Part shown: piece by piece, positions 1 to 56,855 of the stretch
Layout: each line of letters opens with the position of its first letter
Numbering within the stretch: position 1 is the stretch's first letter
Assembly: GCA_903929315.1 (NCBI GenBank)
Contig: CAIYUC010000223.1
Span: forward strand, 1 to 56,855
Reading direction: 5' to 3'
Origin: an uncultured Bacteroidales bacterium
GTDB taxonomy: Bacteria; Bacteroidota; Bacteroidia; Bacteroidales; FEN-979
Length of the DNA: 56,855 bases
Notes under the pieces: generated by a model
What the model saw: the letters and a program-made list of their open reading frames with translations, nothing else
Databases searched by the model: none
Told to the model about the DNA's origin: nothing
Made by a program: the position numbers and the translations under genes

Positions 1-947
1 CCTGCCTGGAATCCATCCCGTTTGAAATCACTGCTGCCGGACTGGGTCATATGGGTCTGGCTGACGGAGTCATCCGACCAGCGATCCAGGGAGTTCAGCG
101 TAGTGGAGGGTAGATAGGCGTTACCACCAAAGTATGCGTTGATCCCGATATGTCCTGTCCTGACATTTAAGTTAAAGGAGCCATTTTCAAGACGGGTTCC
201 GGCTGACAGGGAGACATTTCCGCTGATCCCTTTTATGGTGGTTTTTTTAAGCAGGATATTGATAATCCCTCCTGTTCCTTCAGCATCATATCTGGCTCCG
301 GGGCTGGTCACTACTTCGATACTCTGGATCCGGCTTGCAGGGATGGTTTGCAGCACATCGGCAATGTTATTACCAAAAACTGTTGAAGGCTTACCATCGA
401 TCAGGAACCGGATATTCGAATTTCCCTGCAGCTCAATATTCCCGTCGATATCCACAGTGACCTGGGGCACTTTTTTCAACACATCGGTGGCTACGCCTGT
501 CTGGGAGGTAATATCATTCTCAGCATTATAGATCAGTTTATCGATCTTGTTCTCAATAATGCTCCTCTGGGCTGTAACTGAAACGTCCTTCAGCGTCATT
601 ACCGAAGTTAAAAGATGGATGACACCAATGGAAACTGTGGTTCTTCCATCGACTTTCACCGGGTTTATCACCTTCTGTTGATAACCGATAAAATCAATTA
701 CGATCCTGTAGGTACCTTGTGGTATTTTGTCCAGGCTGAAAGTTCCGTTCGCTCCGGAGGTCGTCCCTGTTAGGATATTATTGCCATCCTGCTGGTACAC
801 CGCGATAGTTGCATATTCAACCGGTGTTTTCGAAAGCGAATCTATGATCACACCTTTGATCTTAGCATAGGATGGTGACGAAATTTGCTGCGCTTTAAGG
901 CAGATATCAGAATAAAACAGGAGGATTAAAATGAAAGAGTATTTCAA
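1..947 (-). CDS. TonB-dependent outer-membrane receptor, N-terminal part (cut by window edge)
   Basis: The minus-strand frame is open from about 947 to the window edge, so the C-terminus lies outside. It encodes a hydrophobic signal-like segment ending near LKAQQ. A carboxypeptidase-regulatory-like beta-sandwich follows (motifs AKIKGVIIDS, GTYRIVIDFIGYQ), then a TonB plug domain (VTAQRSIIENKIDKL, FLIDGKPS, SIEVVTSPGARYDAEG, GGIINILLKK) and the start of the beta-barrel. This order is typical of Bacteroidota receptors of the OMP beta-barrel family, which import ligands across the outer membrane with energy from TonB. No ATG lies in frame before the plug domain. The likeliest start is TTG at 947, with another TTG at 977, so the start is uncertain. 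The substrate cannot be predicted. Confidence 0.85.
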   Translation of the reverse strand, partial: MKYSFILILLFYSDICLKAQQISSPSYAKIKGVIIDSLSKTPVEYATIAVYQQDGNNILTGTTSGANGTFSLDKIPQGTYRIVIDFIGYQQKVINPVKVDGRTTVSIGVIHLLTSVMTLKDVSVTAQRSIIENKIDKLIYNAENDITSQTGVATDVLKKVPQVTVDIDGNIELQGNSNIRFLIDGKPSTVFGNNIADVLQTIPASRIQSIEVVTSPGARYDAEGTGGIINILLKKTTIKGISGNVSLSAGTRLENGSFNLNVRTGHIGINAYFGGNAYLPSTTLNSLDRWSDDSVSQTHMTQSGSSDFKRDGFQA

Positions 948-974
948 ACTGATTAAGAAGTTGTTTGCAATTTG

Positions 975-982
975 CAAAAGTA
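975..982 (-). promoter_or_regulatory. Possible Bacteroidota -7 box
   Basis: On the minus strand TACTTTTG matches the Bacteroidota -7 consensus TAnnTTTG. It sits about 28 bases before the TTG at 947. If it is real, the TTG at 977 lies inside the promoter and cannot be the start. No clear -33 TTTG is seen at the usual distance, so this is weak. Confidence 0.3.
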
Positions 983-1023
983 TATTATTTTATTTAAGAT
1001 TATAATCGATTAATGCTCAACAT

Positions 1024-1355
1024 TTAACAGTAAAATAACTTTTGGGAGATATAGGATTCGAAAATGATGAGCAAGACAATATCTGGCTTGATATCATCAA
1101 TGATCGTCTCATTTCTCTTTTACTTCCGGCCATCGAAAATACAGGTAATCTTATTGAATGACTCATCCAGGTATGGCATCATTGAATTCGTGTAAGAATC
1201 ACCGATGATTACCATGAGTGGTAATGTTGAATCGCCGGTTGACTTTACTACTTCATAACCTTCGATGGCTGATGCCCAGTAGGGGTTTTTATGAGGAGGA
1301 GCAAGGTATTTGAATCCTGTAATGATTAAAAATCCTTTAAATCCTGGTCGATCAC
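1024..1355 (-). pseudogene. Decayed AlgX/AlgJ-like SGNH-fold gene fragment
   Basis: Reading the minus strand from about 1320 gives GFKYLAPPHKNPYWASAIEG and then LPLMVIIGDSYTNSMMPYL before a stop at 1122-1120. The GDSY block with following hydrophobic residues resembles the catalytic serine region of AlgX/AlgJ-type polysaccharide acetyltransferases. After the stop another frame continues with ETIIDDIKPDIVLLIIFESY and ends at 1024, which resembles the usual C-terminal end of such proteins (KPDIVI.EIVER). The gene therefore seems to have lost its 5' part and acquired a frameshift. It is a relic and probably makes no product. The family assignment rests on short motifs only. Confidence 0.5.
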
Positions 1356-1622
1356 GTTCTTTCCATGTGTGTTAATTAGAAAATAAGTTGCCTTGATTAT
1401 TAATCCGGGGAATTGGTAAAAGGTAACATCTCCGTAGAAAATTTTTCATAAAATGGTAAAATGTAAAATGGGAAGACTATTTTACTCCCATGCAATGGAT
1501 TCTTAAAGAGTCAATCTGTTAAAGACCTAAGAAACGTTTTTGAGTTATTGATTGTATCATCCCTGAATACGGATAAATCAAGACATTTTTTGAGTCAAGC
1601 TTGATGGCTTAGACGAAGCTGG
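1356..1622. other. Intergenic, AT-rich, no gene seen
   Basis: No convincing reading frame was found between the relic gene and the TPR protein. The stretch carries AAAATGGTAAAATG-type words near 1450-1480, similar to those beside the palindromic repeat at 8698-8769. Nothing else was recognised. Confidence 0.5.
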
Positions 1623-3848
1623 TTATCGCCTATTCTCACTGCGCAATTTCTGGTAAGCAACCTCACGGTTGTAATACGCATCTGTATTTTTAGGGTCAAT
1701 CCTGATCGCCCTGGAGTATTCGGTTATTGACTTGTCCCACTGCCCAAGGGTAAAGTAAGCATTGCCAAGGTTGTTATACGCATCCGGATATCTCGGGTCA
1801 ATCTCTATCTCCCTGGAGAAATCGGCTATTGCCTTGTCCCACTGTCCAAGGTGTCCGTAAGATAAACCGCGGTTGGAATAAGCATCTCTTGAATTTGGAT
1901 CCAAATCGATCGCCCTGGAGTAATCGTCTATCGCTTCATCCCACTTTCCAAGGTTACTGTAGACAATGCCACGGTTGTTATAGCCGTCTGAATAGTTCGG
2001 GTTCATCGCGATCACACTGGAGTAATCGGCTATTGCTTTATCCCATTGTCCCAGGTGTCCGTAAGTTACACCACGGTTGGCATAGGCATCTTTATATTTC
2101 GGGTCAATCTCTATCGCCCTGGAGTAATCGGCAATTGCCATGACCCAATGGCCAAGGTCATTGTATACAATGCCACGGTTGTTATAAGCTTCTGTATATT
2201 TCGGGTTAATCCCGATCGCTTTGGAGAAATCGGCAATTGATAGAGTCCACTGCCGAAGGATATAATAGGCGGTACCACGGTTATAATAGGCTTTATAATA
2301 ATCCGGGTCCATACCGATCGCGCTGGAGTAGTCCTCGATTGCCTTGTCAAATTGTCCAAGGTTCTTGTAAGCAACACCACGGTTGGAATATGCATCAGTA
2401 TATTTCGGACGTAGCCGGATCGCCCCGGAGTAATCGTCTATTGCCTTGTCCCATTGCCCCAGGTTAGCGTAGGCTAAGCCAAGGTTGTAATAAGCAGTGG
2501 GAATCTTTAACGGATATTTTTCGATGACATCATTCCAGAGTGTTATGTTATCCTTCCAATCCTTACAACGGGCATATGTGTTGGAAAAGAAAAAAGCGGT
2601 TATGACAATTGCCAAACCGGTAATTATCCACTGACCGTATTTATTCCGGTTCGCGAATTTGTGTGCAGCCCATGCGGCAAGGAAAAATAGACCAATGTAA
2701 GCGACATAAGTAAAACGGTCAGCATGGTAAGCTTGCCCGGCACGCACAAACTGTAACAGGAACATCACATTGAAAAGGAAAAATAAAACCCCAAAGACGA
2801 CGGCTTTAGTTTTACGGATAGTTAAATAAATCAGGACAGCAAGGGCAATTAAGAAGACAGGGTTCACCCAATACAATACAGGCAGAGACTCCCCGGGGTC
2901 AACCGGGTAAGGATATAGAATACTCAGGTTCAAGGGGGCAATCAGCTTGACCAGATAAGCGCTGAGTGAAAATAATCCCAGGAGAATACGCTCCAGTAGA
3001 GTGTATTTATCATGGATGTCGATGACCTGAAAATGTTGAAGAATAAAATATCCTGCCAGACCAAAACCAAGTGAAAGGACGAAAAAAGGGATTTTTTCCC
3101 AAAGGAGTTTCCATTTCAAAGGACGGTCTAACCAATAATCAAGCAAAAGGAGAGAAAGCGGCAGCGAAACTGCCTGAATTTTCGAAAACAATGAGAGAGC
3201 AAAGAAGAACAGTGTCAATAAAAAGTATATTGGCTTTCCATTTTCACTAAGTATATATTTAATATAGGTAATAAGGCTTCCCAAATAAAACACGCAGAAA
3301 AGCAGATCCTTCCTTTCTGTTATCCATGCTACGGACTCGACATGCATGGGATGTATCCCAAAAAGCAGGGCTCCTAAAGCAGAATAAATTACAGGTAAAC
3401 GCAATAAAATTAAAAAATAGAATACCAGCGAAGTGCAAAGTAAATGGATTAGTAAGTTATTCAAATGATAAGGAAAGGGATTCAATCCAAAAAGTTTAAA
3501 CTCCAACGCCCAGGATAAGAGAGGAATTGGCACATAGGTTCCATTCTTCTGTGTTGTAAAGAATCCTTTGATACTTTCCCAATTCAAGTGGGTGATCAGG
3601 GGATTGTCAGTCACATAGGCACCATCATCCCACGCTTTAATAAATTGATTGGATAAGGATGGTAGAAATGCGATGAATGTAATTATCAGGATGATAATCA
3701 GGAAAACCGTGCGTTCAGGAAAAAAATCTTTTTTATGCTGGAGTAAATTTTTTGGCTGACCGGTTCTTTGTTGTTTCTGAATGGGCCCTTTAACTTTCTT
3801 TGCTATTGGTTTAGGTTTGATCATACTATGCGTGAAATAATCTGACAA
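1623..3848 (-). CDS. Multi-pass membrane protein with C-terminal TPR array (GT-C/TMTC-like)
   Basis: The 741-residue protein starts with a basic cytoplasmic tail (about 1-45), followed by some ten hydrophobic segments up to about residue 425. The first loops carry KAWDDGAYVTDNPL and HPMHVESVAWITERKD, the signature of bacterial relatives of GT-C membrane glycosyltransferases and eukaryotic TMTC O-mannosyltransferases. From about residue 450 to the end there are roughly eight 34-residue TPR units with the pattern NRGxxYxxLGQWDKAIxDYSxAIxxDP. These are likely periplasmic and bind proteins. A lipid-linked sugar donor and a protein acceptor would be expected, but neither is shown here. The TPR part is also nearly repetitive in DNA with a 102-base period. 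The gene stands alone. Architecture is confident, enzymatic activity is not. Confidence 0.8.
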   Translation of the reverse strand: MSDYFTHSMIKPKPIAKKVKGPIQKQQRTGQPKNLLQHKKDFFPERTVFLIIILIITFIAFLPSLSNQFIKAWDDGAYVTDNPLITHLNWESIKGFFTTQKNGTYVPIPLLSWALEFKLFGLNPFPYHLNNLLIHLLCTSLVFYFLILLRLPVIYSALGALLFGIHPMHVESVAWITERKDLLFCVFYLGSLITYIKYILSENGKPIYFLLTLFFFALSLFSKIQAVSLPLSLLLLDYWLDRPLKWKLLWEKIPFFVLSLGFGLAGYFILQHFQVIDIHDKYTLLERILLGLFSLSAYLVKLIAPLNLSILYPYPVDPGESLPVLYWVNPVFLIALAVLIYLTIRKTKAVVFGVLFFLFNVMFLLQFVRAGQAYHADRFTYVAYIGLFFLAAWAAHKFANRNKYGQWIITGLAIVITAFFFSNTYARCKDWKDNITLWNDVIEKYPLKIPTAYYNLGLAYANLGQWDKAIDDYSGAIRLRPKYTDAYSNRGVAYKNLGQFDKAIEDYSSAIGMDPDYYKAYYNRGTAYYILRQWTLSIADFSKAIGINPKYTEAYNNRGIVYNDLGHWVMAIADYSRAIEIDPKYKDAYANRGVTYGHLGQWDKAIADYSSVIAMNPNYSDGYNNRGIVYSNLGKWDEAIDDYSRAIDLDPNSRDAYSNRGLSYGHLGQWDKAIADFSREIEIDPRYPDAYNNLGNAYFTLGQWDKSITEYSRAIRIDPKNTDAYYNREVAYQKLRSENRR

Positions 3849-3903
3849 AATTATTTAATTTATTTGTCAGTCTGTTAACAGAGGATCTGAATTTGTCCAG
3901 ACT

Positions 3904-4671
3904 TCACACCGGGATGCAAAATACCTCCGATTCCTCATAACGTGAGGCTATTGCAATACGTGTACCGTTCGCATGCATGGCAAAGAGGTCATGAACGACC
4001 TGCGGATGGTTATTCTGTGCCGAGAGGTGCGACAATACCAGGAGTTTCATAAAGGCAGAACGGTGGTTTTTGAAAATCTCCAACGCCTGGAGGTTGGAAA
4101 GGTGCCCTTTGTCTCCGCGGATGCGACGTTTCAGGTAGATCGGGTAATTCCCTTCTTCCAGCATTGTTTCATCGTAGTTCGCTTCCAGGAAGGCTGCATG
4201 ACATTGGCTGACGTGATGGATCAGTTGTTCGCAAGGCGTGCCGATATCGGTAAAAACACCCGCTGTGATGCCATTAAAGGTTATTGTGAAACTGTGCGGG
4301 TCTATTCCGTCATGCCGCTTAGGGAAGGAATTCACTGTGAGGCCGCCGATTTGGACCGGTTCATGGGCGGCAAATGTTTGTACGAGTTGCGGATCGAGAG
4401 ACAGTCGACTGTTTCTTTGTGTTAAGCAAGTAATGTAAACCGGTATCCTGTGTTTCCACGAGAGGACTTCCACACCCCTGATGTGATCGGTATGCTCATG
4501 GGAGATAAAGATGGCGCGGACCTTCGAGATAGATAATCCCAGCCGGGCCATGCGGCGTTCGGTTTCATGGCAGGAGATTCCTCCATCGATAAGCACGGCA
4601 TCGTGATCATTGCCGATATAGTAACAGTTTCCATTGCTTCCGGAGTTGAGGGAAGAGAGGTAAAGGTTCAT
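3904..4671 (-). CDS. Metallo-beta-lactamase-fold hydrolase, YycJ/WalJ-like
   Basis: The 255-residue protein begins with LSSLNSGSNGNCYYIG and IDGGISCHE, a start typical of the YycJ (WalJ) group of metallo-beta-lactamase-fold proteins. The metal-binding HxHxDH motif is present as HEHTDH at about residues 57-62. A later His (around 115) and the Asp of FTDIGTP complete the expected metal ligands, and LVLSHLSAQNN near residue 210 supplies a further His. Family members are cytoplasmic, probable DNA or RNA exonucleases linked in Firmicutes to cell-wall signalling; the Bacteroidota role is not settled. Length is normal for the family. The gene is separated from the TPR gene by about 55 bases on the same strand, so co-transcription is possible. 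Confidence 0.85.
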   Translation of the reverse strand: MNLYLSSLNSGSNGNCYYIGNDHDAVLIDGGISCHETERRMARLGLSISKVRAIFISHEHTDHIRGVEVLSWKHRIPVYITCLTQRNSRLSLDPQLVQTFAAHEPVQIGGLTVNSFPKRHDGIDPHSFTITFNGITAGVFTDIGTPCEQLIHHVSQCHAAFLEANYDETMLEEGNYPIYLKRRIRGDKGHLSNLQALEIFKNHRSAFMKLLVLSHLSAQNNHPQVVHDLFAMHANGTRIAIASRYEESEVFCIPV

Positions 4672-4704
4672 CTTGCAAAGTACGGGAAAATTGATGATCG
4701 AAAG

Positions 4705-4750
4705 AAATGGTAATCCCGATAGCTATCGGGAGGTAAGATGCAAAATGGCA
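4705..4750. repeat. Dispersed palindromic repeat, copy 1
   Basis: These 46 bases are identical to 8698-8743. The core is a perfect 18-base palindrome, TCCCGATAGCTATCGGGA (4714-4731). It lies between the divergent YycJ-like and RelA/SpoT genes and resembles a REP-type element. Confidence 0.85.
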
Positions 4751-4908
4751 TGGCTGCTTTCAACCTTTAAACCTTTTTCAGTTTTTTCAATCTAATCATC
4801 TATATAAGGGAACCCCAACTTTGATTTGAAATATAAAATCATCTTAATAGTTTGTAAGTTTTAACAGGAAGCTTTGTCAAATAATCAGATTGAAAGTAAG
4901 CAATCCCT

Positions 4909-6864
4909 TTGCCTCTCGATATTATGCACAAAATCAACGGAAAGAAACATATCAGCGAAATGTATCAACCGATTGAAGTTTCTGCATTAGAAAACGAAAA
5001 TGGTTTAGCACCCTGGTATGACGGCGATTTGGACCCTTTGTTAGCCTCGGGTGGGAGTTTGCCCCAATTATTTAAAAATACAGTCGAAGAATATCCGGAA
5101 AGTTTCCCAGTGCAAGTTAATAACGAAATATTAACATTTGAGGATTTGCTTGAGTATTGGGATCTGAGTGGTTCGAAATACCTTCTTAGAAAGGCATTTG
5201 GCCTGATACTGAATTTTGAAACCACTGGCAAGGAACCTGGCCATGCGGAAATGGTTCTGGAAACCGCAAAGATCATCCTCGATGATATGAACCTGGGCTT
5301 TGAATCCGTCCTGTGCTGTATTCTTAAGATTGTTGCTGATAAAGGAATGTTATCACCGGAAGCCATTGAACAGGAATTCGGAAAGCCGGTTATGACCCTT
5401 ATTGAAGGTATTCATAAACTTGAACAGCTGGATACAAAAAAGTACGATACCAATAAGGAAAACTTTATCGGCCTTTTGGTGACTTTGTCTGATGATATCC
5501 GGGTATTGCTCATCAGGCTTGCCATGCGTCTAAATGACATGAGGCATCTCTCTGATTACTCCCTTGAGAAACAAGGCATTGTTGCCGGAGAAACCATGGC
5601 ACTTTATATCCCTATCGCTAACAGGCTTGGTCTTTATCAGATTAAAAATGAACTTGAAGACCGTATCATGCATTTTACCGATCCTCTGATCTATGAACAA
5701 ATCGATCAGAAACTCTATGAAACAAAAGCCAACCGGGATCAATATACTGCCGAATTTATAAAACCCATTGCAAGGAGATTAGCGGAAAACAGATTTGACT
5801 GCGAAATCAAAAGCCGGGTCAAATCGATCCCTTCGATCTACCGGAAAATGGAAAGACAGAAGGTTGAATTTGAAAAGGTATATGACCTTTTTGCTATCCG
5901 GATAATACTGAATAAAACCATCGAAAATGATGCATCTGACTGCTGGAAAATCTATTCCCTGGTTACTGATATCTATTCTCCAGATCCCCACCGGTTAAGG
6001 GACTGGATATCTTCTCCGAAACCAAACGGTTATGAATCATTGCATACAACAGTAATCGGACCTGAAGGACGGTGGGTAGAAATACAGATCCGTACCCGGC
6101 ATATGGATGAGGTGGCAGAGAAGGGCTATGCTGCACACTGGAAATATAAAAATGAAGAGAAGGAGGCAACAGAAACTGATCTTTTTCACGGACTCAGAGA
6201 GCTACTCGAACAACCCGCCAGGGTTTCACTGGAGAAGTCAATTGCACAAGGGAAAAAGGCGCTTTACACAGATGATATCTTTATTTTCACGCCAAAAGGC
6301 GATTTGAAGAAACTCAAGCTGGGTTATTCCGTTCTCGATTTTGCCTATGAGATCCATTCAGAAATAGGTTCAACATGCACGGGGGCCATTGTCAACGGCA
6401 AAATGGTTCCGCTAAAACATATCTTGATGAATGGAGATACAGTCAGAATACTGACCTCCCGAATCCAGAAACCCCATAAGAGCTGGCTTGAAATTGTAAA
6501 AAGTCCGTCGAATCTCAACCGTGTGAAACAAGCCCTGAAAATGGAGTCTTACAAGGAAACTGAATGGAGAATACAACCTGTCTCGGTATCCAGGGTAGCG
6601 TCTTTCCCCGAGAGTATTTCCGGTATCAAAGCAGGAAAGGAAGACTATGTGATCGTCGATCCCGGGTTCAAATTGTTGCATTATCAGTTCGCCAGATGCT
6701 GCGCCCCTGCTCCGGGGAATACAATTTTTGCTTTTGTCAGCGTTACCCAGGGAATTAAAATTCACAGGACCTCATGTGCGAATGCACATCAGCTTATTAC
6801 GCATTATCCATACAGGGTTTTGGAGGCGCGGTGGAAAGAAGGTGAGACAGACAATTACAAATGA
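4909..6864 (+). CDS. RelA/SpoT homologue, (p)ppGpp synthetase with degenerate hydrolase domain
   Basis: The 651-residue protein follows the RSH domain order. Residues about 60-210 align with the HD hydrolase domain but lack its key residues: the HDxxEDT block reads KIVADKG and LADRLHNMR reads LAMRLNDMR. The synthetase domain (about 265-420) looks intact, with SIYRKM, VYDLFAIRI, GYESLHT and EIQIRTRHMDEVAEKGYAAHWKY. A TGS domain (about 450-510, IFIFTPKGDLKKL) and a zinc-finger-like region with CCAPAPGN (about 605) follow. The protein ends about 40 residues later, so the C-terminal ACT/RRM domain is missing. It should make the alarmone from GTP/GDP and ATP but not hydrolyse it, like RelA. Translation may start at the first ATG (4924) or later; 4909 is a TTG. 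It overlaps the next gene by four bases (ATGA). Confidence 0.88.
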   Translation: MPLDIMHKINGKKHISEMYQPIEVSALENENGLAPWYDGDLDPLLASGGSLPQLFKNTVEEYPESFPVQVNNEILTFEDLLEYWDLSGSKYLLRKAFGLILNFETTGKEPGHAEMVLETAKIILDDMNLGFESVLCCILKIVADKGMLSPEAIEQEFGKPVMTLIEGIHKLEQLDTKKYDTNKENFIGLLVTLSDDIRVLLIRLAMRLNDMRHLSDYSLEKQGIVAGETMALYIPIANRLGLYQIKNELEDRIMHFTDPLIYEQIDQKLYETKANRDQYTAEFIKPIARRLAENRFDCEIKSRVKSIPSIYRKMERQKVEFEKVYDLFAIRIILNKTIENDASDCWKIYSLVTDIYSPDPHRLRDWISSPKPNGYESLHTTVIGPEGRWVEIQIRTRHMDEVAEKGYAAHWKYKNEEKEATETDLFHGLRELLEQPARVSLEKSIAQGKKALYTDDIFIFTPKGDLKKLKLGYSVLDFAYEIHSEIGSTCTGAIVNGKMVPLKHILMNGDTVRILTSRIQKPHKSWLEIVKSPSNLNRVKQALKMESYKETEWRIQPVSVSRVASFPESISGIKAGKEDYVIVDPGFKLLHYQFARCCAPAPGNTIFAFVSVTQGIKIHRTSCANAHQLITHYPYRVLEARWKEGETDNYK

Positions 6865-7730
6865 CTAAAAAAATGAAAATGAGAAAAATTATTTTTGCAA
6901 TTTTAACATTGTGTTTTTTTTCTTCATGCTCGCATAAAATTTATGATGCACTTGATTGGCAAAGCAACAAGGTTACTATAGACGGTAAGATTCCAGAATG
7001 GTCTAACCCCTTGCGGTTTTATGACTACAAAAGCAAGATCAATTACACAATTTCCAACGATCGCCAGAATTTATATTTATGCATGAAAGTTTCCGATGAG
7101 ACATTGCAGATAAAAATACTCCGAGGCGGAATGGAATTCAGAATAGATACGTTGGGGAAAAAATCATTTCCTATTGCATTTATTTTCCCAATAGCGAATC
7201 AACAAATGATGACGCATAAAAGAAGCGAAACCCAAACTGAAAGAAGTCCTAATATAAAACCAGACCGTTCCTCCATGATCCAAAATCTTTTGATTCAAGC
7301 AAAAAAGATTCAGTTGATAGGTTTTAAGTCTCCGCTTGGAGGAATCCTGTCTTTGTTTAACACCTCTTATGGAATTTCAGCGGCAATCAATATGGACAGC
7401 TTGGGAATAATGTATTATGAAGCGGTTATTCCTTTCAGAACCTTTTATAAAAAAGAATTGACAGCCGCTGACACCAATAAATTAATCAGTTACGAAATAA
7501 AAGTAAATGCGCTTCCTGCACCTCAAATGCATGAAGGAGGTGGCGGTGGCAGAGGAATGGGTGGTGGCTTATATGGAGGAGGTGGGATGGGTGGTGGACA
7601 TCATGGTGGAATGGGCGGAGGAGGAATGCATGGGGGTGGGCGTGGAGGTAGCGGTGGAAACGTCTCCGGTAACAGTGAGATGTATGTTACGAATAAAGTA
7701 ATGACAAAAATGAAATTTTCTTTCAAGTGA
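6861..7730 (+). CDS. Lipoprotein with Gly/His/Met-rich C-terminal region
   Basis: The protein starts MTKKMKMRK and has a hydrophobic stretch ending in the lipobox FFSSC (about residue 23), so it is probably an outer-membrane or periplasmic lipoprotein. Residues about 30-110 read like a beta-sandwich of the DOMON/CBM9 kind (VTIDGKIPEWSNPL, NYTISNDRQNLYLCMKVSDE), a pattern found in Bacteroidota surface proteins. Residues about 215-270 are almost only Gly with Met, His and Arg (GGGMGGGHHGG, GGGMHGGGRGG), which could be flexible or metal-binding. The start overlaps the stop of the RelA/SpoT homologue, indicating translational coupling. The ligand is unknown and the DOMON-like fold is an inference from sequence pattern. 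Confidence 0.75.
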   Translation: MTKKMKMRKIIFAILTLCFFSSCSHKIYDALDWQSNKVTIDGKIPEWSNPLRFYDYKSKINYTISNDRQNLYLCMKVSDETLQIKILRGGMEFRIDTLGKKSFPIAFIFPIANQQMMTHKRSETQTERSPNIKPDRSSMIQNLLIQAKKIQLIGFKSPLGGILSLFNTSYGISAAINMDSLGIMYYEAVIPFRTFYKKELTAADTNKLISYEIKVNALPAPQMHEGGGGGRGMGGGLYGGGGMGGGHHGGMGGGGMHGGGRGGSGGNVSGNSEMYVTNKVMTKMKFSFK

Positions 7731-7817
7731 AAGTATGATCTCATCATTAAAATTTGTTCGATTCATTCATGGTTGGAGTGGACCGGTATCACTTTTTGTT
7801 GAACCAAACATAAAAGT

Positions 7818-8573
7818 ATGCAGGACATTTCTGTTGTAATAATTACCCGCAATGAAGAGGCAAACATTCAAAGATGCCTTAATTCCGTCAAAGAAATTGC
7901 AGGGGAAGTTGTAGTGGTTGATTCCTTCTCCACAGATAAAACAGTGGAAATCTGTGAGTCTTTTGGCTGCCGTGTTTTTATTCGTGAGTTTACAGGATAT
8001 GGTAATCAGAAACAATTCGCCGTCGATCAGGCAGTCAACGACTGGGTTCTCTCCATTGATGCCGATGAAGTCGTTTCACCATGTCTTCGGGATGAGTTGC
8101 AGCGTTTTATCGGAACCACCATTACCGGGAAAGGGGCGGTCTACGGATACTATATCCCGTTCGTGCTTTATTATCTGGGAAGTATCCTCAAGCACTGCGG
8201 GACAGGGAGGAACCTGCGTCTCTTCGACAGGAGGGCCTGTAAGTTCACCCTGGTACCTGTCCATGAAAGCGTTGACATGACCGGGAAGCCGGGGAGAATG
8301 AAAGGCAGGATCATCCATTATTCCTACCGTGACTTCAGCCATCATCTTGAAAAAATCAACTATTATACCTCGCTGGCGGCTGAAGGGAACCAAAAAAAAG
8401 GGAAAAGATTTCACAAATTTTGGGTAGCATTTAAATTCCCTGTCACCTTCTGCGTTTATTATTTTCTCAGACTGGGCATTCTTGACGGGTACCCGGGTTT
8501 CATATGGTCCTTCCTGGCCGGCATCTACACTTCGCTGAAAATTGCCAAAACCATAGAAATGACAAATGCATGA
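7818..8573 (+). CDS. Family 2 glycosyltransferase, WaaE/KdtX-like
   Basis: The 251-residue protein starts ISVVIITRNEEANIQRCLNSV, the nucleotide-sugar-binding start of a GT-A glycosyltransferase. VVVDSFSTDKTVEI and the DXD motif in SIDADEVV (about residues 75-82) follow. GYYIPFVLYYLGSILKHCG and RLFDRRACKF match the WaaE/KdtX group, which adds a glucose-type sugar to the lipopolysaccharide inner core. The C-terminal part has hydrophobic segments (FPVTFCVYYFLRLGI, WSFLAGIYTSL) that probably associate with the inner membrane. Length is usual for the group. No other LPS gene is adjacent. The exact donor and acceptor cannot be read from sequence. Confidence 0.85.
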   Translation: MQDISVVIITRNEEANIQRCLNSVKEIAGEVVVVDSFSTDKTVEICESFGCRVFIREFTGYGNQKQFAVDQAVNDWVLSIDADEVVSPCLRDELQRFIGTTITGKGAVYGYYIPFVLYYLGSILKHCGTGRNLRLFDRRACKFTLVPVHESVDMTGKPGRMKGRIIHYSYRDFSHHLEKINYYTSLAAEGNQKKGKRFHKFWVAFKFPVTFCVYYFLRLGILDGYPGFIWSFLAGIYTSLKIAKTIEMTNA

Positions 8574-8697
8574 GCTATTTGAACAGCAAAGCATAATATG
8601 AAGCACAGAGTAATTGACCGAAGTATAACAGATTCTCCCTGACCCTATTCAACTGAATAAAACTGGATAAAATTGGACACTTTATGAGACAAGAATC

Positions 8698-8769
8698 AAA
8701 TGGTAATCCCGATAGCTATCGGGAGGTAAGATGCAAAATGGCAAAATGGTAAAATAGTTTTGCCATTTT
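8698..8769. repeat. Dispersed palindromic repeat, copy 2, plus adjacent hairpin
   Basis: Bases 8698-8743 repeat 4705-4750 exactly, including the palindrome TCCCGATAGCTATCGGGA (8707-8724). The copy runs into a perfect 12-base inverted repeat, AAAATGGCAAAA (8735-8746) and TTTTGCCATTTT (8758-8769), with an 11-base loop. It lies between the convergent ends of the glycosyltransferase gene and the membrane-protein gene of the ABC operon. Confidence 0.85.
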
Positions 8770-8813
8770 ACGATTTTATATTTGTCCTGTGAATGGTAAG
8801 GTCACCAGGACAT

Positions 8814-9536
8814 CTATTTATTCAGAACACGACATTCTGGTCCTATGGAAAGTTTCTTCATCAGATCGTATGTCACTTCAACATAAATTGAATCAGATAG
8901 GGAAATCTGATTTTTAGATCCGATAGTTTCTAACCGGATTTTGCCAGATCCCTGAACAGAAGCTATTAAAGTATCGACCTGGTTGGATTTATTAATACAA
9001 ATATCCTGTTGATCCATGATCCCTGGAAAATCCAGGCTCAGTGTGGCTATTTTACAACCACCCGAAATGAATGAATGGACTCGTGTACATTGAAGATGAA
9101 TTTCATGCAGGTTCAATCCATTTACAGTGACCTCATAAAAATTATCAAGGGAAAGAGCAGGAATTTCAGGGAGTATGATTGTGACCGGATCATTATATTC
9201 ATTTCCTTTTAGTTTTTTGAAGCTGATCAGGGATTTCCCGTTTTTCAGATCGGTATAAAAACAATCCCATATCCTGGGGTGAGAAAGAACAGACAGTTCT
9301 TTCCCGGGCAGGATGGTTAAGATCATTGTACCTTCTCCGGAAATGCATAGTTCCCTGACAGGTAAGGGAAAGCTCTTTTTCTTGCTTTCCAGGTATTGAT
9401 GATGCGAACGGGCGAAATAAGGATCTTTCCCCTGCCGGTAATTATTTATCGCAGAAGCGGCGAACCAGCCAATGAGGAGAGTCCAGCAGAATGCCAGGCA
9501 GAATGCGCTAACGAGAAAAATATTGCTCTTTTTCAT
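8814..9536 (-). CDS. Membrane-anchored protein of the ABC/GntR operon, possibly DUF2807-like
   Basis: The 240-residue protein has one N-terminal transmembrane segment (about 5-30) and a beta-rich outer part with runs such as RVHSFISGGCKIATLSL and IASVQGSGKIRLETIG. These hint at a right-handed helical adhesin-head fold (DUF2807-like), but the match is weak. It is the last gene of a four-gene minus-strand operon behind an ABC ATPase, a permease and a GntR regulator, with 14 bases to the regulator gene. Such DUF2807-type proteins do occur beside these transporters in Bacteroidota. Its role is unknown; a cell-envelope function is inferred. Confidence 0.6.
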   Translation of the reverse strand: MKKSNIFLVSAFCLAFCWTLLIGWFAASAINNYRQGKDPYFARSHHQYLESKKKSFPLPVRELCISGEGTMILTILPGKELSVLSHPRIWDCFYTDLKNGKSLISFKKLKGNEYNDPVTIILPEIPALSLDNFYEVTVNGLNLHEIHLQCTRVHSFISGGCKIATLSLDFPGIMDQQDICINKSNQVDTLIASVQGSGKIRLETIGSKNQISLSDSIYVEVTYDLMKKLSIGPECRVLNK

Positions 9537-9550
9537 ACTCGATGCTATTT

Positions 9551-9925
9551 TTATTGCTTACGACGTTCATTTATAAAACTTTTATAAAGCGGTTCAAGTT
9601 CATCAAATCCAATCCCGAGTAAATGCATATTTTTAAAAAAGACCGGGATTTCTGATTGCAGGAACTTCTCCTTCCGCGCTGCCAGTATCTTTTCTCCCGC
9701 ATCTGACGAGACATGGTTCCCGATCCCCCTGCGGTTATAGATGACTCCCTGTTGTTGAAGAAAATCGTATGCGCGCATAACGGTATTGGGGTTAACCTGG
9801 AGTTCGGCAGCCAGATCACGCACTGACGGAATTTTCTCTTCCTTTTGCCATTTGTTCAGTAGGATCTGTTCTCCCACAAATTCCGTGATCTGTATGTATA
9901 TAGATTGATTTTCGCTAAAATTCAT
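9551..9925 (-). CDS. GntR-family transcriptional regulator, YtrA subfamily
   Basis: The 124-residue protein is a compact winged helix: IYIQITEFVGEQILLNKWQKEEKIPSVRDLAAELQ with NPNTVMRAYDFLQQQGVIYNRRG as recognition helix and wing. About 45 helical residues follow, with no effector-binding domain. This short form is the YtrA subfamily, whose members repress the operon of the ABC transporter beside them. The gene is third in the operon, 12 bases after the permease. A perfect dyad over the operon's transcription start (11624-11641) is the likely operator. The inducer is unknown; in Firmicutes, relatives respond to envelope-active antibiotics. Confidence 0.88.
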   Translation of the reverse strand: MNFSENQSIYIQITEFVGEQILLNKWQKEEKIPSVRDLAAELQVNPNTVMRAYDFLQQQGVIYNRRGIGNHVSSDAGEKILAARKEKFLQSEIPVFFKNMHLLGIGFDELEPLYKSFINERRKQ

Positions 9926-9937
9926 TTCGGTGGCTTT

Positions 9938-10762
9938 TTATAATTCGCGTTCCTTAAGTTTAAACCAGGTTGTGAGATATAACAAGGAAAAAACAATGAA
10001 CCATATCAGAAAATTTAAATTTTTAATCAGTTTAATAAAAGAAAAGTATTCAACACTTGACGGATTTCCTAAAGATTTTTCATAGCCAAAATCAGGGGAA
10101 TAGAAAGTCAGTATTACACCGGGAGCCCTGAAATCTCCCCGCCGGATATACAAGATCTTTGACATCAGCAGATTTATCCCGTAATTATAAAGCACCAGGA
10201 TGGCCATAATTGTCAGCAGGAAAATCAATAACTGTCTTTTTTTGAATTGTACCAAAATGGTCATGAAAAGCGACTGTGCAAACAGAAATGTAAGAAAAAT
10301 GACGACGTAGGTACTGAATGGGGTGGATGCAATTTCGTTAATCCCTCCTGTAATTACTGCTGAAAATGAAAGAAGATTATTGGGGAACAACAGAACGATC
10401 AGGTATGTAAAAATATACGTGCAAATAAAATAATTCACACAATAAACGGGAATAAACAGAATAATACCACAAAACAAACCGCACAGAAATTTTTCGGTTA
10501 CAGATGCCGGTAAAAGAAGGAAAAACGAGGAGCGGCCGAAATCCGACCATCGGCTGAACAAGGTCGGGATCATCACACATCCGCCAAAACAAAACAATAG
10601 AATATAAAAGAATTGCATTTCATATTTTTCGGAATAGAAAATTGTTAAAACCACAAGGGAAAGTGAGATCACCCCCCATAAAAGGAGATATACTTTTTTA
10701 TTTTCTGTCCATTGCCGCCTGACTAGCAGCCAAAAGCGGTTCATATTGAATGTTTCGTTCAT
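9938..10762 (-). CDS. ABC transporter permease subunit (ABC-2-like)
   Basis: The 274-residue protein has about six hydrophobic helices (for example VYLLLWGVISLSLVVLTIFY, FFYILLFCFGGCVMIPTLF, LIWFIVFSLLYLTTWF near the C-terminus) and little soluble sequence, as expected for a permease. It starts 11 bases after the ATPase gene and precedes the GntR regulator, so it is read as the membrane subunit of that transporter. The sequence is too variable for a substrate call; export of an envelope-active compound, or sensing of one, is the usual role for YtrA-type operons. Confidence comes mainly from topology and context. Confidence 0.75.
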   Translation of the reverse strand: MNETFNMNRFWLLVRRQWTENKKVYLLLWGVISLSLVVLTIFYSEKYEMQFFYILLFCFGGCVMIPTLFSRWSDFGRSSFFLLLPASVTEKFLCGLFCGIILFIPVYCVNYFICTYIFTYLIVLLFPNNLLSFSAVITGGINEIASTPFSTYVVIFLTFLFAQSLFMTILVQFKKRQLLIFLLTIMAILVLYNYGINLLMSKILYIRRGDFRAPGVILTFYSPDFGYEKSLGNPSSVEYFSFIKLIKNLNFLIWFIVFSLLYLTTWFKLKEREL

Positions 10763-10773
10763 GGTTTTGGGAA

Positions 10774-11610
10774 TTAATATTCGAAATAGGAGGATAATTT
10801 ATCCGGAATGTTGATTGAGGCATTGAAAAGGGCTTCAAGATCCACATTTCCGGCAATGCCTGAAGGATTAAGTGAAATCTTGGACAAACCCAGTTCACTT
10901 TTCACGGAATAGATCATTTCACCCGGGGAAGATGATAATGAGGAATGGCTAAAAGTAAATTTCTGCGCAATCTGATCTATCGTCTGCTTGAGGATGATCC
11001 TGCGGTTTTCAAGGATGATCACGCTGTCGATCATGCTTTCGAGTTCCCGTACCATGTGGGTTGACACGATGATCGTTTTCTCTTCGGAAAAATAGGCGGC
11101 AAGTATGCTCCGGAAGGCAGCTTTGGAGGGAATGTCCAAACCATTGGTTGGCTCATCAAGGAACAGGTACCGGGTGTTGGTGGCCAGGCCAAATGCGATC
11201 ACGCCTTTTTTCTTTTGGCCATGAGACATATTGGAAAAATTCTGATTTGTATCCACTTGGAATTTTCCCAGGAATTCCCTGAATTGGGCAGGATCGTATG
11301 CCGGGTAAAAGCTGCCATGGATCTCCGCAAATTTTCCCGGGGTCAGGGAAGGCACAGAAATCTCTTCCGGAACGAAGAAAATATCCGCTAAAAATCCCGG
11401 TTTGCGTTTCGATGGGGTTTGTCCGTCAACGGACACGGTCCCGGATTTTGGGAACGAAAGTCCGCAGATCAGCTTTAAAAGCGTGGTCTTCCCTGCACCG
11501 TTTTTTCCCAACAGACCGTAGATGTGGCCAGCATCCAGTTTCAGGTTCAGTTTTTCAAATATTCGATTTTGTTTTGAATACCAGAAGGTTAAATCTTCTA
11601 TTGTGATCAT
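10774..11610 (-). CDS. ABC transporter ATP-binding protein
   Basis: The 278-residue protein has a complete nucleotide-binding domain: Walker A GLLGKNGAGKTTLLKL (about residues 33-48), signature NMSHGQKKKG (about 129), Walker B RYLFLDEPTNGLD (about 148-160) and the H-loop IIVSTH (about 183). A family-variable C-terminal tail follows. The profile is that of YtrB/YhcH-type ATPases that drive small permeases. It is the first gene of the operon and is preceded by a recognisable promoter and dyad operator. It should hydrolyse ATP at the inner face of the cytoplasmic membrane in complex with the permease encoded next. Confidence 0.9.
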   Translation of the reverse strand: MITIEDLTFWYSKQNRIFEKLNLKLDAGHIYGLLGKNGAGKTTLLKLICGLSFPKSGTVSVDGQTPSKRKPGFLADIFFVPEEISVPSLTPGKFAEIHGSFYPAYDPAQFREFLGKFQVDTNQNFSNMSHGQKKKGVIAFGLATNTRYLFLDEPTNGLDIPSKAAFRSILAAYFSEEKTIIVSTHMVRELESMIDSVIILENRRIILKQTIDQIAQKFTFSHSSLSSSPGEMIYSVKSELGLSKISLNPSGIAGNVDLEALFNASINIPDKLSSYFEY

Positions 11611-11623
11611 TTTGTATGTGTAT

Positions 11624-11671
11624 TAGTGTAATAGTACACTACAAAGATAATACACAATTTTCAAAAGTCAA
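11624..11671 (-). promoter_or_regulatory. Promoter and operator of the GntR/ABC operon
   Basis: On the minus strand a -33-like TTG (11671-11669) is followed after 19 bases by TATCTTTG (11649-11642), a perfect Bacteroidota -7 box (TAnnTTTG). Immediately downstream lies the perfect dyad TAGTGTA-CTAT-TACACTA (11641-11624), covering the expected transcription start. A dyad in this position suits repression by the operon's own GntR protein. The ATPase start codon at 11610 is 13 bases further on. Operator assignment is an inference. Confidence 0.7.
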
Positions 11672-11679
11672 GAAAAAAA

Positions 11680-11930
11680 TGAAAAAAAATTTAACGACCT
11701 CAATCCTTACGGGGTTTATTAAAAAATAGAAAAATGGAAATTTCCCGCAAACCTGCCTGCCGGTAGGCAGGGTTTCGCAGAGTTTTACGGAGAGTCTCTC
11801 AAAGTTAAAATACATGTTATCAATATTCTGCGTAACTCCGCGGTTAATCTGCGAGCCTCTGCGAGAAATAAAAAAAGGTTTTTTAACAATCCAACTGGGA
11901 ATCAATAATCCGGGAAAAATCGAAAAGATG
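11680..11930. repeat. Intergenic repeat cluster, no gene
   Basis: The stretch holds a near-perfect palindrome, CCTGCCTGCCGGTAGGCAGG (11752-11771), and words of the CTCTGCG/CTCCGCG kind (11775-11870), typical of dispersed intergenic repeats. A 109-codon open frame crosses it on the minus strand, but it is made of repeat sequence and is unlikely to be a gene. Confidence 0.55.
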
Positions 11931-11960
11931 ATACGTTTTTGTGATACATAAGAAATGATG

Positions 11961-12701
11961 TCATTCACTGATAATGAAAGAACGCTTTTGTTCTTTGGTC
12001 CCTATAAACCAGTAATATTTCCCGGGATAGAGGGAACTGCCGGGAACTTTGAATTCCCTGATACCGGGCCGGATCCCTCTCCAAAAAACTACCTTATCAT
12101 TGAGTTCCGAAATAATATAAAATCGGGTAAAAGTATCCGACGTCTGCTTCCAATTGAATAAAATCATCTCTTTCCTGGAAAATTTCATACCCTCGGCAGG
12201 ATTTAACAGTTCGATTGCTTTTTGCACCGCCCCATCTGTAACTGTCCGAATCTCTTTATTCTCCTGCTGTTGATTTTGTGGTTGTGATACAATTTGACTA
12301 TCCTTAACCGGAACAACTTCAGGTTTGACAATGTCTGCCTTCCGGATGCCGTTTTCTTTTGGGACGACATTCTCTGTCTGCTGATTTTGTCTCATGAAAA
12401 TGAAAAGAAGCGCAATCCCGATGAATACGATGCACGAAATCGCCCATACAAGGTAGCGGGGTTTCAGGAAACGGAAAGGTTTTCTTTTTATTACCGTCAT
12501 CGCCGTTTCCGCCCGATTTTTTTCATATTCAAGTCTTCCCTGATTGCTCATCATCTCCGGAAAAGTCTTAAGAAGCCTGAATTTGCGCGCAAACTCCCTA
12601 TCAACGCCAAGCCGGCCCTCAAAACTCCTGATTTCAGCATCGGTAAGTTTTCCAAGCAGGTATTGTTCGATCAGATCATTATCAATCGGGACATTACTCA
12701 T
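11961..12701 (-). CDS. Single-pass membrane protein with anti-sigma-like N-terminus
   Basis: The 246-residue protein starts DNDLIEQYLLGKLTDAEIRSFEGRLGVDREFARKF in shape (about residues 7-42). This acidic helical segment is common at the cytoplasmic start of Bacteroidota anti-sigma/FecR-like proteins, but here it lacks a zinc-binding HxxxCxxC. A transmembrane helix (about 85-107) follows, then a Gln-rich linker and a beta-rich outer domain ending near residue 246. No sigma-factor gene is adjacent. The role is unknown; a membrane sensor or scaffold is possible. It is separated from its neighbours by more than 200 bases on each side, so it is probably transcribed alone. Confidence 0.65.
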   Translation of the reverse strand: MSNVPIDNDLIEQYLLGKLTDAEIRSFEGRLGVDREFARKFRLLKTFPEMMSNQGRLEYEKNRAETAMTVIKRKPFRFLKPRYLVWAISCIVFIGIALLFIFMRQNQQTENVVPKENGIRKADIVKPEVVPVKDSQIVSQPQNQQQENKEIRTVTDGAVQKAIELLNPAEGMKFSRKEMILFNWKQTSDTFTRFYIISELNDKVVFWRGIRPGIREFKVPGSSLYPGKYYWFIGTKEQKRSFIISE

Positions 12702-12994
12702 ATAAATTGATTAACATTCTGGCCGACCTCATTATACCCTGAGGATCGGTAGTTCAAAGGTATTTAATTATCAAATTGATATCAATCTCCAGAATTTTTT
12801 TCATTTGGAATTCTAATAACTCCATTCTTAGGAATAATGTAGAAGAGTTTTACAATCACTATGGATAGTGGTGTACGATCAATTAGAAGTAACGCCAAGT
12901 AAGTCAATCACTTATTAAGCGTTTTTTTTCAAGGGACAAGTCAGGGGACATGTTGGTTCATTTTTAAGATCCTCATCAGATCCGACTAAATGTC

Positions 12995-14095
12995 CTACCT
13001 GGTAATGGTGAAAGTCTCGAACACAGTATAAGTCCCTGTATAGCCACTGTAACTGTTGACAGTCGTGGTATTCCCTTTAACGTCTATGACGGTGAAATAA
13101 TACGTCTGGTGGTCATTGTGAACATCCCAGGCGGCTCTCACCGCCGGATCTATTGTGCCGGCGTCAGGACCTGCGCCACATGTGCCGCAGAGAAGCTGCA
13201 CCACATTGTTCTGCCATACAGGAGTCGGAGGGGTGGTCTGGGGATTGGGCAGAACCGTGTTGTCAACGGTTCGGCGGGCATAAAGATGTGAATGTCCGCA
13301 AGCGTAGAAATCAAATTTGTTTGCATCCAGGAAAGACCAGAGAGCGGTATAGGAAGTATCTGAGGCGGATGGCTCTTCAGGATCACTGTTTACATAGTAA
13401 TAGGGTGTATGGATGAACAGGAATTTGTGCACAGCGTTAGTCGATGCCACCTGTGCTTTCAGCCATGCCATCTGGGTGGAATCGATATGGCCTCCCAGGT
13501 CTTTGGGTACAAGGGTGTCGGTAGTAAGGAAGTACGGATCCAGCACGGCGAAAAAGGAACTGCTGGCTTTATCGGTGAAGGAATAAACCAGGTGTTCATA
13601 GCCGGCCGGACCGTTAGCCGGGTTCTCTGAAAAAACAGACTGGAATTGCTCCTGGTTGACGCGAAGGAAGCCATACCTTGAATGGATATGATAGAGTTCA
13701 TGATTGCCGACGGTTGCGTACAAGGGTATTCCCTGGCTGGTTACAGGCTGGAAAAGGTCTTTGAATTCCTGGAAGGTATACGCGCTATGCATATATCCCC
13801 TGTAACACCCGTCGCCGCCGAATATCACAAAGGACGGCTTCGGTTTCAACTGGCTTATCTGGCGGATGATAGGGTTTAAGGATGTGGAGTCCACCATATA
13901 ACCCATCGAATCGCCCCGGCTGTCGGCCAGGAAAACGAAACGAAGCGTTTCACCCGTTCCAACCACCTGTTGCTCCGACTTGCTTTTGCTGCAACCGCTC
14001 ATCAGCATTGCGACAGCAACAATCAGCAACATCATAGGGACGATGTTGAAATGGCGTTTCATGATCCGGAATGTGATCTTTAATGTATCCGACAT
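12995..14095 (-). CDS. Calcineurin-like metallophosphoesterase lipoprotein
   Basis: The start at 14095 (MSDTLKITF) is chosen because AGGAG lies eight bases before this ATG on the minus strand; an upstream ATG at 14125 is also open. An n-region with Lys/Arg and a hydrophobic stretch lead to the lipobox LMSGC, so the mature protein is probably a periplasmic lipoprotein. Phosphoesterase motifs occur in order: FLADSRGDS (D-x-x/R type), FGGDG (GGD), GNHELYH (GNHE) and ACGHSHLY (GHxH). These bind two metal ions and hydrolyse phosphate mono- or diesters. The substrate cannot be deduced. The frame ends in a short beta-rich tail. No operon partner is evident. Confidence 0.85.
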   Translation of the reverse strand: MSDTLKITFRIMKRHFNIVPMMLLIVAVAMLMSGCSKSKSEQQVVGTGETLRFVFLADSRGDSMGYMVDSTSLNPIIRQISQLKPKPSFVIFGGDGCYRGYMHSAYTFQEFKDLFQPVTSQGIPLYATVGNHELYHIHSRYGFLRVNQEQFQSVFSENPANGPAGYEHLVYSFTDKASSSFFAVLDPYFLTTDTLVPKDLGGHIDSTQMAWLKAQVASTNAVHKFLFIHTPYYYVNSDPEEPSASDTSYTALWSFLDANKFDFYACGHSHLYARRTVDNTVLPNPQTTPPTPVWQNNVVQLLCGTCGAGPDAGTIDPAVRAAWDVHNDHQTYYFTVIDVKGNTTTVNSYSGYTGTYTVFETFTITR

Positions 14096-14308
14096 AGCTT
14101 TTCTCCTTTCTTCATTTAGAAACATTTTTCTTTAAGTTTGAATCGTAAATATACAATTATCCTGATCAATTCATTAAAAATTCAAAATATTCCATACCCA
14201 AATTTGAATAATTTTTAAATAAATCCATATTCCCGTCAATATCTTACTCCTGAAGTCAAATCCCTCTTTCGTCTTACATCAGAATTATCGATGGTTTCCG
14301 AAGACGAA

Positions 14309-14342
14309 AAAAAATCCCCGCATAATTAAGTGGGGATTTTTT
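14309..14342 (-). terminator. Intrinsic terminator (may work both ways)
   Basis: An inverted repeat, AAAAAATCCCC (14309-14319) and GGGGATTTTTT (14332-14342), has a 12-base loop and T-runs at both ends. It lies directly after the stop codon of the minus-strand DUF1566 gene. Confidence 0.8.
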
Positions 14343-14350
14343 GTTACATC

Positions 14351-15337
14351 TTAGAAAGCCCGGATTGCACGCACCTCAAACGGTAAAAGCTTGGTGGCAG
14401 GTGAAACCGTTCCGTCGAGGATGTATTGAACCCATGCAGAGTAAGTGTCAGACTCGCTGGAAGTCCAGTAATAGCCGTTCACAAGATCAAAACCACCGAT
14501 GACGGATTTTTGCTGGTACATCTGGTACATCTCGTCTTTTGATGGTAGGAACCAGTCGTTATATCCTTTCAGGGACAGGTTGTGACAGATACGGGCAGCG
14601 CTGCCTGCCTCAGGGCATGTATTAATTATTGAATTTGTATTGTTCTGGCCTGTGCCAATCGCTGTCGCTGTTCCGACCAGCATATCACATCCCCATATCG
14701 CCCCTGTGCTCTGGTCGCTGGCAGCGGCAATGAGCCCGTGCTGTTTCGTGCCGTCAAGATAGAAGATGATCCCTCCCTTAAAATTTTCACCGATATAGTG
14801 TCCGTTCGTTGATGTGAAGAGTACCTCGTTTCCATATACCTTTCCTGCAATGTTGGTAGCATAGGCTCTGACATAATAAGGAATATTTGGGGTCAGGTTT
14901 GTGAGCTGGCTTGTAAAACTGCCTATTCCGCTTCCATTGCTGGTATGACTATCGCTGGTCGTGGGGTTGGATGAAGCACTCCAGCAAACCCCGCGTGCTG
15001 TAACAGGGAAGCCGCCATCGGATTGTACATTCCCGCCGCCCGTAGCCGAAGTATGGGTGATATCTGTAATTTCATAGGTTACCACCTGTGCACCTGGTTT
15101 CCATAGGGTCAGGTTCCCATCGCCGTTATACTCAACACTGACTGTAAGGTTGACCTCAGCATCGAAATATGATTTCGATGGGTTTGGCCCGGTAATCCAT
15201 TTTTCCGTATTGTAAGCTGGTCTTCTGGCTGTATCGCATAAACTGTCGATCAGGGAAATATTCCACTGGGAATTCATAAGGGTCTCTACATACCATGTAA
15301 AGCCAAAATAGGCCCCCTTGGCGAATTTTTGAGGCAA
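14351..15337 (-). CDS. Secreted-type protein with FN3-like and DUF1566 (Lcl-like) domains, 5'-truncated
   Basis: The C-terminal half (about residues 180-328) has GGIIFYLDGTKQHGLIAA, GYNDWFLPSKDEMYQMYQQK and YYWTSSESDTYSAWVQY, the DUF1566/Lcl C-terminal domain common in Bacteroidota surface proteins. Residues about 90-175 read GGGNVQSDGGFPVTARGVCW and LTPNIPYYVRAYATN, a fibronectin-III-like unit often found in front of it. The frame begins at a TTG with no signal peptide, although this family is secreted, and upstream sequence in another frame is not convincing. The gene has probably lost its 5' end, so it may be a pseudogene. It ends at a good terminator. The function of the DUF1566 domain is unknown. 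Confidence 0.6.
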   Translation of the reverse strand: MPQKFAKGAYFGFTWYVETLMNSQWNISLIDSLCDTARRPAYNTEKWITGPNPSKSYFDAEVNLTVSVEYNGDGNLTLWKPGAQVVTYEITDITHTSATGGGNVQSDGGFPVTARGVCWSASSNPTTSDSHTSNGSGIGSFTSQLTNLTPNIPYYVRAYATNIAGKVYGNEVLFTSTNGHYIGENFKGGIIFYLDGTKQHGLIAAASDQSTGAIWGCDMLVGTATAIGTGQNNTNSIINTCPEAGSAARICHNLSLKGYNDWFLPSKDEMYQMYQQKSVIGGFDLVNGYYWTSSESDTYSAWVQYILDGTVSPATKLLPFEVRAIRAF

Positions 15338-15903
15338 CTGTGGCCAAAATTAAACATATAAACTTTAAAAAATCAACAGAAAGTTGACTTTTTCTAATGT
15401 AAAAGTTAATACTAATCATCAAAGGGTACAAGGTTTCTTGGAACCTTACTTTTATGATCTATCAAACAGGTTATCTTTTATATAACTTAATATCCACCCT
15501 TACATAAATATTAGAAATCCAATCTGAAAACCACCTAATTTTTCGAATCAGTTCCTTTCAAAATTTGATCTTTTTCTTTTTTTCAAGGGTTTCAAAACTC
15601 CTGTTTGGTTGAAAAGGTAAAGGTTTTGGTTTATGTGAAATTACCTGAATTCTTCATCCCAACAGAAATCACTGTCATCTCCCATCCAAATATCTATCAA
15701 CTTCCGACTTCCTTATCCTTATAGCAGGTCTTACCCCCGGTTTATCCACCGTTGAAATCTCGATTTTCTTCAACTTACCTTTATGCGTCATTGCATTCTT
15801 TTATAAACCCTTGTATCTTTTCTGACATTTTTATTGTAAATTATAACCGTATAGTTTGATATTCCAAAAAAACCTATAAATTTGATTGCAAGTTTACCTA
15901 CTC
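15338..15903. other. Intergenic, AT-rich, no gene seen
   Basis: About 560 bases between the truncated DUF1566 gene and the first HsdR gene, two genes read in opposite directions away from it. No coding frame or RNA gene was recognised. The promoter of the restriction operon should lie near its right end. Confidence 0.5.
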
Positions 15904-18432
15904 ATGGCAGAAAAGGAAGCGAAAGCCCGTATCAAAATCAATATATTACTCGAAGAAGCTGGATGGCGTTTCTTCGACTCGGAGGGTGCCAAAGCCAATA
16001 TCCTGCTTGAAAACAATGTTAAAATTACAGAAACCATCCTAAATGAATTTGGTGAGGATTTTGAAAAATCAAAGAATGGGTATATAGATTTCCTGCTTCT
16101 TGATAAACAGGGGTTCCCATTCATTGTGCTTGAAGCCAAGGCTGAGGATAAAAATCCTTTATTCGCCAAAGAACAAGCACGAAAATATGCTATCAACCAG
16201 AATTGCCGCTTCATAATTCTGTCAAATGGAAATCTCCACTACTTCTGGGATCTTGAAAGGGGAAATCCACATGTAATCAGTAGATTCCCTTCTCCTGAAA
16301 CTGTTACAGGCTATTCATCATTTAAACCCGACCGACAGAGTTTAATCAGGGAAATTTTTGCTAAGGATTATATTGCAATTACACAGAAACCTGATTATGC
16401 AAAAGATCCAGGATGGCAAGACACATCAACACGAAAGAATTATATTGATATCAATAAACTTCGATTTCTTAGGGATTATCAAGTATCTGCTGTTGGATCC
16501 ATCCAGGAGGCGGTAAGCAAGGGAAAGGATAGATTCCTGTTTGAGATGGCAACCGGGACAGGTAAGACCTTAGTCTCTGCAGCGGTGATTAAATTGTTTC
16601 TCAGAACTGGTAATGCACGAAGGATATTGTTCCTTGTGGACCGGCTCGAATTAGAAGATCAAGCCTATAAGGCATTCGTATCTTATTTGAAGAACGATTA
16701 TAAAACTGTCATCTATAAAGAAAATCGAGATGATTGGCGAAAAGCGGAAATTGTTGTTTCTACTATTCAGTCATTTCTTTCGACAAACCGTTATAAACGT
16801 CTTTTTTCACCAGATGATTTTGATCTGGTGATTTCAGATGAAGCACATCGAAGCATTGGAGGCAATAGCCGAGCTGTGTTCGAGTATTTCATCGGTTGTA
16901 AACTTGGATTAACGGCAACACCAAAAAATTATCTTAAAAACATTGATCCTTCCAAGATGGGTGAAAATGATCCAAGGGAGTTGGAACGGCGCCTACTTTT
17001 GGATACTTATAAAACATTCGGTTGTGAGAATGAGGAACCTACTTTCCGTTATTCTTTGATGGATGGAGTAAATGAGGGGTTTCTCGTTAATCCTATTGTG
17101 GTAGATGCACGCACAGAGATAACAACTCAACTTATATCTGATGAAGGATATTCGATTCTAACTCAAAATGAATCAGGTGAGGAATATGAAGAGACTTATG
17201 TCCATAAGGATTTTGAAAGGAAATTCTTTTCTGAAACCACGAACAGGACATTTTGCCAAACTTTTCTTAAAAATGCATTTATTGATCCCATTTCGGGTGA
17301 AATAGGAAAAACAATCATTTTCTGTGTATCCCAGAATCACGCGGCAAAGATTACTCAAATTCTAAATGAGTTTGCGCATCAAGTATTTCCTGGCAAATAT
17401 AACTCAGATTTTGCTATACAAGTTACATCAAGGATATATGATTCACAACAATTTACTATCAACTTTGCCAATAACAAACTTTCGGGATCTTGCAATTTCA
17501 TACCTGAATATAAAACCAGTAAAACCAGGGTTTGTGTTACAGTAGGTATGATGACTACCGGATATGATTGCCAAGACATCCTTAATCTTTGCCTGATGCG
17601 GCCTATCTTCTCTCCAACTGATTTTATTCAGATCAAAGGCAGAGGTACCAGGATTTATAATTTCACCGATGATTTGATCGATCAAAAGAAGAAAGAACAA
17701 ATTGATGAGCAAAAGAAGCAGAAATTCAAAATTTTCGATTTCTTTGCTAATTGCGAGTATTTTGAAGAGAAATTCAATTATGATGAGGTTATTCCTTTGC
17801 TTCAATTAACAGTGGACTCGCCTGAATCATTCCCTGCTTTACCTTCACCTGCACCAAAAGGTTATGAAAATTTTCTTCCAGACGAAATTTTAAAAATTAC
17901 GGAAAAAGCTATTGGATATGATGGAATGAAGATTGACCGCATGTATTTTGAAAAATTCGGAAGAAAGGTTTCGGAAATGCCAATAGTTCAGGAAAAAGTC
18001 GAACAAGGGAAGTGGGAAGAATTGATAGATTTCATAGAGAAAAACGTTATGGATCAACCTGAGGACTATTTCTCTTTGGAAAAGCTCAGAGCTTCTATTC
18101 ATGCCGACCGAAGGATATCATTAAGAGAAATAATCGAGAAGATTTTTGGTATTATTCCTTATTTCAAGACCAAAAATGAATTGTTAGATGAGGAGTTTGA
18201 CAAATTTGATAGTAGATATCTGCCAAAGAAGGAGTATTTCAATTATGCACGGACAGTATTCAAGGCATATATTCTTGATACCGAGTTCCGAAATATTATT
18301 GACAAGGGTAATTTCTCATTCCTTAATGTTTCTCCTTATGGAGAGGCCTTTAAAAAGTTATCACCGGAATTAAGAAAGACCATTCCAGACTACATCAAAG
18401 ATTTTGTACCGCTTAATAAATTTGCAGCTTAA
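15904..18432 (+). CDS. hsdR: Type I restriction endonuclease subunit R (HsdR), first RM system
   Basis: The ATG at 15904 starts MAEKEAKARIKINILLEEAG, the usual HsdR opening, giving 842 residues. The N-terminal nuclease domain has YIDFLLLDKQGFPFIVLEAKA (PD...ExK, about residues 62-80). The SF2 helicase motor has ATGTGKT (about 217-223), DEAH (about 312), GLTATP (about 335), TTGYDCQD (about 551) and QIKGRGTR (about 576). A helical C-terminal domain follows. HsdR translocates DNA using ATP and cuts far from the recognition site when the partner methylase finds unmethylated DNA. The gene is followed after 13 bases by a fused HsdM-HsdS gene. Cytoplasmic complex; length normal. Confidence 0.93.
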   Translation: MAEKEAKARIKINILLEEAGWRFFDSEGAKANILLENNVKITETILNEFGEDFEKSKNGYIDFLLLDKQGFPFIVLEAKAEDKNPLFAKEQARKYAINQNCRFIILSNGNLHYFWDLERGNPHVISRFPSPETVTGYSSFKPDRQSLIREIFAKDYIAITQKPDYAKDPGWQDTSTRKNYIDINKLRFLRDYQVSAVGSIQEAVSKGKDRFLFEMATGTGKTLVSAAVIKLFLRTGNARRILFLVDRLELEDQAYKAFVSYLKNDYKTVIYKENRDDWRKAEIVVSTIQSFLSTNRYKRLFSPDDFDLVISDEAHRSIGGNSRAVFEYFIGCKLGLTATPKNYLKNIDPSKMGENDPRELERRLLLDTYKTFGCENEEPTFRYSLMDGVNEGFLVNPIVVDARTEITTQLISDEGYSILTQNESGEEYEETYVHKDFERKFFSETTNRTFCQTFLKNAFIDPISGEIGKTIIFCVSQNHAAKITQILNEFAHQVFPGKYNSDFAIQVTSRIYDSQQFTINFANNKLSGSCNFIPEYKTSKTRVCVTVGMMTTGYDCQDILNLCLMRPIFSPTDFIQIKGRGTRIYNFTDDLIDQKKKEQIDEQKKQKFKIFDFFANCEYFEEKFNYDEVIPLLQLTVDSPESFPALPSPAPKGYENFLPDEILKITEKAIGYDGMKIDRMYFEKFGRKVSEMPIVQEKVEQGKWEELIDFIEKNVMDQPEDYFSLEKLRASIHADRRISLREIIEKIFGIIPYFKTKNELLDEEFDKFDSRYLPKKEYFNYARTVFKAYILDTEFRNIIDKGNFSFLNVSPYGEAFKKLSPELRKTIPDYIKDFVPLNKFAA

Positions 18433-18445
18433 TAAAAATCCAGTA

Positions 18446-21013
18446 ATGTTAGACAACGAAACGAAAAGAAGAATTGATACAGCCAGGGATGTTCTTGTAG
18501 GTAAAGTTCCAGATCCTAAAAGCCAGGTTGAACAGATAACCATCGCATTAGTTTATAAGTTCATGGATGATATGGACAGAGAATCAGTTGAGATGGGAGG
18601 CACAAGGAGCTTTTTTGTCGGTGAATTTGAACGCTATACTTGGTCAAGGATATTTGATCCACGAATAGGTGGACACGAAATGTTGAATCTTTATGGTGAA
18701 GCCATTCTGAAACTAAATCAAAACCCGAATATTCCCCAGCTTTTCCGAGATATTTTTAAGAATGCTTATTTGCCATATCGCGACCCGGAAACTCTAAAGC
18801 TATTTTTAAAAACCATTAACGAATTTTCATATGATCATTCCGAACGTTTAGGTGATGCTTTTGAATATTTACTTTCGGTGTTAGGAAGTCAGGGTGATGC
18901 TGGTCAATTTCGTACACCACGTCATATAATTGACTTTATGGTAAAAGTTGTAAATCCACAGAAAAATGAAACCGTATTGGACCCTGCATGCGGTACAGCT
19001 GGTTTTTTAATTTCTGCCTATAAACATATAGTTAGGGAGAATACTTCTTCAGAACTCCGTTCCGAAAACGGTAATAATCGTGGCGACCTTTTAACTACTG
19101 AGGAAAGTAAAAAGTTATTGAACAATTTCAAAGGATATGACATTTCTCCCGATATGGTTAGATTATCCTTGGTAAATCTTTATTTACATGGTTTCGTTCA
19201 GCCGCAAATCTTTGAATACGATACATTGACAAGTGAAGACCGTTGGAACGAATATGCGGATATAATCCTTGCCAATCCTCCATTTATGTCTCCAAAAGGA
19301 GGAATAAAGCCGCACAAGAGGTTTTCAGTTCAGAGTAACCGCAGTGAAGTGTTGTTTGTAGATTACATTGCTGAACATCTTACACCTACCGGACGTGCAG
19401 CAGTTATTGTACCAGAAGGTGTTATATTCCAATCTGCTGGAGCATATAAGCAGTTACGGAAAATGTTAGTGGAAAATCATCTGTATGCTGTGGTATCGCT
19501 GCCGGGTGGCATATTTAATCCATATTCCGGTGTAAAGACTTCTATATTATTCATGGATAAATCCATAGCAAAAAAAGTTGATAATGTTTTGTTTTTGAAA
19601 ATCGAGAATGATGGGTTCGGTCTTGGAGCGCAGAGACGAGAACAATCAGGAAGTGATTTACCTGATGCGGTTAATGTTATATATGATTATGTAAATGCAA
19701 TCCGATCTGAGAACTTGAACACTTTCAAAGCGGAAGAAAAATCTTGCAGTGCCTTATTGGTAAGCAAGAAAAAAATTGCTGAGAATGAAGAGTTTATCTT
19801 GACCGGAGATCGATATAGGCCGTTGGAACGAAAAGATACTCAGAAATGGCCCTTTGTACAAATTGGGGAAGTTATTGACCTTGTTCGCGGAGTTACTTAT
19901 TCGAAAGAAGACGAGTCAGATGAAGAAGATAGTAAAATTGTCCTTCGAGCAAATAATATTGACTTAGCAACAGGTAAAATCATTTTTTCTGATCTAAAAA
20001 AGGTATCGGGGAAACTTGACTTCAAGGAATCACAAAAGCTAAGAAAAGGAGATATCCTTATTTGTACTGCCAGCGGGAGTGCAGATCATATAGGGAAAGT
20101 AGGATATTCTTACGAAGATACACCTTACTATTTTGGTGGTTTTATGGGCGTAATCCGTACACGAAGTGAAGCAGATCCTAAATATATTTACGAACAACTA
20201 AAGAATTTTAAATTTCGAAAATATTTAATTGACACTTCAGTTGGTGCAAACATAAGGAATCTCAACTTTTCTACCTTTAGCACTTTTCAAATTCCTCTTC
20301 CTCCTCTCGAAGTTCAGCGCGAAATAGTGGTTGAGATTGAAAGTTACCAAAAGATCATTGATGGTGCCAGGCAGGTGGTTGAAAACTGGAAACCACAGTT
20401 TGAACTTGACCCCGCATGGCCAATGGTGATATTGGGGGAATTGATTGAATCCACACAATTAGGATTAGTAAAAAATAAAGGGGAACAGGGATTGCCAACT
20501 AAAGGCTTTTCTATCCCATACATAAAGATGGATTGTATTTCTATTGAAGGATTTTTAAATTTACATAAGGTTGCTTTCATAAATGCAACACAAGAAGAGT
20601 TGATAAAATATTCTGTAAAAGATGGTGATTTAATTTATAACACAAGGAATACTCCTGAATTAGTAGGGAAGTCAGCTGTATATCATGGCGAAGATTCTAA
20701 GTATATTGTTAATAATAATATACAAATCGTTCGGTTTAAACAAGAAATATTATCAGACTTTATTAATTACCTGTTGAACATGGAATTCGGGAAAAAACAA
20801 ATAAAAAGTTTAGTAGCTGGAACAACCAGTGTAGCTGCCATTTATCAACGAGAATTTTCATTAATTACTTTTCCACTACCCACATTAGAAATTCAACAAA
20901 AAATTGTTTCCAAAATCGAAAATGAGCGAAATATTGTTGAAGGATGTAAAAAATTAATTTGCTTATATGAATCGACGATCAAGAAGATAATTGATAAAGT
21001 TTGGGAGGAATAA
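18446..21013 (+). CDS. Fused type I DNA methylase and specificity subunit (HsdM-HsdS)
   Basis: From the ATG at 18446 the protein has 855 residues. The N-terminal HsdM part has a helical domain (about 1-110). The adenine-methylase motifs are DPACGTAGFLISAYKHI (about 179, S-adenosylmethionine binding) and ANPPFMSPKGG (about 274, catalytic NPPF). From about residue 465 there are two target-recognition domains, KWPFVQIGEVIDLVRG and WPMVILGELIEST, each followed by a helical spacer (PLPPLEVQREIV, PLPTLEIQQKIV). A single protein thus methylates adenine and sets the bipartite recognition site. HsdM and HsdS are usually separate (about 500 and 400 residues), so this is a natural fusion; there is no internal stop or frameshift. 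It works with the HsdR encoded just upstream. Confidence 0.9.
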   Translation: MLDNETKRRIDTARDVLVGKVPDPKSQVEQITIALVYKFMDDMDRESVEMGGTRSFFVGEFERYTWSRIFDPRIGGHEMLNLYGEAILKLNQNPNIPQLFRDIFKNAYLPYRDPETLKLFLKTINEFSYDHSERLGDAFEYLLSVLGSQGDAGQFRTPRHIIDFMVKVVNPQKNETVLDPACGTAGFLISAYKHIVRENTSSELRSENGNNRGDLLTTEESKKLLNNFKGYDISPDMVRLSLVNLYLHGFVQPQIFEYDTLTSEDRWNEYADIILANPPFMSPKGGIKPHKRFSVQSNRSEVLFVDYIAEHLTPTGRAAVIVPEGVIFQSAGAYKQLRKMLVENHLYAVVSLPGGIFNPYSGVKTSILFMDKSIAKKVDNVLFLKIENDGFGLGAQRREQSGSDLPDAVNVIYDYVNAIRSENLNTFKAEEKSCSALLVSKKKIAENEEFILTGDRYRPLERKDTQKWPFVQIGEVIDLVRGVTYSKEDESDEEDSKIVLRANNIDLATGKIIFSDLKKVSGKLDFKESQKLRKGDILICTASGSADHIGKVGYSYEDTPYYFGGFMGVIRTRSEADPKYIYEQLKNFKFRKYLIDTSVGANIRNLNFSTFSTFQIPLPPLEVQREIVVEIESYQKIIDGARQVVENWKPQFELDPAWPMVILGELIESTQLGLVKNKGEQGLPTKGFSIPYIKMDCISIEGFLNLHKVAFINATQEELIKYSVKDGDLIYNTRNTPELVGKSAVYHGEDSKYIVNNNIQIVRFKQEILSDFINYLLNMEFGKKQIKSLVAGTTSVAAIYQREFSLITFPLPTLEIQQKIVSKIENERNIVEGCKKLICLYESTIKKIIDKVWEE

Positions 21014-21016
21014 GTC

Positions 21017-21754
21017 ATGGAAGAAGCACAGAGAATATTTGATTATCTTCCGGCGTCTTACAAGAATCCGACTGAAAAGGAATATGTCGACTTCCTTTGG
21101 GATTCCTTCCAATCCAACTATGATACAGGGAAATACTCTTTTGCGTTTCTCTCATATCACATGCTATTCATGTGTTTTGTCTATTTTGAGATTTGGCAAA
21201 TCAAGGAAAATTGCCCGGAAGACTTTAAAAATGCCATGATTGGGTTTAATAAAGATATTGAGAAGTTACTACTTGAATCTCAGACACCATTTGTTCTGTG
21301 GCAAGTGAATGAAAGTAGCGTTTTCCGGTTTTTGAAACTCATCGGAATGAACAATACTGAAATAGGTCGGTTCACTAAAATTGTCAAAGAACGCAATGAA
21401 GCCGCACACTCAAATGGAAATATATTTTATCGCAATAAAGAGAATCTGGATGAGAAGATCGATGAAATGTTAAAATGTGTTGAATGCATTCAAGAAAAAT
21501 CTAATCCAATCATTGAAAAAGCATATTTTAATTTTTTAATTGAAAGTTCGGATCCTGAGAACCGTGAATTTTCTGATGAGGAAAGTCAAGTTAAAGAGGT
21601 TTTTATCCATGGTAATTACTTATCCTTGGAGGACATAAAGACAGCACTAAGATGGGACCATTCAGTTTTAAATAAAGAGCAAAACTTCTTGTCAATTCAA
21701 CTTTTAATAGGAACAATAATAGAAAAATATCAATCCTTATTGGAGGAAGATTAA
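21017..21754 (+). CDS. HEPN-like protein of the type I RM locus
   Basis: The 245-residue protein starts three bases after the HsdM-HsdS stop, so it belongs to the RM operon. The sequence is helical and contains IVKERNEAAHSNG at about residues 120-132, which fits the HEPN signature R-x4-H (RNEAAH). HEPN proteins are often metal-independent RNases used in immunity and abortive infection. Similar small genes are known beside type I RM genes in Bacteroidota as unnamed proteins. Whether it is an RNase triggered when restriction fails is an inference. A single R-x4-H in a helical protein can occur by chance, which limits confidence. Confidence 0.6.
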   Translation: MEEAQRIFDYLPASYKNPTEKEYVDFLWDSFQSNYDTGKYSFAFLSYHMLFMCFVYFEIWQIKENCPEDFKNAMIGFNKDIEKLLLESQTPFVLWQVNESSVFRFLKLIGMNNTEIGRFTKIVKERNEAAHSNGNIFYRNKENLDEKIDEMLKCVECIQEKSNPIIEKAYFNFLIESSDPENREFSDEESQVKEVFIHGNYLSLEDIKTALRWDHSVLNKEQNFLSIQLLIGTIIEKYQSLLEED

Positions 21755-21770
21755 GTAAATAATTTAGAAC

Positions 21771-21926
21771 ATGGGCAATTTGAAATATACAAAACCACAG
21801 AGGATCTTTCTCAAAGATCATCAAGAATTTACTGAACTTTGGGTACAATGCATTAACACTTTTATCTGTTCACTACCTGGCAGGAAACTGGCAGGAAATA
21901 AAAAACCACTTACTTTATCTTTGTAA
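21771..21926 (+). pseudogene. 5' stump of a truncated RM-associated gene
   Basis: The frame opens MGNLKYTKPQRIFLKDHQEF and TELWVQ, like the start of nuclease-type proteins with (I/P)xLKxHPEFxExWVQ openings that accompany restriction systems. After about 28 residues the likeness ends and the frame runs into the hairpin of the neighbouring tRNA terminator, stopping at 21924-21926. The gene was probably cut when the right-hand DNA was joined here. The family assignment is tentative because only a short stump remains. Confidence 0.4.
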
Positions 21927-21932
21927 GTGGTT
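21897..21932 (-). terminator. Intrinsic terminator of the tRNA-Lys locus
   Basis: On the minus strand AACCACTTAC pairs with GTAAGTGGTT (21932-21904, 9-base loop) and is followed by TTTTTTAT. It lies ten bases beyond the 3' end of the tRNA-Lys half and would end that transcript. Confidence 0.75.
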
Positions 21933-21941
21933 GACTATCAG

Positions 21942-21987
21942 TCTCCCCGGCAGGGATCGAACCTGCGACCCATTGATTAAGAGTCAA
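21942..21987 (-). other. tRNA-Lys(CTT) 3' half: probable attachment site (attL)
   Basis: Read on the minus strand, the segment holds the anticodon loop CTCTTAA, the 3' anticodon strand, the variable loop and a full T-arm (GCAGG-TTCGATC-CCTGC). It ends in the 3' acceptor strand CGGGGAG plus A. The D-arm, the 5' acceptor strand and the first part of the anticodon stem are missing and replaced by unrelated DNA at 21988. An integrase gene starts less than 200 bases away. This is the usual end of an element integrated into the 3' half of a tRNA gene: the complete tRNA-Lys should be rebuilt at the other end. No second copy of the segment was seen in the window. Confidence 0.75.
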
Positions 21988-22100
21988 ATAAAGCCCTTTA
22001 AGCGTTATTGTGCTTTTATTAATTAACAATCTGTATATCAATTTGTTAAAATAGACTTGTTTACTGGCCTCTAACTGTTTTTAATCGATATGAACACTAT

Positions 22101-22136
22101 TTGTTATGCAAATTGTTATGCAAATTATTACCTTTG
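22101..22136 (+). promoter_or_regulatory. Tandem 12-base repeats and -7 box before the integrase
   Basis: TTGTTATGCAAA occurs twice in tandem (22101-22112 and 22113-22124), followed by TACCTTTG (22129-22136), a match to the Bacteroidota -7 box. The repeats may bind the integrase (arm sites) or a regulator. The box would place the transcript start just before the ATG at 22163, which supports that start over the ATG at 22106. Confidence 0.45.
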
Positions 22137-22162
22137 CCGGTAGTAAAGTAATAAAATCACGC

Positions 22163-23458
22163 ATGAAAAATAAAGAAAAAGAAGATTGGTCAGTTGGAAT
22201 TTACCGCGACCCCAGGACAAAAGATAAAAAAGGGCGCAACCCTATTAAATTACGAGTAACCTATAAACGCCATTCCCGGCTGTATAAGACCAAATTCCAT
22301 CTTACCAAAGATGATTTTGAAAAAGTTATGGGTGCGAAACCGAGAGAAAAATATAAAGACACGCGTCGTGAAATAGATGCCTGTGAAAGGAACGCCGTAG
22401 AAATATTGAAAGGACTGAGATCTTTTTCATTCGAAGTATTCAGAAGGCGATTGTTTACTGATTCAGGCGATCAGGGGAATATCTTCTCGGCATTCAAAGA
22501 ATACATCGCTGAGCTGGATGAACAAGATCGTATTGGAAATTCTTCAGTCTACACTGCAGCTATGAATTCACTAAAGGAATTTCACCCCGGAGAAGACCTG
22601 CAATTCTATGAGATCACCCCTTCCTTTTTAAAAAGGTATGAAAAATGGATGGTTGAACGTGTTGAGAAACAACATTCCGTAACTACTGTTGCAATTTATG
22701 CCAGGTGTATCCGCAGGTTATATAACAGGGCCATTCGGAACAGCAACGCAAAGCTTGAAGAATATCCCTTTGGCAGAGAGGCTGACCAATACCAGATTCC
22801 GGAGCCAAAGAACATTAAAAAGGCACTTTCTATAGTAGAGATACAGAAAATATTTACATATGACCCCGCAGATTCGGATGTCAAGCGATATTCACGCGAC
22901 CTTTGGGTCTTTTCATACCTATGCAACGGGATCAATATGAAAGACATCTGCCTGCTCAGATATTCTGATCTCACTCAAGACTCAATCGTTTTCAACAGAG
23001 CAAAAACGATACATACAAAAAAGAAGAACAGATCAATAGAAATAGTCCGGACTCCTGAGATAAATGCCATTATAAAAAAGTGGGGACAAAAGCCGGTTGC
23101 ACCGTCAATGTATATTTTCCCTGTCCTGGTTGACAATTTAACCAGTAAACAGCAGCAGGGCAAAATCAGACAGGCTACTAAACAGGTTAATAAATATATA
23201 AGACTGATTGCAGGGGAACTGAAGATATCTTCTGATGTTACTACCTATACGGCAAGGCATTCATTTGCAACCATTCTCAAAAGGGCAGGTGTAAATATTT
23301 CCTATATCAGCGAAGCCCTCGGGCATGCCGACCTGAAAACAACACAGGGATACCTCGGAAGCTTTGAAAGTCAGGAAAAGAAAAAAATTGCAAAACACCT
23401 GACTAATTTTCCGGTTACAAAAATCAAAGTAACGTTGCCTGCACCACAGCTTAACTGA
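22163..23458 (+). CDS. Tyrosine recombinase (integrase)
   Basis: The ATG at 22163 (MKNKEKEDWSVGIYRDPR) gives 431 residues; an in-frame ATG at 22106 lies inside tandem repeats and is less likely. An Arm-type DNA-binding domain (about 1-90) and a SAM-like core-binding domain (about 105-200) precede the catalytic domain. The catalytic residues visible are ARHSFAT (about 362-368, Arg II with its His), GH in EALGHADL (about 386) and the nucleophile Tyr in TTQGYLGSF (about 396). The box that normally holds Arg I reads NGINMKDICLLRYSDL, without the usual Arg after Gly, as in IntDOT-like Bacteroidota integrases. It should integrate and excise the element at the adjacent tRNA-Lys. Confidence 0.9.
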   Translation: MKNKEKEDWSVGIYRDPRTKDKKGRNPIKLRVTYKRHSRLYKTKFHLTKDDFEKVMGAKPREKYKDTRREIDACERNAVEILKGLRSFSFEVFRRRLFTDSGDQGNIFSAFKEYIAELDEQDRIGNSSVYTAAMNSLKEFHPGEDLQFYEITPSFLKRYEKWMVERVEKQHSVTTVAIYARCIRRLYNRAIRNSNAKLEEYPFGREADQYQIPEPKNIKKALSIVEIQKIFTYDPADSDVKRYSRDLWVFSYLCNGINMKDICLLRYSDLTQDSIVFNRAKTIHTKKKNRSIEIVRTPEINAIIKKWGQKPVAPSMYIFPVLVDNLTSKQQQGKIRQATKQVNKYIRLIAGELKISSDVTTYTARHSFATILKRAGVNISYISEALGHADLKTTQGYLGSFESQEKKKIAKHLTNFPVTKIKVTLPAPQLN

Positions 23459-23517
23459 TAGCCAACTTATTGAAATATCAATACCACCAATAGAAATTGG
23501 GCCAGATCTAATAAGAT

Positions 23518-24489
23518 ATGATAAAAAGCGAAGCTTTATATGACTGTTTAAAAATCCTTAATAATTGGCGAGAGCTCAGTAATACTGAACTTGTCGAAAT
23601 AGCAAATAGTCATTATGGTTTTGGTCAGAGTCTTATTAAACCATTCCGCTTAGAACTTCGGCATAACATATTATCCAGCAAGAGCCTTCAGGAAAAAAAG
23701 GATGTTATAAAGTCATACATCTATGAACTTCACAGAGGTACAAACTTTGAAGGAGAAATTAAAAGTGTAGAAGATCTTGGAATCGCAGAGTTTCCTGATT
23801 TATGGGGTGAAACAGTCGAACAAGTTAAGGTTACTTCATTTAAAATGAACCCGGAATCGGGAAATGGTTTTTTCTATATCATTCTTTCTCTTTACAGATT
23901 GCTTTTTAATGAAATCCAGGATTGTTGTAATGTTTTCGACATTCCCTTTCTTGAAATATGCAATGAATTGGGACTCCCATTGAATATCATTGATATCAAC
24001 AGTACCCTCGAATATGAGAAAAGGAAGAATCTATCTGCATCCGAAAAGTTATCCAAACCCCAAAGCCAGCCAGCCATAATCCTCTCTCAATCTGATTTTG
24101 AAGGCAGGTTGCAGGAATTAAGAAATTCGGAAAGTGTAGGCTGGCAAAAGTTACCAATGGACATGGTTGTGGATCATTTTATTGTTATGACTATTGAGAA
24201 GAGTAGAAATGGGGAGCCATTTCTAACCCCTGAGCAATTATATTCCTTTTTGAAAAAAGGCTTTCATAAGGATACGACTCAACCAAAGCAAAGTATTAAT
24301 TGCGTAAAAGGTGAGAAGGGATTTGTGATAAAAAGGTTTTATGAGTTTTATGTTATAGCAGTTTCAAAGTTTAACTACCAATCGATAAAAGAAGATTTTA
24401 TTGACTTGTTTTTGGATTGTTTCGATAACTGGGAGAAAAAAACTATTATACCATTTTTTAAACCCGAGAAAACAAAGAAAAGATGGTAA
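23518..24489 (+). CDS. Hypothetical protein of the integrative element
   Basis: The 323-residue protein is not recognised. It starts MIKSEALYDCLKILNNWREL 60 bases after the integrase stop, on the same strand. The N-terminal half is helical (LYDCLKILNNWRELSNTELVEIANS, then a segment rich in Leu and Ile). The C-terminal third holds PLDMVVDHFIVMTIEKS-like and EDFIDLFLDCFDNW stretches. No signal peptide or transmembrane helix is seen. The position between integrase and excisionase-like genes is typical for an element-specific accessory or regulatory protein, but no function is claimed. Confidence 0.6.
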   Translation: MIKSEALYDCLKILNNWRELSNTELVEIANSHYGFGQSLIKPFRLELRHNILSSKSLQEKKDVIKSYIYELHRGTNFEGEIKSVEDLGIAEFPDLWGETVEQVKVTSFKMNPESGNGFFYIILSLYRLLFNEIQDCCNVFDIPFLEICNELGLPLNIIDINSTLEYEKRKNLSASEKLSKPQSQPAIILSQSDFEGRLQELRNSESVGWQKLPMDMVVDHFIVMTIEKSRNGEPFLTPEQLYSFLKKGFHKDTTQPKQSINCVKGEKGFVIKRFYEFYVIAVSKFNYQSIKEDFIDLFLDCFDNWEKKTIIPFFKPEKTKKRW

Positions 24490-24619
24490 ATTCGGTTGTC
24501 CGTATTGTCCGTCTTTTTGTCTCTTTTGCCTTTCCTTTTGTCTGCGTTGTCCGCAATCATAAATCCCATTAATAACCCTGTACTATTGCAGCAAGATTCA
24601 CTAAAAAAACTTGCGAGCA
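24490..24619. repeat. Short TTGTCCG repeats before the HTH gene
   Basis: TTGTCCG occurs three times (24496-24502, 24505-24511, 24547-24553) in a pyrimidine-rich spacer upstream of the excisionase-like gene. The first two are one helical turn or less apart. They may be protein-binding sites; nothing more is visible. Confidence 0.35.
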
Positions 24620-24961
24620 ATGGAAATAACATTTGAAAAATTACCCCAAGCCGTAAACCAGTTGTTTGATAAACTGGAAAACATTGAACGGCTGTTACTT
24701 TCAAAGAGTAACGATCCCCAAAATGAAACTGATAAGCTGCTTACCATTAAGCAGGCATCTGAAATAATCCATCTTTCGGTACCTACTATCTATGGCCTGG
24801 TGCAACGGGCAGAAGTGCCTGTTTGTAAACGTGGGAAACGATTGTACTTCTCTAAAAAGGAACTTACCGCCTGGATAATGGCCGGTCGTAAAAAAACAGT
24901 TTCAGAAATTGAAGCTGAAGCTGGTTCATATATGATGGTACAAAAGAGAAGAGCCAAGTGA
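24620..24961 (+). CDS. Excisionase-like helix-turn-helix protein
   Basis: The ATG at 24620 (MEITFEKLPQAVNQLFDKLEN) gives 113 residues. A short coiled-coil-like N-terminus is followed by LTIKQASEIIHLSVPTIYGL and VQRAEVPVCKRGKRLYFSKKELTAWI, the MerR-like winged helix (HTH_17) of excisionase-family proteins found near integrases in Bacteroidota elements. It may direct excision or control the genes that follow. Its TGA overlaps the GTG start of the VapE-like gene (GTGA), so the two are translationally coupled. Confidence 0.85.
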   Translation: MEITFEKLPQAVNQLFDKLENIERLLLSKSNDPQNETDKLLTIKQASEIIHLSVPTIYGLVQRAEVPVCKRGKRLYFSKKELTAWIMAGRKKTVSEIEAEAGSYMMVQKRRAK

Positions 24962-26118
24962 AAGCAGATAAAAGAAAAAATCTACCCATTGTCGAGGTTC
25001 AGCATGCCCTTAATGATTGGTATGATCTCAGGTTAAATGAAATCATGCATGTTGTAGAGGGGCGGATAAAAGGAGATCCTGATTTCATTGTTCTTAATGA
25101 AAACAACATTTTTATCAAGCTCCTGAGCAGTGGATACCATATTTCGATTGGAAATCTTGGCGCATTGCTAAATTCTGATTTTGTTCCATCCTATAATCCA
25201 TTTAAAGAGTATTTGAATTCCCTGCCTTTGTGGAATGAAAATGACACTGACTATATTGAGGAGCTTGCCAATCATATCAGGGCAAGGGATCAATACCAGT
25301 TTAACCATCATTTTAAAAAAATGCTGGTTCGCACAATTGCATGTGCCATTGATGACTTCTCATTCAACAAGCAAGCTTTTATCCTTGTTGGCGGGGAACA
25401 AAATACAGGAAAAAGCACTTTCTGCAGATATCTATGTCCTCCTGCCCTTAATAAATACATTGCTGAAAACATTTCTCCTGATAAGGACGGATTGATAAGT
25501 CTAAGCGAAAATTTCATCATTAACCTTGATGAACTTAGCACTTTGTCCAAGGCTGATCTTAATCAATTGAAAAGCATGTTTTCAAAAGACAAGATCAGGG
25601 TCCGTCATCCATTTGGGAAAAAGTCACAAACAGATGCTCGCCGTGCTTCCTTTGTCGGTTCAACAAATGAAGATACATTTTTAACCGATACTACAGGAAG
25701 TGTACGCTGGTTGTGTTTTGATATTGATTCAATAAACTGGGATTACACAAACCTTTCAATTGATAAGGTCTGGAGCCAGGCTTATGCCCTCTATAAGAAA
25801 GGATTCAAATTTCAATTGACTGTGGAGGAGGTAAAAGAAAATGAAACGAGAAACGAACAATACCAGCAAGTTTCAATGGAGTATGAATATATTCAAATGT
25901 ATTTTACACCAGCTACTGCTTTGGACTTTGATGAATTTTGGACAACAACAGCTATCCGGGATTATATAATTTCCAGAACAGACCGAAAAGCAGATTTCAG
26001 AACCCTTGATAAACTAGGGAGGGCTCTTACGCAACTGGGATTTGCGCGAATCAGTAAACGTGATGGAGAGTCAAAAAAACCAATACGTGCATATTATGTA
26101 AAATATGTGAATAAATAA
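24958..26118 (+). CDS. VapE/primase-helicase-like P-loop ATPase of a mobile element
   Basis: Starting at GTG (overlapping the previous stop), the 386-residue protein has a Walker A GGEQNTGKST (about residues 142-151) and a Walker B-like FIINLDELS (about 180). It also has KDKIRVRHPFGKKSQ and ASFVGSTNEDTFLTDTTGSVRWL, the hallmark of VapE-domain (virulence-associated E) proteins. The C-terminal part is a winged-helix-like region. These SF3-like ATPases replace helicases or primase-helicases in phage satellites and integrative elements. With the TOPRIM primase 230 bases downstream it forms the element's replication module. Confidence 0.85.
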   Translation: MKADKRKNLPIVEVQHALNDWYDLRLNEIMHVVEGRIKGDPDFIVLNENNIFIKLLSSGYHISIGNLGALLNSDFVPSYNPFKEYLNSLPLWNENDTDYIEELANHIRARDQYQFNHHFKKMLVRTIACAIDDFSFNKQAFILVGGEQNTGKSTFCRYLCPPALNKYIAENISPDKDGLISLSENFIINLDELSTLSKADLNQLKSMFSKDKIRVRHPFGKKSQTDARRASFVGSTNEDTFLTDTTGSVRWLCFDIDSINWDYTNLSIDKVWSQAYALYKKGFKFQLTVEEVKENETRNEQYQQVSMEYEYIQMYFTPATALDFDEFWTTTAIRDYIISRTDRKADFRTLDKLGRALTQLGFARISKRDGESKKPIRAYYVKYVNK

Positions 26119-26347
26119 AAATTAAGTGGCAACATGGCTACAAGAGAAAAAAGAATAGTAAGGATAAGGGTTTTCAGTGTAGCCATGTTTTTTTTATACC
26201 GACTACAAAATGACTACATGGCTACAAGAATCAGGACAAAATGTAGCCAGGTGGTCATTGTCGCCGATGGCCACTTTGAGCTCTGTTAAAATTTATTTAA
26301 AAAGTCATTCGTAGAAAATTCAAGTAAAAATTAAATATATAAACGTC
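26119..26347. repeat. Repeat-rich gap between VapE and primase genes (possible origin or terminator)
   Basis: ACATGGCTACAAGA occurs twice (26132-26145 and 26216-26229). Its inverse, GTAGCCATGT, occurs at 26179-26188 and is followed by eight T. A partial inverse, TGTAGCCA, is at 26242-26249. The first pair can form a hairpin with a long loop ending in T-rich sequence, hence a possible terminator. GTGGTCA (26251-26257) and TGGCCAC (26268-26274) form a further imperfect stem. Such clustered repeats between replication genes could be an origin; this is not proven. Confidence 0.5.
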
Positions 26348-27181
26348 ATGAACTATACTGAGGCAAATAAAATGCAAGTGTTGGATTTTCTCCAGATCAA
26401 TGGTTACAAACCTGTTAAAATAGCATATGGCAGGGCTTTGTTTTTAAGTCCCTTGCGAAAGGAGAATGATCCAAGTTTTAATGTTAATCTCATTAAGAAC
26501 GTCTGGTATGATTTTGGAACAGGTGCTGGTGGTAATCTCATCAGCCTGGTGATGAGGTTATACAACATCAATGTAGCTGACGCATTAGCCATGTTAAGCA
26601 AGTATTCTTGTTCCACCGAAACGTACACTCTCGGAGCAACTGACAAAACAGGGCAAATAAAGATTGATCACACTCAGCCGTTAAGTAATACCTCATTGAT
26701 TCGATACCTTGATTCACGGAAGGTTTCAGTTCCTTTTGCTCAGGTTTTTCTCAAGGAGGCATATTATTCTGTTCATGGCAGAAATTATTTTGCTCTCGCA
26801 TTTAAAAATGACAAAGGGGGCTATGAATTGCGTAATCCAGCTTTCAAGACAGGATCCAGTCCAAAATACTTCACCACCATACCTGGTACAGATAATACGA
26901 GAATAAATGTTTTTGAAGGATTCATGGATTTTTTATCATGCTGCACACTCCATAATAAAATCCCCAAATTTTCTACAATTGTCTTAAACTCCTTGTCCTT
27001 CCTGCCAAAGATCGAATCCATATTAGTTAATGCAAATGAAGTAAACCTTTACCTTGACAATGATTCAGCCGGAAGGACTGCGACTCAAAAGATCATCAGC
27101 AGTTGTGGTATCGTTAAAGATTGGGCACCTGTCAAATATCCCAACCACAAAGACTTTAACGAATTTTTGATGGCTAAATAA
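26348..27181 (+). CDS. TOPRIM-domain DNA primase-like protein of a mobile element
   Basis: The 277-residue protein has an N-terminal zinc-finger-like fold of the CHC2 type (SPLRKENDPSFNVN, KNVWYDFGTGAGGNLISLV at about 35-75), here without the zinc-binding cysteines. A TOPRIM domain follows with the acidic residues in INVFEGFMDFLS (about 185-195) and LYLDNDSAGRTATQK (about 233-247). This short CHC2-TOPRIM form is common in Bacteroidota integrative and mobilisable elements, where it primes element replication. It follows the VapE-like gene. No relaxase gene was found nearby. Confidence 0.85.
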   Translation: MNYTEANKMQVLDFLQINGYKPVKIAYGRALFLSPLRKENDPSFNVNLIKNVWYDFGTGAGGNLISLVMRLYNINVADALAMLSKYSCSTETYTLGATDKTGQIKIDHTQPLSNTSLIRYLDSRKVSVPFAQVFLKEAYYSVHGRNYFALAFKNDKGGYELRNPAFKTGSSPKYFTTIPGTDNTRINVFEGFMDFLSCCTLHNKIPKFSTIVLNSLSFLPKIESILVNANEVNLYLDNDSAGRTATQKIISSCGIVKDWAPVKYPNHKDFNEFLMAK

Positions 27182-28066
27182 AGCCATGATCCTGATCCTT
27201 GATTTTTCAACAACAACCTCCTCCTTCTTTATTCTGATAGTGTAATAAAAGCTTTTGTCTTCTGCAGTACCATTGTTATATATTTATATGTAATATTTGT
27301 TATTTGAGGGTTAAAATGGCCTGTGGGATCGTCATATATCCGCTTTTGAGATCATTCTGCATGTGCACTCAACCGACCGGGCGGGTCGTGGTTTTGTGCC
27401 ATTCTTTTTTAAAAAAAAGAACCTAAAAAATTACATTGTATTGGCACTCAACTTTTTAGATAAAATGGTTTTTTTAAAATTGCCAATTCTTGACAATTTT
27501 CACCCCAAAATGGTGAAAAAAACTTATTTTTTTCTTTGAAATTTGATCACAAAGACAAAAAGAAGCAAAAAAAGAAATTTTAATCCCCTGAAAATGCCCC
27601 TTTTTTGGCATACCGATGTTTGGCATCAGTTGAACTTTTAGTTTTCTTTATAATCAGAAAGGAAGTGTAAAGTAAAATGCACATGCATCCTTAAATTTTA
27701 TCGTCGGGAACCCCTATAAATCCTATGTTTTGCGTTTTTGAATGTGAATTGGCTCGATCGGCCTACTTTTTTCTTTGAACCCAGGACAAAGCAAAAAGTA
27801 GCAAAAAAGAAATCCCTTGGCCAACGCACGGTTTAGCTCGAAATTTTCTTTCAAAGTTACCTTACGAATAATTCGCTGAAAGAAAGGATACCGAGGTGAT
27901 CGGTATGGCTTAAAACTGTAAAGGGCGACCTCCTTCCGGAATAGTCGCTTTCAGTGTATTCAGATTGATAGGCAATCGTGACCAACACCCTTGACATTAT
28001 TTATTATTCCCGGTAGTTGCCTTCGGCGTAAAAAATTTCATTTCTAACCTTTAAAACAAACGCCTT
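27182..28066. repeat. Long hairpin-rich intergenic region
   Basis: No gene was recognised in about 880 bases. Three hairpins lie in a row: AAAATTG/CAATTTT (27476-27500), TTTTCACC/GGTGAAAA (27497-27519) and a T/A-rich one (27523-27577). A fourth pairs CTACTTTTTTCTTTG (27763-27777) with CAAAGCAAAAAGTAG (27787-27801). The last two share a tail of the form GCAAAAAAGAA with hairpins at 28435-28486. A segment at 27841-27970 resembles 33521-33640. The region may carry an origin, transfer site or regulatory RNAs, but none can be named. Confidence 0.55.
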
Positions 28067-28237
28067 ATGAACGCACAAGTAAGAAACACCCAGGAACAGT
28101 CAATCGTAGAAGTCCTCACCGAAGAATTGGATCAGATCTACTACCCAGGTTATACAGAAGAACTCATCGCTTCAGAACCTGACAAGTTCGAATGGGAACT
28201 TTCAGAGTTCAAGGGTCAGTTCTCAACAAGAAATTGA
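28067..28237 (+). CDS. Small acidic protein, 56 residues
   Basis: An ATG at 28067 opens MNAQVRNTQEQSIVEVLTEE, and the frame ends RN at 28235-28237. The protein is acidic with DQIYYPGYTEELIASEPDKF in its second half. Codon use is orderly and GC-richer than the flanks, and a strong terminator follows after 13 bases, both of which argue for a real gene. No known family was recognised. It belongs with RadC to the element's conserved segment. Confidence 0.6.
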   Translation: MNAQVRNTQEQSIVEVLTEELDQIYYPGYTEELIASEPDKFEWELSEFKGQFSTRN

Positions 28238-28250
28238 TTCTTCAGACAGA

Positions 28251-28289
28251 GCAGTCAGTCCCGAAAATCGGGACTGGCTGCTTTTTTTT
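28251..28289 (+). terminator. Strong intrinsic terminator
   Basis: GCAGTCAGTCCCGA (28251-28264) pairs with TCGGGACTGGCTGC (28268-28281) around a three-base loop (one G-T pair), followed by eight T. It ends the transcript of the 56-residue gene. Confidence 0.9.
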
Positions 28290-28318
28290 ATACTCGCATG
28301 GCTCATGAAGGAGCTCCA

Positions 28319-28411
28319 CAGTATAACTCCGGGAGTTTTCGATACTGTTTTTGGATCAAATATTATCAAATGAACCACTACATAAATTGCAACTCCGGGA
28401 GTTTTTGGCAA
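28319..28411. repeat. Pair of hairpins with one core and different outer stems
   Basis: The palindromic core AACTCCGGGAGTT occurs at 28325-28337 and 28391-28403. The first copy is flanked by CAGTAT (28319-28324) and ATACTG (28342-28347). The second is flanked by TTGC (28387-28390) and GCAA (28408-28411). In both, a four-base TTCG or TTTG lies between core and right outer arm. The outer arms pair perfectly in each copy although their sequences differ. Confidence 0.7.
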
Positions 28412-28434
28412 TTTTCATGAAGTGCCGATTCATT

Positions 28435-28533
28435 CAGCTTTTTTCTTTCGATGATGGGCAAAGAAAAAAGCTGTGCAAAAAAGAAGCCCCTCACAGAATG
28501 GCTCGTTATGGCGACTTTTTAGAAAAAAGTTGC
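28435..28533. repeat. Two more hairpins of the T/A-rich family
   Basis: CAGCTTTTTTCTTT (28435-28448) pairs perfectly with AAAGAAAAAAGCTG (28460-28473) and is followed by the family tail TGCAAAAAAGAA. GCGACTTTTT (28511-28520) pairs with AAAAAGTTGC (28524-28533) and is followed by AAAAATCC. They resemble those at 27523-27577 and 27763-27815. Confidence 0.6.
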
Positions 28534-28572
28534 AAAAATCCAACCCTGTAGCAAATCGAAATTCACAAAGTT

Positions 28573-28683
28573 ATGTTCGTGAAAATGTTTTTCACCAAGC
28601 ATGACCTCCTTAAGGAACTGTCACCCTTCGGGAACATTCAGATTTTTCCGACCGGAAAAATCATGACCTGTTTACTTGCTTAA
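28573..28683 (+). CDS. Mini-ORF, copy 1 (36 residues)
   Basis: The frame starts MFVKMFFTKHDLL (or at the second ATG, 28585) and continues ELSPFGNIQIF to CLLA before TAA. A related 33-residue frame lies at 48234-48335 with MKMFFTKCDLL, QSPVGFIQIF and TLA-stop. Similarity covers the whole frame and stops at the same point, and most differences respect the reading frame. That favours a translated small protein over an untranslated repeat. It lies directly upstream of radC. No known family is recognised. Confidence 0.5.
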   Translation: MFVKMFFTKHDLLKELSPFGNIQIFPTGKIMTCLLA

Positions 28684-28739
28684 AATTTTCCACTTCGCAT
28701 GTTCAATCCGGTAAATTTCATTTACTCACTGCGGCTGTC

Positions 28740-29504
28740 ATGCTGCTTAAAACTAATCAGACTATGAAAAAATCGATCATGAAACCGGAACTTGCCCAGG
28801 AAAACGGCGAAAACTACGAAAACAGAATCCCTATGCGCCTATGGGCAGAAGATGACCTGCCAAGTCAGAAATTACTGCTGAAAGGCAATGGCAGTCTTTC
28901 CGATGCAGAATTACTCAGTATTATTATCGGCACTGGTGTTTCCGGGGAAAACTCACTTGACATTGCAAAGAAAATGCTGTCAATCTGCGGAAACAGCCTT
29001 TGCGAATTCTGGAAGTTCGGAGTCTCAGACCTGCAGAAGATCAAAGGCATTGGCGAGAAGCGAGCAGTAAAGATCTCTGCAATGTTTGCTCTGGCCCGCA
29101 GAAGAAACGAATCAGAAGTGATCCTCAAAGACAAGATCACAAGCAGCCGTGATGCTTTCGAAATCTTCAAATCACTGATGGGCGACCTGCCTTTTGAAGA
29201 ATTCTGGGTCCTGATGCTGAACAAAGCCAACCGGGTCCTTAAAAAAGTCAAGATCTCCGAAGGTGGTATTTCCGGGACTGTCGTAGATCCGAAGAAGATC
29301 TTCCAGATATGCCTGGAGCAGCATGCTTCATCCATCATTCTCGGGCATAATCATCCGTCAGGGAATATCCAGCCCAGTGAAGCTGACAACAAAATCACCA
29401 GGAAGATCAAGGATTGCGGTGTATTGCTCGATATGGCTGTTTTGGATCACATCATCATCGGGGATGACAGATATTATTCGTTTGCGGATGATGGCACATT
29501 GTAG
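28740..29504 (+). CDS. radC: RadC-family JAMM-domain protein
   Basis: The protein has up to 254 residues. The start may be the ATG at 28740, 28764 or 28776; the shortest begins MKPELAQENGENYENRIPM. The N-terminal part reads RLWAEDDLPSQKLLLKGNGS and LSDAELLSIIIGTG (RadC/UPF0758). A helix-hairpin-helix segment follows (LQKIKGIGEKRAVKISA, about 105-120). The metal site is EHASSIILGHNHPSGNIQPS with the later Asp (H-x-H-P-S-G...D), the JAMM motif. RadC proteins are frequent on integrative elements and in anti-restriction regions; their reaction is not established. A terminator follows. GC is higher than in the defence genes that come next. Confidence 0.9.
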   Translation: MLLKTNQTMKKSIMKPELAQENGENYENRIPMRLWAEDDLPSQKLLLKGNGSLSDAELLSIIIGTGVSGENSLDIAKKMLSICGNSLCEFWKFGVSDLQKIKGIGEKRAVKISAMFALARRRNESEVILKDKITSSRDAFEIFKSLMGDLPFEEFWVLMLNKANRVLKKVKISEGGISGTVVDPKKIFQICLEQHASSIILGHNHPSGNIQPSEADNKITRKIKDCGVLLDMAVLDHIIIGDDRYYSFADDGTL

Positions 29505-29509
29505 CCTAG

Positions 29510-29531
29510 AAGCCCAGGGAAACCTGGGCTT
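29510..29531 (+). terminator. Hairpin after radC
   Basis: AAGCCCAGG (29510-29518) pairs with CCTGGGCTT (29523-29531), with a four-base loop. It is followed by AATTTAC, so the T-run is weak, but the position six bases after the radC stop suits a terminator. Confidence 0.65.
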
Positions 29532-29711
29532 AATTTACTTTAATCACATTAAATTTTATTTATATGGTTTTTTTAAGGTCGAATTTATTAGTATTGTTTG
29601 TGCAATTGCAGTTTAAATTGGAATTTTGGTTTAATTTTACTGATTGAGGATAAAGTAAAAAGCAAAAGTTTTTTAAAATCATGTGAACTTCAAAGAAACA
29701 AACTTAATTGT

Positions 29712-31589
29712 ATGTATTTATCAAATGTAAAAATTGAAAATTTTAGACAGTTTAGGTCAATTGATTTAAATTTTCAAAAAGGTTTAAATCTGCTTGTTGG
29801 AGAAAATGATTCGGGCAAATCATCCATTATTGATGCAATAAAATTTGTTACTGGTACTCAAAGTAACGATTGGATAAGACTCGATAAAGATGATTTTTAC
29901 ACCGATGGGACTACAAGAGCAGTTGAATTAAAGATAATTTGTACATTTTTCGACTTAAGCAAAGAAGAGGCTGCTGCATTTCTTGAATGGTTGAGCATTT
30001 CTGATGGGAAATATTATTTGAAGCTTACCCTAACTGGTCGACGAAAAGAAAAAAGTAATTCAATCTCAGAAGTGTTTTATGATACCAGGGCTGGTGAGGA
30101 TGAAGAAAGTGGAATGATAAGCGGCGAAGCAAAATCAAAATTAAGGGTGACATATTTAAAACCATTGAGAGATGCTGAATACGAATTAGCTCCACGAAAA
30201 GGTTCTAGACTTTCACAAATTCTTGCCGCTTACGATATTTTTCAAAAGAATGATGGAGGGAGACATCCGCTTGAAGAAACTATGGATAAAGCAAATCTGG
30301 AGGTAAAAGATTATTTTGAAAATAAAGATGGAAAGCAAGTATCGGACACTATTAATTTGAACTATTTAAAAGAATTTTCCCTTTTAAATAACCCTTTAAC
30401 TTCAAAGTTTGGAATTACCCAAAACGATTTAGGACGAATTCTTGAAAAACTTGAACTGCAAGGCCTATCAAAAACTAATGAATCAAATTTAGGACTTGGT
30501 TCAAATAATTTACTTTTCATCGCGGCTGAAATGTTACTTTTAAAGAAGGATACTGGCTATGTAGGATTAAAACTCTCTCTAATAGAAGAAATTGAAGCCC
30601 ATCTGCATCCGCAAGCACAACTAAATCTTATTGAATTTCTTAATAAACAATCAGAAAGTCTTGGTTTTCAGTGCATCATCACATCACATAGTAATTCATT
30701 GGCATCAAAAGTTGATTTAAATAATTTGATCATTTGCAAAAATAGTAATGCTTTTTCTTTAAAAAATGAAGAAACTAATCTGGATCCTGGAGACTATGAG
30801 TTTCTTAGACGATTTATAGATGATACAAAAGCAAATTTGTTTTTTGCTAATGGCGTTATAATTGTAGAAGGTGATGCTGAAAATTTAATATTACCCACTT
30901 TAGCGGATTATATTGGTCTCCCATTGCACAAATATGGTGTTTCAATTGTAAATGTTAGAAGTACTGCTCTTTTACGCTATTCTAGAATCTTTCAAAGAAA
31001 GGATGGAAATAGCATTGGTATAAAAGTTTCTTGCATCACCGATAGGGACATTCCACCTAAAGAAGCTAAGGAATTTACTTACGAGGTAAAAAGACGTGGC
31101 ACTGGGACATTAGAACAAGTAAATCTATTAAGCGATACTCGAAAAACGGAAGATGAATACACTTTAGATGAAATTTTAGAAATTGTCACTGAAAAGAAAA
31201 ATAAATATACTTTAGGAGATGTTCAAACTTTTCTACCAAATACATGGACACTAGAATTTGAAATTGCAAAGAGTTGTTTGCGAAAAATAATGCACAAGTC
31301 AATTATTATTGCTTTATATACAAACAATCTTGAAAGGATCATCAGTAAAGAAATTATTGAAGGAAAATTGAAAGAGGAAAATGATAGATGGGTAAAAGAA
31401 AACAAAAATGAAAACCAAATTGCAGTTGAAATATATGCTCCTTTGGAGCGTAAACTTGCATCAAAAACCGTGGTCGCTCAAATTTTCTCACGCATACTAG
31501 CAAAATCCCAAATAGAGAAAGATTTAATCCAACATGATCCACACCTCAAGTATTTAATTGATGCCATCAAACATGTTACCAAACTTTGA
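29712..31589 (+). CDS. OLD-family ATPase-TOPRIM nuclease, Gabija GajA-like
   Basis: The ATG at 29712 (MYLSNVKIENFRQFRSIDL) is the usual OLD start and gives 625 residues. The ABC-type ATPase part has Walker A LLVGENDSGKSSIIDAI (about 27-43) and Walker B LSLIEEIEAHLHPQ (about 286-299), followed by the His of ITSHSNSL. The TOPRIM nuclease part has IIVEGDAENLILPTL (about 382-396) and CITDRDIPP (about 441-449), whose Glu and DxD residues bind metal. Its gene overlaps that of a UvrD-like helicase. This pair is the layout of Gabija and of class 2 OLD systems, in which the nuclease cuts phage DNA. It is slightly longer than the typical GajA. The region is AT-rich, suggesting recent transfer. Confidence 0.88.
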   Translation: MYLSNVKIENFRQFRSIDLNFQKGLNLLVGENDSGKSSIIDAIKFVTGTQSNDWIRLDKDDFYTDGTTRAVELKIICTFFDLSKEEAAAFLEWLSISDGKYYLKLTLTGRRKEKSNSISEVFYDTRAGEDEESGMISGEAKSKLRVTYLKPLRDAEYELAPRKGSRLSQILAAYDIFQKNDGGRHPLEETMDKANLEVKDYFENKDGKQVSDTINLNYLKEFSLLNNPLTSKFGITQNDLGRILEKLELQGLSKTNESNLGLGSNNLLFIAAEMLLLKKDTGYVGLKLSLIEEIEAHLHPQAQLNLIEFLNKQSESLGFQCIITSHSNSLASKVDLNNLIICKNSNAFSLKNEETNLDPGDYEFLRRFIDDTKANLFFANGVIIVEGDAENLILPTLADYIGLPLHKYGVSIVNVRSTALLRYSRIFQRKDGNSIGIKVSCITDRDIPPKEAKEFTYEVKRRGTGTLEQVNLLSDTRKTEDEYTLDEILEIVTEKKNKYTLGDVQTFLPNTWTLEFEIAKSCLRKIMHKSIIIALYTNNLERIISKEIIEGKLKEENDRWVKENKNENQIAVEIYAPLERKLASKTVVAQIFSRILAKSQIEKDLIQHDPHLKYLIDAIKHVTKL

Positions 31590-33483
31590 TTTCAAAAGCT
31601 TAATATTCACAACGGAGGAAATCGCATTCGTTGAGAACCACTTTGGGTTTAATTTCAATGAGGGTCAAAATAAAATTATCAGATTCTTAGATAAAACTGA
31701 TATTCAGGCTTGTCCAGGAAGTGGGAAAACAACAACTCTGGCCGCTAAACTTATTATTTTAGCTAATAGAATTCCGAAATCATTTAAAGAAGGGATTTGT
31801 GTAATCACTCATACAAATGTTGCTGTGGGTGAAATTCAAAGTAAACTTGCTTCTTATTCAAGCTTCTACTTCAATTATCCAAATCACTTTGGAACTATTC
31901 AGTCCGTTGTTGACAAATTTTTAACTATTCCAGCTTATAAAAACAAATTTAAAACTTCTCCTATCATTGATAATGATTCCTACTACGATATAATTGAAAG
32001 AACAAACAGTCAGGATATAAAGAAAGCTAAATACTATTTAAGCGCGAATAAAGGAATAGAATTTTTAGGCGGATTATCCTTCAACAAGATCAATTTTGAT
32101 ATTTCAATTGATATTAATGAACCAGAGCCAATCGTTGGGAAACATACTCCTACTTATGCCACTTTGCTTAAACTGAAAAATGATCTATTCCAGAAAGGAT
32201 ATATTAAATATGAAGAAGCTTATTCAGTTGCTTTTAAATATATTAGAGAGAATCCGCAATTACTTGATCTTTTTCACAGGAGATTTCCTTTAGTTTTTAT
32301 TGATGAAATGCAGGATATGGAAACTCATCAATCAGAACTTTTAAGTTATTTGTTTGATGCTACCCCTGCGATAGTTCAAAAAATTGGCGATATCAATCAA
32401 TCTATTTATAACTATTCGTCTTCTGAACATCAAAAAGAATGGACACCAAAAATAAATTTGGAATTACAACTGACTGAAACAACAAGAATTTCAGAGAATA
32501 TTGTAAAGATTATCAAAGATATATGCCTATCACCGCAAGAAATGAGAGGATGGATAAATCCCAAGCCGCTAAAACCAACCATTATAGTATTTACAGACAG
32601 CACAATTCTTAACGTTAAGGACAAATTTGGAGAATTATTAATTCAACATAATATTTATCAAGGAAGAGTTTGTAAAGCAGTTGGAGCAAGATTAAGCGAT
32701 TCTCGTTTAAATATTAATTCTTATTGGAATGAATTTAACCGCGGGGTTAACAAAAAAGATTTCTCAAACCTTATTTCATTTCTTGAATATTTAAAACAAA
32801 TTATAGTTCAAAGTAACAATGTAAAAGAAGGAAGAAAAGCAATACTAAGTATTTTATGTAAATGTTTACGACTTAGTAAAATCAAAAATCCATTATCGGA
32901 ATTTTATTTTACTCCGTTTACTTTAGTTCAATATCTCCGTTCTACTAATATAGACCAATTAACCACAATTAATCTCAACATTGCAAAGTGGATACTTGTT
33001 ATATCTGAAACCGAATTGATAAAAGGTGAGATTGAAAAATGTGTATCGAATCTTATTACTGCATTTAATGGCCAAAATAATGAAGAATTAATACAATTTT
33101 TTAAAACCTCTGAAATTGAATTACCAGGTGAGAAATTAGAAAATAGAATTTATACATTTGCTAAGGATGGACATGAAGTGCAAATTCATTTTGATACTAT
33201 TCATGGAGTTAAAAGTGAAACACATGAAGCAACTCTCTATTTAGAGACATATAACCGTATTTATGACATTGGAGGAAAAATTTTTGAATTTATAACCAGT
33301 AATGATCAACAAAAAGCAAAATATCGAAAAAATGAAGCCTTCAAAAAAAGATTACCACTTGCATATGTTGCAATGACTAGAGCGACTTCTTTTATTTGCT
33401 TAGCTATTCATGCTGACAGATTCTTAGAAAAATATAGAACTTATTTTGAGGGAAATCCGGATTGGGATGTTAAATATCTTTAA
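31561..33483 (+). CDS. UvrD/PcrA-like SF1 helicase, Gabija GajB-like
   Basis: The start is the ATG at 31561 or 31573, both inside the end of the OLD nuclease gene (overlap 17-29 bases), so translation is coupled. The roughly 640-residue protein has Walker A ACPGSGKTTTLAAKL (about 51-65), Walker B VFIDEMQDME (about 244), IGDINQSIYNY (about 279) and motif VI LAYVAMTRATSF (about 600). These are the SF1A helicase motifs. In Gabija, GajB senses nucleotide or DNA state and activates or assists the nuclease. This protein is longer than the reference GajB, so it may belong to a sister subtype. Confidence 0.88.
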   Translation: MPSNMLPNFDFKSLIFTTEEIAFVENHFGFNFNEGQNKIIRFLDKTDIQACPGSGKTTTLAAKLIILANRIPKSFKEGICVITHTNVAVGEIQSKLASYSSFYFNYPNHFGTIQSVVDKFLTIPAYKNKFKTSPIIDNDSYYDIIERTNSQDIKKAKYYLSANKGIEFLGGLSFNKINFDISIDINEPEPIVGKHTPTYATLLKLKNDLFQKGYIKYEEAYSVAFKYIRENPQLLDLFHRRFPLVFIDEMQDMETHQSELLSYLFDATPAIVQKIGDINQSIYNYSSSEHQKEWTPKINLELQLTETTRISENIVKIIKDICLSPQEMRGWINPKPLKPTIIVFTDSTILNVKDKFGELLIQHNIYQGRVCKAVGARLSDSRLNINSYWNEFNRGVNKKDFSNLISFLEYLKQIIVQSNNVKEGRKAILSILCKCLRLSKIKNPLSEFYFTPFTLVQYLRSTNIDQLTTINLNIAKWILVISETELIKGEIEKCVSNLITAFNGQNNEELIQFFKTSEIELPGEKLENRIYTFAKDGHEVQIHFDTIHGVKSETHEATLYLETYNRIYDIGGKIFEFITSNDQQKAKYRKNEAFKKRLPLAYVAMTRATSFICLAIHADRFLEKYRTYFEGNPDWDVKYL

Positions 33484-33799
33484 ATTTTGAATTGTAATAA
33501 TAAACGATTCCACATTAAATTGAAATTCCCGCAAAATTACCTACGAAAAATTCGCTGTACATTTTAAACCTTATATGGCAACCTCCTATTGGAATTATCG
33601 ATTTTTGAGTGTTTCCATTCCGATCTACCGGAATGACAATGATTGTTTATATTTTTGTATTGGTTTTTACTTAATTTTACACGGTCCGCAGTTATTTCAT
33701 TTGTAATAAAGAATATAATCAGTTCCAGCGTTATGATTTCATTTGGAGTATTTTTATTAATACTGAGAAGTTATATCAAAGGAATTCATAAACCCCTCA
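33484..33799. other. Intergenic with relic repeat and small hairpin
   Basis: No gene was seen. Bases 33521-33640 resemble 27841-27970 (shared words TTACCT-ACGAA-AATTCGCTG and GGC-ACCTCCT). A small hairpin pairs CATTCCG with CGGAATG near 33617-33636. The promoter of the RM operon should lie here. Confidence 0.45.
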
Positions 33800-35827
33800 A
33801 TGGATCACGAATCAGAGAATGCTACTAGAAAGCATAGAATAGACCATCAATTGAAGGATGCAGGTTGGCATCTCTGCAGTTATTCAGAGGGTTTAAACCT
33901 TGCATTGCTGGATAAATATGCCTTAACTGAATTCCCGACTGATAATGGACCCGCTGATTATGCTCTTTTGGTCAATGGAATATTATTGGGCTTTATTGAA
34001 GCAAAGAAATTGGAGGTGGGTGCTGAAAATGTTCTGGAACAAGCTAAACGGTATTCAAAAGGGGTTATAAATACTATCGGTGAATGGAATGGTTACAGGG
34101 TACCATTCTTATATTCATCAAATGGTGAGCTTATTTATCACCTGGATGCCAGGGAAGAAAGAAATTTAAGCCGGCAGATTTATTGTTTTCATACACCTGA
34201 ATCACTTGAATCCACTTTCTTTGACAACAAAGCTAAAGCATTTGAATGGTTGAAGGATAAACCCATCGATAACCAGGGTTTACGTCCTTATCAGAAAGAA
34301 GCTATCCAGGAATACGAAAAGTCTTTGATGGATGGTAAACGCCTGATGCTTTTAGCAATGGCCACGGGAACCGGAAAAACTTTTACAACGGTTGTCCTTG
34401 TTTACCGCATGCTGGTATCGGGGTATGCCAAACGAATCCTTTTCCTTGTTGACCGTAAATCCCTGGCTGCGCAGGCCGTGACAGCCTTTGCTTCATTTGA
34501 TACTCCAAGGAATATCAAATTCAAAGACGAATACGAATTGTATTCCCAGCGCTTCAGAAAAGAGGATTTTGAAGATGAACCCTATGATCCAACAGTTTTG
34601 CCCAATTCTTACCTGACTAATCCTGACGGAACAAAGACTTTCCTTTATATCTGTACCATCCAGCGTATGGCGATGAACCTATATGGAAAGGCCGGTGCAT
34701 TCATTGATGACGAAGAAACCGAGGATGACGAAGATACACTTCGAATACCTTCCCATGCCTTTGACCTGATCATTGCTGATGAATGCCATCGCGGTTACAC
34801 ATCAAAGGAAACCAATGTCTGGCGGAATGTATTGAACCATTTTGATGCTGTTAAAGTTGGTCTGACTGCAACCCCAGCATCCCATACCGTAGCATATTTT
34901 CAAAAACCTATTTTTAGCTATCCGCTTCAACTGGCTATTGATGAAGGTTTCCTGGTCGATTATGATGCTGTTGCTGTCAATTCAGATGTCCTGATGAATG
35001 GTGCCTTTCTGAAAGAAGGGGAACAGGTGGGTGTTATCGATACTGAAACAGGCCGTGAACTGATCGATCAGTTAGAGGATGAACGGGAATTTACTTCAAC
35101 TGAGATCGAAGAAAAGATCACTGCACCGGATACTAATCACAAGATCATCAATGAACTTAAAATATATACCGACGATTTTGAGCACCAATGGGGCCGGTTT
35201 CCAAAGACCCTAATATTTGCTTCTAATGATATTCCGATGATCTCTCATGCCGATCGTATTGTGAATATCTGTAAATCCACCTTCAACCGTGGAGATGATT
35301 TCGTAGCTAAGATCACTGGCAGCCCTACGGTTGACAGACCACTAAGGAAGATCAAAGAATTCCGCAACCGGCCTAACCCAAAAATTGTTGTAACTGTGGA
35401 TATGCTAAGCACTGGGGTAGATATTCCAGCACTCGAATTCATTGTCTTTTTGCGGCCAGTTAAATCCCGCATCTTATGGGAACAGATGCTTGGACGAGGT
35501 ACCCGTCGATGCGATGAAATCGGGAAAACCCATTTTGTAATCTTCGATTGTTTCAACGGAACATTGATCCGTTATTTTAAAAATGCCAGTTATAATTTTA
35601 AGATTGACCCGCCAGGTTCTGACACGATCTCGATCAGAGAACTTATTGAGAAAATATATAATAACGAGGATCGTAAAGCGAATGCCAAGAGATTAAGCAA
35701 ACGACTTCAGAGGATTGAAAAGGATATGAGTGGGAAGGCCCGGGATCAATTTTCAATGTTCATCCCTGATGGAGACATGGGGAAATTTGCAGAACATCTG
35801 GCTAAATATTTTGATAAATACAAATAA
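33800..35827 (+). CDS. hsdR: Type I restriction subunit R, N-terminal and helicase part (second RM system)
   Basis: The 675-residue protein opens with the HsdR nuclease domain: GPADYALLVNGILLGFIEAKK (PD...ExK, about 50-70). SF2 helicase motifs follow: ATGTGKT (about 188-194), IIADECHRGY (about 322), VGLTATP (about 352), MLSTGVDIPALEF and LWEQMLGRGTRR (about 535-575). It stops at a TAA that overlaps the ATG of the next frame (TAATG). That frame encodes the EcoEI_R_C-type domain that normally completes this subunit, so HsdR is made as two polypeptides or the gene is split by mutation. It cuts unmethylated DNA together with HsdM and HsdS encoded next. Confidence 0.9.
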   Translation: MDHESENATRKHRIDHQLKDAGWHLCSYSEGLNLALLDKYALTEFPTDNGPADYALLVNGILLGFIEAKKLEVGAENVLEQAKRYSKGVINTIGEWNGYRVPFLYSSNGELIYHLDAREERNLSRQIYCFHTPESLESTFFDNKAKAFEWLKDKPIDNQGLRPYQKEAIQEYEKSLMDGKRLMLLAMATGTGKTFTTVVLVYRMLVSGYAKRILFLVDRKSLAAQAVTAFASFDTPRNIKFKDEYELYSQRFRKEDFEDEPYDPTVLPNSYLTNPDGTKTFLYICTIQRMAMNLYGKAGAFIDDEETEDDEDTLRIPSHAFDLIIADECHRGYTSKETNVWRNVLNHFDAVKVGLTATPASHTVAYFQKPIFSYPLQLAIDEGFLVDYDAVAVNSDVLMNGAFLKEGEQVGVIDTETGRELIDQLEDEREFTSTEIEEKITAPDTNHKIINELKIYTDDFEHQWGRFPKTLIFASNDIPMISHADRIVNICKSTFNRGDDFVAKITGSPTVDRPLRKIKEFRNRPNPKIVVTVDMLSTGVDIPALEFIVFLRPVKSRILWEQMLGRGTRRCDEIGKTHFVIFDCFNGTLIRYFKNASYNFKIDPPGSDTISIRELIEKIYNNEDRKANAKRLSKRLQRIEKDMSGKARDQFSMFIPDGDMGKFAEHLAKYFDKYK

Positions 35828-36513
35828 TGGCAAAACCTTTTTTAGAAATATTTGACAGCTTTAGCAATATAATGGAATTACTCCGTGATGGGAAATTTCA
35901 GGACCTGCTTGTCAATTATGAACGGGCTAAAAAGGTGTTCCTTGTTGGCTATGAGGTGCAGGACAGTGTTGGATCATGGACGGTGTTCGAAGCGGAAGAT
36001 CGCAGCGGTCTTAAACCCGAAGACTATCTCATAGCTTTCTCTCAATTTATTAAAAGGAAGGAAAAGGAGATCCAGGCCATTGCCATTTTGTTGAATAAGC
36101 CAAAAGATTGGAATACCAAAGCACTGAATGAACTCCGCAATAAGCTGAAAGAAAGCAAATATGATGAGGCAAACTTACAAAAGGCACACCAGATTGTCTA
36201 TCATAAAGACGTTGTGGATATTATCAGCATGGTTAAACATGCTGCCAATGAAACGGAACCCCTGTTAAGCCCAGAAGAAAGAGTGGTTAAAGCCATCCTG
36301 AGAGTAACTGAAGGTAAACACCTCAATGACGAACAGCAGAAATGGATGGAATACATCAAGGAACACCTTAAACAAAATATGACACTTGATGAGGAAGACC
36401 TCAGGAAATTGCCCGTGTTTACAGACAGGGGAGGATTAAGCAGGTTCAAGAAAGTATTCCCGGCTGAATATCAAATTATCATTAAAGAAATAAACCTGGC
36501 AATAGCGGCATAA
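35827..36513 (+). CDS. C-terminal part of HsdR (EcoEI_R_C-like), separate frame
   Basis: The 228-residue protein reads IMELLRDGKFQDLLVNYERAKK in parts, then helical sequence such as IVYHKDVVDIISMVKHAA and SPEERVVKAIL. It ends GGLSRFKKVFPAEYQIIIKEIN, the C-terminal domain of EcoEI-type HsdR. This domain docks the motor on the methylase core. The ATG overlaps the stop of the preceding frame (TAATG), which favours reinitiation by the same ribosomes. The first dozen residues (MAKPFLEIFDSF) have no match in intact relatives as recalled, which argues for a genuine separate start rather than a fresh stop mutation. HsdM follows after four bases. Confidence 0.8.
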   Translation: MAKPFLEIFDSFSNIMELLRDGKFQDLLVNYERAKKVFLVGYEVQDSVGSWTVFEAEDRSGLKPEDYLIAFSQFIKRKEKEIQAIAILLNKPKDWNTKALNELRNKLKESKYDEANLQKAHQIVYHKDVVDIISMVKHAANETEPLLSPEERVVKAILRVTEGKHLNDEQQKWMEYIKEHLKQNMTLDEEDLRKLPVFTDRGGLSRFKKVFPAEYQIIIKEINLAIAA

Positions 36514-36517
36514 CTAT

Positions 36518-37924
36518 ATGAGCGATGTTGTAAATAAGCTGTGGGGCTTCTGCCACACACTAAGACACGAAGGAATTGATTATAATGATTACATTGAACA
36601 ACTTTCTTTTTTACTCTTCCTCAAAATGGCAGATGAAAAGGAAGTTCACCTGACTGAAAAATACAACTGGCAGGCCATGAAGAATCTGAGCGGTGGTGAT
36701 CTCATGGATCATTACACCGATACCCTTCGTGAACTGGCCAAAGAAAAAGGTTTGCTCGGTGAGATCTTTACCCAGGCACAGAACCGGTTCAATAACCCGG
36801 TAAGCCTGAAAAAGTTGCTCAACCTTATCGAAGAAGACGAATGGACCTCTATGGATGTGGACGTGAAAGGTGCCGCCTTTGAAGGCCTTCTGGAGAAGGC
36901 TGCCAGTGAAGGGAAAAAAGGAGCAGGCCAGTATTTTACACCCCGGCCATTGATACAGAGCATGGTCAGGATGATGAAGCCGGATCCTCGTGGCAAGAAA
37001 ATCTTTACTATTTCTGACCCGGCATGTGGTACCGGGGGGTTCCTTGTATGCGCCTATGAATGGCTCATGTATGAATGTAAAGGTGCATTGCCCCGGGAGG
37101 ATGTAAAGCGAATCCTGGAGAGTACCTATTACGGTCAAGAGCTGGTAGCTAGGCCCAGGAGACTAGCCCTGATGAACTTGTACCTGCATGGAGTTATCCC
37201 GAAAATTAAACTTGGTGATACCATTTATAATTCTCCGGGAAGTGACCGGTTTGATGTTGTCCTGGCAAATCCTCCATTTGGAACCAAAGGAGCAAATCAG
37301 GCCCCTGAAAGGGATGATTTCACCATTGAAACCAGCAACAAGCAACTCAACTTTGTCCAGCATATCATGAGCACGCTTAAAACAGGAGGCAGAGCAGCAA
37401 TTGTTCTGCCTGATAATGTTCTTTTCGAGGATAAAGCTGGTGAAGTATTCGAAATTCTGATGCAGGATTGTAACCTACACACCATTCTTCGTTTGCCACG
37501 AGGTACATTTACCCCTTATGCACAGGGTGTAAAAGCCAATGTGATCTTCTTTCAGAAGGGGTTACCGACAGAAAAGGTATGGATCTATGATAACCGAAGC
37601 AACATTGAAGGCATAACCAAGAAGGATCGGCCTCTGACAGCAAAGCATTTCGATGAATTTGAAAAGGTATACGGAACTGATCCCAATGGAAACAGTACCC
37701 GGACTGACCAGGGCGAAGTTGGCCGGTTCCGCTGCTTCACCGTGGAAGAGATCAAAAAACGAAATTACAAGTTAGACGTTACCTGGCTGAAAGATGACAG
37801 TATTGAAGATGCTGACAGCATGCCGGAGCCATCTGAATTGGCGACGGAGGCCATTACCGAAATGGAAGCAGTTGTTGATGATTTACGTGAAATTTTAACC
37901 CTTCTTGAAAGCAATGGAGAATAA
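36518..37924 (+). CDS. hsdM: Type I DNA methylase subunit M (HsdM), second RM system
   Basis: The 468-residue protein opens with the helical HsdM domain (LWGFCHTLRHEGIDYNDYIEQ and LSFLLFLKMADEKE). GQYFTPRPLIQSMV and DPACGTGGFLVCAYEWL (about 167-183, S-adenosylmethionine site) lead to LANPPFGTKG (about 249-258, catalytic NPPF). It methylates adenine in the target selected by HsdS, protecting host DNA. Length is normal. The end overlaps the HsdS start by 11 bases, which couples their translation. Confidence 0.93.
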   Translation: MSDVVNKLWGFCHTLRHEGIDYNDYIEQLSFLLFLKMADEKEVHLTEKYNWQAMKNLSGGDLMDHYTDTLRELAKEKGLLGEIFTQAQNRFNNPVSLKKLLNLIEEDEWTSMDVDVKGAAFEGLLEKAASEGKKGAGQYFTPRPLIQSMVRMMKPDPRGKKIFTISDPACGTGGFLVCAYEWLMYECKGALPREDVKRILESTYYGQELVARPRRLALMNLYLHGVIPKIKLGDTIYNSPGSDRFDVVLANPPFGTKGANQAPERDDFTIETSNKQLNFVQHIMSTLKTGGRAAIVLPDNVLFEDKAGEVFEILMQDCNLHTILRLPRGTFTPYAQGVKANVIFFQKGLPTEKVWIYDNRSNIEGITKKDRPLTAKHFDEFEKVYGTDPNGNSTRTDQGEVGRFRCFTVEEIKKRNYKLDVTWLKDDSIEDADSMPEPSELATEAITEMEAVVDDLREILTLLESNGE

Positions 37925-39302
37925 TATACCTCAAGGTTGGGTTGAATGTAGTCTTGGTGAAATTCTCATTGCAAAGAAAGGGAAAAAACCTACAACCACC
38001 ATTGATGAGCCAAAACCAGGTTATGTTCCCTACATTTTAATCGATGAAATGGAAGGCAAACCAATTCGGTTTTATACGAATGACCCTAAAGTTTCTGTAA
38101 TTGATGAAAATGAAGTTTTACTAGTATGGGATGGGAGTATAGGCAAATGTGGCAGCGGGTTGAATGGTGCAATTGGTTCTACATTGGTAGGTCTAAAAGC
38201 ACAGGATAAAATTCCAACTAAATTTCTTGAGTACACTATCAGGCAACAAAATACTTTTATAAAGGAAACAAGCACAGGAAGTGGTTTACAACACATCAAT
38301 AAGGATTTTTTCGACATCTGTAAAATTAAGCTACCACCTCTTGCGGAGCAAAAACGAATTTTAGATAAACTCAATGCCATCTTTGAAAAACTAGAAACCA
38401 GCAAAAATCGTCTTGAAAAAATACCTAAAATTCTGAAAAGATTCAGGCAAAGCGTATTAGCTTCTGCTGTTAATGGCAAATTAACAGCGGATTGGAGAAA
38501 TATGAATAAAGTTATTGAATCTTCTATTGATTTCATTAATAGAATAAAAACAGTGGAAACCGAAACTGAAATTTTAGCATGTGAAGTATCTAACACATGG
38601 ATTTCGGTACGAATTGGAGAAGTATTCGAGATAGTTAGAGGCTCATCACCTCGTCCAAAGAAAGATGAAAGATACTTTGCTAAATCCAAAACAGTATATC
38701 ACTGGATTATGCTCTCAGATTTTACAGATAATACAAAAAATGATGTCTTATATACTACTAACGAATTTCTGACACAAGAAGGGGTAAGGTTTAGTAGATA
38801 TGTCAATCAACAAGATGTATTAATTGGCGTTAGTGGTGTTTATGGTGTTGGTAGAACTTGTTTGCTTGATATTGAAGGATATATTTATGATGGCATTATG
38901 GCCATAAAAAGTGTTAGTGAAATTTCATTTAGAAAATTTATTCATTACTTTTTACTTCTACAGAGAATGAAATTCATGGAGGTCGCTACAGGAACATCAT
39001 GGCCAAATATAAATACTAAAATTTTAAAAGAATATGTATTCCCTGTTCCACCGCTTGCAGAACAAAATGAAATCGTAAAAAGGGTTGAGCAACTATTTAC
39101 GTTTGCTGATAAAATAGAAGCTCGTTATACCAAAGCAAAAGCCCTGCTTGACAAATTACCCCAAAGCATTTTATCTAAGGCATTCCATGGCGAGTTGGTC
39201 CCACAAGAACCAAGTGATGAGCCAGCGAGTATTTTACTTGCAAGGATAAGAGCCAAGAAAGCAATAAAGATAAGAGTATCCGGAAAGAGACGAAAATATT
39301 AA
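37914..39302 (+). CDS. hsdS: Type I specificity subunit S (HsdS), second RM system
   Basis: The ATG at 37914 (MENNIPQGWVECSLGEILIA) gives 462 residues; the ORF extends to a TTG nine bases earlier. There are two target-recognition domains (about 1-145 and 215-375). Each ends with a conserved spacer (LPPLAEQKRILDKLNAIFEKLE and VPPLAEQNEIVKRVEQLF in parts) that sets the distance between half-sites. The C-terminus is basic. It determines the bipartite DNA sequence methylated and restricted by the complex. It overlaps HsdM by 11 bases, and the PLD-like gene begins seven bases after its stop. Confidence 0.92.
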   Translation: MENNIPQGWVECSLGEILIAKKGKKPTTTIDEPKPGYVPYILIDEMEGKPIRFYTNDPKVSVIDENEVLLVWDGSIGKCGSGLNGAIGSTLVGLKAQDKIPTKFLEYTIRQQNTFIKETSTGSGLQHINKDFFDICKIKLPPLAEQKRILDKLNAIFEKLETSKNRLEKIPKILKRFRQSVLASAVNGKLTADWRNMNKVIESSIDFINRIKTVETETEILACEVSNTWISVRIGEVFEIVRGSSPRPKKDERYFAKSKTVYHWIMLSDFTDNTKNDVLYTTNEFLTQEGVRFSRYVNQQDVLIGVSGVYGVGRTCLLDIEGYIYDGIMAIKSVSEISFRKFIHYFLLLQRMKFMEVATGTSWPNINTKILKEYVFPVPPLAEQNEIVKRVEQLFTFADKIEARYTKAKALLDKLPQSILSKAFHGELVPQEPSDEPASILLARIRAKKAIKIRVSGKRRKY

Positions 39303-39308
39303 GTAATT

Positions 39309-40580
39309 ATGATAAGCAAAAAATTGTCCATAGAGTTTTTATCAAAGGAATTCATAAAAAAGGTTGATGAATGCTGGGTGGCAAGTGCCTTGGTTACAGA
39401 ATGGGCGTTTGAATTGTTTCAGCGGAATATCCCCCAAGGTGCAAAACAGCACTATTTATTTGGTGTTCATATAGTAAGTTCTCCAAATGCTTGGGAGAAG
39501 GTATTCAATTGTGCCGTGAATAATTCAAACATTTCAGTTCGCATTTATAGCAGATCTTTTTTTCATCCTAAATTGTACATTTTTTTAACAGATGGGAAAT
39601 ATGTCGCGTTCGTAGGATCTGGCAATTTTTCTGAAGGAGGATTTGCTAAAAATGAAGAACTCTTTATTAAGACAGGTGACCAGGATTTATGCATTGCATT
39701 GATCGAGTGGTTTACTTGTCATTATGATAACGGTCATGATATCACGGTGGCGTTTATAGAATCGTGTAAGAATATCTTCCGATCTAAAACTTTTGGAGAA
39801 AGCGAATCAAATAGGGAACTGACTTTATTAATTGACAGGTTAAATAACAACTTTAACCTTGATAATATTGATTTCTCTGGTCAATTTTTTGGAAAGATTC
39901 ATCATGAGGCTTTTTCTCCAGAAAAAATATCTTTGGACAATCCAGTTGTCAAAATAGAGCGCGATAGAGTCAGGATTCGGATGTTTGATCTGCATGATTT
40001 AATAATAGAGGAGTTGCCAGATGAATGGAATATTCATCATCATTATGAGACCGAACATATAGTAAGTTCGAGTGATCCTAACAACCAACCGGAACAAAAA
40101 ATTTCCGGTATTTGGATTGCATATGGCAGGGATAAAGATGAGCTGAAAAGATACAGCCAAGAAGCTACCCCTTTGTATTATATGCGACTCCAGGTAATTA
40201 TTCATTATGATAGTGTTGGCATCTGGTTGATGCCTGGAAAAAAGGATGGGAGCGTTGAGGATCGGCAGTATTTTGCTTCAAGGATCAAAAATGAGGAAAC
40301 ATACCGGAATTCGTTTTTTGAACTTCTGTCGAATCTTGGTACCGAATTTTTTATAGAAGTCGCTGGCATTGTCAGATATGTCAGCGAGTTTAAGGATGCA
40401 GATGAACTTGCAAGCTTTGTTCTAGAGGATAATTGGCGGCATTATTATTTCATTATCGGACGAAATTATCCTCTTGGAGCACCTGAACTTTTATCCACCA
40501 ACATTGAAAATACAGTAATTAGTAATTTTTCTTTATTAAGGCCATTGTACCGGTTGATGAAAGATAAAACATTTGAATAG
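39309..40580 (+). CDS. Phospholipase-D-like protein in the RM operon
   Basis: The 423-residue protein has a PLD-type half-site at about residues 84-115: FFHPKLYIF, then VAFVGSGNFSEGGFAKNEE. The HxK and the GSGNFSxGG-xxNxE pattern are typical of PLD-fold nucleases or helicase-associated PLD domains. The Asp four residues after the Lys is not present (Leu instead), so activity is uncertain. The remaining 300 residues are not recognised. No signal peptide is present. It starts seven bases after HsdS and is followed by two PD-(D/E)XK genes, so it should be part of the same defence transcript. Confidence 0.7.
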   Translation: MISKKLSIEFLSKEFIKKVDECWVASALVTEWAFELFQRNIPQGAKQHYLFGVHIVSSPNAWEKVFNCAVNNSNISVRIYSRSFFHPKLYIFLTDGKYVAFVGSGNFSEGGFAKNEELFIKTGDQDLCIALIEWFTCHYDNGHDITVAFIESCKNIFRSKTFGESESNRELTLLIDRLNNNFNLDNIDFSGQFFGKIHHEAFSPEKISLDNPVVKIERDRVRIRMFDLHDLIIEELPDEWNIHHHYETEHIVSSSDPNNQPEQKISGIWIAYGRDKDELKRYSQEATPLYYMRLQVIIHYDSVGIWLMPGKKDGSVEDRQYFASRIKNEETYRNSFFELLSNLGTEFFIEVAGIVRYVSEFKDADELASFVLEDNWRHYYFIIGRNYPLGAPELLSTNIENTVISNFSLLRPLYRLMKDKTFE

Positions 40581-40626
40581 CCATTTTTATGTAAAAAAAT
40601 CCGTTTGAGCATTTAATAAAAGAAAC

Positions 40627-41559
40627 ATGAATAAATGGTCTTATCCACGGTACAGCAATTTCCGTGAAGAACAAAACAGAATAGCTAGTGAATATTTTAA
40701 ATCAAAAAAGGTTGACCGGGATGAAAAATATACCTTTATCTTAAAGAATCGGAAAGAATGGACTGAGCATAACATTATTCTTCCTGCAGTCGCAAATTAC
40801 ATTATTAACGAGCGGCAGAGGAGAATTACTTCGCTTTCTCCCAGTGATCCATTCCCTTTGCACAAATATATCCATCACGGTCTGAGCAGTCAGGCTATGT
40901 TGTTCAATCTTATTTGTCATCCAGTCCTTGATAAAAATTATGCTTTTTTTAATGATTTGTTCGGATTTCATGATATCATGATTGACACCAGCTATACGTT
41001 AAAATTTGAACATTCCTGTCGCGAAACATTCATGGAGGAACAACAACAGCCAACTTCGTTTGATTTTGTCGTTCTGGATGAAACGAAAACGAAGAAAAAC
41101 ATTTTCTTAGAAGCCAAATACGTCGAAACGGAGTTTGGGAAATGCTCTACCATCGAGAACGGCGAATGTGATGGGCAAAACCCCATTTCAGATCCAGATC
41201 TTTGTTATCTTACCCACAAGGGCAGAACATATTGGGATAAAATGAAAAAGCATCACTTAGACGACTATTATATGGATTCACCCATTTGTCCACTTGCTAT
41301 TTATTACCAATTTTTCCGTGAATTTCTTTTTGCATTGGAGAACAATGGGTATTTTGTGTTACTAATTGACAAAAGAAATCCTGCTTTTGAAAAGTTTGGT
41401 ATAAATGGGAAAAGGGGTCTGATCCCAACACTATTTAGTCGAATACCACGAAGGCATCAAGACCAGTTCAAGGTCATTTATATTCAAGATGTATTGCCAG
41501 TCCTTGAACAACATGGCTATACATGGGTAGGTGAGTTTCGTAAGAAATATGGCATGTAA
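40627..41559 (+). CDS. PD-(D/E)XK nuclease, PGN_0703-like
   Basis: The 310-residue protein contains TSFDFVVLDETKTKK followed by NIFLEAKYVETEFGKC (about residues 141-170), giving the D...ExK active site of a restriction-type nuclease. The EAKYVETEFG.C block and a later Cys (PDLCYLTHKGRTYWD) recall the PGN_0703 group of putative restriction enzymes found in Bacteroidota. The N-terminal 100 residues are helical. It lies 46 bases after the PLD-like gene on the same strand. Target and trigger are unknown; the PGN_0703 label is from memory of the family and should be checked. Confidence 0.7.
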   Translation: MNKWSYPRYSNFREEQNRIASEYFKSKKVDRDEKYTFILKNRKEWTEHNIILPAVANYIINERQRRITSLSPSDPFPLHKYIHHGLSSQAMLFNLICHPVLDKNYAFFNDLFGFHDIMIDTSYTLKFEHSCRETFMEEQQQPTSFDFVVLDETKTKKNIFLEAKYVETEFGKCSTIENGECDGQNPISDPDLCYLTHKGRTYWDKMKKHHLDDYYMDSPICPLAIYYQFFREFLFALENNGYFVLLIDKRNPAFEKFGINGKRGLIPTLFSRIPRRHQDQFKVIYIQDVLPVLEQHGYTWVGEFRKKYGM

Positions 41560-41589
41560 CATTTTTTAATAAAGAAAATATTCAAAGAC

Positions 41590-41994
41590 ATGAGTGAAAT
41601 CCCGAGTAATAGCACAGGCCTTTCAGGTGAGTATTTTGTTGCGGCCGAACTATATCGTCGTGGATGGTTAGTCGGAATGACGATCGGAAATGCAAAATCG
41701 GTGGATGTTTTTGCTGAAAAAGATGATAAAAGAGTAGCAATACAGGTTAAGGCAATCTACAAGCGAAAAAATGTAGGTTGGCCAATTATGTTAAACAAAA
41801 TCAAGAATGGCTGTTTCTATATTTTTGTCAGCCTGAATGCCGACAAAATGGAACATCCTGTTTATTATATTTGTACTTCAAAGGAAGCATCCTCTAAAGT
41901 AAAACAATATGAAACAAGGGGAATAATTTATCTGTCATCATTAAATTCTGAGACTTTTAAAGGCAATTGGGAGAAACTTGAGAAAAAATTATAA
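41590..41994 (+). CDS. Small PD-(D/E)XK-fold protein
   Basis: The 134-residue protein reads LSGEYFVAAELYRRGW, then SVDVFAEKDDKRVAIQVKAI (about residues 37-56). This fits the E...D...QxK arrangement of a minimal PD-(D/E)XK nuclease of the Holliday-junction-resolvase or DUF4365 kind. The remainder is a short beta-rich tail (GCFYIFVSLNAD, YYICTSKEA). It starts 30 bases after the previous gene and two bases before the DUF262 gene, so all are co-transcribed. It may cut DNA alone or supply a nuclease to the neighbouring GmrSD-like protein. Confidence 0.65.
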   Translation: MSEIPSNSTGLSGEYFVAAELYRRGWLVGMTIGNAKSVDVFAEKDDKRVAIQVKAIYKRKNVGWPIMLNKIKNGCFYIFVSLNADKMEHPVYYICTSKEASSKVKQYETRGIIYLSSLNSETFKGNWEKLEKKL

Positions 41995-41996
41995 AC

Positions 41997-43838
41997 ATGA
42001 GTAAATTAGCTAATAAGATTGAAGCGCACGATCGTTCCATTTCAGAAATTATGGACGACAAGAAATATACTGTTGACTATTTCCAACGTGAGTTTAAATG
42101 GGAAGAACGGCACATTGAGCAGCTTATCTCCGACCTTACTTCTTCGTTTTTAGATGAGTATCAACCAGAACACAAGCGAAAAGACATAGAGAATTATAAT
42201 TCTTATTACTTAGGCCCTTTCGTCGTAAGCATAAAAGATGGTCAGCGAAGTATAATTGATGGGCAACAACGCCTTACGTCTCTTACTTTGTTGCTTATAT
42301 ATCTGAATAATCTTCAAAAGGAATTGGGGTATAATGAAAAATTAGAACAACTGATCTTTTCAGAGAAATTTGGTGAAAAGTCTTTCAATATTCAAGTCGA
42401 AGAAAGAATTCTGTGCCTTGAAGCCCTTTTCAACAATGAGGAATACATACCAAAGGAAGATGATGATGAATCGACTATAAATATTGTTGCACGCTACAAT
42501 GACATTCAGAAAGCCTTTCCTGAGGAAATAAAAAATGGAATTCTTCCTTTCTTCATTGATTGGTTAAAATACAATGTGATAATGGTTGAAATTATTGCAT
42601 ATTCTGATGAGAATGCATACATAATTTTCGAAACCATGAATGACAGGGGGCTCAACCTCACCCCAACTGAAATGCTGAAGAGTTTTATTCTGTCCAAATT
42701 TACGGACAGTAAAAAAAGGCAAAAAGCCAATGAATTATGGAAAAAATCCATGCAAACTTTGCATGATTACGATAAGGATGAAGACCAGCGATTTATCCAG
42801 GCATGGTTCAGAAGTCAATACGCGATAACAATAAGGCCAGGAAAAGCCGATTCAAAAAATGAAGATTTTGAAAAGATTGGTACACGTTTCCACAGTTGGT
42901 TCAGAGATAATTTGGATAAAGTTGGTCTGACAGATGAAAAATCTGATGATTTTGAACTATTCATCGATTCCGATTTTAAATTCTTTCTAAAAATCTATTT
43001 AAACATTCTTAATGCTGAGCGGACATTTACCCCTGAACTTGAATACATATACTATATAAAGCGATGGGGTATTGCAAATTCATTAGGCTATCCCTTGCTT
43101 ATGGCTCCTTTGACAAAGAATGATGATGAAGAAACGGTATTTAAGAAAATGAATATGGTTGCAAGGTACATTGAAACATTCGTCGTTCGTCGTTCCGTCA
43201 ATTTCAGATTATTTGCTTCTAGTTCGATACGGTATACAATGTATACTCTCGTAAAAGAGATAAGAAACAAAAACCTGTCCGAACTCCAGACAATATTAAA
43301 GCGTAAACTGACCGAAATGGAAGAATCATTTGAAGGGATAAGGAATTTTAGATTACACGGCCAGAATAGATATTTCATAAAATTTTTGTTGTCAAGGATG
43401 ACAGCATTTGTTGAACAACAAACTGGAATGAGTTCATCTTTTGAAAAATATTTCCACAATTCCAATGGAAAACCTTTTGAGGTTGAACATATATGGGCAG
43501 ATATGTTTTACGAACACAGAGATGAGTTTGATCAGGAGAGGGATTTTCAAGAAATTCGCAACCGATTTGGCGGATTACTTCTCCTGCCAAAAGGGACCAA
43601 TCAATCATTCTCCTCAAAACCCTACATTCAAAAGCTGCAGCATTATGTCAAAGAAAATCTTATTGTTCAATCATTATGCGAGTTAACATATCAGAACAAT
43701 CCCAACTTCCTCACAATGAAAAACACGCTTAATCTGCCATTTGTGCCGCATAATGATTTTAAAAAGCAAGATATAGAGCAAAGGCAAGAATTGTATCAAT
43801 CTATTTGTGAAAGAATTTGGGATATTCAGAAAACTTGA
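41997..43838 (+). CDS. DUF262/DUF1524 protein, GmrSD-type IV restriction-like
   Basis: The 613-residue protein has the DUF262 start DYFQREFKWEERHIEQLISDL with SIIDGQQRLTSLTLLLIY (about 85-102); the DGQQR motif binds and hydrolyses nucleotide in relatives. DAYIIFETMNDRGLNLTP-like sequence follows. The C-terminal DUF1524 domain has FEVEHIWADMF (about 493-503) and NRFGGLLLLPKGTNQSFSSK (about 521-540), which carry the His/Asn of an HNH-like nuclease. GmrSD-type proteins cut modified phage DNA, and related proteins work in phosphorothioate-sensing systems. It ends an apparently continuous operon that begins with the type I R gene at 33800. Length is in the usual range. Confidence 0.85.
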   Translation: MSKLANKIEAHDRSISEIMDDKKYTVDYFQREFKWEERHIEQLISDLTSSFLDEYQPEHKRKDIENYNSYYLGPFVVSIKDGQRSIIDGQQRLTSLTLLLIYLNNLQKELGYNEKLEQLIFSEKFGEKSFNIQVEERILCLEALFNNEEYIPKEDDDESTINIVARYNDIQKAFPEEIKNGILPFFIDWLKYNVIMVEIIAYSDENAYIIFETMNDRGLNLTPTEMLKSFILSKFTDSKKRQKANELWKKSMQTLHDYDKDEDQRFIQAWFRSQYAITIRPGKADSKNEDFEKIGTRFHSWFRDNLDKVGLTDEKSDDFELFIDSDFKFFLKIYLNILNAERTFTPELEYIYYIKRWGIANSLGYPLLMAPLTKNDDEETVFKKMNMVARYIETFVVRRSVNFRLFASSSIRYTMYTLVKEIRNKNLSELQTILKRKLTEMEESFEGIRNFRLHGQNRYFIKFLLSRMTAFVEQQTGMSSSFEKYFHNSNGKPFEVEHIWADMFYEHRDEFDQERDFQEIRNRFGGLLLLPKGTNQSFSSKPYIQKLQHYVKENLIVQSLCELTYQNNPNFLTMKNTLNLPFVPHNDFKKQDIEQRQELYQSICERIWDIQKT

Positions 43839-43987
43839 TATTCTAATTCTATTACCTTTACTTGTGATTTGCAGATTCTGATCTAGCAAGTCCGGATCTA
43901 TTTTGATAGTATGGCATATGTATGAATGTATGTTTTTCTTTCTAACCTATCCCGATTGTATAAATTGTTAATCACATAAAGGATCAG

Positions 43988-44728
43988 ATGAGTATTAAAA
44001 TGAACACATTTGTCAAGGTTTGCTGGAAAGGAACCAGACTGTTTTTTCAGTTTTTACTGATCGGTTTGCCGGTTGGAGTTATCATCGGATTATCCGAATC
44101 TCCGGTTATAAGTACCGTACTTTCGTCCATACTGGTATTGATAACTACCCTTGTAGCCCTTTTTTCCGGTTTCGAACTCAATTCATCCAGGATATCGGGC
44201 AAACTAATGACGCTGCCTGTTTTGGGATTGATCTGGGGACTGCTGGTTGGCGGGTTTCTTGGTTTGATGGAAAAAAACTCAGAGTATTTCATTCACCATT
44301 CGCAAGCACCCGATATTGAACAGTGGGTCAAGATTATGCAACCCAACCTTTCTTATAAACTACTTTACGATTCCATGGAGGCTGTTTCAAAAAGAGACCA
44401 TAAACGTTTTGAATTATTAAAAAATAAAATATTGATTGACAGCATCAATGATGTCAACCGGCAAAAAATTGCGCACGAACTGTTTCAGAAATCGATGAAC
44501 AAAGGGGAACAGGAAGTTCCGGTTAAGCAGACAGAGTTCTTTAAAAAAAGTTCAGAAAAGTTCAGTATTTATTGTTACTATTATAATCTATCGCTGACGG
44601 ATCCAGAGAAATTCATGAATGCAGTCTTCAAGAGCGACGATACACTTATTCAAGCTATTTCAATGAAAACAAAGGAAAGAACCAAATTGCAGGAAGAATT
44701 AAAAATACATTGTGAAAATGATAAGTAA
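43988..44728 (+). CDS. Membrane protein with three N-terminal helices, partner of a trypsin-like protease
   Basis: The 246-residue protein has three hydrophobic helices (about 17-37, 41-63 and 75-95) and then a charged, helical cytoplasmic or periplasmic domain (about 100-246). It is not recognised. It starts about 150 bases after the DUF262 gene, and its last codons overlap the start of the next gene (GTGAAAATGATAAGTAA), so translation of the two is coupled. The pair probably forms one functional unit at the membrane. No defence motif is seen in this protein itself. Confidence 0.65.
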   Translation: MSIKMNTFVKVCWKGTRLFFQFLLIGLPVGVIIGLSESPVISTVLSSILVLITTLVALFSGFELNSSRISGKLMTLPVLGLIWGLLVGGFLGLMEKNSEYFIHHSQAPDIEQWVKIMQPNLSYKLLYDSMEAVSKRDHKRFELLKNKILIDSINDVNRQKIAHELFQKSMNKGEQEVPVKQTEFFKKSSEKFSIYCYYYNLSLTDPEKFMNAVFKSDDTLIQAISMKTKERTKLQEELKIHCENDK

Positions 44729-47342
44729 ATATACTGCATTTCTAGTTTTTGTTTTAATGGGTTATACTGTCAAAGGACAGCTTGATTCCATTAATTATGC
44801 AAACTTTATAAGGCGAAACACATATAAAATCATATTTGATGATGGTTTTGCATCTGGATTCAAGATTAAGGGATATAGTGGGATTTATACCTCATTGCAT
44901 AGTTTTTTAAATGCACCTTTTGATTCCAACTTCCGATCTTATTCAAAAAAGATCAAGTATATCTATAATCCGACTGAAGAAACTCCAATACAAAACAGAA
45001 ATACTTTTATCGTCAGTAAAGTGGACATTTCGAGAGACATTGTTTATATCGAAATTCTAAATGATAGATTTCTACATAAGACTTCCGAAATCAAGTACAA
45101 TAAAGACACAATCACCAGGCTTGATAATTTTGATAAAGAACTGAAATATTGTGGATTTGTTGATATCTATCAACGTTATCCAAAAATTTTCAATCATCCT
45201 TATAACGAGACAATAGAAATTGGGGGAGTAAGTGCCAATTTGAAGAACAAGGAAAAATTTTTAGAATTGGGTATTCCGGATAAAACTCGTCAATGTGTAT
45301 ATTATGACGGCTTTATGGCTGAGGGATTCTCCGGTGGGCCGGTCCTGTTAAACCATTACGTGATCGGTATTAACTGTTTTTCAATTCCATTATATGCACA
45401 TCATGAGGACTGTATCAGCTATTCCGTTTTGTTTCAGCCAGACAGTCTGAAAAGTTATGCACAGTTAGATCAACGGGAAAAGGACCTGTTGAGCAAAGCT
45501 CCAAAAATAGTGACAGATCTTGCTTTCTTCCGAAAATTCAAAGACTCAAGCGAGTATTTTAAAAATTATCTGTCAACAATTCAAATAAAATATTCGAATT
45601 ATGTTAAAGGCCTCCAGACTAAAATAGATTCAAACAATGTAAAGTACCAGGTTGTAAGCCTGCGTCTCAAGAATTTGCAAAAAAAATTAGATTCACTTGA
45701 TAAACTGCTCAGTGTCCCTGTCAACCAGAAGGTAATGACGCCATTGATGCGCGCTCATCTGATTAAAATAAAATCTGTTTGCCATGACACGTTAATAAAA
45801 TTGAAGGATATATCTTATAAACTCAACCTGACACTGAATAACCTGAACAGAGAAAAAGACGAAGTCATTCAGAACGAAAAGGATAAGATCAATCAGGTGC
45901 CTCCCTATATTGAAACAGTTGTAAGAACTATTAAGATGAACGATCCTGAAATGATCAGGATCAATACAGAGAAACCAACCGCCAATTATCAGGTGATTAC
46001 AGATGACAACCGGCAATTCATTCTGGAATCATATAAATACCAAGAATATGCGACAACCTTGTATCTGAAAACAATGAATTTCTGGATCCAGTATAATATA
46101 AAATCCAACAATCGCCTGTCATTGTATGAATTAGATTCTGCTATTTTTTATGCTGGTAAATTAAAGGTCAAGCTTGACACATCCGTTTTCCCGTCTGCGT
46201 TGTCTCCGCAGGAGGCACGACTTTGGGCGAAACATCTTCACACGGATTTTAAAAAGAAAGCAGGAGAAATCATTCAGAAAATATCACAAGAATGTGACTG
46301 CAAAAAAACTATCGAGGAGGGAGAAGAATTAGAGCGATCTGGCAATATTGACGAAGCGCTTAAAAAGTACCTTGTGGCATGTAAAAACGCTTGCAGCCGG
46401 GAGGCTTTTGATCACGCCGATCACTTATTCCAGCTGATCAATAAAAATTACAATACCTTAATGACTTCAGGGAAACAATTCTTTCAGGAGGAAATGTATG
46501 ACAGTGCACTTGTTTATTTTATACATGCTGCTACAATAAAACCTTTGGAGGAATTACCGGTTACGATGATCAATGAAACAAAGCAACAAATGGAGGAAAG
46601 AGGGCGGAAGGATTCCTCAGACCTATGGATATATAGTGGCCTTGGTAACCTGATTAGTCGAATGAACCAGGAATTAATCCTCAAGAACAACTTTGCAGTC
46701 GCTGTGCCAAATGTTATATCCGAAATTAAACGAACGGGCCAGTATCTTGAAAAAATCCAAGTAACTTTCAAATACGGGCATCAGGATCCGGAATTGAAAA
46801 ACCGTATTGGTATCGCCTACTATTCATATAACTATGCTCCTGGAGAGCAGACAAGCGATGAAATTGAGAGGGCCATCAGTCTGATCAACATTATGATCCG
46901 GCAGAATCTCTTAAGTGTTCAGGATTACTTAATGCCTGAACTGGTACAATTAAAGTTCATGGGCATGGCTGATGCCATCCCGTTCAAAAGCGCACTATCT
47001 GTGAAAAAGGATAAAAACCTGGTATCCATTGTTCGTGAAACAGTATGTGACACCCTCGGACATTGTGACCCTTTTAAGAAGCTCCTCAACAGCAATGATT
47101 CCTTTGAGAAAAACAAATGTCTAGCATTTATCAGGGCCTATATTGCAAAGCAGAATATAGCTTATGTAAATGCAGATCTGATCAAGCCGGAGAACATTCA
47201 GATCTTTGCCAATGCTGATTCTTCAAATGTTGGGGGAGTATACAGGGGGGTTGAAGTGAGATTACTGATCACACTTAATAAAGACCTGCTGTCGCAGGGA
47301 AATTTAAAGAAAATTGAGGCCGAAGCGCTTAAACGGCAGTAA
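44718..47342 (+). CDS. Secreted trypsin-like serine protease with long helical repeat region
   Basis: The frame can start at GTG 44712 or ATG 44718 (MISKYTAFLVFVLM); a signal peptide ends near VKGQ. Residues about 25-240 carry the trypsin-like triad: His in TSLHSF (about 61), Asp in VDISRDIVYIE (about 108) and Ser in GFSGGPVLL (about 205). A coiled-coil-rich region follows (about 265-400, LRLKNLQKKLDSLDKLL). Helical TPR-like sequence comes next (LERSGNIDEALKKYLVACKNAC and DSALVYFIHAATIKP at about 535-610) and continues to the C-terminus. The protein would act in the periplasm or at the cell surface as a protease scaffold. It is coupled to the membrane protein upstream. Not a known named family; the protease call rests on the triad. 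Confidence 0.7.
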   Translation: MISKYTAFLVFVLMGYTVKGQLDSINYANFIRRNTYKIIFDDGFASGFKIKGYSGIYTSLHSFLNAPFDSNFRSYSKKIKYIYNPTEETPIQNRNTFIVSKVDISRDIVYIEILNDRFLHKTSEIKYNKDTITRLDNFDKELKYCGFVDIYQRYPKIFNHPYNETIEIGGVSANLKNKEKFLELGIPDKTRQCVYYDGFMAEGFSGGPVLLNHYVIGINCFSIPLYAHHEDCISYSVLFQPDSLKSYAQLDQREKDLLSKAPKIVTDLAFFRKFKDSSEYFKNYLSTIQIKYSNYVKGLQTKIDSNNVKYQVVSLRLKNLQKKLDSLDKLLSVPVNQKVMTPLMRAHLIKIKSVCHDTLIKLKDISYKLNLTLNNLNREKDEVIQNEKDKINQVPPYIETVVRTIKMNDPEMIRINTEKPTANYQVITDDNRQFILESYKYQEYATTLYLKTMNFWIQYNIKSNNRLSLYELDSAIFYAGKLKVKLDTSVFPSALSPQEARLWAKHLHTDFKKKAGEIIQKISQECDCKKTIEEGEELERSGNIDEALKKYLVACKNACSREAFDHADHLFQLINKNYNTLMTSGKQFFQEEMYDSALVYFIHAATIKPLEELPVTMINETKQQMEERGRKDSSDLWIYSGLGNLISRMNQELILKNNFAVAVPNVISEIKRTGQYLEKIQVTFKYGHQDPELKNRIGIAYYSYNYAPGEQTSDEIERAISLINIMIRQNLLSVQDYLMPELVQLKFMGMADAIPFKSALSVKKDKNLVSIVRETVCDTLGHCDPFKKLLNSNDSFEKNKCLAFIRAYIAKQNIAYVNADLIKPENIQIFANADSSNVGGVYRGVEVRLLITLNKDLLSQGNLKKIEAEALKRQ

Positions 47343-47815
47343 ACTCAAAGGTTATGATATGGTCGTTCAAGTGTTTATTTGTAAACCATCGACCATGAGC
47401 ATGTTGCACCGGGTACCTATTTGTTGCCAACTTGTGAACAAAAATGAATTGAAGTTGCAAGAAAAGAAATCCAGGATATAACCAATTGTGGCTCCTGTAC
47501 TGCAGGCATTAATCTGTAAGGAATTATACAATTTCGGCATGATTATCCTGTCTTTGTTTAACTTTCGGGGTATTTTTTTCTTTGATCATTCAGCCCATCT
47601 GTTTTCCTTTTCCATGATGCAGTTGCAGAATTTGATGACTGTGCTCTTTGTTTAATTCCTATGCTAAGCTATTATCCCATTCCAGGGTTCAGTTCCACTC
47701 ATTCAAGAATTTTCCCGGCATATCCTGCAGGTGTTCGGTATTCCAGTTCCTACTTGAGTGCCCCTCCATGGGCTTAATTACACTTGCATATAAATTAACC
47801 TTAAAAATCACAGCC
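47343..47815. other. Intergenic, no gene seen
   Basis: About 470 bases without a convincing gene. An open frame begins at 47648, but only its part from 47816 has protein-like codon use. The promoter for the gene at 47816 should lie in the right half; no clear TAnnTTTG box was identified. Confidence 0.5.
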
Positions 47816-48127
47816 ATGAAAAATTTTGTAAAAAACTACATCGGAAAAGGAAAGAAAGTCGAAGGCCTTGAAATCATTAAGATCAACTTCAAAATCGAAG
47901 ATCTCGTAAAGTTCTCCCACAAATACAAGGATGAAGATTACATCACCATTGAAATCGCTAAACTGAAAAGCCCTGACAAATTCGGACATGACTACACCGC
48001 TTATGTCAACCGCCTTGAAGAATCCAAAGTAAATGAACCGGTAAAGCCCGTTGAAACTCCCAAAAAGAAGCGTAATACTTCAAAGAAGGCTTCGAAAGAT
48101 GTTCCCTCAGGAGATTTACCCTTCTGA
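47816..48127 (+). CDS. Small basic element protein with an SSB-like C-terminal tip
   Basis: The ATG at 47816 (MKNFVKNYIGKGKKVEGLEI) gives 103 residues. The first 65 residues look like a compact alpha-beta fold (IIKINFKIEDLVKFSHKYKD, YITIEIAKLKSPD). Then comes a Lys/Pro/Ser-rich linker, and the protein ends SGDLPF. Single-stranded-DNA-binding proteins end in a very similar tip (DDDIPF or DDLPF) that recruits repair proteins. The fold itself is not clearly an OB-fold. Genes of this type are known on Bacteroidota integrative elements without a name. A terminator follows 23 bases after the stop. Confidence 0.65.
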   Translation: MKNFVKNYIGKGKKVEGLEIIKINFKIEDLVKFSHKYKDEDYITIEIAKLKSPDKFGHDYTAYVNRLEESKVNEPVKPVETPKKKRNTSKKASKDVPSGDLPF

Positions 48128-48150
48128 GCCAACACAGAATACCTGAATGA

Positions 48151-48178
48151 GGCTGCCCTTTGGGCAGTCTTTTTTTTT
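48151..48178 (+). terminator. Intrinsic terminator
   Basis: GGCTGCCC (48151-48158) pairs with GGGCAGTC (48162-48169) around three T (seven pairs, one G-T), followed by nine T. Confidence 0.88.
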
Positions 48179-48233
48179 GAGCTACTCATCACCCCACGCA
48201 CTATTACTCAAAATTTACAGCAAAATTAAACTC

Positions 48234-48335
48234 ATGAAAATGTTTTTCACTAAGTGTGACCTCCTGACGGATCAGTCACCCGTTGGGTTCATTCAGATTT
48301 TTGAAGTAAAAAATCTGACCCGAACACTTGCTTAA
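48234..48335 (+). CDS. Mini-ORF, copy 2 (33 residues)
   Basis: The frame starts MKMFFTKCDLL, continues QSPVGFIQIF and ends TLA before TAA. It is a diverged copy of the mini-ORF at 28573-28683; both share KMFFTK, DLL, SP, IQIF and a final LA-stop. It lies between the SSB-tip gene with its terminator and the gene at 48431. Conservation within the frame supports translation. No known family. Confidence 0.5.
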   Translation: MKMFFTKCDLLTDQSPVGFIQIFEVKNLTRTLA

Positions 48336-48381
48336 AATTTTCATTCCGTTTGTGGCATTCAGCATAAATTTTTTATAAACC

Positions 48382-48429
48382 ATGGCGAGCCAGATGCCTA
48401 AAAAAGTCTCCGGGGCAGGAGCAAACTAA
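48382..48429 (+). CDS. Possible 15-residue leader ORF
   Basis: ATG at 48382 reads MASQMPKKVSGAGAN and stops one base before the next gene's ATG. A GGAG sequence at its end could serve as ribosome-binding site for the next gene. It may be a leader that couples translation, or chance. Confidence 0.3.
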   Translation: MASQMPKKVSGAGAN

Positions 48430-48430
48430 C

Positions 48431-48841
48431 ATGAATAAGCTTACTGATACTTTGAAGAAACCGGGTAACGGAAAACCAACTGCTGAAGAAAAAGCAATCC
48501 TTACCGTTGTATCACCAGTTCACAATCCTGATATCAATATTCCGGAAGAAAAGAAACCGGTTATCGAAGTCAAGAAGGAAATGACCCTGATGGAGAAGAT
48601 CCTCAAGGTCGAAAACCTTCAGCTTGTCGTCGAAAAAAGAGCCAAGCTGGTGCAAACCCGCTCAGAGCTTGAGAGATTCCAGGTTTCTTCCAATGATTTC
48701 AATTGCACCATGAGGCTGAACGATTCCGACGGGAATGTCTTCACAACCAGTTTCACACCGGGAATCAAGAAAGTCATTGATTTCCTGAAAACATCCTTTG
48801 ATGCAAGCATCAATGATGTCGAAAACAAGATCACTTTCTGA
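48431..48841 (+). CDS. Conserved small protein of the element, 136 residues
   Basis: The protein begins MNKLTDTLKKPGNGKPTAEE, a flexible, charged N-terminus. A helical and beta part follows from about residue 55 (LMEKILKVENLQLVVEKR, RSELERFQVSSNDFNC, KVIDFLKTSFDASINDV). A GGAG lies before the ATG, and a strong terminator follows 22 bases after the stop. A decayed copy of its last two thirds lies at 52030-52228, so it belongs to a repeated element gene family. No known function. Confidence 0.65.
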   Translation: MNKLTDTLKKPGNGKPTAEEKAILTVVSPVHNPDINIPEEKKPVIEVKKEMTLMEKILKVENLQLVVEKRAKLVQTRSELERFQVSSNDFNCTMRLNDSDGNVFTTSFTPGIKKVIDFLKTSFDASINDVENKITF

Positions 48842-48863
48842 CCTTCGACCGCTGAATTACCGG

Positions 48864-48894
48864 GCGTTCCGTCAAAAGACGGAACGCTTTTTTT
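48864..48894 (+). terminator. Strong intrinsic terminator
   Basis: GCGTTCCGTC (48864-48873) pairs perfectly with GACGGAACGC (48878-48887) around AAAA, followed by seven T. Confidence 0.92.
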
Positions 48895-49059
48895 ATGGTC
48901 GTAAAATGCAAACAATCTACATAAGTTGTCCTTTTAAATTCAAAGGTTTACTAAGACTCCTTCCTGATTAAAGAATCTATTAGTCTTATTGAAAAAGCTT
49001 TAATCAATCATTGATATTTATTATTCTTTAACTTTACTCTCAAAACTTATGCTCATAAT

Positions 49060-50127
49060 ATGAAGATTATTAAATATTTTACTTTTTGTATTATATTTTT
49101 ATCCATATCCGGTTTTTTCCATTATGAAGCCACTTCACAAAATAACAAGAAAGGTTATCCATTTTCTCATTTGGAACTACCCAAAACCCAACCAAATGAT
49201 CAAATTATAAACCACACCGGCTATACTCTGTCATATAATTCTATTTATAGAATTGCCAATTGGGTTGCTTATAAGCTTACAGCAGAAGAAATCTTTCCAG
49301 TAGTTAAAAGAAATGATCATTTTGTACCTGACCCTTTACTCAAATCAGAATCGGCAACAAATTCTGACTATAAAGGTTCGGGTTATGACAAAGGGCATCT
49401 GGCTCCTGCCGCAGATATGTGCTATTCTTATCAGACCATGGTCGAATCCTTTTATCTTTCAAACATAACTCCGCAATATCCCAGCTTTAACCGTGGCATC
49501 TGGGAAAAACTGGAAAGGCAGGTTCGTCAATGGGCAATCGATGATAAAGTTGTTTACGTGGTCACGGGAACGGTTCTGACAAAAGGGTTTTCAACAATTG
49601 GCTATAACAGGATCACTGTTCCCCGTTACTTTTATAAGGTTATCCTGGATTACACTGAACCAGATATTAAAGGCATAGGGTTCATAATTCCTAATGAAGG
49701 ATCGCATGAACCTTTACAGCATTATGCCATCACGATTGATAGTGTTGAAAAAGTTACCGGTATCGATTTCTTTTATCAGTTACCTAAGGATCAGGAGCGT
49801 ACTATTGAAAGTAAAATAGATTTGAATGCCTGGTCATGGTCGAGTACATCAACTCATAATAAAGTGCACTCTTCATCTTCAGTTCAATGTAAGGGAATAA
49901 CCAAAACCGGACAAAGGTGTAAAAATCTGACCTTGAATAGCAATGGTTATTGCTACATGCATCAAAGTCAGGTCCCAGGAGCAGAGCCACAGAACAATGG
50001 CATCAACAATTCGAGTAATAGACGGACGATACCTGTAAGATGTTCTGCAATCACTAAAAAGGGTACTCAATGCTCCCGTATGACTTCCAGTCCTAATGGG
50101 AAATGCTGGCAACATTGTGGAGATTGA
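49060..50127 (+). CDS. Secreted DNA/RNA non-specific endonuclease (NUC1) with C-terminal Cys/His repeats
   Basis: The 355-residue protein has a signal peptide (about 1-27). Its NUC1 domain carries SGYDKGHLAPAADM-like sequence (about 109-121, the DRGH motif with Lys for Arg and the catalytic His) and LSNITPQYPSFNRGIWEKLE (about 132-151, metal-binding Asn). The C-terminus has two copies of a motif C-x9-C-x10-C-x2-H (about 277-301 and 328-352; CKGITKTGQRC with GYCYMH, and CSAITKKGTQC with GKCWQH). This resembles a DUF5763-type zinc knuckle. Members cut DNA and RNA outside or in the periplasm. It converges with the next gene with 12 bases between stops. Confidence 0.87.
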   Translation: MKIIKYFTFCIIFLSISGFFHYEATSQNNKKGYPFSHLELPKTQPNDQIINHTGYTLSYNSIYRIANWVAYKLTAEEIFPVVKRNDHFVPDPLLKSESATNSDYKGSGYDKGHLAPAADMCYSYQTMVESFYLSNITPQYPSFNRGIWEKLERQVRQWAIDDKVVYVVTGTVLTKGFSTIGYNRITVPRYFYKVILDYTEPDIKGIGFIIPNEGSHEPLQHYAITIDSVEKVTGIDFFYQLPKDQERTIESKIDLNAWSWSSTSTHNKVHSSSSVQCKGITKTGQRCKNLTLNSNGYCYMHQSQVPGAEPQNNGINNSSNRRTIPVRCSAITKKGTQCSRMTSSPNGKCWQHCGD

Positions 50128-50139
50128 TAGGTCGTCAAA

Positions 50140-50913
50140 TCATTTACCCTTCTTAGAAGTCTTAAAGATAAACCAGTTTGTCTGTTTCTTTGTTTGGGTT
50201 TTATTATTCCCGATTGTAAGAATTTTATTTTCGTCCGATCTATACCATCCCTCACTCCAACCTCCCATGTCCGTATAAATAGCATTTTCAACGCCTATTT
50301 TTAATAATCGCTGAGAGAAGTCAGTTAAATTTAAGTTGATAACAGATTCTGCAATGAAGATTTCGTTACCAATTTTACATATAGCCCTGCGTTGGACTAA
50401 CCTTTTGCATACCAACAGATTGCATGGGATTATTTGTTTCTGAGAGATTAATAGTTGTTGTTGAAAGAAGCTTCCATTAGTTTTCAAAATTTCTTTTGAG
50501 ATAGAATCGTAATTGGCTGTATTAAATTTATAATAGTGGCATGAATCTTTCCAAAGTCCTAATCCTCCCTGAATACTGTCATTTTGCTGAAAGTTAATGA
50601 TTACCCCATTTTCTATATAGAAGCCGTCAATAGTAGTATTTGTGGTCGTAAAAGCCGCTGGAATAGCTAAAAAAACAGAGGAATCAAATTTATCTGGCCT
50701 TCTTCGCATAAAATCGATTGCAAGGTTTACAGGTTTGTATAAGACTAAACCATTGATAACTTCTCGAGTTATAGCAGGATGATTACTTTTCTGTGAATCT
50801 TTTAAATCTGATGTAGGTTGGTCATTAGAATCTGTTTTATTATATTCATTCTGACTATATGAACAAGACACAAATTGAAAAAGTATAAATAATAAAACAC
50901 CTATGTTTCTCAT
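50140..50913 (-). CDS. Lipoprotein, phosphodiester glycosidase (NAGPA)-like
   Basis: The ATG at 50913 gives MRNIGVLLFILFQFVSCSYS, a lipoprotein signal with lipobox FVSC, so this start is preferred over the longer frame that overlaps the HNH gene. The domain reads SVFLAIPAAFTTTNTTIDGF, YIENGVIIN and AIYTDMGGWSEGWYR, then NKTQTKKQTNWFIF. These recall NAGPA-type phosphodiester glycosidases that remove GlcNAc from phosphodiesters, here on the outer surface. The likeness is partial and catalytic residues are not confirmed. It follows the HNH gene on the same strand. Confidence 0.55.
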   Translation of the reverse strand: MRNIGVLLFILFQFVSCSYSQNEYNKTDSNDQPTSDLKDSQKSNHPAITREVINGLVLYKPVNLAIDFMRRRPDKFDSSVFLAIPAAFTTTNTTIDGFYIENGVIINFQQNDSIQGGLGLWKDSCHYYKFNTANYDSISKEILKTNGSFFQQQLLISQKQIIPCNLLVCKRLVQRRAICKIGNEIFIAESVINLNLTDFSQRLLKIGVENAIYTDMGGWSEGWYRSDENKILTIGNNKTQTKKQTNWFIFKTSKKGK

Positions 50914-51019
50914 ATTAAATTCTTTAAAAGAAATATGTAATATAACAAGGTTTGGAGGATGCTTTGTTTCCCATGCAAAAATGACTTCAGCGATATATAT
51001 ACTGGGAATTGATATTCTT

Positions 51020-51790
51020 CTAAGAAAATTCAGTGTATTCGTTATTATCTCTGCATTGCCGGCAAGCAAGTTGAATGTTTCTAGATGTATTTGATCCACC
51101 TTTAGTTAATGGAATAATATGAACATAATCAAGGTTCTCATCACTTTGGCACAGAGCACACCTTCCACTATCCCTTGCAAAAACTAATTCTTTAACTTCT
51201 TTTGGGATCATATTATTTGAGACTTCACCTTCTATGAGGGAATATTTTGCCGGTGCAATAACAGTATCAAGGTTTCGGACATCAGCTCCTCTTTCAAGAG
51301 CGAGAATATCCTCTCTATTTGCAAATTCAAGGAATTGATCATAGCCAAGACTAAAAAGTTCCTGCAGTTCGACTTTATATAAGGCCTCAGAGTCGTCGAT
51401 TTTATTATCATCTCTATAGATCCTGGCCAGCTGCTTATAAAGAATTTCCTTTATCTCCTGGTGTCGATATCTATAAAAATCACGTTCGCGTATTTTGAAT
51501 ACAGTTTTTAACAACTTTACATTTGCTAATTCCTTTTGCGATAACTTATTATCATTCAGTATTATATTGATATAAACAAGGATCAAATCCAGCATCTCAT
51601 CTTTTAGGTCAGTGATACTCTTAAGTTGATGTCTCCTTAATATTTCCTTAAGAGACTCTTCTGATAGAGATCTGTTATATACTAGTTTGGCTATTTCTGT
51701 TGATACTTCCGGTAATGATCTGATACTTAAAACGACCTCGAAAGCTTTGTTGAGGTCCATATCATCTGATATAATAATAGGTTCTTCCAT
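51020..51790 (-). CDS. HNH endonuclease with TerB-like N-terminal part
   Basis: The 256-residue protein has a helical N-terminal two-thirds; LVYINIILNDNKLSQKELAN and KTVFKIRERDFYR (about 85-120) recall TerB-like domains. The C-terminus is an HNH nuclease: VFARDSGRCALCQ (CxxC), YVHIIPLTKGGSNTSRNIQL (about 225-245) and CRQC. The first His of the usual DHIIP is preceded by Val instead of Asp. HNH proteins cut DNA, often in defence or element mobility. The lipoprotein gene follows about 100 bases downstream on the same strand. Confidence 0.8.
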   Translation of the reverse strand: MEEPIIISDDMDLNKAFEVVLSIRSLPEVSTEIAKLVYNRSLSEESLKEILRRHQLKSITDLKDEMLDLILVYINIILNDNKLSQKELANVKLLKTVFKIRERDFYRYRHQEIKEILYKQLARIYRDDNKIDDSEALYKVELQELFSLGYDQFLEFANREDILALERGADVRNLDTVIAPAKYSLIEGEVSNNMIPKEVKELVFARDSGRCALCQSDENLDYVHIIPLTKGGSNTSRNIQLACRQCRDNNEYTEFS

Positions 51791-52029
51791 GTTTTGGTCG
51801 TTTCTTATCTGTTTGATAACCTGAATTTTATTTTATTCTGACAGCGCTATCTCCCCAATAACTAAAAGTAAAAATACAAAGTTTTTATGAATTGGATGTT
51901 CGCTTTGCATATCAAAGATATCCTAACCTGTCAAATTAAAAATAATTTTGTCCTATTGCCATAGATTGAAATGATCAAAGTGCTAAATTTTTTCATAGTC
52001 AAATACCTTTAGCTTATTAATAAAAAAAT
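51791..52029. other. Intergenic, no gene seen
   Basis: AT-rich sequence upstream of the HNH gene. It should hold that gene's promoter; no clear consensus box was found. Confidence 0.4.
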
Positions 52030-52228
52030 CCAGCCAGGTACAAAATCCGTCCAGAAATCGAAAGTTTTCAGTCTACTTCCAATGATTTCATTGTAAGATG
52101 AACCGAATGATTGAGGCCGAAATTTCTTTACGACTAGGTTCGCCTCCAGGATCAAGAAAGTAATCGATTCCTTAAAATCATTATTCGATGCTAGACTCAA
52201 TAATGCCGAAAAGAAGATCAATTTCTGA
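52030..52228 (+). pseudogene. Decayed copy of the gene at 48431-48841
   Basis: The stretch aligns with about 48640-48839: shared words include TTCCAATGATTTCA, ATCAAGAAAGTAAT (ATCAAGAAAGTCAT in the intact gene), TTCGATGC and ATTTCTGACC at the end. The frame is broken by stops and small shifts, and the 5' half and terminator are missing. Confidence 0.75.
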
Positions 52229-52460
52229 CCTTTGCCTAATGAACTGATTAGCACCCCGATCTTTATCAGAGCTCTTTCCTCTTTATAGTTTGTGGGAAAA
52301 TGATAAAAACATAACATTTTATGTCTTATTAATGTTCATTTTCTTGAAACCTATTGTCATACAAAAAAAAATACCTAATATTGCTTAATGTTAATACTCA
52401 TTTAGCCAACATTATCAGAAGATCAGTTTAAAAAGCAGTAAAATTATAAACTATCAACCA

Positions 52461-53585
52461 TTGACACACATTACAAACCTAACAAAAAAATCAACCAGCA
52501 TAAAACTAAGGTTTTTAGTCTTACTGTTTAACTATTTCTGTTTTCTGCATGTTTCTGCTCAAAATAACACATGCAGCTTTGATTTTAAAACCTATTATTT
52601 CGCATCCTCTGTTGGAGTTGATAAAACCTCCGAGAACCAAGCTGTAAATTATTTGTTAAAGACTGCCTATAATGACTACAAATCAAAGTTTGATCAAACA
52701 ACATTTAACAGAATTATAACTAGATGTGGTATCATAAAGATTTGTAAATCCAATAATAACCAAACGACTGCCTATTTTTTAAGATCATCATGTAGAAGCT
52801 GCTTTACATGCCAACCCAATATAGCTGTCAATATTTCAAATATTTCTGATAACAGTGAAAGAGTAAAAATACAACTTAATGCAGCTGACTTTTTTACTGA
52901 ACTCTATTGCGCGTACGATCAAAATACTGCTTTGAAAGCGAACAAATTTCAGATAAATATAGAAGCAATTAAACTTATAGAAAAAATATGGGGGTTAAAT
53001 AAATTTAAATGTTCTGACCTTACTATTTCGAAACAAGCAATTAAAAGAGATGATGGTTGGAGAATTGAGCATATTCCTGTAGTGATGTTTAACGGTGCAG
53101 ATAAAAATGATGAAATTGCTCTTGAATTTGATAAGAATGGTACAATTGTAGACTTCTCATTTATGACGATATTACACACTAATTCAAATGAATTAAGTCA
53201 AAATTTTGCCGACGATGTAAATATTTTCCTGGAAAAATTTCGAACAGCTTATATAACAAAGGATTCATCATATATCATTAAGTTATTACTTGGTGATAAT
53301 CCTCAAATTCTTGCAGAAAGCCAAAAAGATTATATGAAACTAATAATGAAGGATTTTAAAAAAACAGGGTTTTCAAATTATTCTTTTTCTGATATTGAAC
53401 TTTGTCCAATTATTAAAGATCAGGCAATTTATGGGGTAAGCATATATCAAAAATACATTCGTGATAGTCAAGCAATCTCGCTTGGATATCTTACTTTATT
53501 ATTAGAATTCCAAAATCAAAAGAACTCTTTTATTATAAACAACTTTAAAGTTTCTGTGAACAAGCTTGATCCTTGCTTTCCTTAA
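52461..53585 (+). CDS. Hypothetical secreted protein
   Basis: The 374-residue protein has an N-terminal signal-like stretch (LRFLVLLFNYFCFLHVSAQ, about 17-35), so it is probably exported. The rest mixes helices and strands, with a Cys-rich part (SSCRSCFTCQPN, about 109-120) and no recognised domain. It begins a run of three plus-strand secreted proteins (with 53598 and 55908) whose gaps are 12 and 111 bases. A role at the cell surface is inferred from the signal peptide only. Confidence 0.6.
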   Translation: MTHITNLTKKSTSIKLRFLVLLFNYFCFLHVSAQNNTCSFDFKTYYFASSVGVDKTSENQAVNYLLKTAYNDYKSKFDQTTFNRIITRCGIIKICKSNNNQTTAYFLRSSCRSCFTCQPNIAVNISNISDNSERVKIQLNAADFFTELYCAYDQNTALKANKFQINIEAIKLIEKIWGLNKFKCSDLTISKQAIKRDDGWRIEHIPVVMFNGADKNDEIALEFDKNGTIVDFSFMTILHTNSNELSQNFADDVNIFLEKFRTAYITKDSSYIIKLLLGDNPQILAESQKDYMKLIMKDFKKTGFSNYSFSDIELCPIIKDQAIYGVSIYQKYIRDSQAISLGYLTLLLEFQNQKNSFIINNFKVSVNKLDPCFP

Positions 53586-53597
53586 AAGTTTAATAAT

Positions 53598-55796
53598 ATG
53601 CATAATAATCAGAAACTTGAATCCCAAAGACATTCTTTCCATACTTATAAACTGGGCATTTTCTTCGTTCTTATTTTCCTTAGTTGCTTTGATTCTAATG
53701 CTCAGAATAAAATGTCAATAGAGAAATGTAGTTCAACTATAATCAAATACAACATAAATATTCCTGATGATAAAGGATTGCTGATTTTTAAAAGTAATGA
53801 TGTTTTATCCTTTAAATCTCAAAGAAGGAATTCCATAATTGAGGCAACTTATAGTGATGGTCAACATTTACTCTTTTTAAAACCAGAAGCAGATGTCATT
53901 ACTATACTTAATAAAAATAATGGTTTGTCTTCTGATCTCAGATTTACAAATGAAAATCAGGAGAATAGACCAAATACATATTCTATTTTTAAATCGGGCG
54001 AAAGCCTTTGCTTTAAAATAAGGACATCCTTTCAGTTAGTCGTCAGTAATTCCGAGGGAGATCCTAATTTCACCCATAAGAATGCTTTAGTAATTATTAA
54101 AACAGTCCCTGCTAATTTAGCATTAAGTTTCAAGAGCACCAAACGAATAATCGATACGATTGATAAGCGAGGGGATGAAGGGAAATACTTCGTATATCTT
54201 GAACCAGGCAAACAAACATTGACAATTGGGTCAAAGTACTTTGATGCATTTGCCCTATCTTTCGAAGACTTAAAATCTTACCCGGTAGTTTATTATAATG
54301 TAACAGCGCCGGATACTACAGGTTATTATTCTGTTACAACTAATCCATCAGGCGCTTCTATTGAAATTAAAGGTCTATCTGATTATTATTTATCGCATAA
54401 ACGTTCACCATGTTTGTTTAATATAAAATGCGGTCATTACCAAATTATTGTGGCGCGAGAAAAGTATGATACTATTTGGGATGAGATTAATATTTGTGAT
54501 CATGAAAAGAAGGAAAGCATATATAATTTGGTCCCAAGCAATGGTGTTGTGAGACTGGATGTCAAACCAGAACTTGAAAAAATAAAGATCATTTCTCAGA
54601 ATAAGATATTACAGCCCTATACTGGATCAAGTTTTGAATTTCCTAAAGGTAATGTAAATTTTATGCTACAATCACCTGGTTATATATCAGATTCAGTAAG
54701 TCTATTTCTTTCTGCTGGAGATACTATTACTTTGACTAAATATTTGATTCCGATAAAGGGAATGGAGGTTTTTATTTATACAAATCCAAAAAATGTCAAT
54801 TTTCAAATTGAGAATGAAAAAGTTTATAAAAAGCAATCCCCAATAACCTTAAAGTTATATCCTGGGGACTATAATATTTCACTTGACAATGAATTATATA
54901 ATCCGATAAAGACTGTCCTTAAAATTGTTCCTGAACAGGCTGGTTATTATTATAATCTGACGCCGAGATCTTTTATAATGAATTTATCAATTAAAGGTCG
55001 GAAGCGAGATACATATACAGTAACGATAGACGAAAAATCATATGGCAGGTTAAATTATAAGAATTGCTTAGCAGCAAACCTTCCTGTTGGGAATCATTCT
55101 TTGAAATTAATTAGCGAAAAAACTAATGAAACGGTCTATACCACATCAGTCAAACAGACAAATTCAAGTAAAAGGAAAGTAATATGGATTCCTTCAATCG
55201 CTGCATTATCAATAGGAGGATTTGGCGCTGCTTTTCCAATTTCTACTTTTAATTCCCTCCTAAAACCTACTGCTATTTATGGATCTCCATCTTACCACCT
55301 TAATTTTATGGTTTTGTCTCTATATGGTCTATCCATCCAACCTGCACAAATTGAAAGATTTAATACCCCCACCTTCCCTGATAATCCATATGTCTTCTCA
55401 TGGATTAATCCTGAATTTAGAGTTGGCTTTAGTATTACAAACTGGTGGGACTTTTCTATCTTTGTAGGAGCCTATTATAAAAACAATCCACTTTATGAGA
55501 TTAAGGATAATTATCTATCCACGTATTTAGACATTAAGGGTTATAAATATGGGGTAGCGTTTAATTTCTTCCCTCATAACAAATACAGGTGGGCTTGGGC
55601 TTCAATGACTCTTCGGTTTGGTATAAGAGATGAACAAGTTAAATATCATATCTGGGATGGTCTGGTAATGCAGCCTGATCAACAAATCACTGAGTATAAT
55701 GCATTTATTTCCTTGACAATGAATTTTCTTACATATGGAGATGGCATGGTATTAAGGATTTTCAAGAAACCGTTGAATCATCTAAAAACCATATGA
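53598..55796 (+). CDS. Secreted protein with PEGA-type repeats and a probable C-terminal barrel
   Basis: The 732-residue protein has a signal peptide (about 16-36, ending DSNAQ). Several beta repeats of the PEGA kind follow: GYYSVTTNPSGASIEIKG with GHYQIIVAREKYD (about 235-300), MEVFIYTNPKNVNFQIENEK with GDYNISLDNELY (about 390-440), and less clear copies. From about residue 535 a region rich in aromatic and alternating residues (WWDFSIFVGAYYKN, WAWASMTLRFGI, AFISLTMNFLTYG) looks like an outer-membrane beta-barrel. It may be a surface-anchored adhesin or transport component. It starts 12 bases after the previous gene. Confidence 0.65.
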   Translation: MHNNQKLESQRHSFHTYKLGIFFVLIFLSCFDSNAQNKMSIEKCSSTIIKYNINIPDDKGLLIFKSNDVLSFKSQRRNSIIEATYSDGQHLLFLKPEADVITILNKNNGLSSDLRFTNENQENRPNTYSIFKSGESLCFKIRTSFQLVVSNSEGDPNFTHKNALVIIKTVPANLALSFKSTKRIIDTIDKRGDEGKYFVYLEPGKQTLTIGSKYFDAFALSFEDLKSYPVVYYNVTAPDTTGYYSVTTNPSGASIEIKGLSDYYLSHKRSPCLFNIKCGHYQIIVAREKYDTIWDEINICDHEKKESIYNLVPSNGVVRLDVKPELEKIKIISQNKILQPYTGSSFEFPKGNVNFMLQSPGYISDSVSLFLSAGDTITLTKYLIPIKGMEVFIYTNPKNVNFQIENEKVYKKQSPITLKLYPGDYNISLDNELYNPIKTVLKIVPEQAGYYYNLTPRSFIMNLSIKGRKRDTYTVTIDEKSYGRLNYKNCLAANLPVGNHSLKLISEKTNETVYTTSVKQTNSSKRKVIWIPSIAALSIGGFGAAFPISTFNSLLKPTAIYGSPSYHLNFMVLSLYGLSIQPAQIERFNTPTFPDNPYVFSWINPEFRVGFSITNWWDFSIFVGAYYKNNPLYEIKDNYLSTYLDIKGYKYGVAFNFFPHNKYRWAWASMTLRFGIRDEQVKYHIWDGLVMQPDQQITEYNAFISLTMNFLTYGDGMVLRIFKKPLNHLKTI

Positions 55797-55907
55797 AATA
55801 GAATATTAGCGTAATTGATTCAGAATAATAATATTGAAAATATTATTTTAGTGTAATTTGATTATAAGGTTTAATTTTGAATTGACGATTGCTTAAGCAA
55901 TAATATA

Positions 55908-56855
55908 ATGGACCCTTCCAATATTTCATCAAAATCAAAATCTTTCATTGGTCATTTCAGTTTTGTCATTGTATTCCTTTTCATATTCTTCGTGTTAATT
56001 GATTTAGTTATTTGCCAAAACATACCCTCAAAGCCTGAAACTTATAATAGGCATTTTATCATAGCATATGATATTAGAAATGGTAACAATAAAATTACTC
56101 AGATTCAAAAAGTCCTAAGTTCATTATTTACAAATCAAGGTTTCCCATCTGACATCTCAGTGTCAAATAATGAAGGTCTAAAAAAAGAGGCTGAGAAGGG
56201 TAAATTATTTTTTAATCCAGAAACGGATGAAATTTCTTTTTACTTATTTGGGATCTCCAGGACAAACGAATTTGCTCCGATTAGAGAAGTTATCGATGTT
56301 CAGCCTCAGGATTCAAACAAGATTGCTACGACTTTTATACATTATTTTATTAAGAAAAAAGAACTTTCCTGGACCACATACAATTGGCACACCAACACTG
56401 GTGAGAAAAATTTGAATGCATTCTTCAGTAGCTCACTAAGCAACATTCCTGATTTTAACAACGGTTTCAGCGACCCTGAATTAGTTTTCCCTTTTATTCT
56501 TACAAGAATACCTCTAGTTTCCTACTCTAGCGAGTATATTTTATTAATCATAAGTTGCGGCGATGACAATCCAGCAATAAATGATTTATTTAACATCCCA
56601 AACCCTAGTAGCGGTTTGTCTGCCTTAAAATTTATTCAAAACTGCAAGCATAATTCTTCTATAGGTTTTTCAAAGTACCCTCTGTTTACAAGTACGATCC
56701 AATTGGATAAAAACAGTGTCGGAAGCTTTGGAATCACAACGGAACTTATGCAAGTAGGAAGAAATGGCGTTCGGGTGATTTCAAATAATAATCTTCAAAT
56801 GATGAACCAAGCAAGTCAGGCATCAAGAAACAATTATAATGTTCCACAAGCTCAA
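55908..56855 (+). CDS. Secreted or membrane protein, 3' end beyond window
   Basis: The frame opens MDPSNISSKSKSFIGHF with a hydrophobic helix (about 20-37) and stays open for 316 codons to the window end. After the helix it reads YNRHFIIAYDIRNGNNKITQ, which could be the first strand and metal-site-like turn of a von Willebrand A-type domain (IIxxDxSxS), but the serines are missing. LILLIISCGDDN-like sequence lies near 220. It is the third protein in the secreted group and is incomplete, so the function is open. Confidence 0.6.
   Translation, partial: MDPSNISSKSKSFIGHFSFVIVFLFIFFVLIDLVICQNIPSKPETYNRHFIIAYDIRNGNNKITQIQKVLSSLFTNQGFPSDISVSNNEGLKKEAEKGKLFFNPETDEISFYLFGISRTNEFAPIREVIDVQPQDSNKIATTFIHYFIKKKELSWTTYNWHTNTGEKNLNAFFSSSLSNIPDFNNGFSDPELVFPFILTRIPLVSYSSEYILLIISCGDDNPAINDLFNIPNPSSGLSALKFIQNCKHNSSIGFSKYPLFTSTIQLDKNSVGSFGITTELMQVGRNGVRVISNNNLQMMNQASQASRNNYNVPQAQ

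Follow-up and report, generated by a model that had tools for sequence, protein, structure and literature searches.

A type I restriction-modification operon with four accessory nuclease genes at its 3′ end in an uncultured Bacteroidales bacterium

A run of eight genes in the genome of an uncultured Bacteroidales bacterium joins a type I restriction-modification (RM) system to four further genes for nuclease-like proteins. This arrangement raises the question of whether the eight products form one composite defence machine, as the original prediction for this locus proposed, or whether independent nucleases have been stacked at the end of a type I operon. We analysed the locus within a 56,855-nt stretch of DNA (termed the window), which derives from an assembly of 4.3 Mb in 244 contigs. 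Protein families were assigned to its open reading frames (ORFs) by profile scans with Pfam, NCBIfam and PADLOC.

The type I core and its surroundings

The eight ORFs all lie on the + strand between positions 33800 and 43838, and the first four encode the adjacent parts of a type I RM system. Specifically, the N-terminal part of HsdR (33800..35827), comprising a PD-(D/E)XK nuclease domain and the translocase, matches the Pfam families HSDR_N, ResIII and Helicase_C (PRK11448, 3.6e-139). The C-terminal domain of HsdR is encoded by a gene of its own (35827..36513; Pfam EcoEI_R_C, 5.7e-35) that overlaps the preceding stop codon in the sequence TAATG. The HsdM adenine methyltransferase (36518..37924) matches N6_Mtase at 1.2e-64 and HsdM_N, and its translation contains an NPPF motif. 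It is followed by the HsdS specificity subunit (37905..39302), in which two stretches match Methylase_S (6e-35), corresponding to two target-recognition domains.

A single-chain HsdR is usual in type I RM systems, though not strictly defining of them, and here the chain is divided, in its linker, between two ORFs that overlap. The predicted split is present in the sequence but is unusual, in that all sampled homologues are fused. Homologues of the N-terminal part in 14 other genomes and of the C-terminal part in 5 genomes lie without exception within single long frames (707-1171 aa). Relative to the nearest fused relative (L137), the window HsdR has about 20 extra linker residues. A frameshift artefact is disfavoured as the cause of the split, since these extra residues and the TAATG overlap make a genuine split likelier; an assembly or sequence error could still lie behind it. 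Because both parts keep their domains, a working two-piece subunit appears likelier than a wreck.

Gaps between neighbouring ORFs in the run range from -20 to +46 bases, with the four accessory genes at gaps of 2-46, whereas the gaps that flank the run measure 316 bases upstream and 149 bases downstream. The co-directional, tight spacing that had been predicted is thus real, and the difference between internal and flanking gaps makes one transcript plausible. Judged from this spacing, the hsd and accessory genes are likely to be transcribed together. Promoter and terminator scans of the operon performed at about chance level and do not define the ends of this transcript, and the operon showed no complete match to a promoter of the Bacteroidota type. 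The GC content is 0.41-0.46 in hsdR and hsdM and 0.35-0.37 in hsdS and the accessory genes. This variation is consistent with separate origins of the genes but is no proof of them.

Outside the operon, the region upstream is rich in other defence genes, and the operon is part of this larger defence island. A complete Gabija pair, GajA/GajB (29598..33483, + strand; PADLOC GajA 3e-202, GajB 3e-147), lies directly upstream of hsdR beyond the 316-base gap; its GC content is 0.30-0.32, and the start of GajA is probably near 29712. Further upstream, at 15886-21754, a second type I RM locus encodes HsdR, a fused HsdM-HsdS (869 aa) and a small protein, 3 bases apart. The small protein has a weak RiboL-PSP-HEPN match and is possibly an RM-linked HEPN toxin. 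Genes at 22106-29504 for a tyrosine integrase, a VapE-like protein, a CHC2/Toprim primase and RadC suggest that the defence genes are carried by an integrated mobile element. Together, the Gabija pair, the second RM locus, the HEPN-like gene, the integrase, VapE and the primase fit repeated acquisition of cargo. In addition, a direct repeat of about 120 bases (28566-28690 and 48221-48342; 80% identical, 19.65 kb apart) flanks RadC, the Gabija pair and the RM operon. Its source may be a small ORF with a paralogue (MKMFFTK...) or, alternatively, an old boundary of an element.

Four accessory nucleases

Apart from the PGN_0703 type given to the second accessory protein, the family assignments of the original prediction hold for all of the genes, through profile scans and, for the smallest protein, a fold match. 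The first accessory gene (39309..40580, + strand) encodes a nuclease of the PLD superfamily, which matches PLDc_2 above the cut-off (2e-7) and RE_NgoFVII (7e-6) and contains one HxK...GSxN motif, reading HxK...GSGN in the translation. A structural model of this protein is of modest quality (pLDDT 61) and matches the PLD structures of SauUSI, Zucchini and NgoAVII R. Alignment indicates that its C-terminal domain corresponds to a separate ORF in another genome (G172). We also observed a 27-base match between positions 33766-33792 and 39332-39358 (24 bases identical, with a 19-base exact core), which joins the hsdR leader to codons 9-17 of the PLD gene and is either a chance similarity or the trace of a rearrangement.

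The second accessory protein (40627..41559, + strand) is a PD-(D/E)XK nuclease of the REase-ARP family (Pfam PF22558, 7.2e-41). The profile match spans residues 10-309 with a score of 141 against a cut-off of 27, so that it is full-length, and the PD-(D/E)XK residues D146, E162 and K164 are invariant in 25 aligned sequences. A literature search returned nothing on the meaning of ARP in this name, and nothing on PGN_0703.

The third protein (41590..41994, + strand), with 134 aa, is a small Hjc-like PD-(D/E)XK nuclease. Its sequence match to PD-(D/E)XK is marginal (0.011), but its AlphaFold model (pLDDT 88) matches I-Ssp6803I and archaeal Hjc resolvases with Foldseek E-values of 3e-5 to 1e-3. 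This fold is accompanied by the D...(D/E/Q)xK signature. D39 and K54 are invariant in 12 aligned sequences, and at position 52 most members carry Q in place of D/E, giving a QxK signature.

The last gene (41997..43838, + strand) encodes a GmrSD-like type IV restriction protein in which both DUF262 (GmrSD_N, 3.9e-32) and DUF1524 (GmrSD_C, 1.7e-8) are present, together with a DGQQR motif. HEC-06, BrxU and Eco94GmrSD likewise combine DUF262 and DUF1524 in one chain. The PADLOC HEC-06 model matches the window protein at 3.6e-37; the best-matching stretch, however, is confined to the N-terminal half, and the substrate is a predicted one. With nuclease folds or domains and catalytic motifs present throughout, all four accessory proteins look catalytically intact.

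Distribution of the accessory genes

A composite system would be expected to recur as the same set in independent genomes, and in the genomes searched this set does not. Co-occurrence was counted over one sample of 296 genomes from the phylum, where relatives were found in 3 genomes for REase-ARP, 10 for the PLD protein, 11 for the small nuclease and 7 for the GmrSD-like protein (at a stringent cut-off). All four families are together only in the window's own genome. The sole other overlap consists of weak hits to the PLD protein and the small nuclease in one genome, which is at chance level (0.31 expected). Within this sample the four genes lie mainly apart from each other, an outcome that the original prediction had named as counting against it. 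At the DNA level, the accessory block has no copy in the 100 nearest genomes, among them the single congener listed and 42 further members of the family, and the operon has none in plasmid records. Searches of plasmid records gave no relatives of the PLD or REase-ARP proteins, searches of phage records gave none of the PLD protein or the small nuclease, and scans of viral contigs with the REase-ARP, GmrSD-like and PLD proteins gave none either.

Elsewhere, close relatives of each gene occur alone or beside other defence genes. Across 84,980 species genomes, 50 REase-ARP loci were detected, none of which has the full set or a close PLD relative (some flanks are short). A conserved partner for REase-ARP was rejected, as clustering of the neighbours at these loci gave none; they are varied defence genes, such as those of Druantia, DISARM, type IIG, Dpd and type I systems. 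Two further REase-ARP contexts were observed. In two unrelated bacteria (L021:4112-6698 and L037:2023-5551) the gene directly adjoins one for a DUF2357 plus PDDEXK_7 protein, and in a Deltaproteobacteria contig (L033:2104-5754) the domain is C-terminal in a 1217-aa open frame whose N-terminal 799 aa have no Pfam match. Relatives of the small nuclease at 57-63% identity follow HsdS in one genome (L064); in another (L100) they come after a PLD-plus-helicase pair, and in a third (L101) they occur without such direct partners. GmrSD relatives with 60-65% identity are solitary in Pantoea and adjoin an HsdR-type gene in Aeromonas; the one genome of the same family with a GmrSD gene, among the 100 nearest, has it beside Fic and a different type of HsdR. 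Close relatives of the PLD protein are few, and its neighbourhood statistics, drawn from two fetched loci, are correspondingly thin.

The predicted link to type I RM is likewise not borne out for two of the genes, since any type I-like gene lies within reach in only 7 of the 50 REase-ARP loci and 3 of the 11 small-nuclease loci fetched. Some pairings do recur in type I operons. One operon of a Chloroflexi bin (L017) has the order HsdM-HsdS-DUF3800-DUF262-REase-ARP-orf-HsdR, and another locus (L015) has HsdS-orf-DUF262-HsdR with REase-ARP 3.7 kb further on. In a third (L064:9216-15742), HsdR-HsdM-HsdS is followed by the small PD-(D/E)XK protein and then by a DUF4365 protein. DUF262 adjoins HsdM in 2 of 15 type I loci of HsdR relatives (L146, L147). 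Of the 24 close REase-ARP loci, 4 have DUF262 within 10 kb, and two of those 4 are type I loci; of the 26 distant ones, none has it. Members and order differ at each locus with recurring accessories. The recurring pairs thus speak for accumulation in type I operons rather than for one conserved unit.

Parallel or coupled action

The arrangement in the window matches a known habit of type I loci, in which accessory nucleases are embedded (RloF, TgvAB and PrrC). GmrSD homologues are frequent in type I loci, and type I RM is their most frequent defence neighbour (PMC4619093). TgvAB of VPI-2, a GmrSD-family DUF262/DUF1524 system that lies inside a type I operon, confers restriction of phages whose DNA is modified, so that both unmodified and modified DNA are restricted from one operon (PMC11411939). 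It is, however, a two-protein system within its operon, whereas both domains are in one protein here, which sits after hsdS beside three other nucleases. Campylobacter type I loci carry the DUF262 protein RloF and other R-linked ORFs (PMC4619093); RloF lies between hsdS and hsdR, whereas all four accessories of the window follow hsdS. PrrC, an anticodon nuclease in the EcoprrI type IC locus (PMC12707154), is also an accessory effector nuclease in a type I operon, but it is an RNase guard, and none of the four window genes resembles it.

The unrelated neighbourhoods of each of the four genes elsewhere argue for a stack of defences that work independently, as is known from other loci, and against a single new machine. 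We consider it quite probable that the locus is a type I RM operon with four autonomous, interchangeable accessory nucleases at its 3′ end, probably co-transcribed and acting in parallel. HsdM2S would methylate host sites, and with the two-piece HsdR, made from overlapping genes, it would translocate on and cut unmethylated DNA. The DUF262/DUF1524 protein is most likely a modification-dependent enzyme of the GmrSD/HEC-06 type, predicted to cut phage DNA that escapes the type I enzyme through its base modifications. For the PLD, REase-ARP and small Hjc-like proteins, the most likely role is that of separate nucleases for further DNA states or structures. In such a layered anti-phage defence, the nucleases would share expression without forming a complex, and co-expression from one promoter would suffice to explain the gene order.

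Closer forms of cooperation were weighed against this layered restriction. In a composite system, HsdMS/HsdR would recruit or license the four nucleases as back-up or effector cutters, following a PrrC-like guard logic triggered when the type I enzyme is engaged or blocked. The tight co-directional spacing, the apparently intact nucleases, the PrrC precedent and the Chloroflexi operon with DUF262 and REase-ARP are all compatible with this. But the searches gave no second copy of the set, the four families do not co-occur in the 296 genomes outside that of the window, close homologues of each gene occur alone and REase-ARP is mostly found away from type I RM. We regard the composite system as improbable, and keep it as a rival because PrrC shows that guard-type coupling exists in principle. 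A still stronger form, in which the type I enzyme would have all four nucleases as its obligate or conditional effectors, whether in a new multi-nuclease restriction complex or in a guard cascade upon a type I block, seems to us very improbable. A narrower linkage is a tentative possibility, in which type I RM and DUF262 (perhaps with REase-ARP) complement each other against unmodified and modified DNA while the PLD protein and the small nuclease are passengers. It draws on the DUF262 genes at 4 of the 24 close REase-ARP loci and inside 2 of the 15 related type I loci, and on the TgvAB and RloF precedents. However, DUF262 is common in defence islands, so the 4 of 24, read with no background rate at a matched threshold, may be background, and the DUF262 proteins of those loci are divergent from that of the window. 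Four nucleases in a row with gaps down to 2 bases, versus one or two in most comparison loci, exceed what is usual, and together with the recurring pairs of type I with DUF262 and of DUF262 with REase-ARP they leave room for some functional coupling.

The locus might instead be a decaying pile-up, the remnant of a degenerating island with a broken hsdR and functionless passengers. We give this little probability. The split of an HsdR that is fused in all sampled relatives would fit such decay, but it sits in the linker, leaves both domains whole, comes with a gain of residues and has a TAATG overlap suited to coupling, and every other ORF is intact with its catalytic residues.

The exact combination of genes belongs to no named system, as had been predicted, and REase-ARP is absent from the PADLOC models. 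The locus nevertheless shows clearly how nucleases can be stacked behind the hsd genes, and with it REase-ARP, small Hjc-like and PLD nucleases join the known type I-linked accessory genes. Furthermore, REase-ARP and the small Hjc-like nuclease, which both recur in other type I operons and which PADLOC does not recognise or barely recognises, become candidate stand-alone defence genes.
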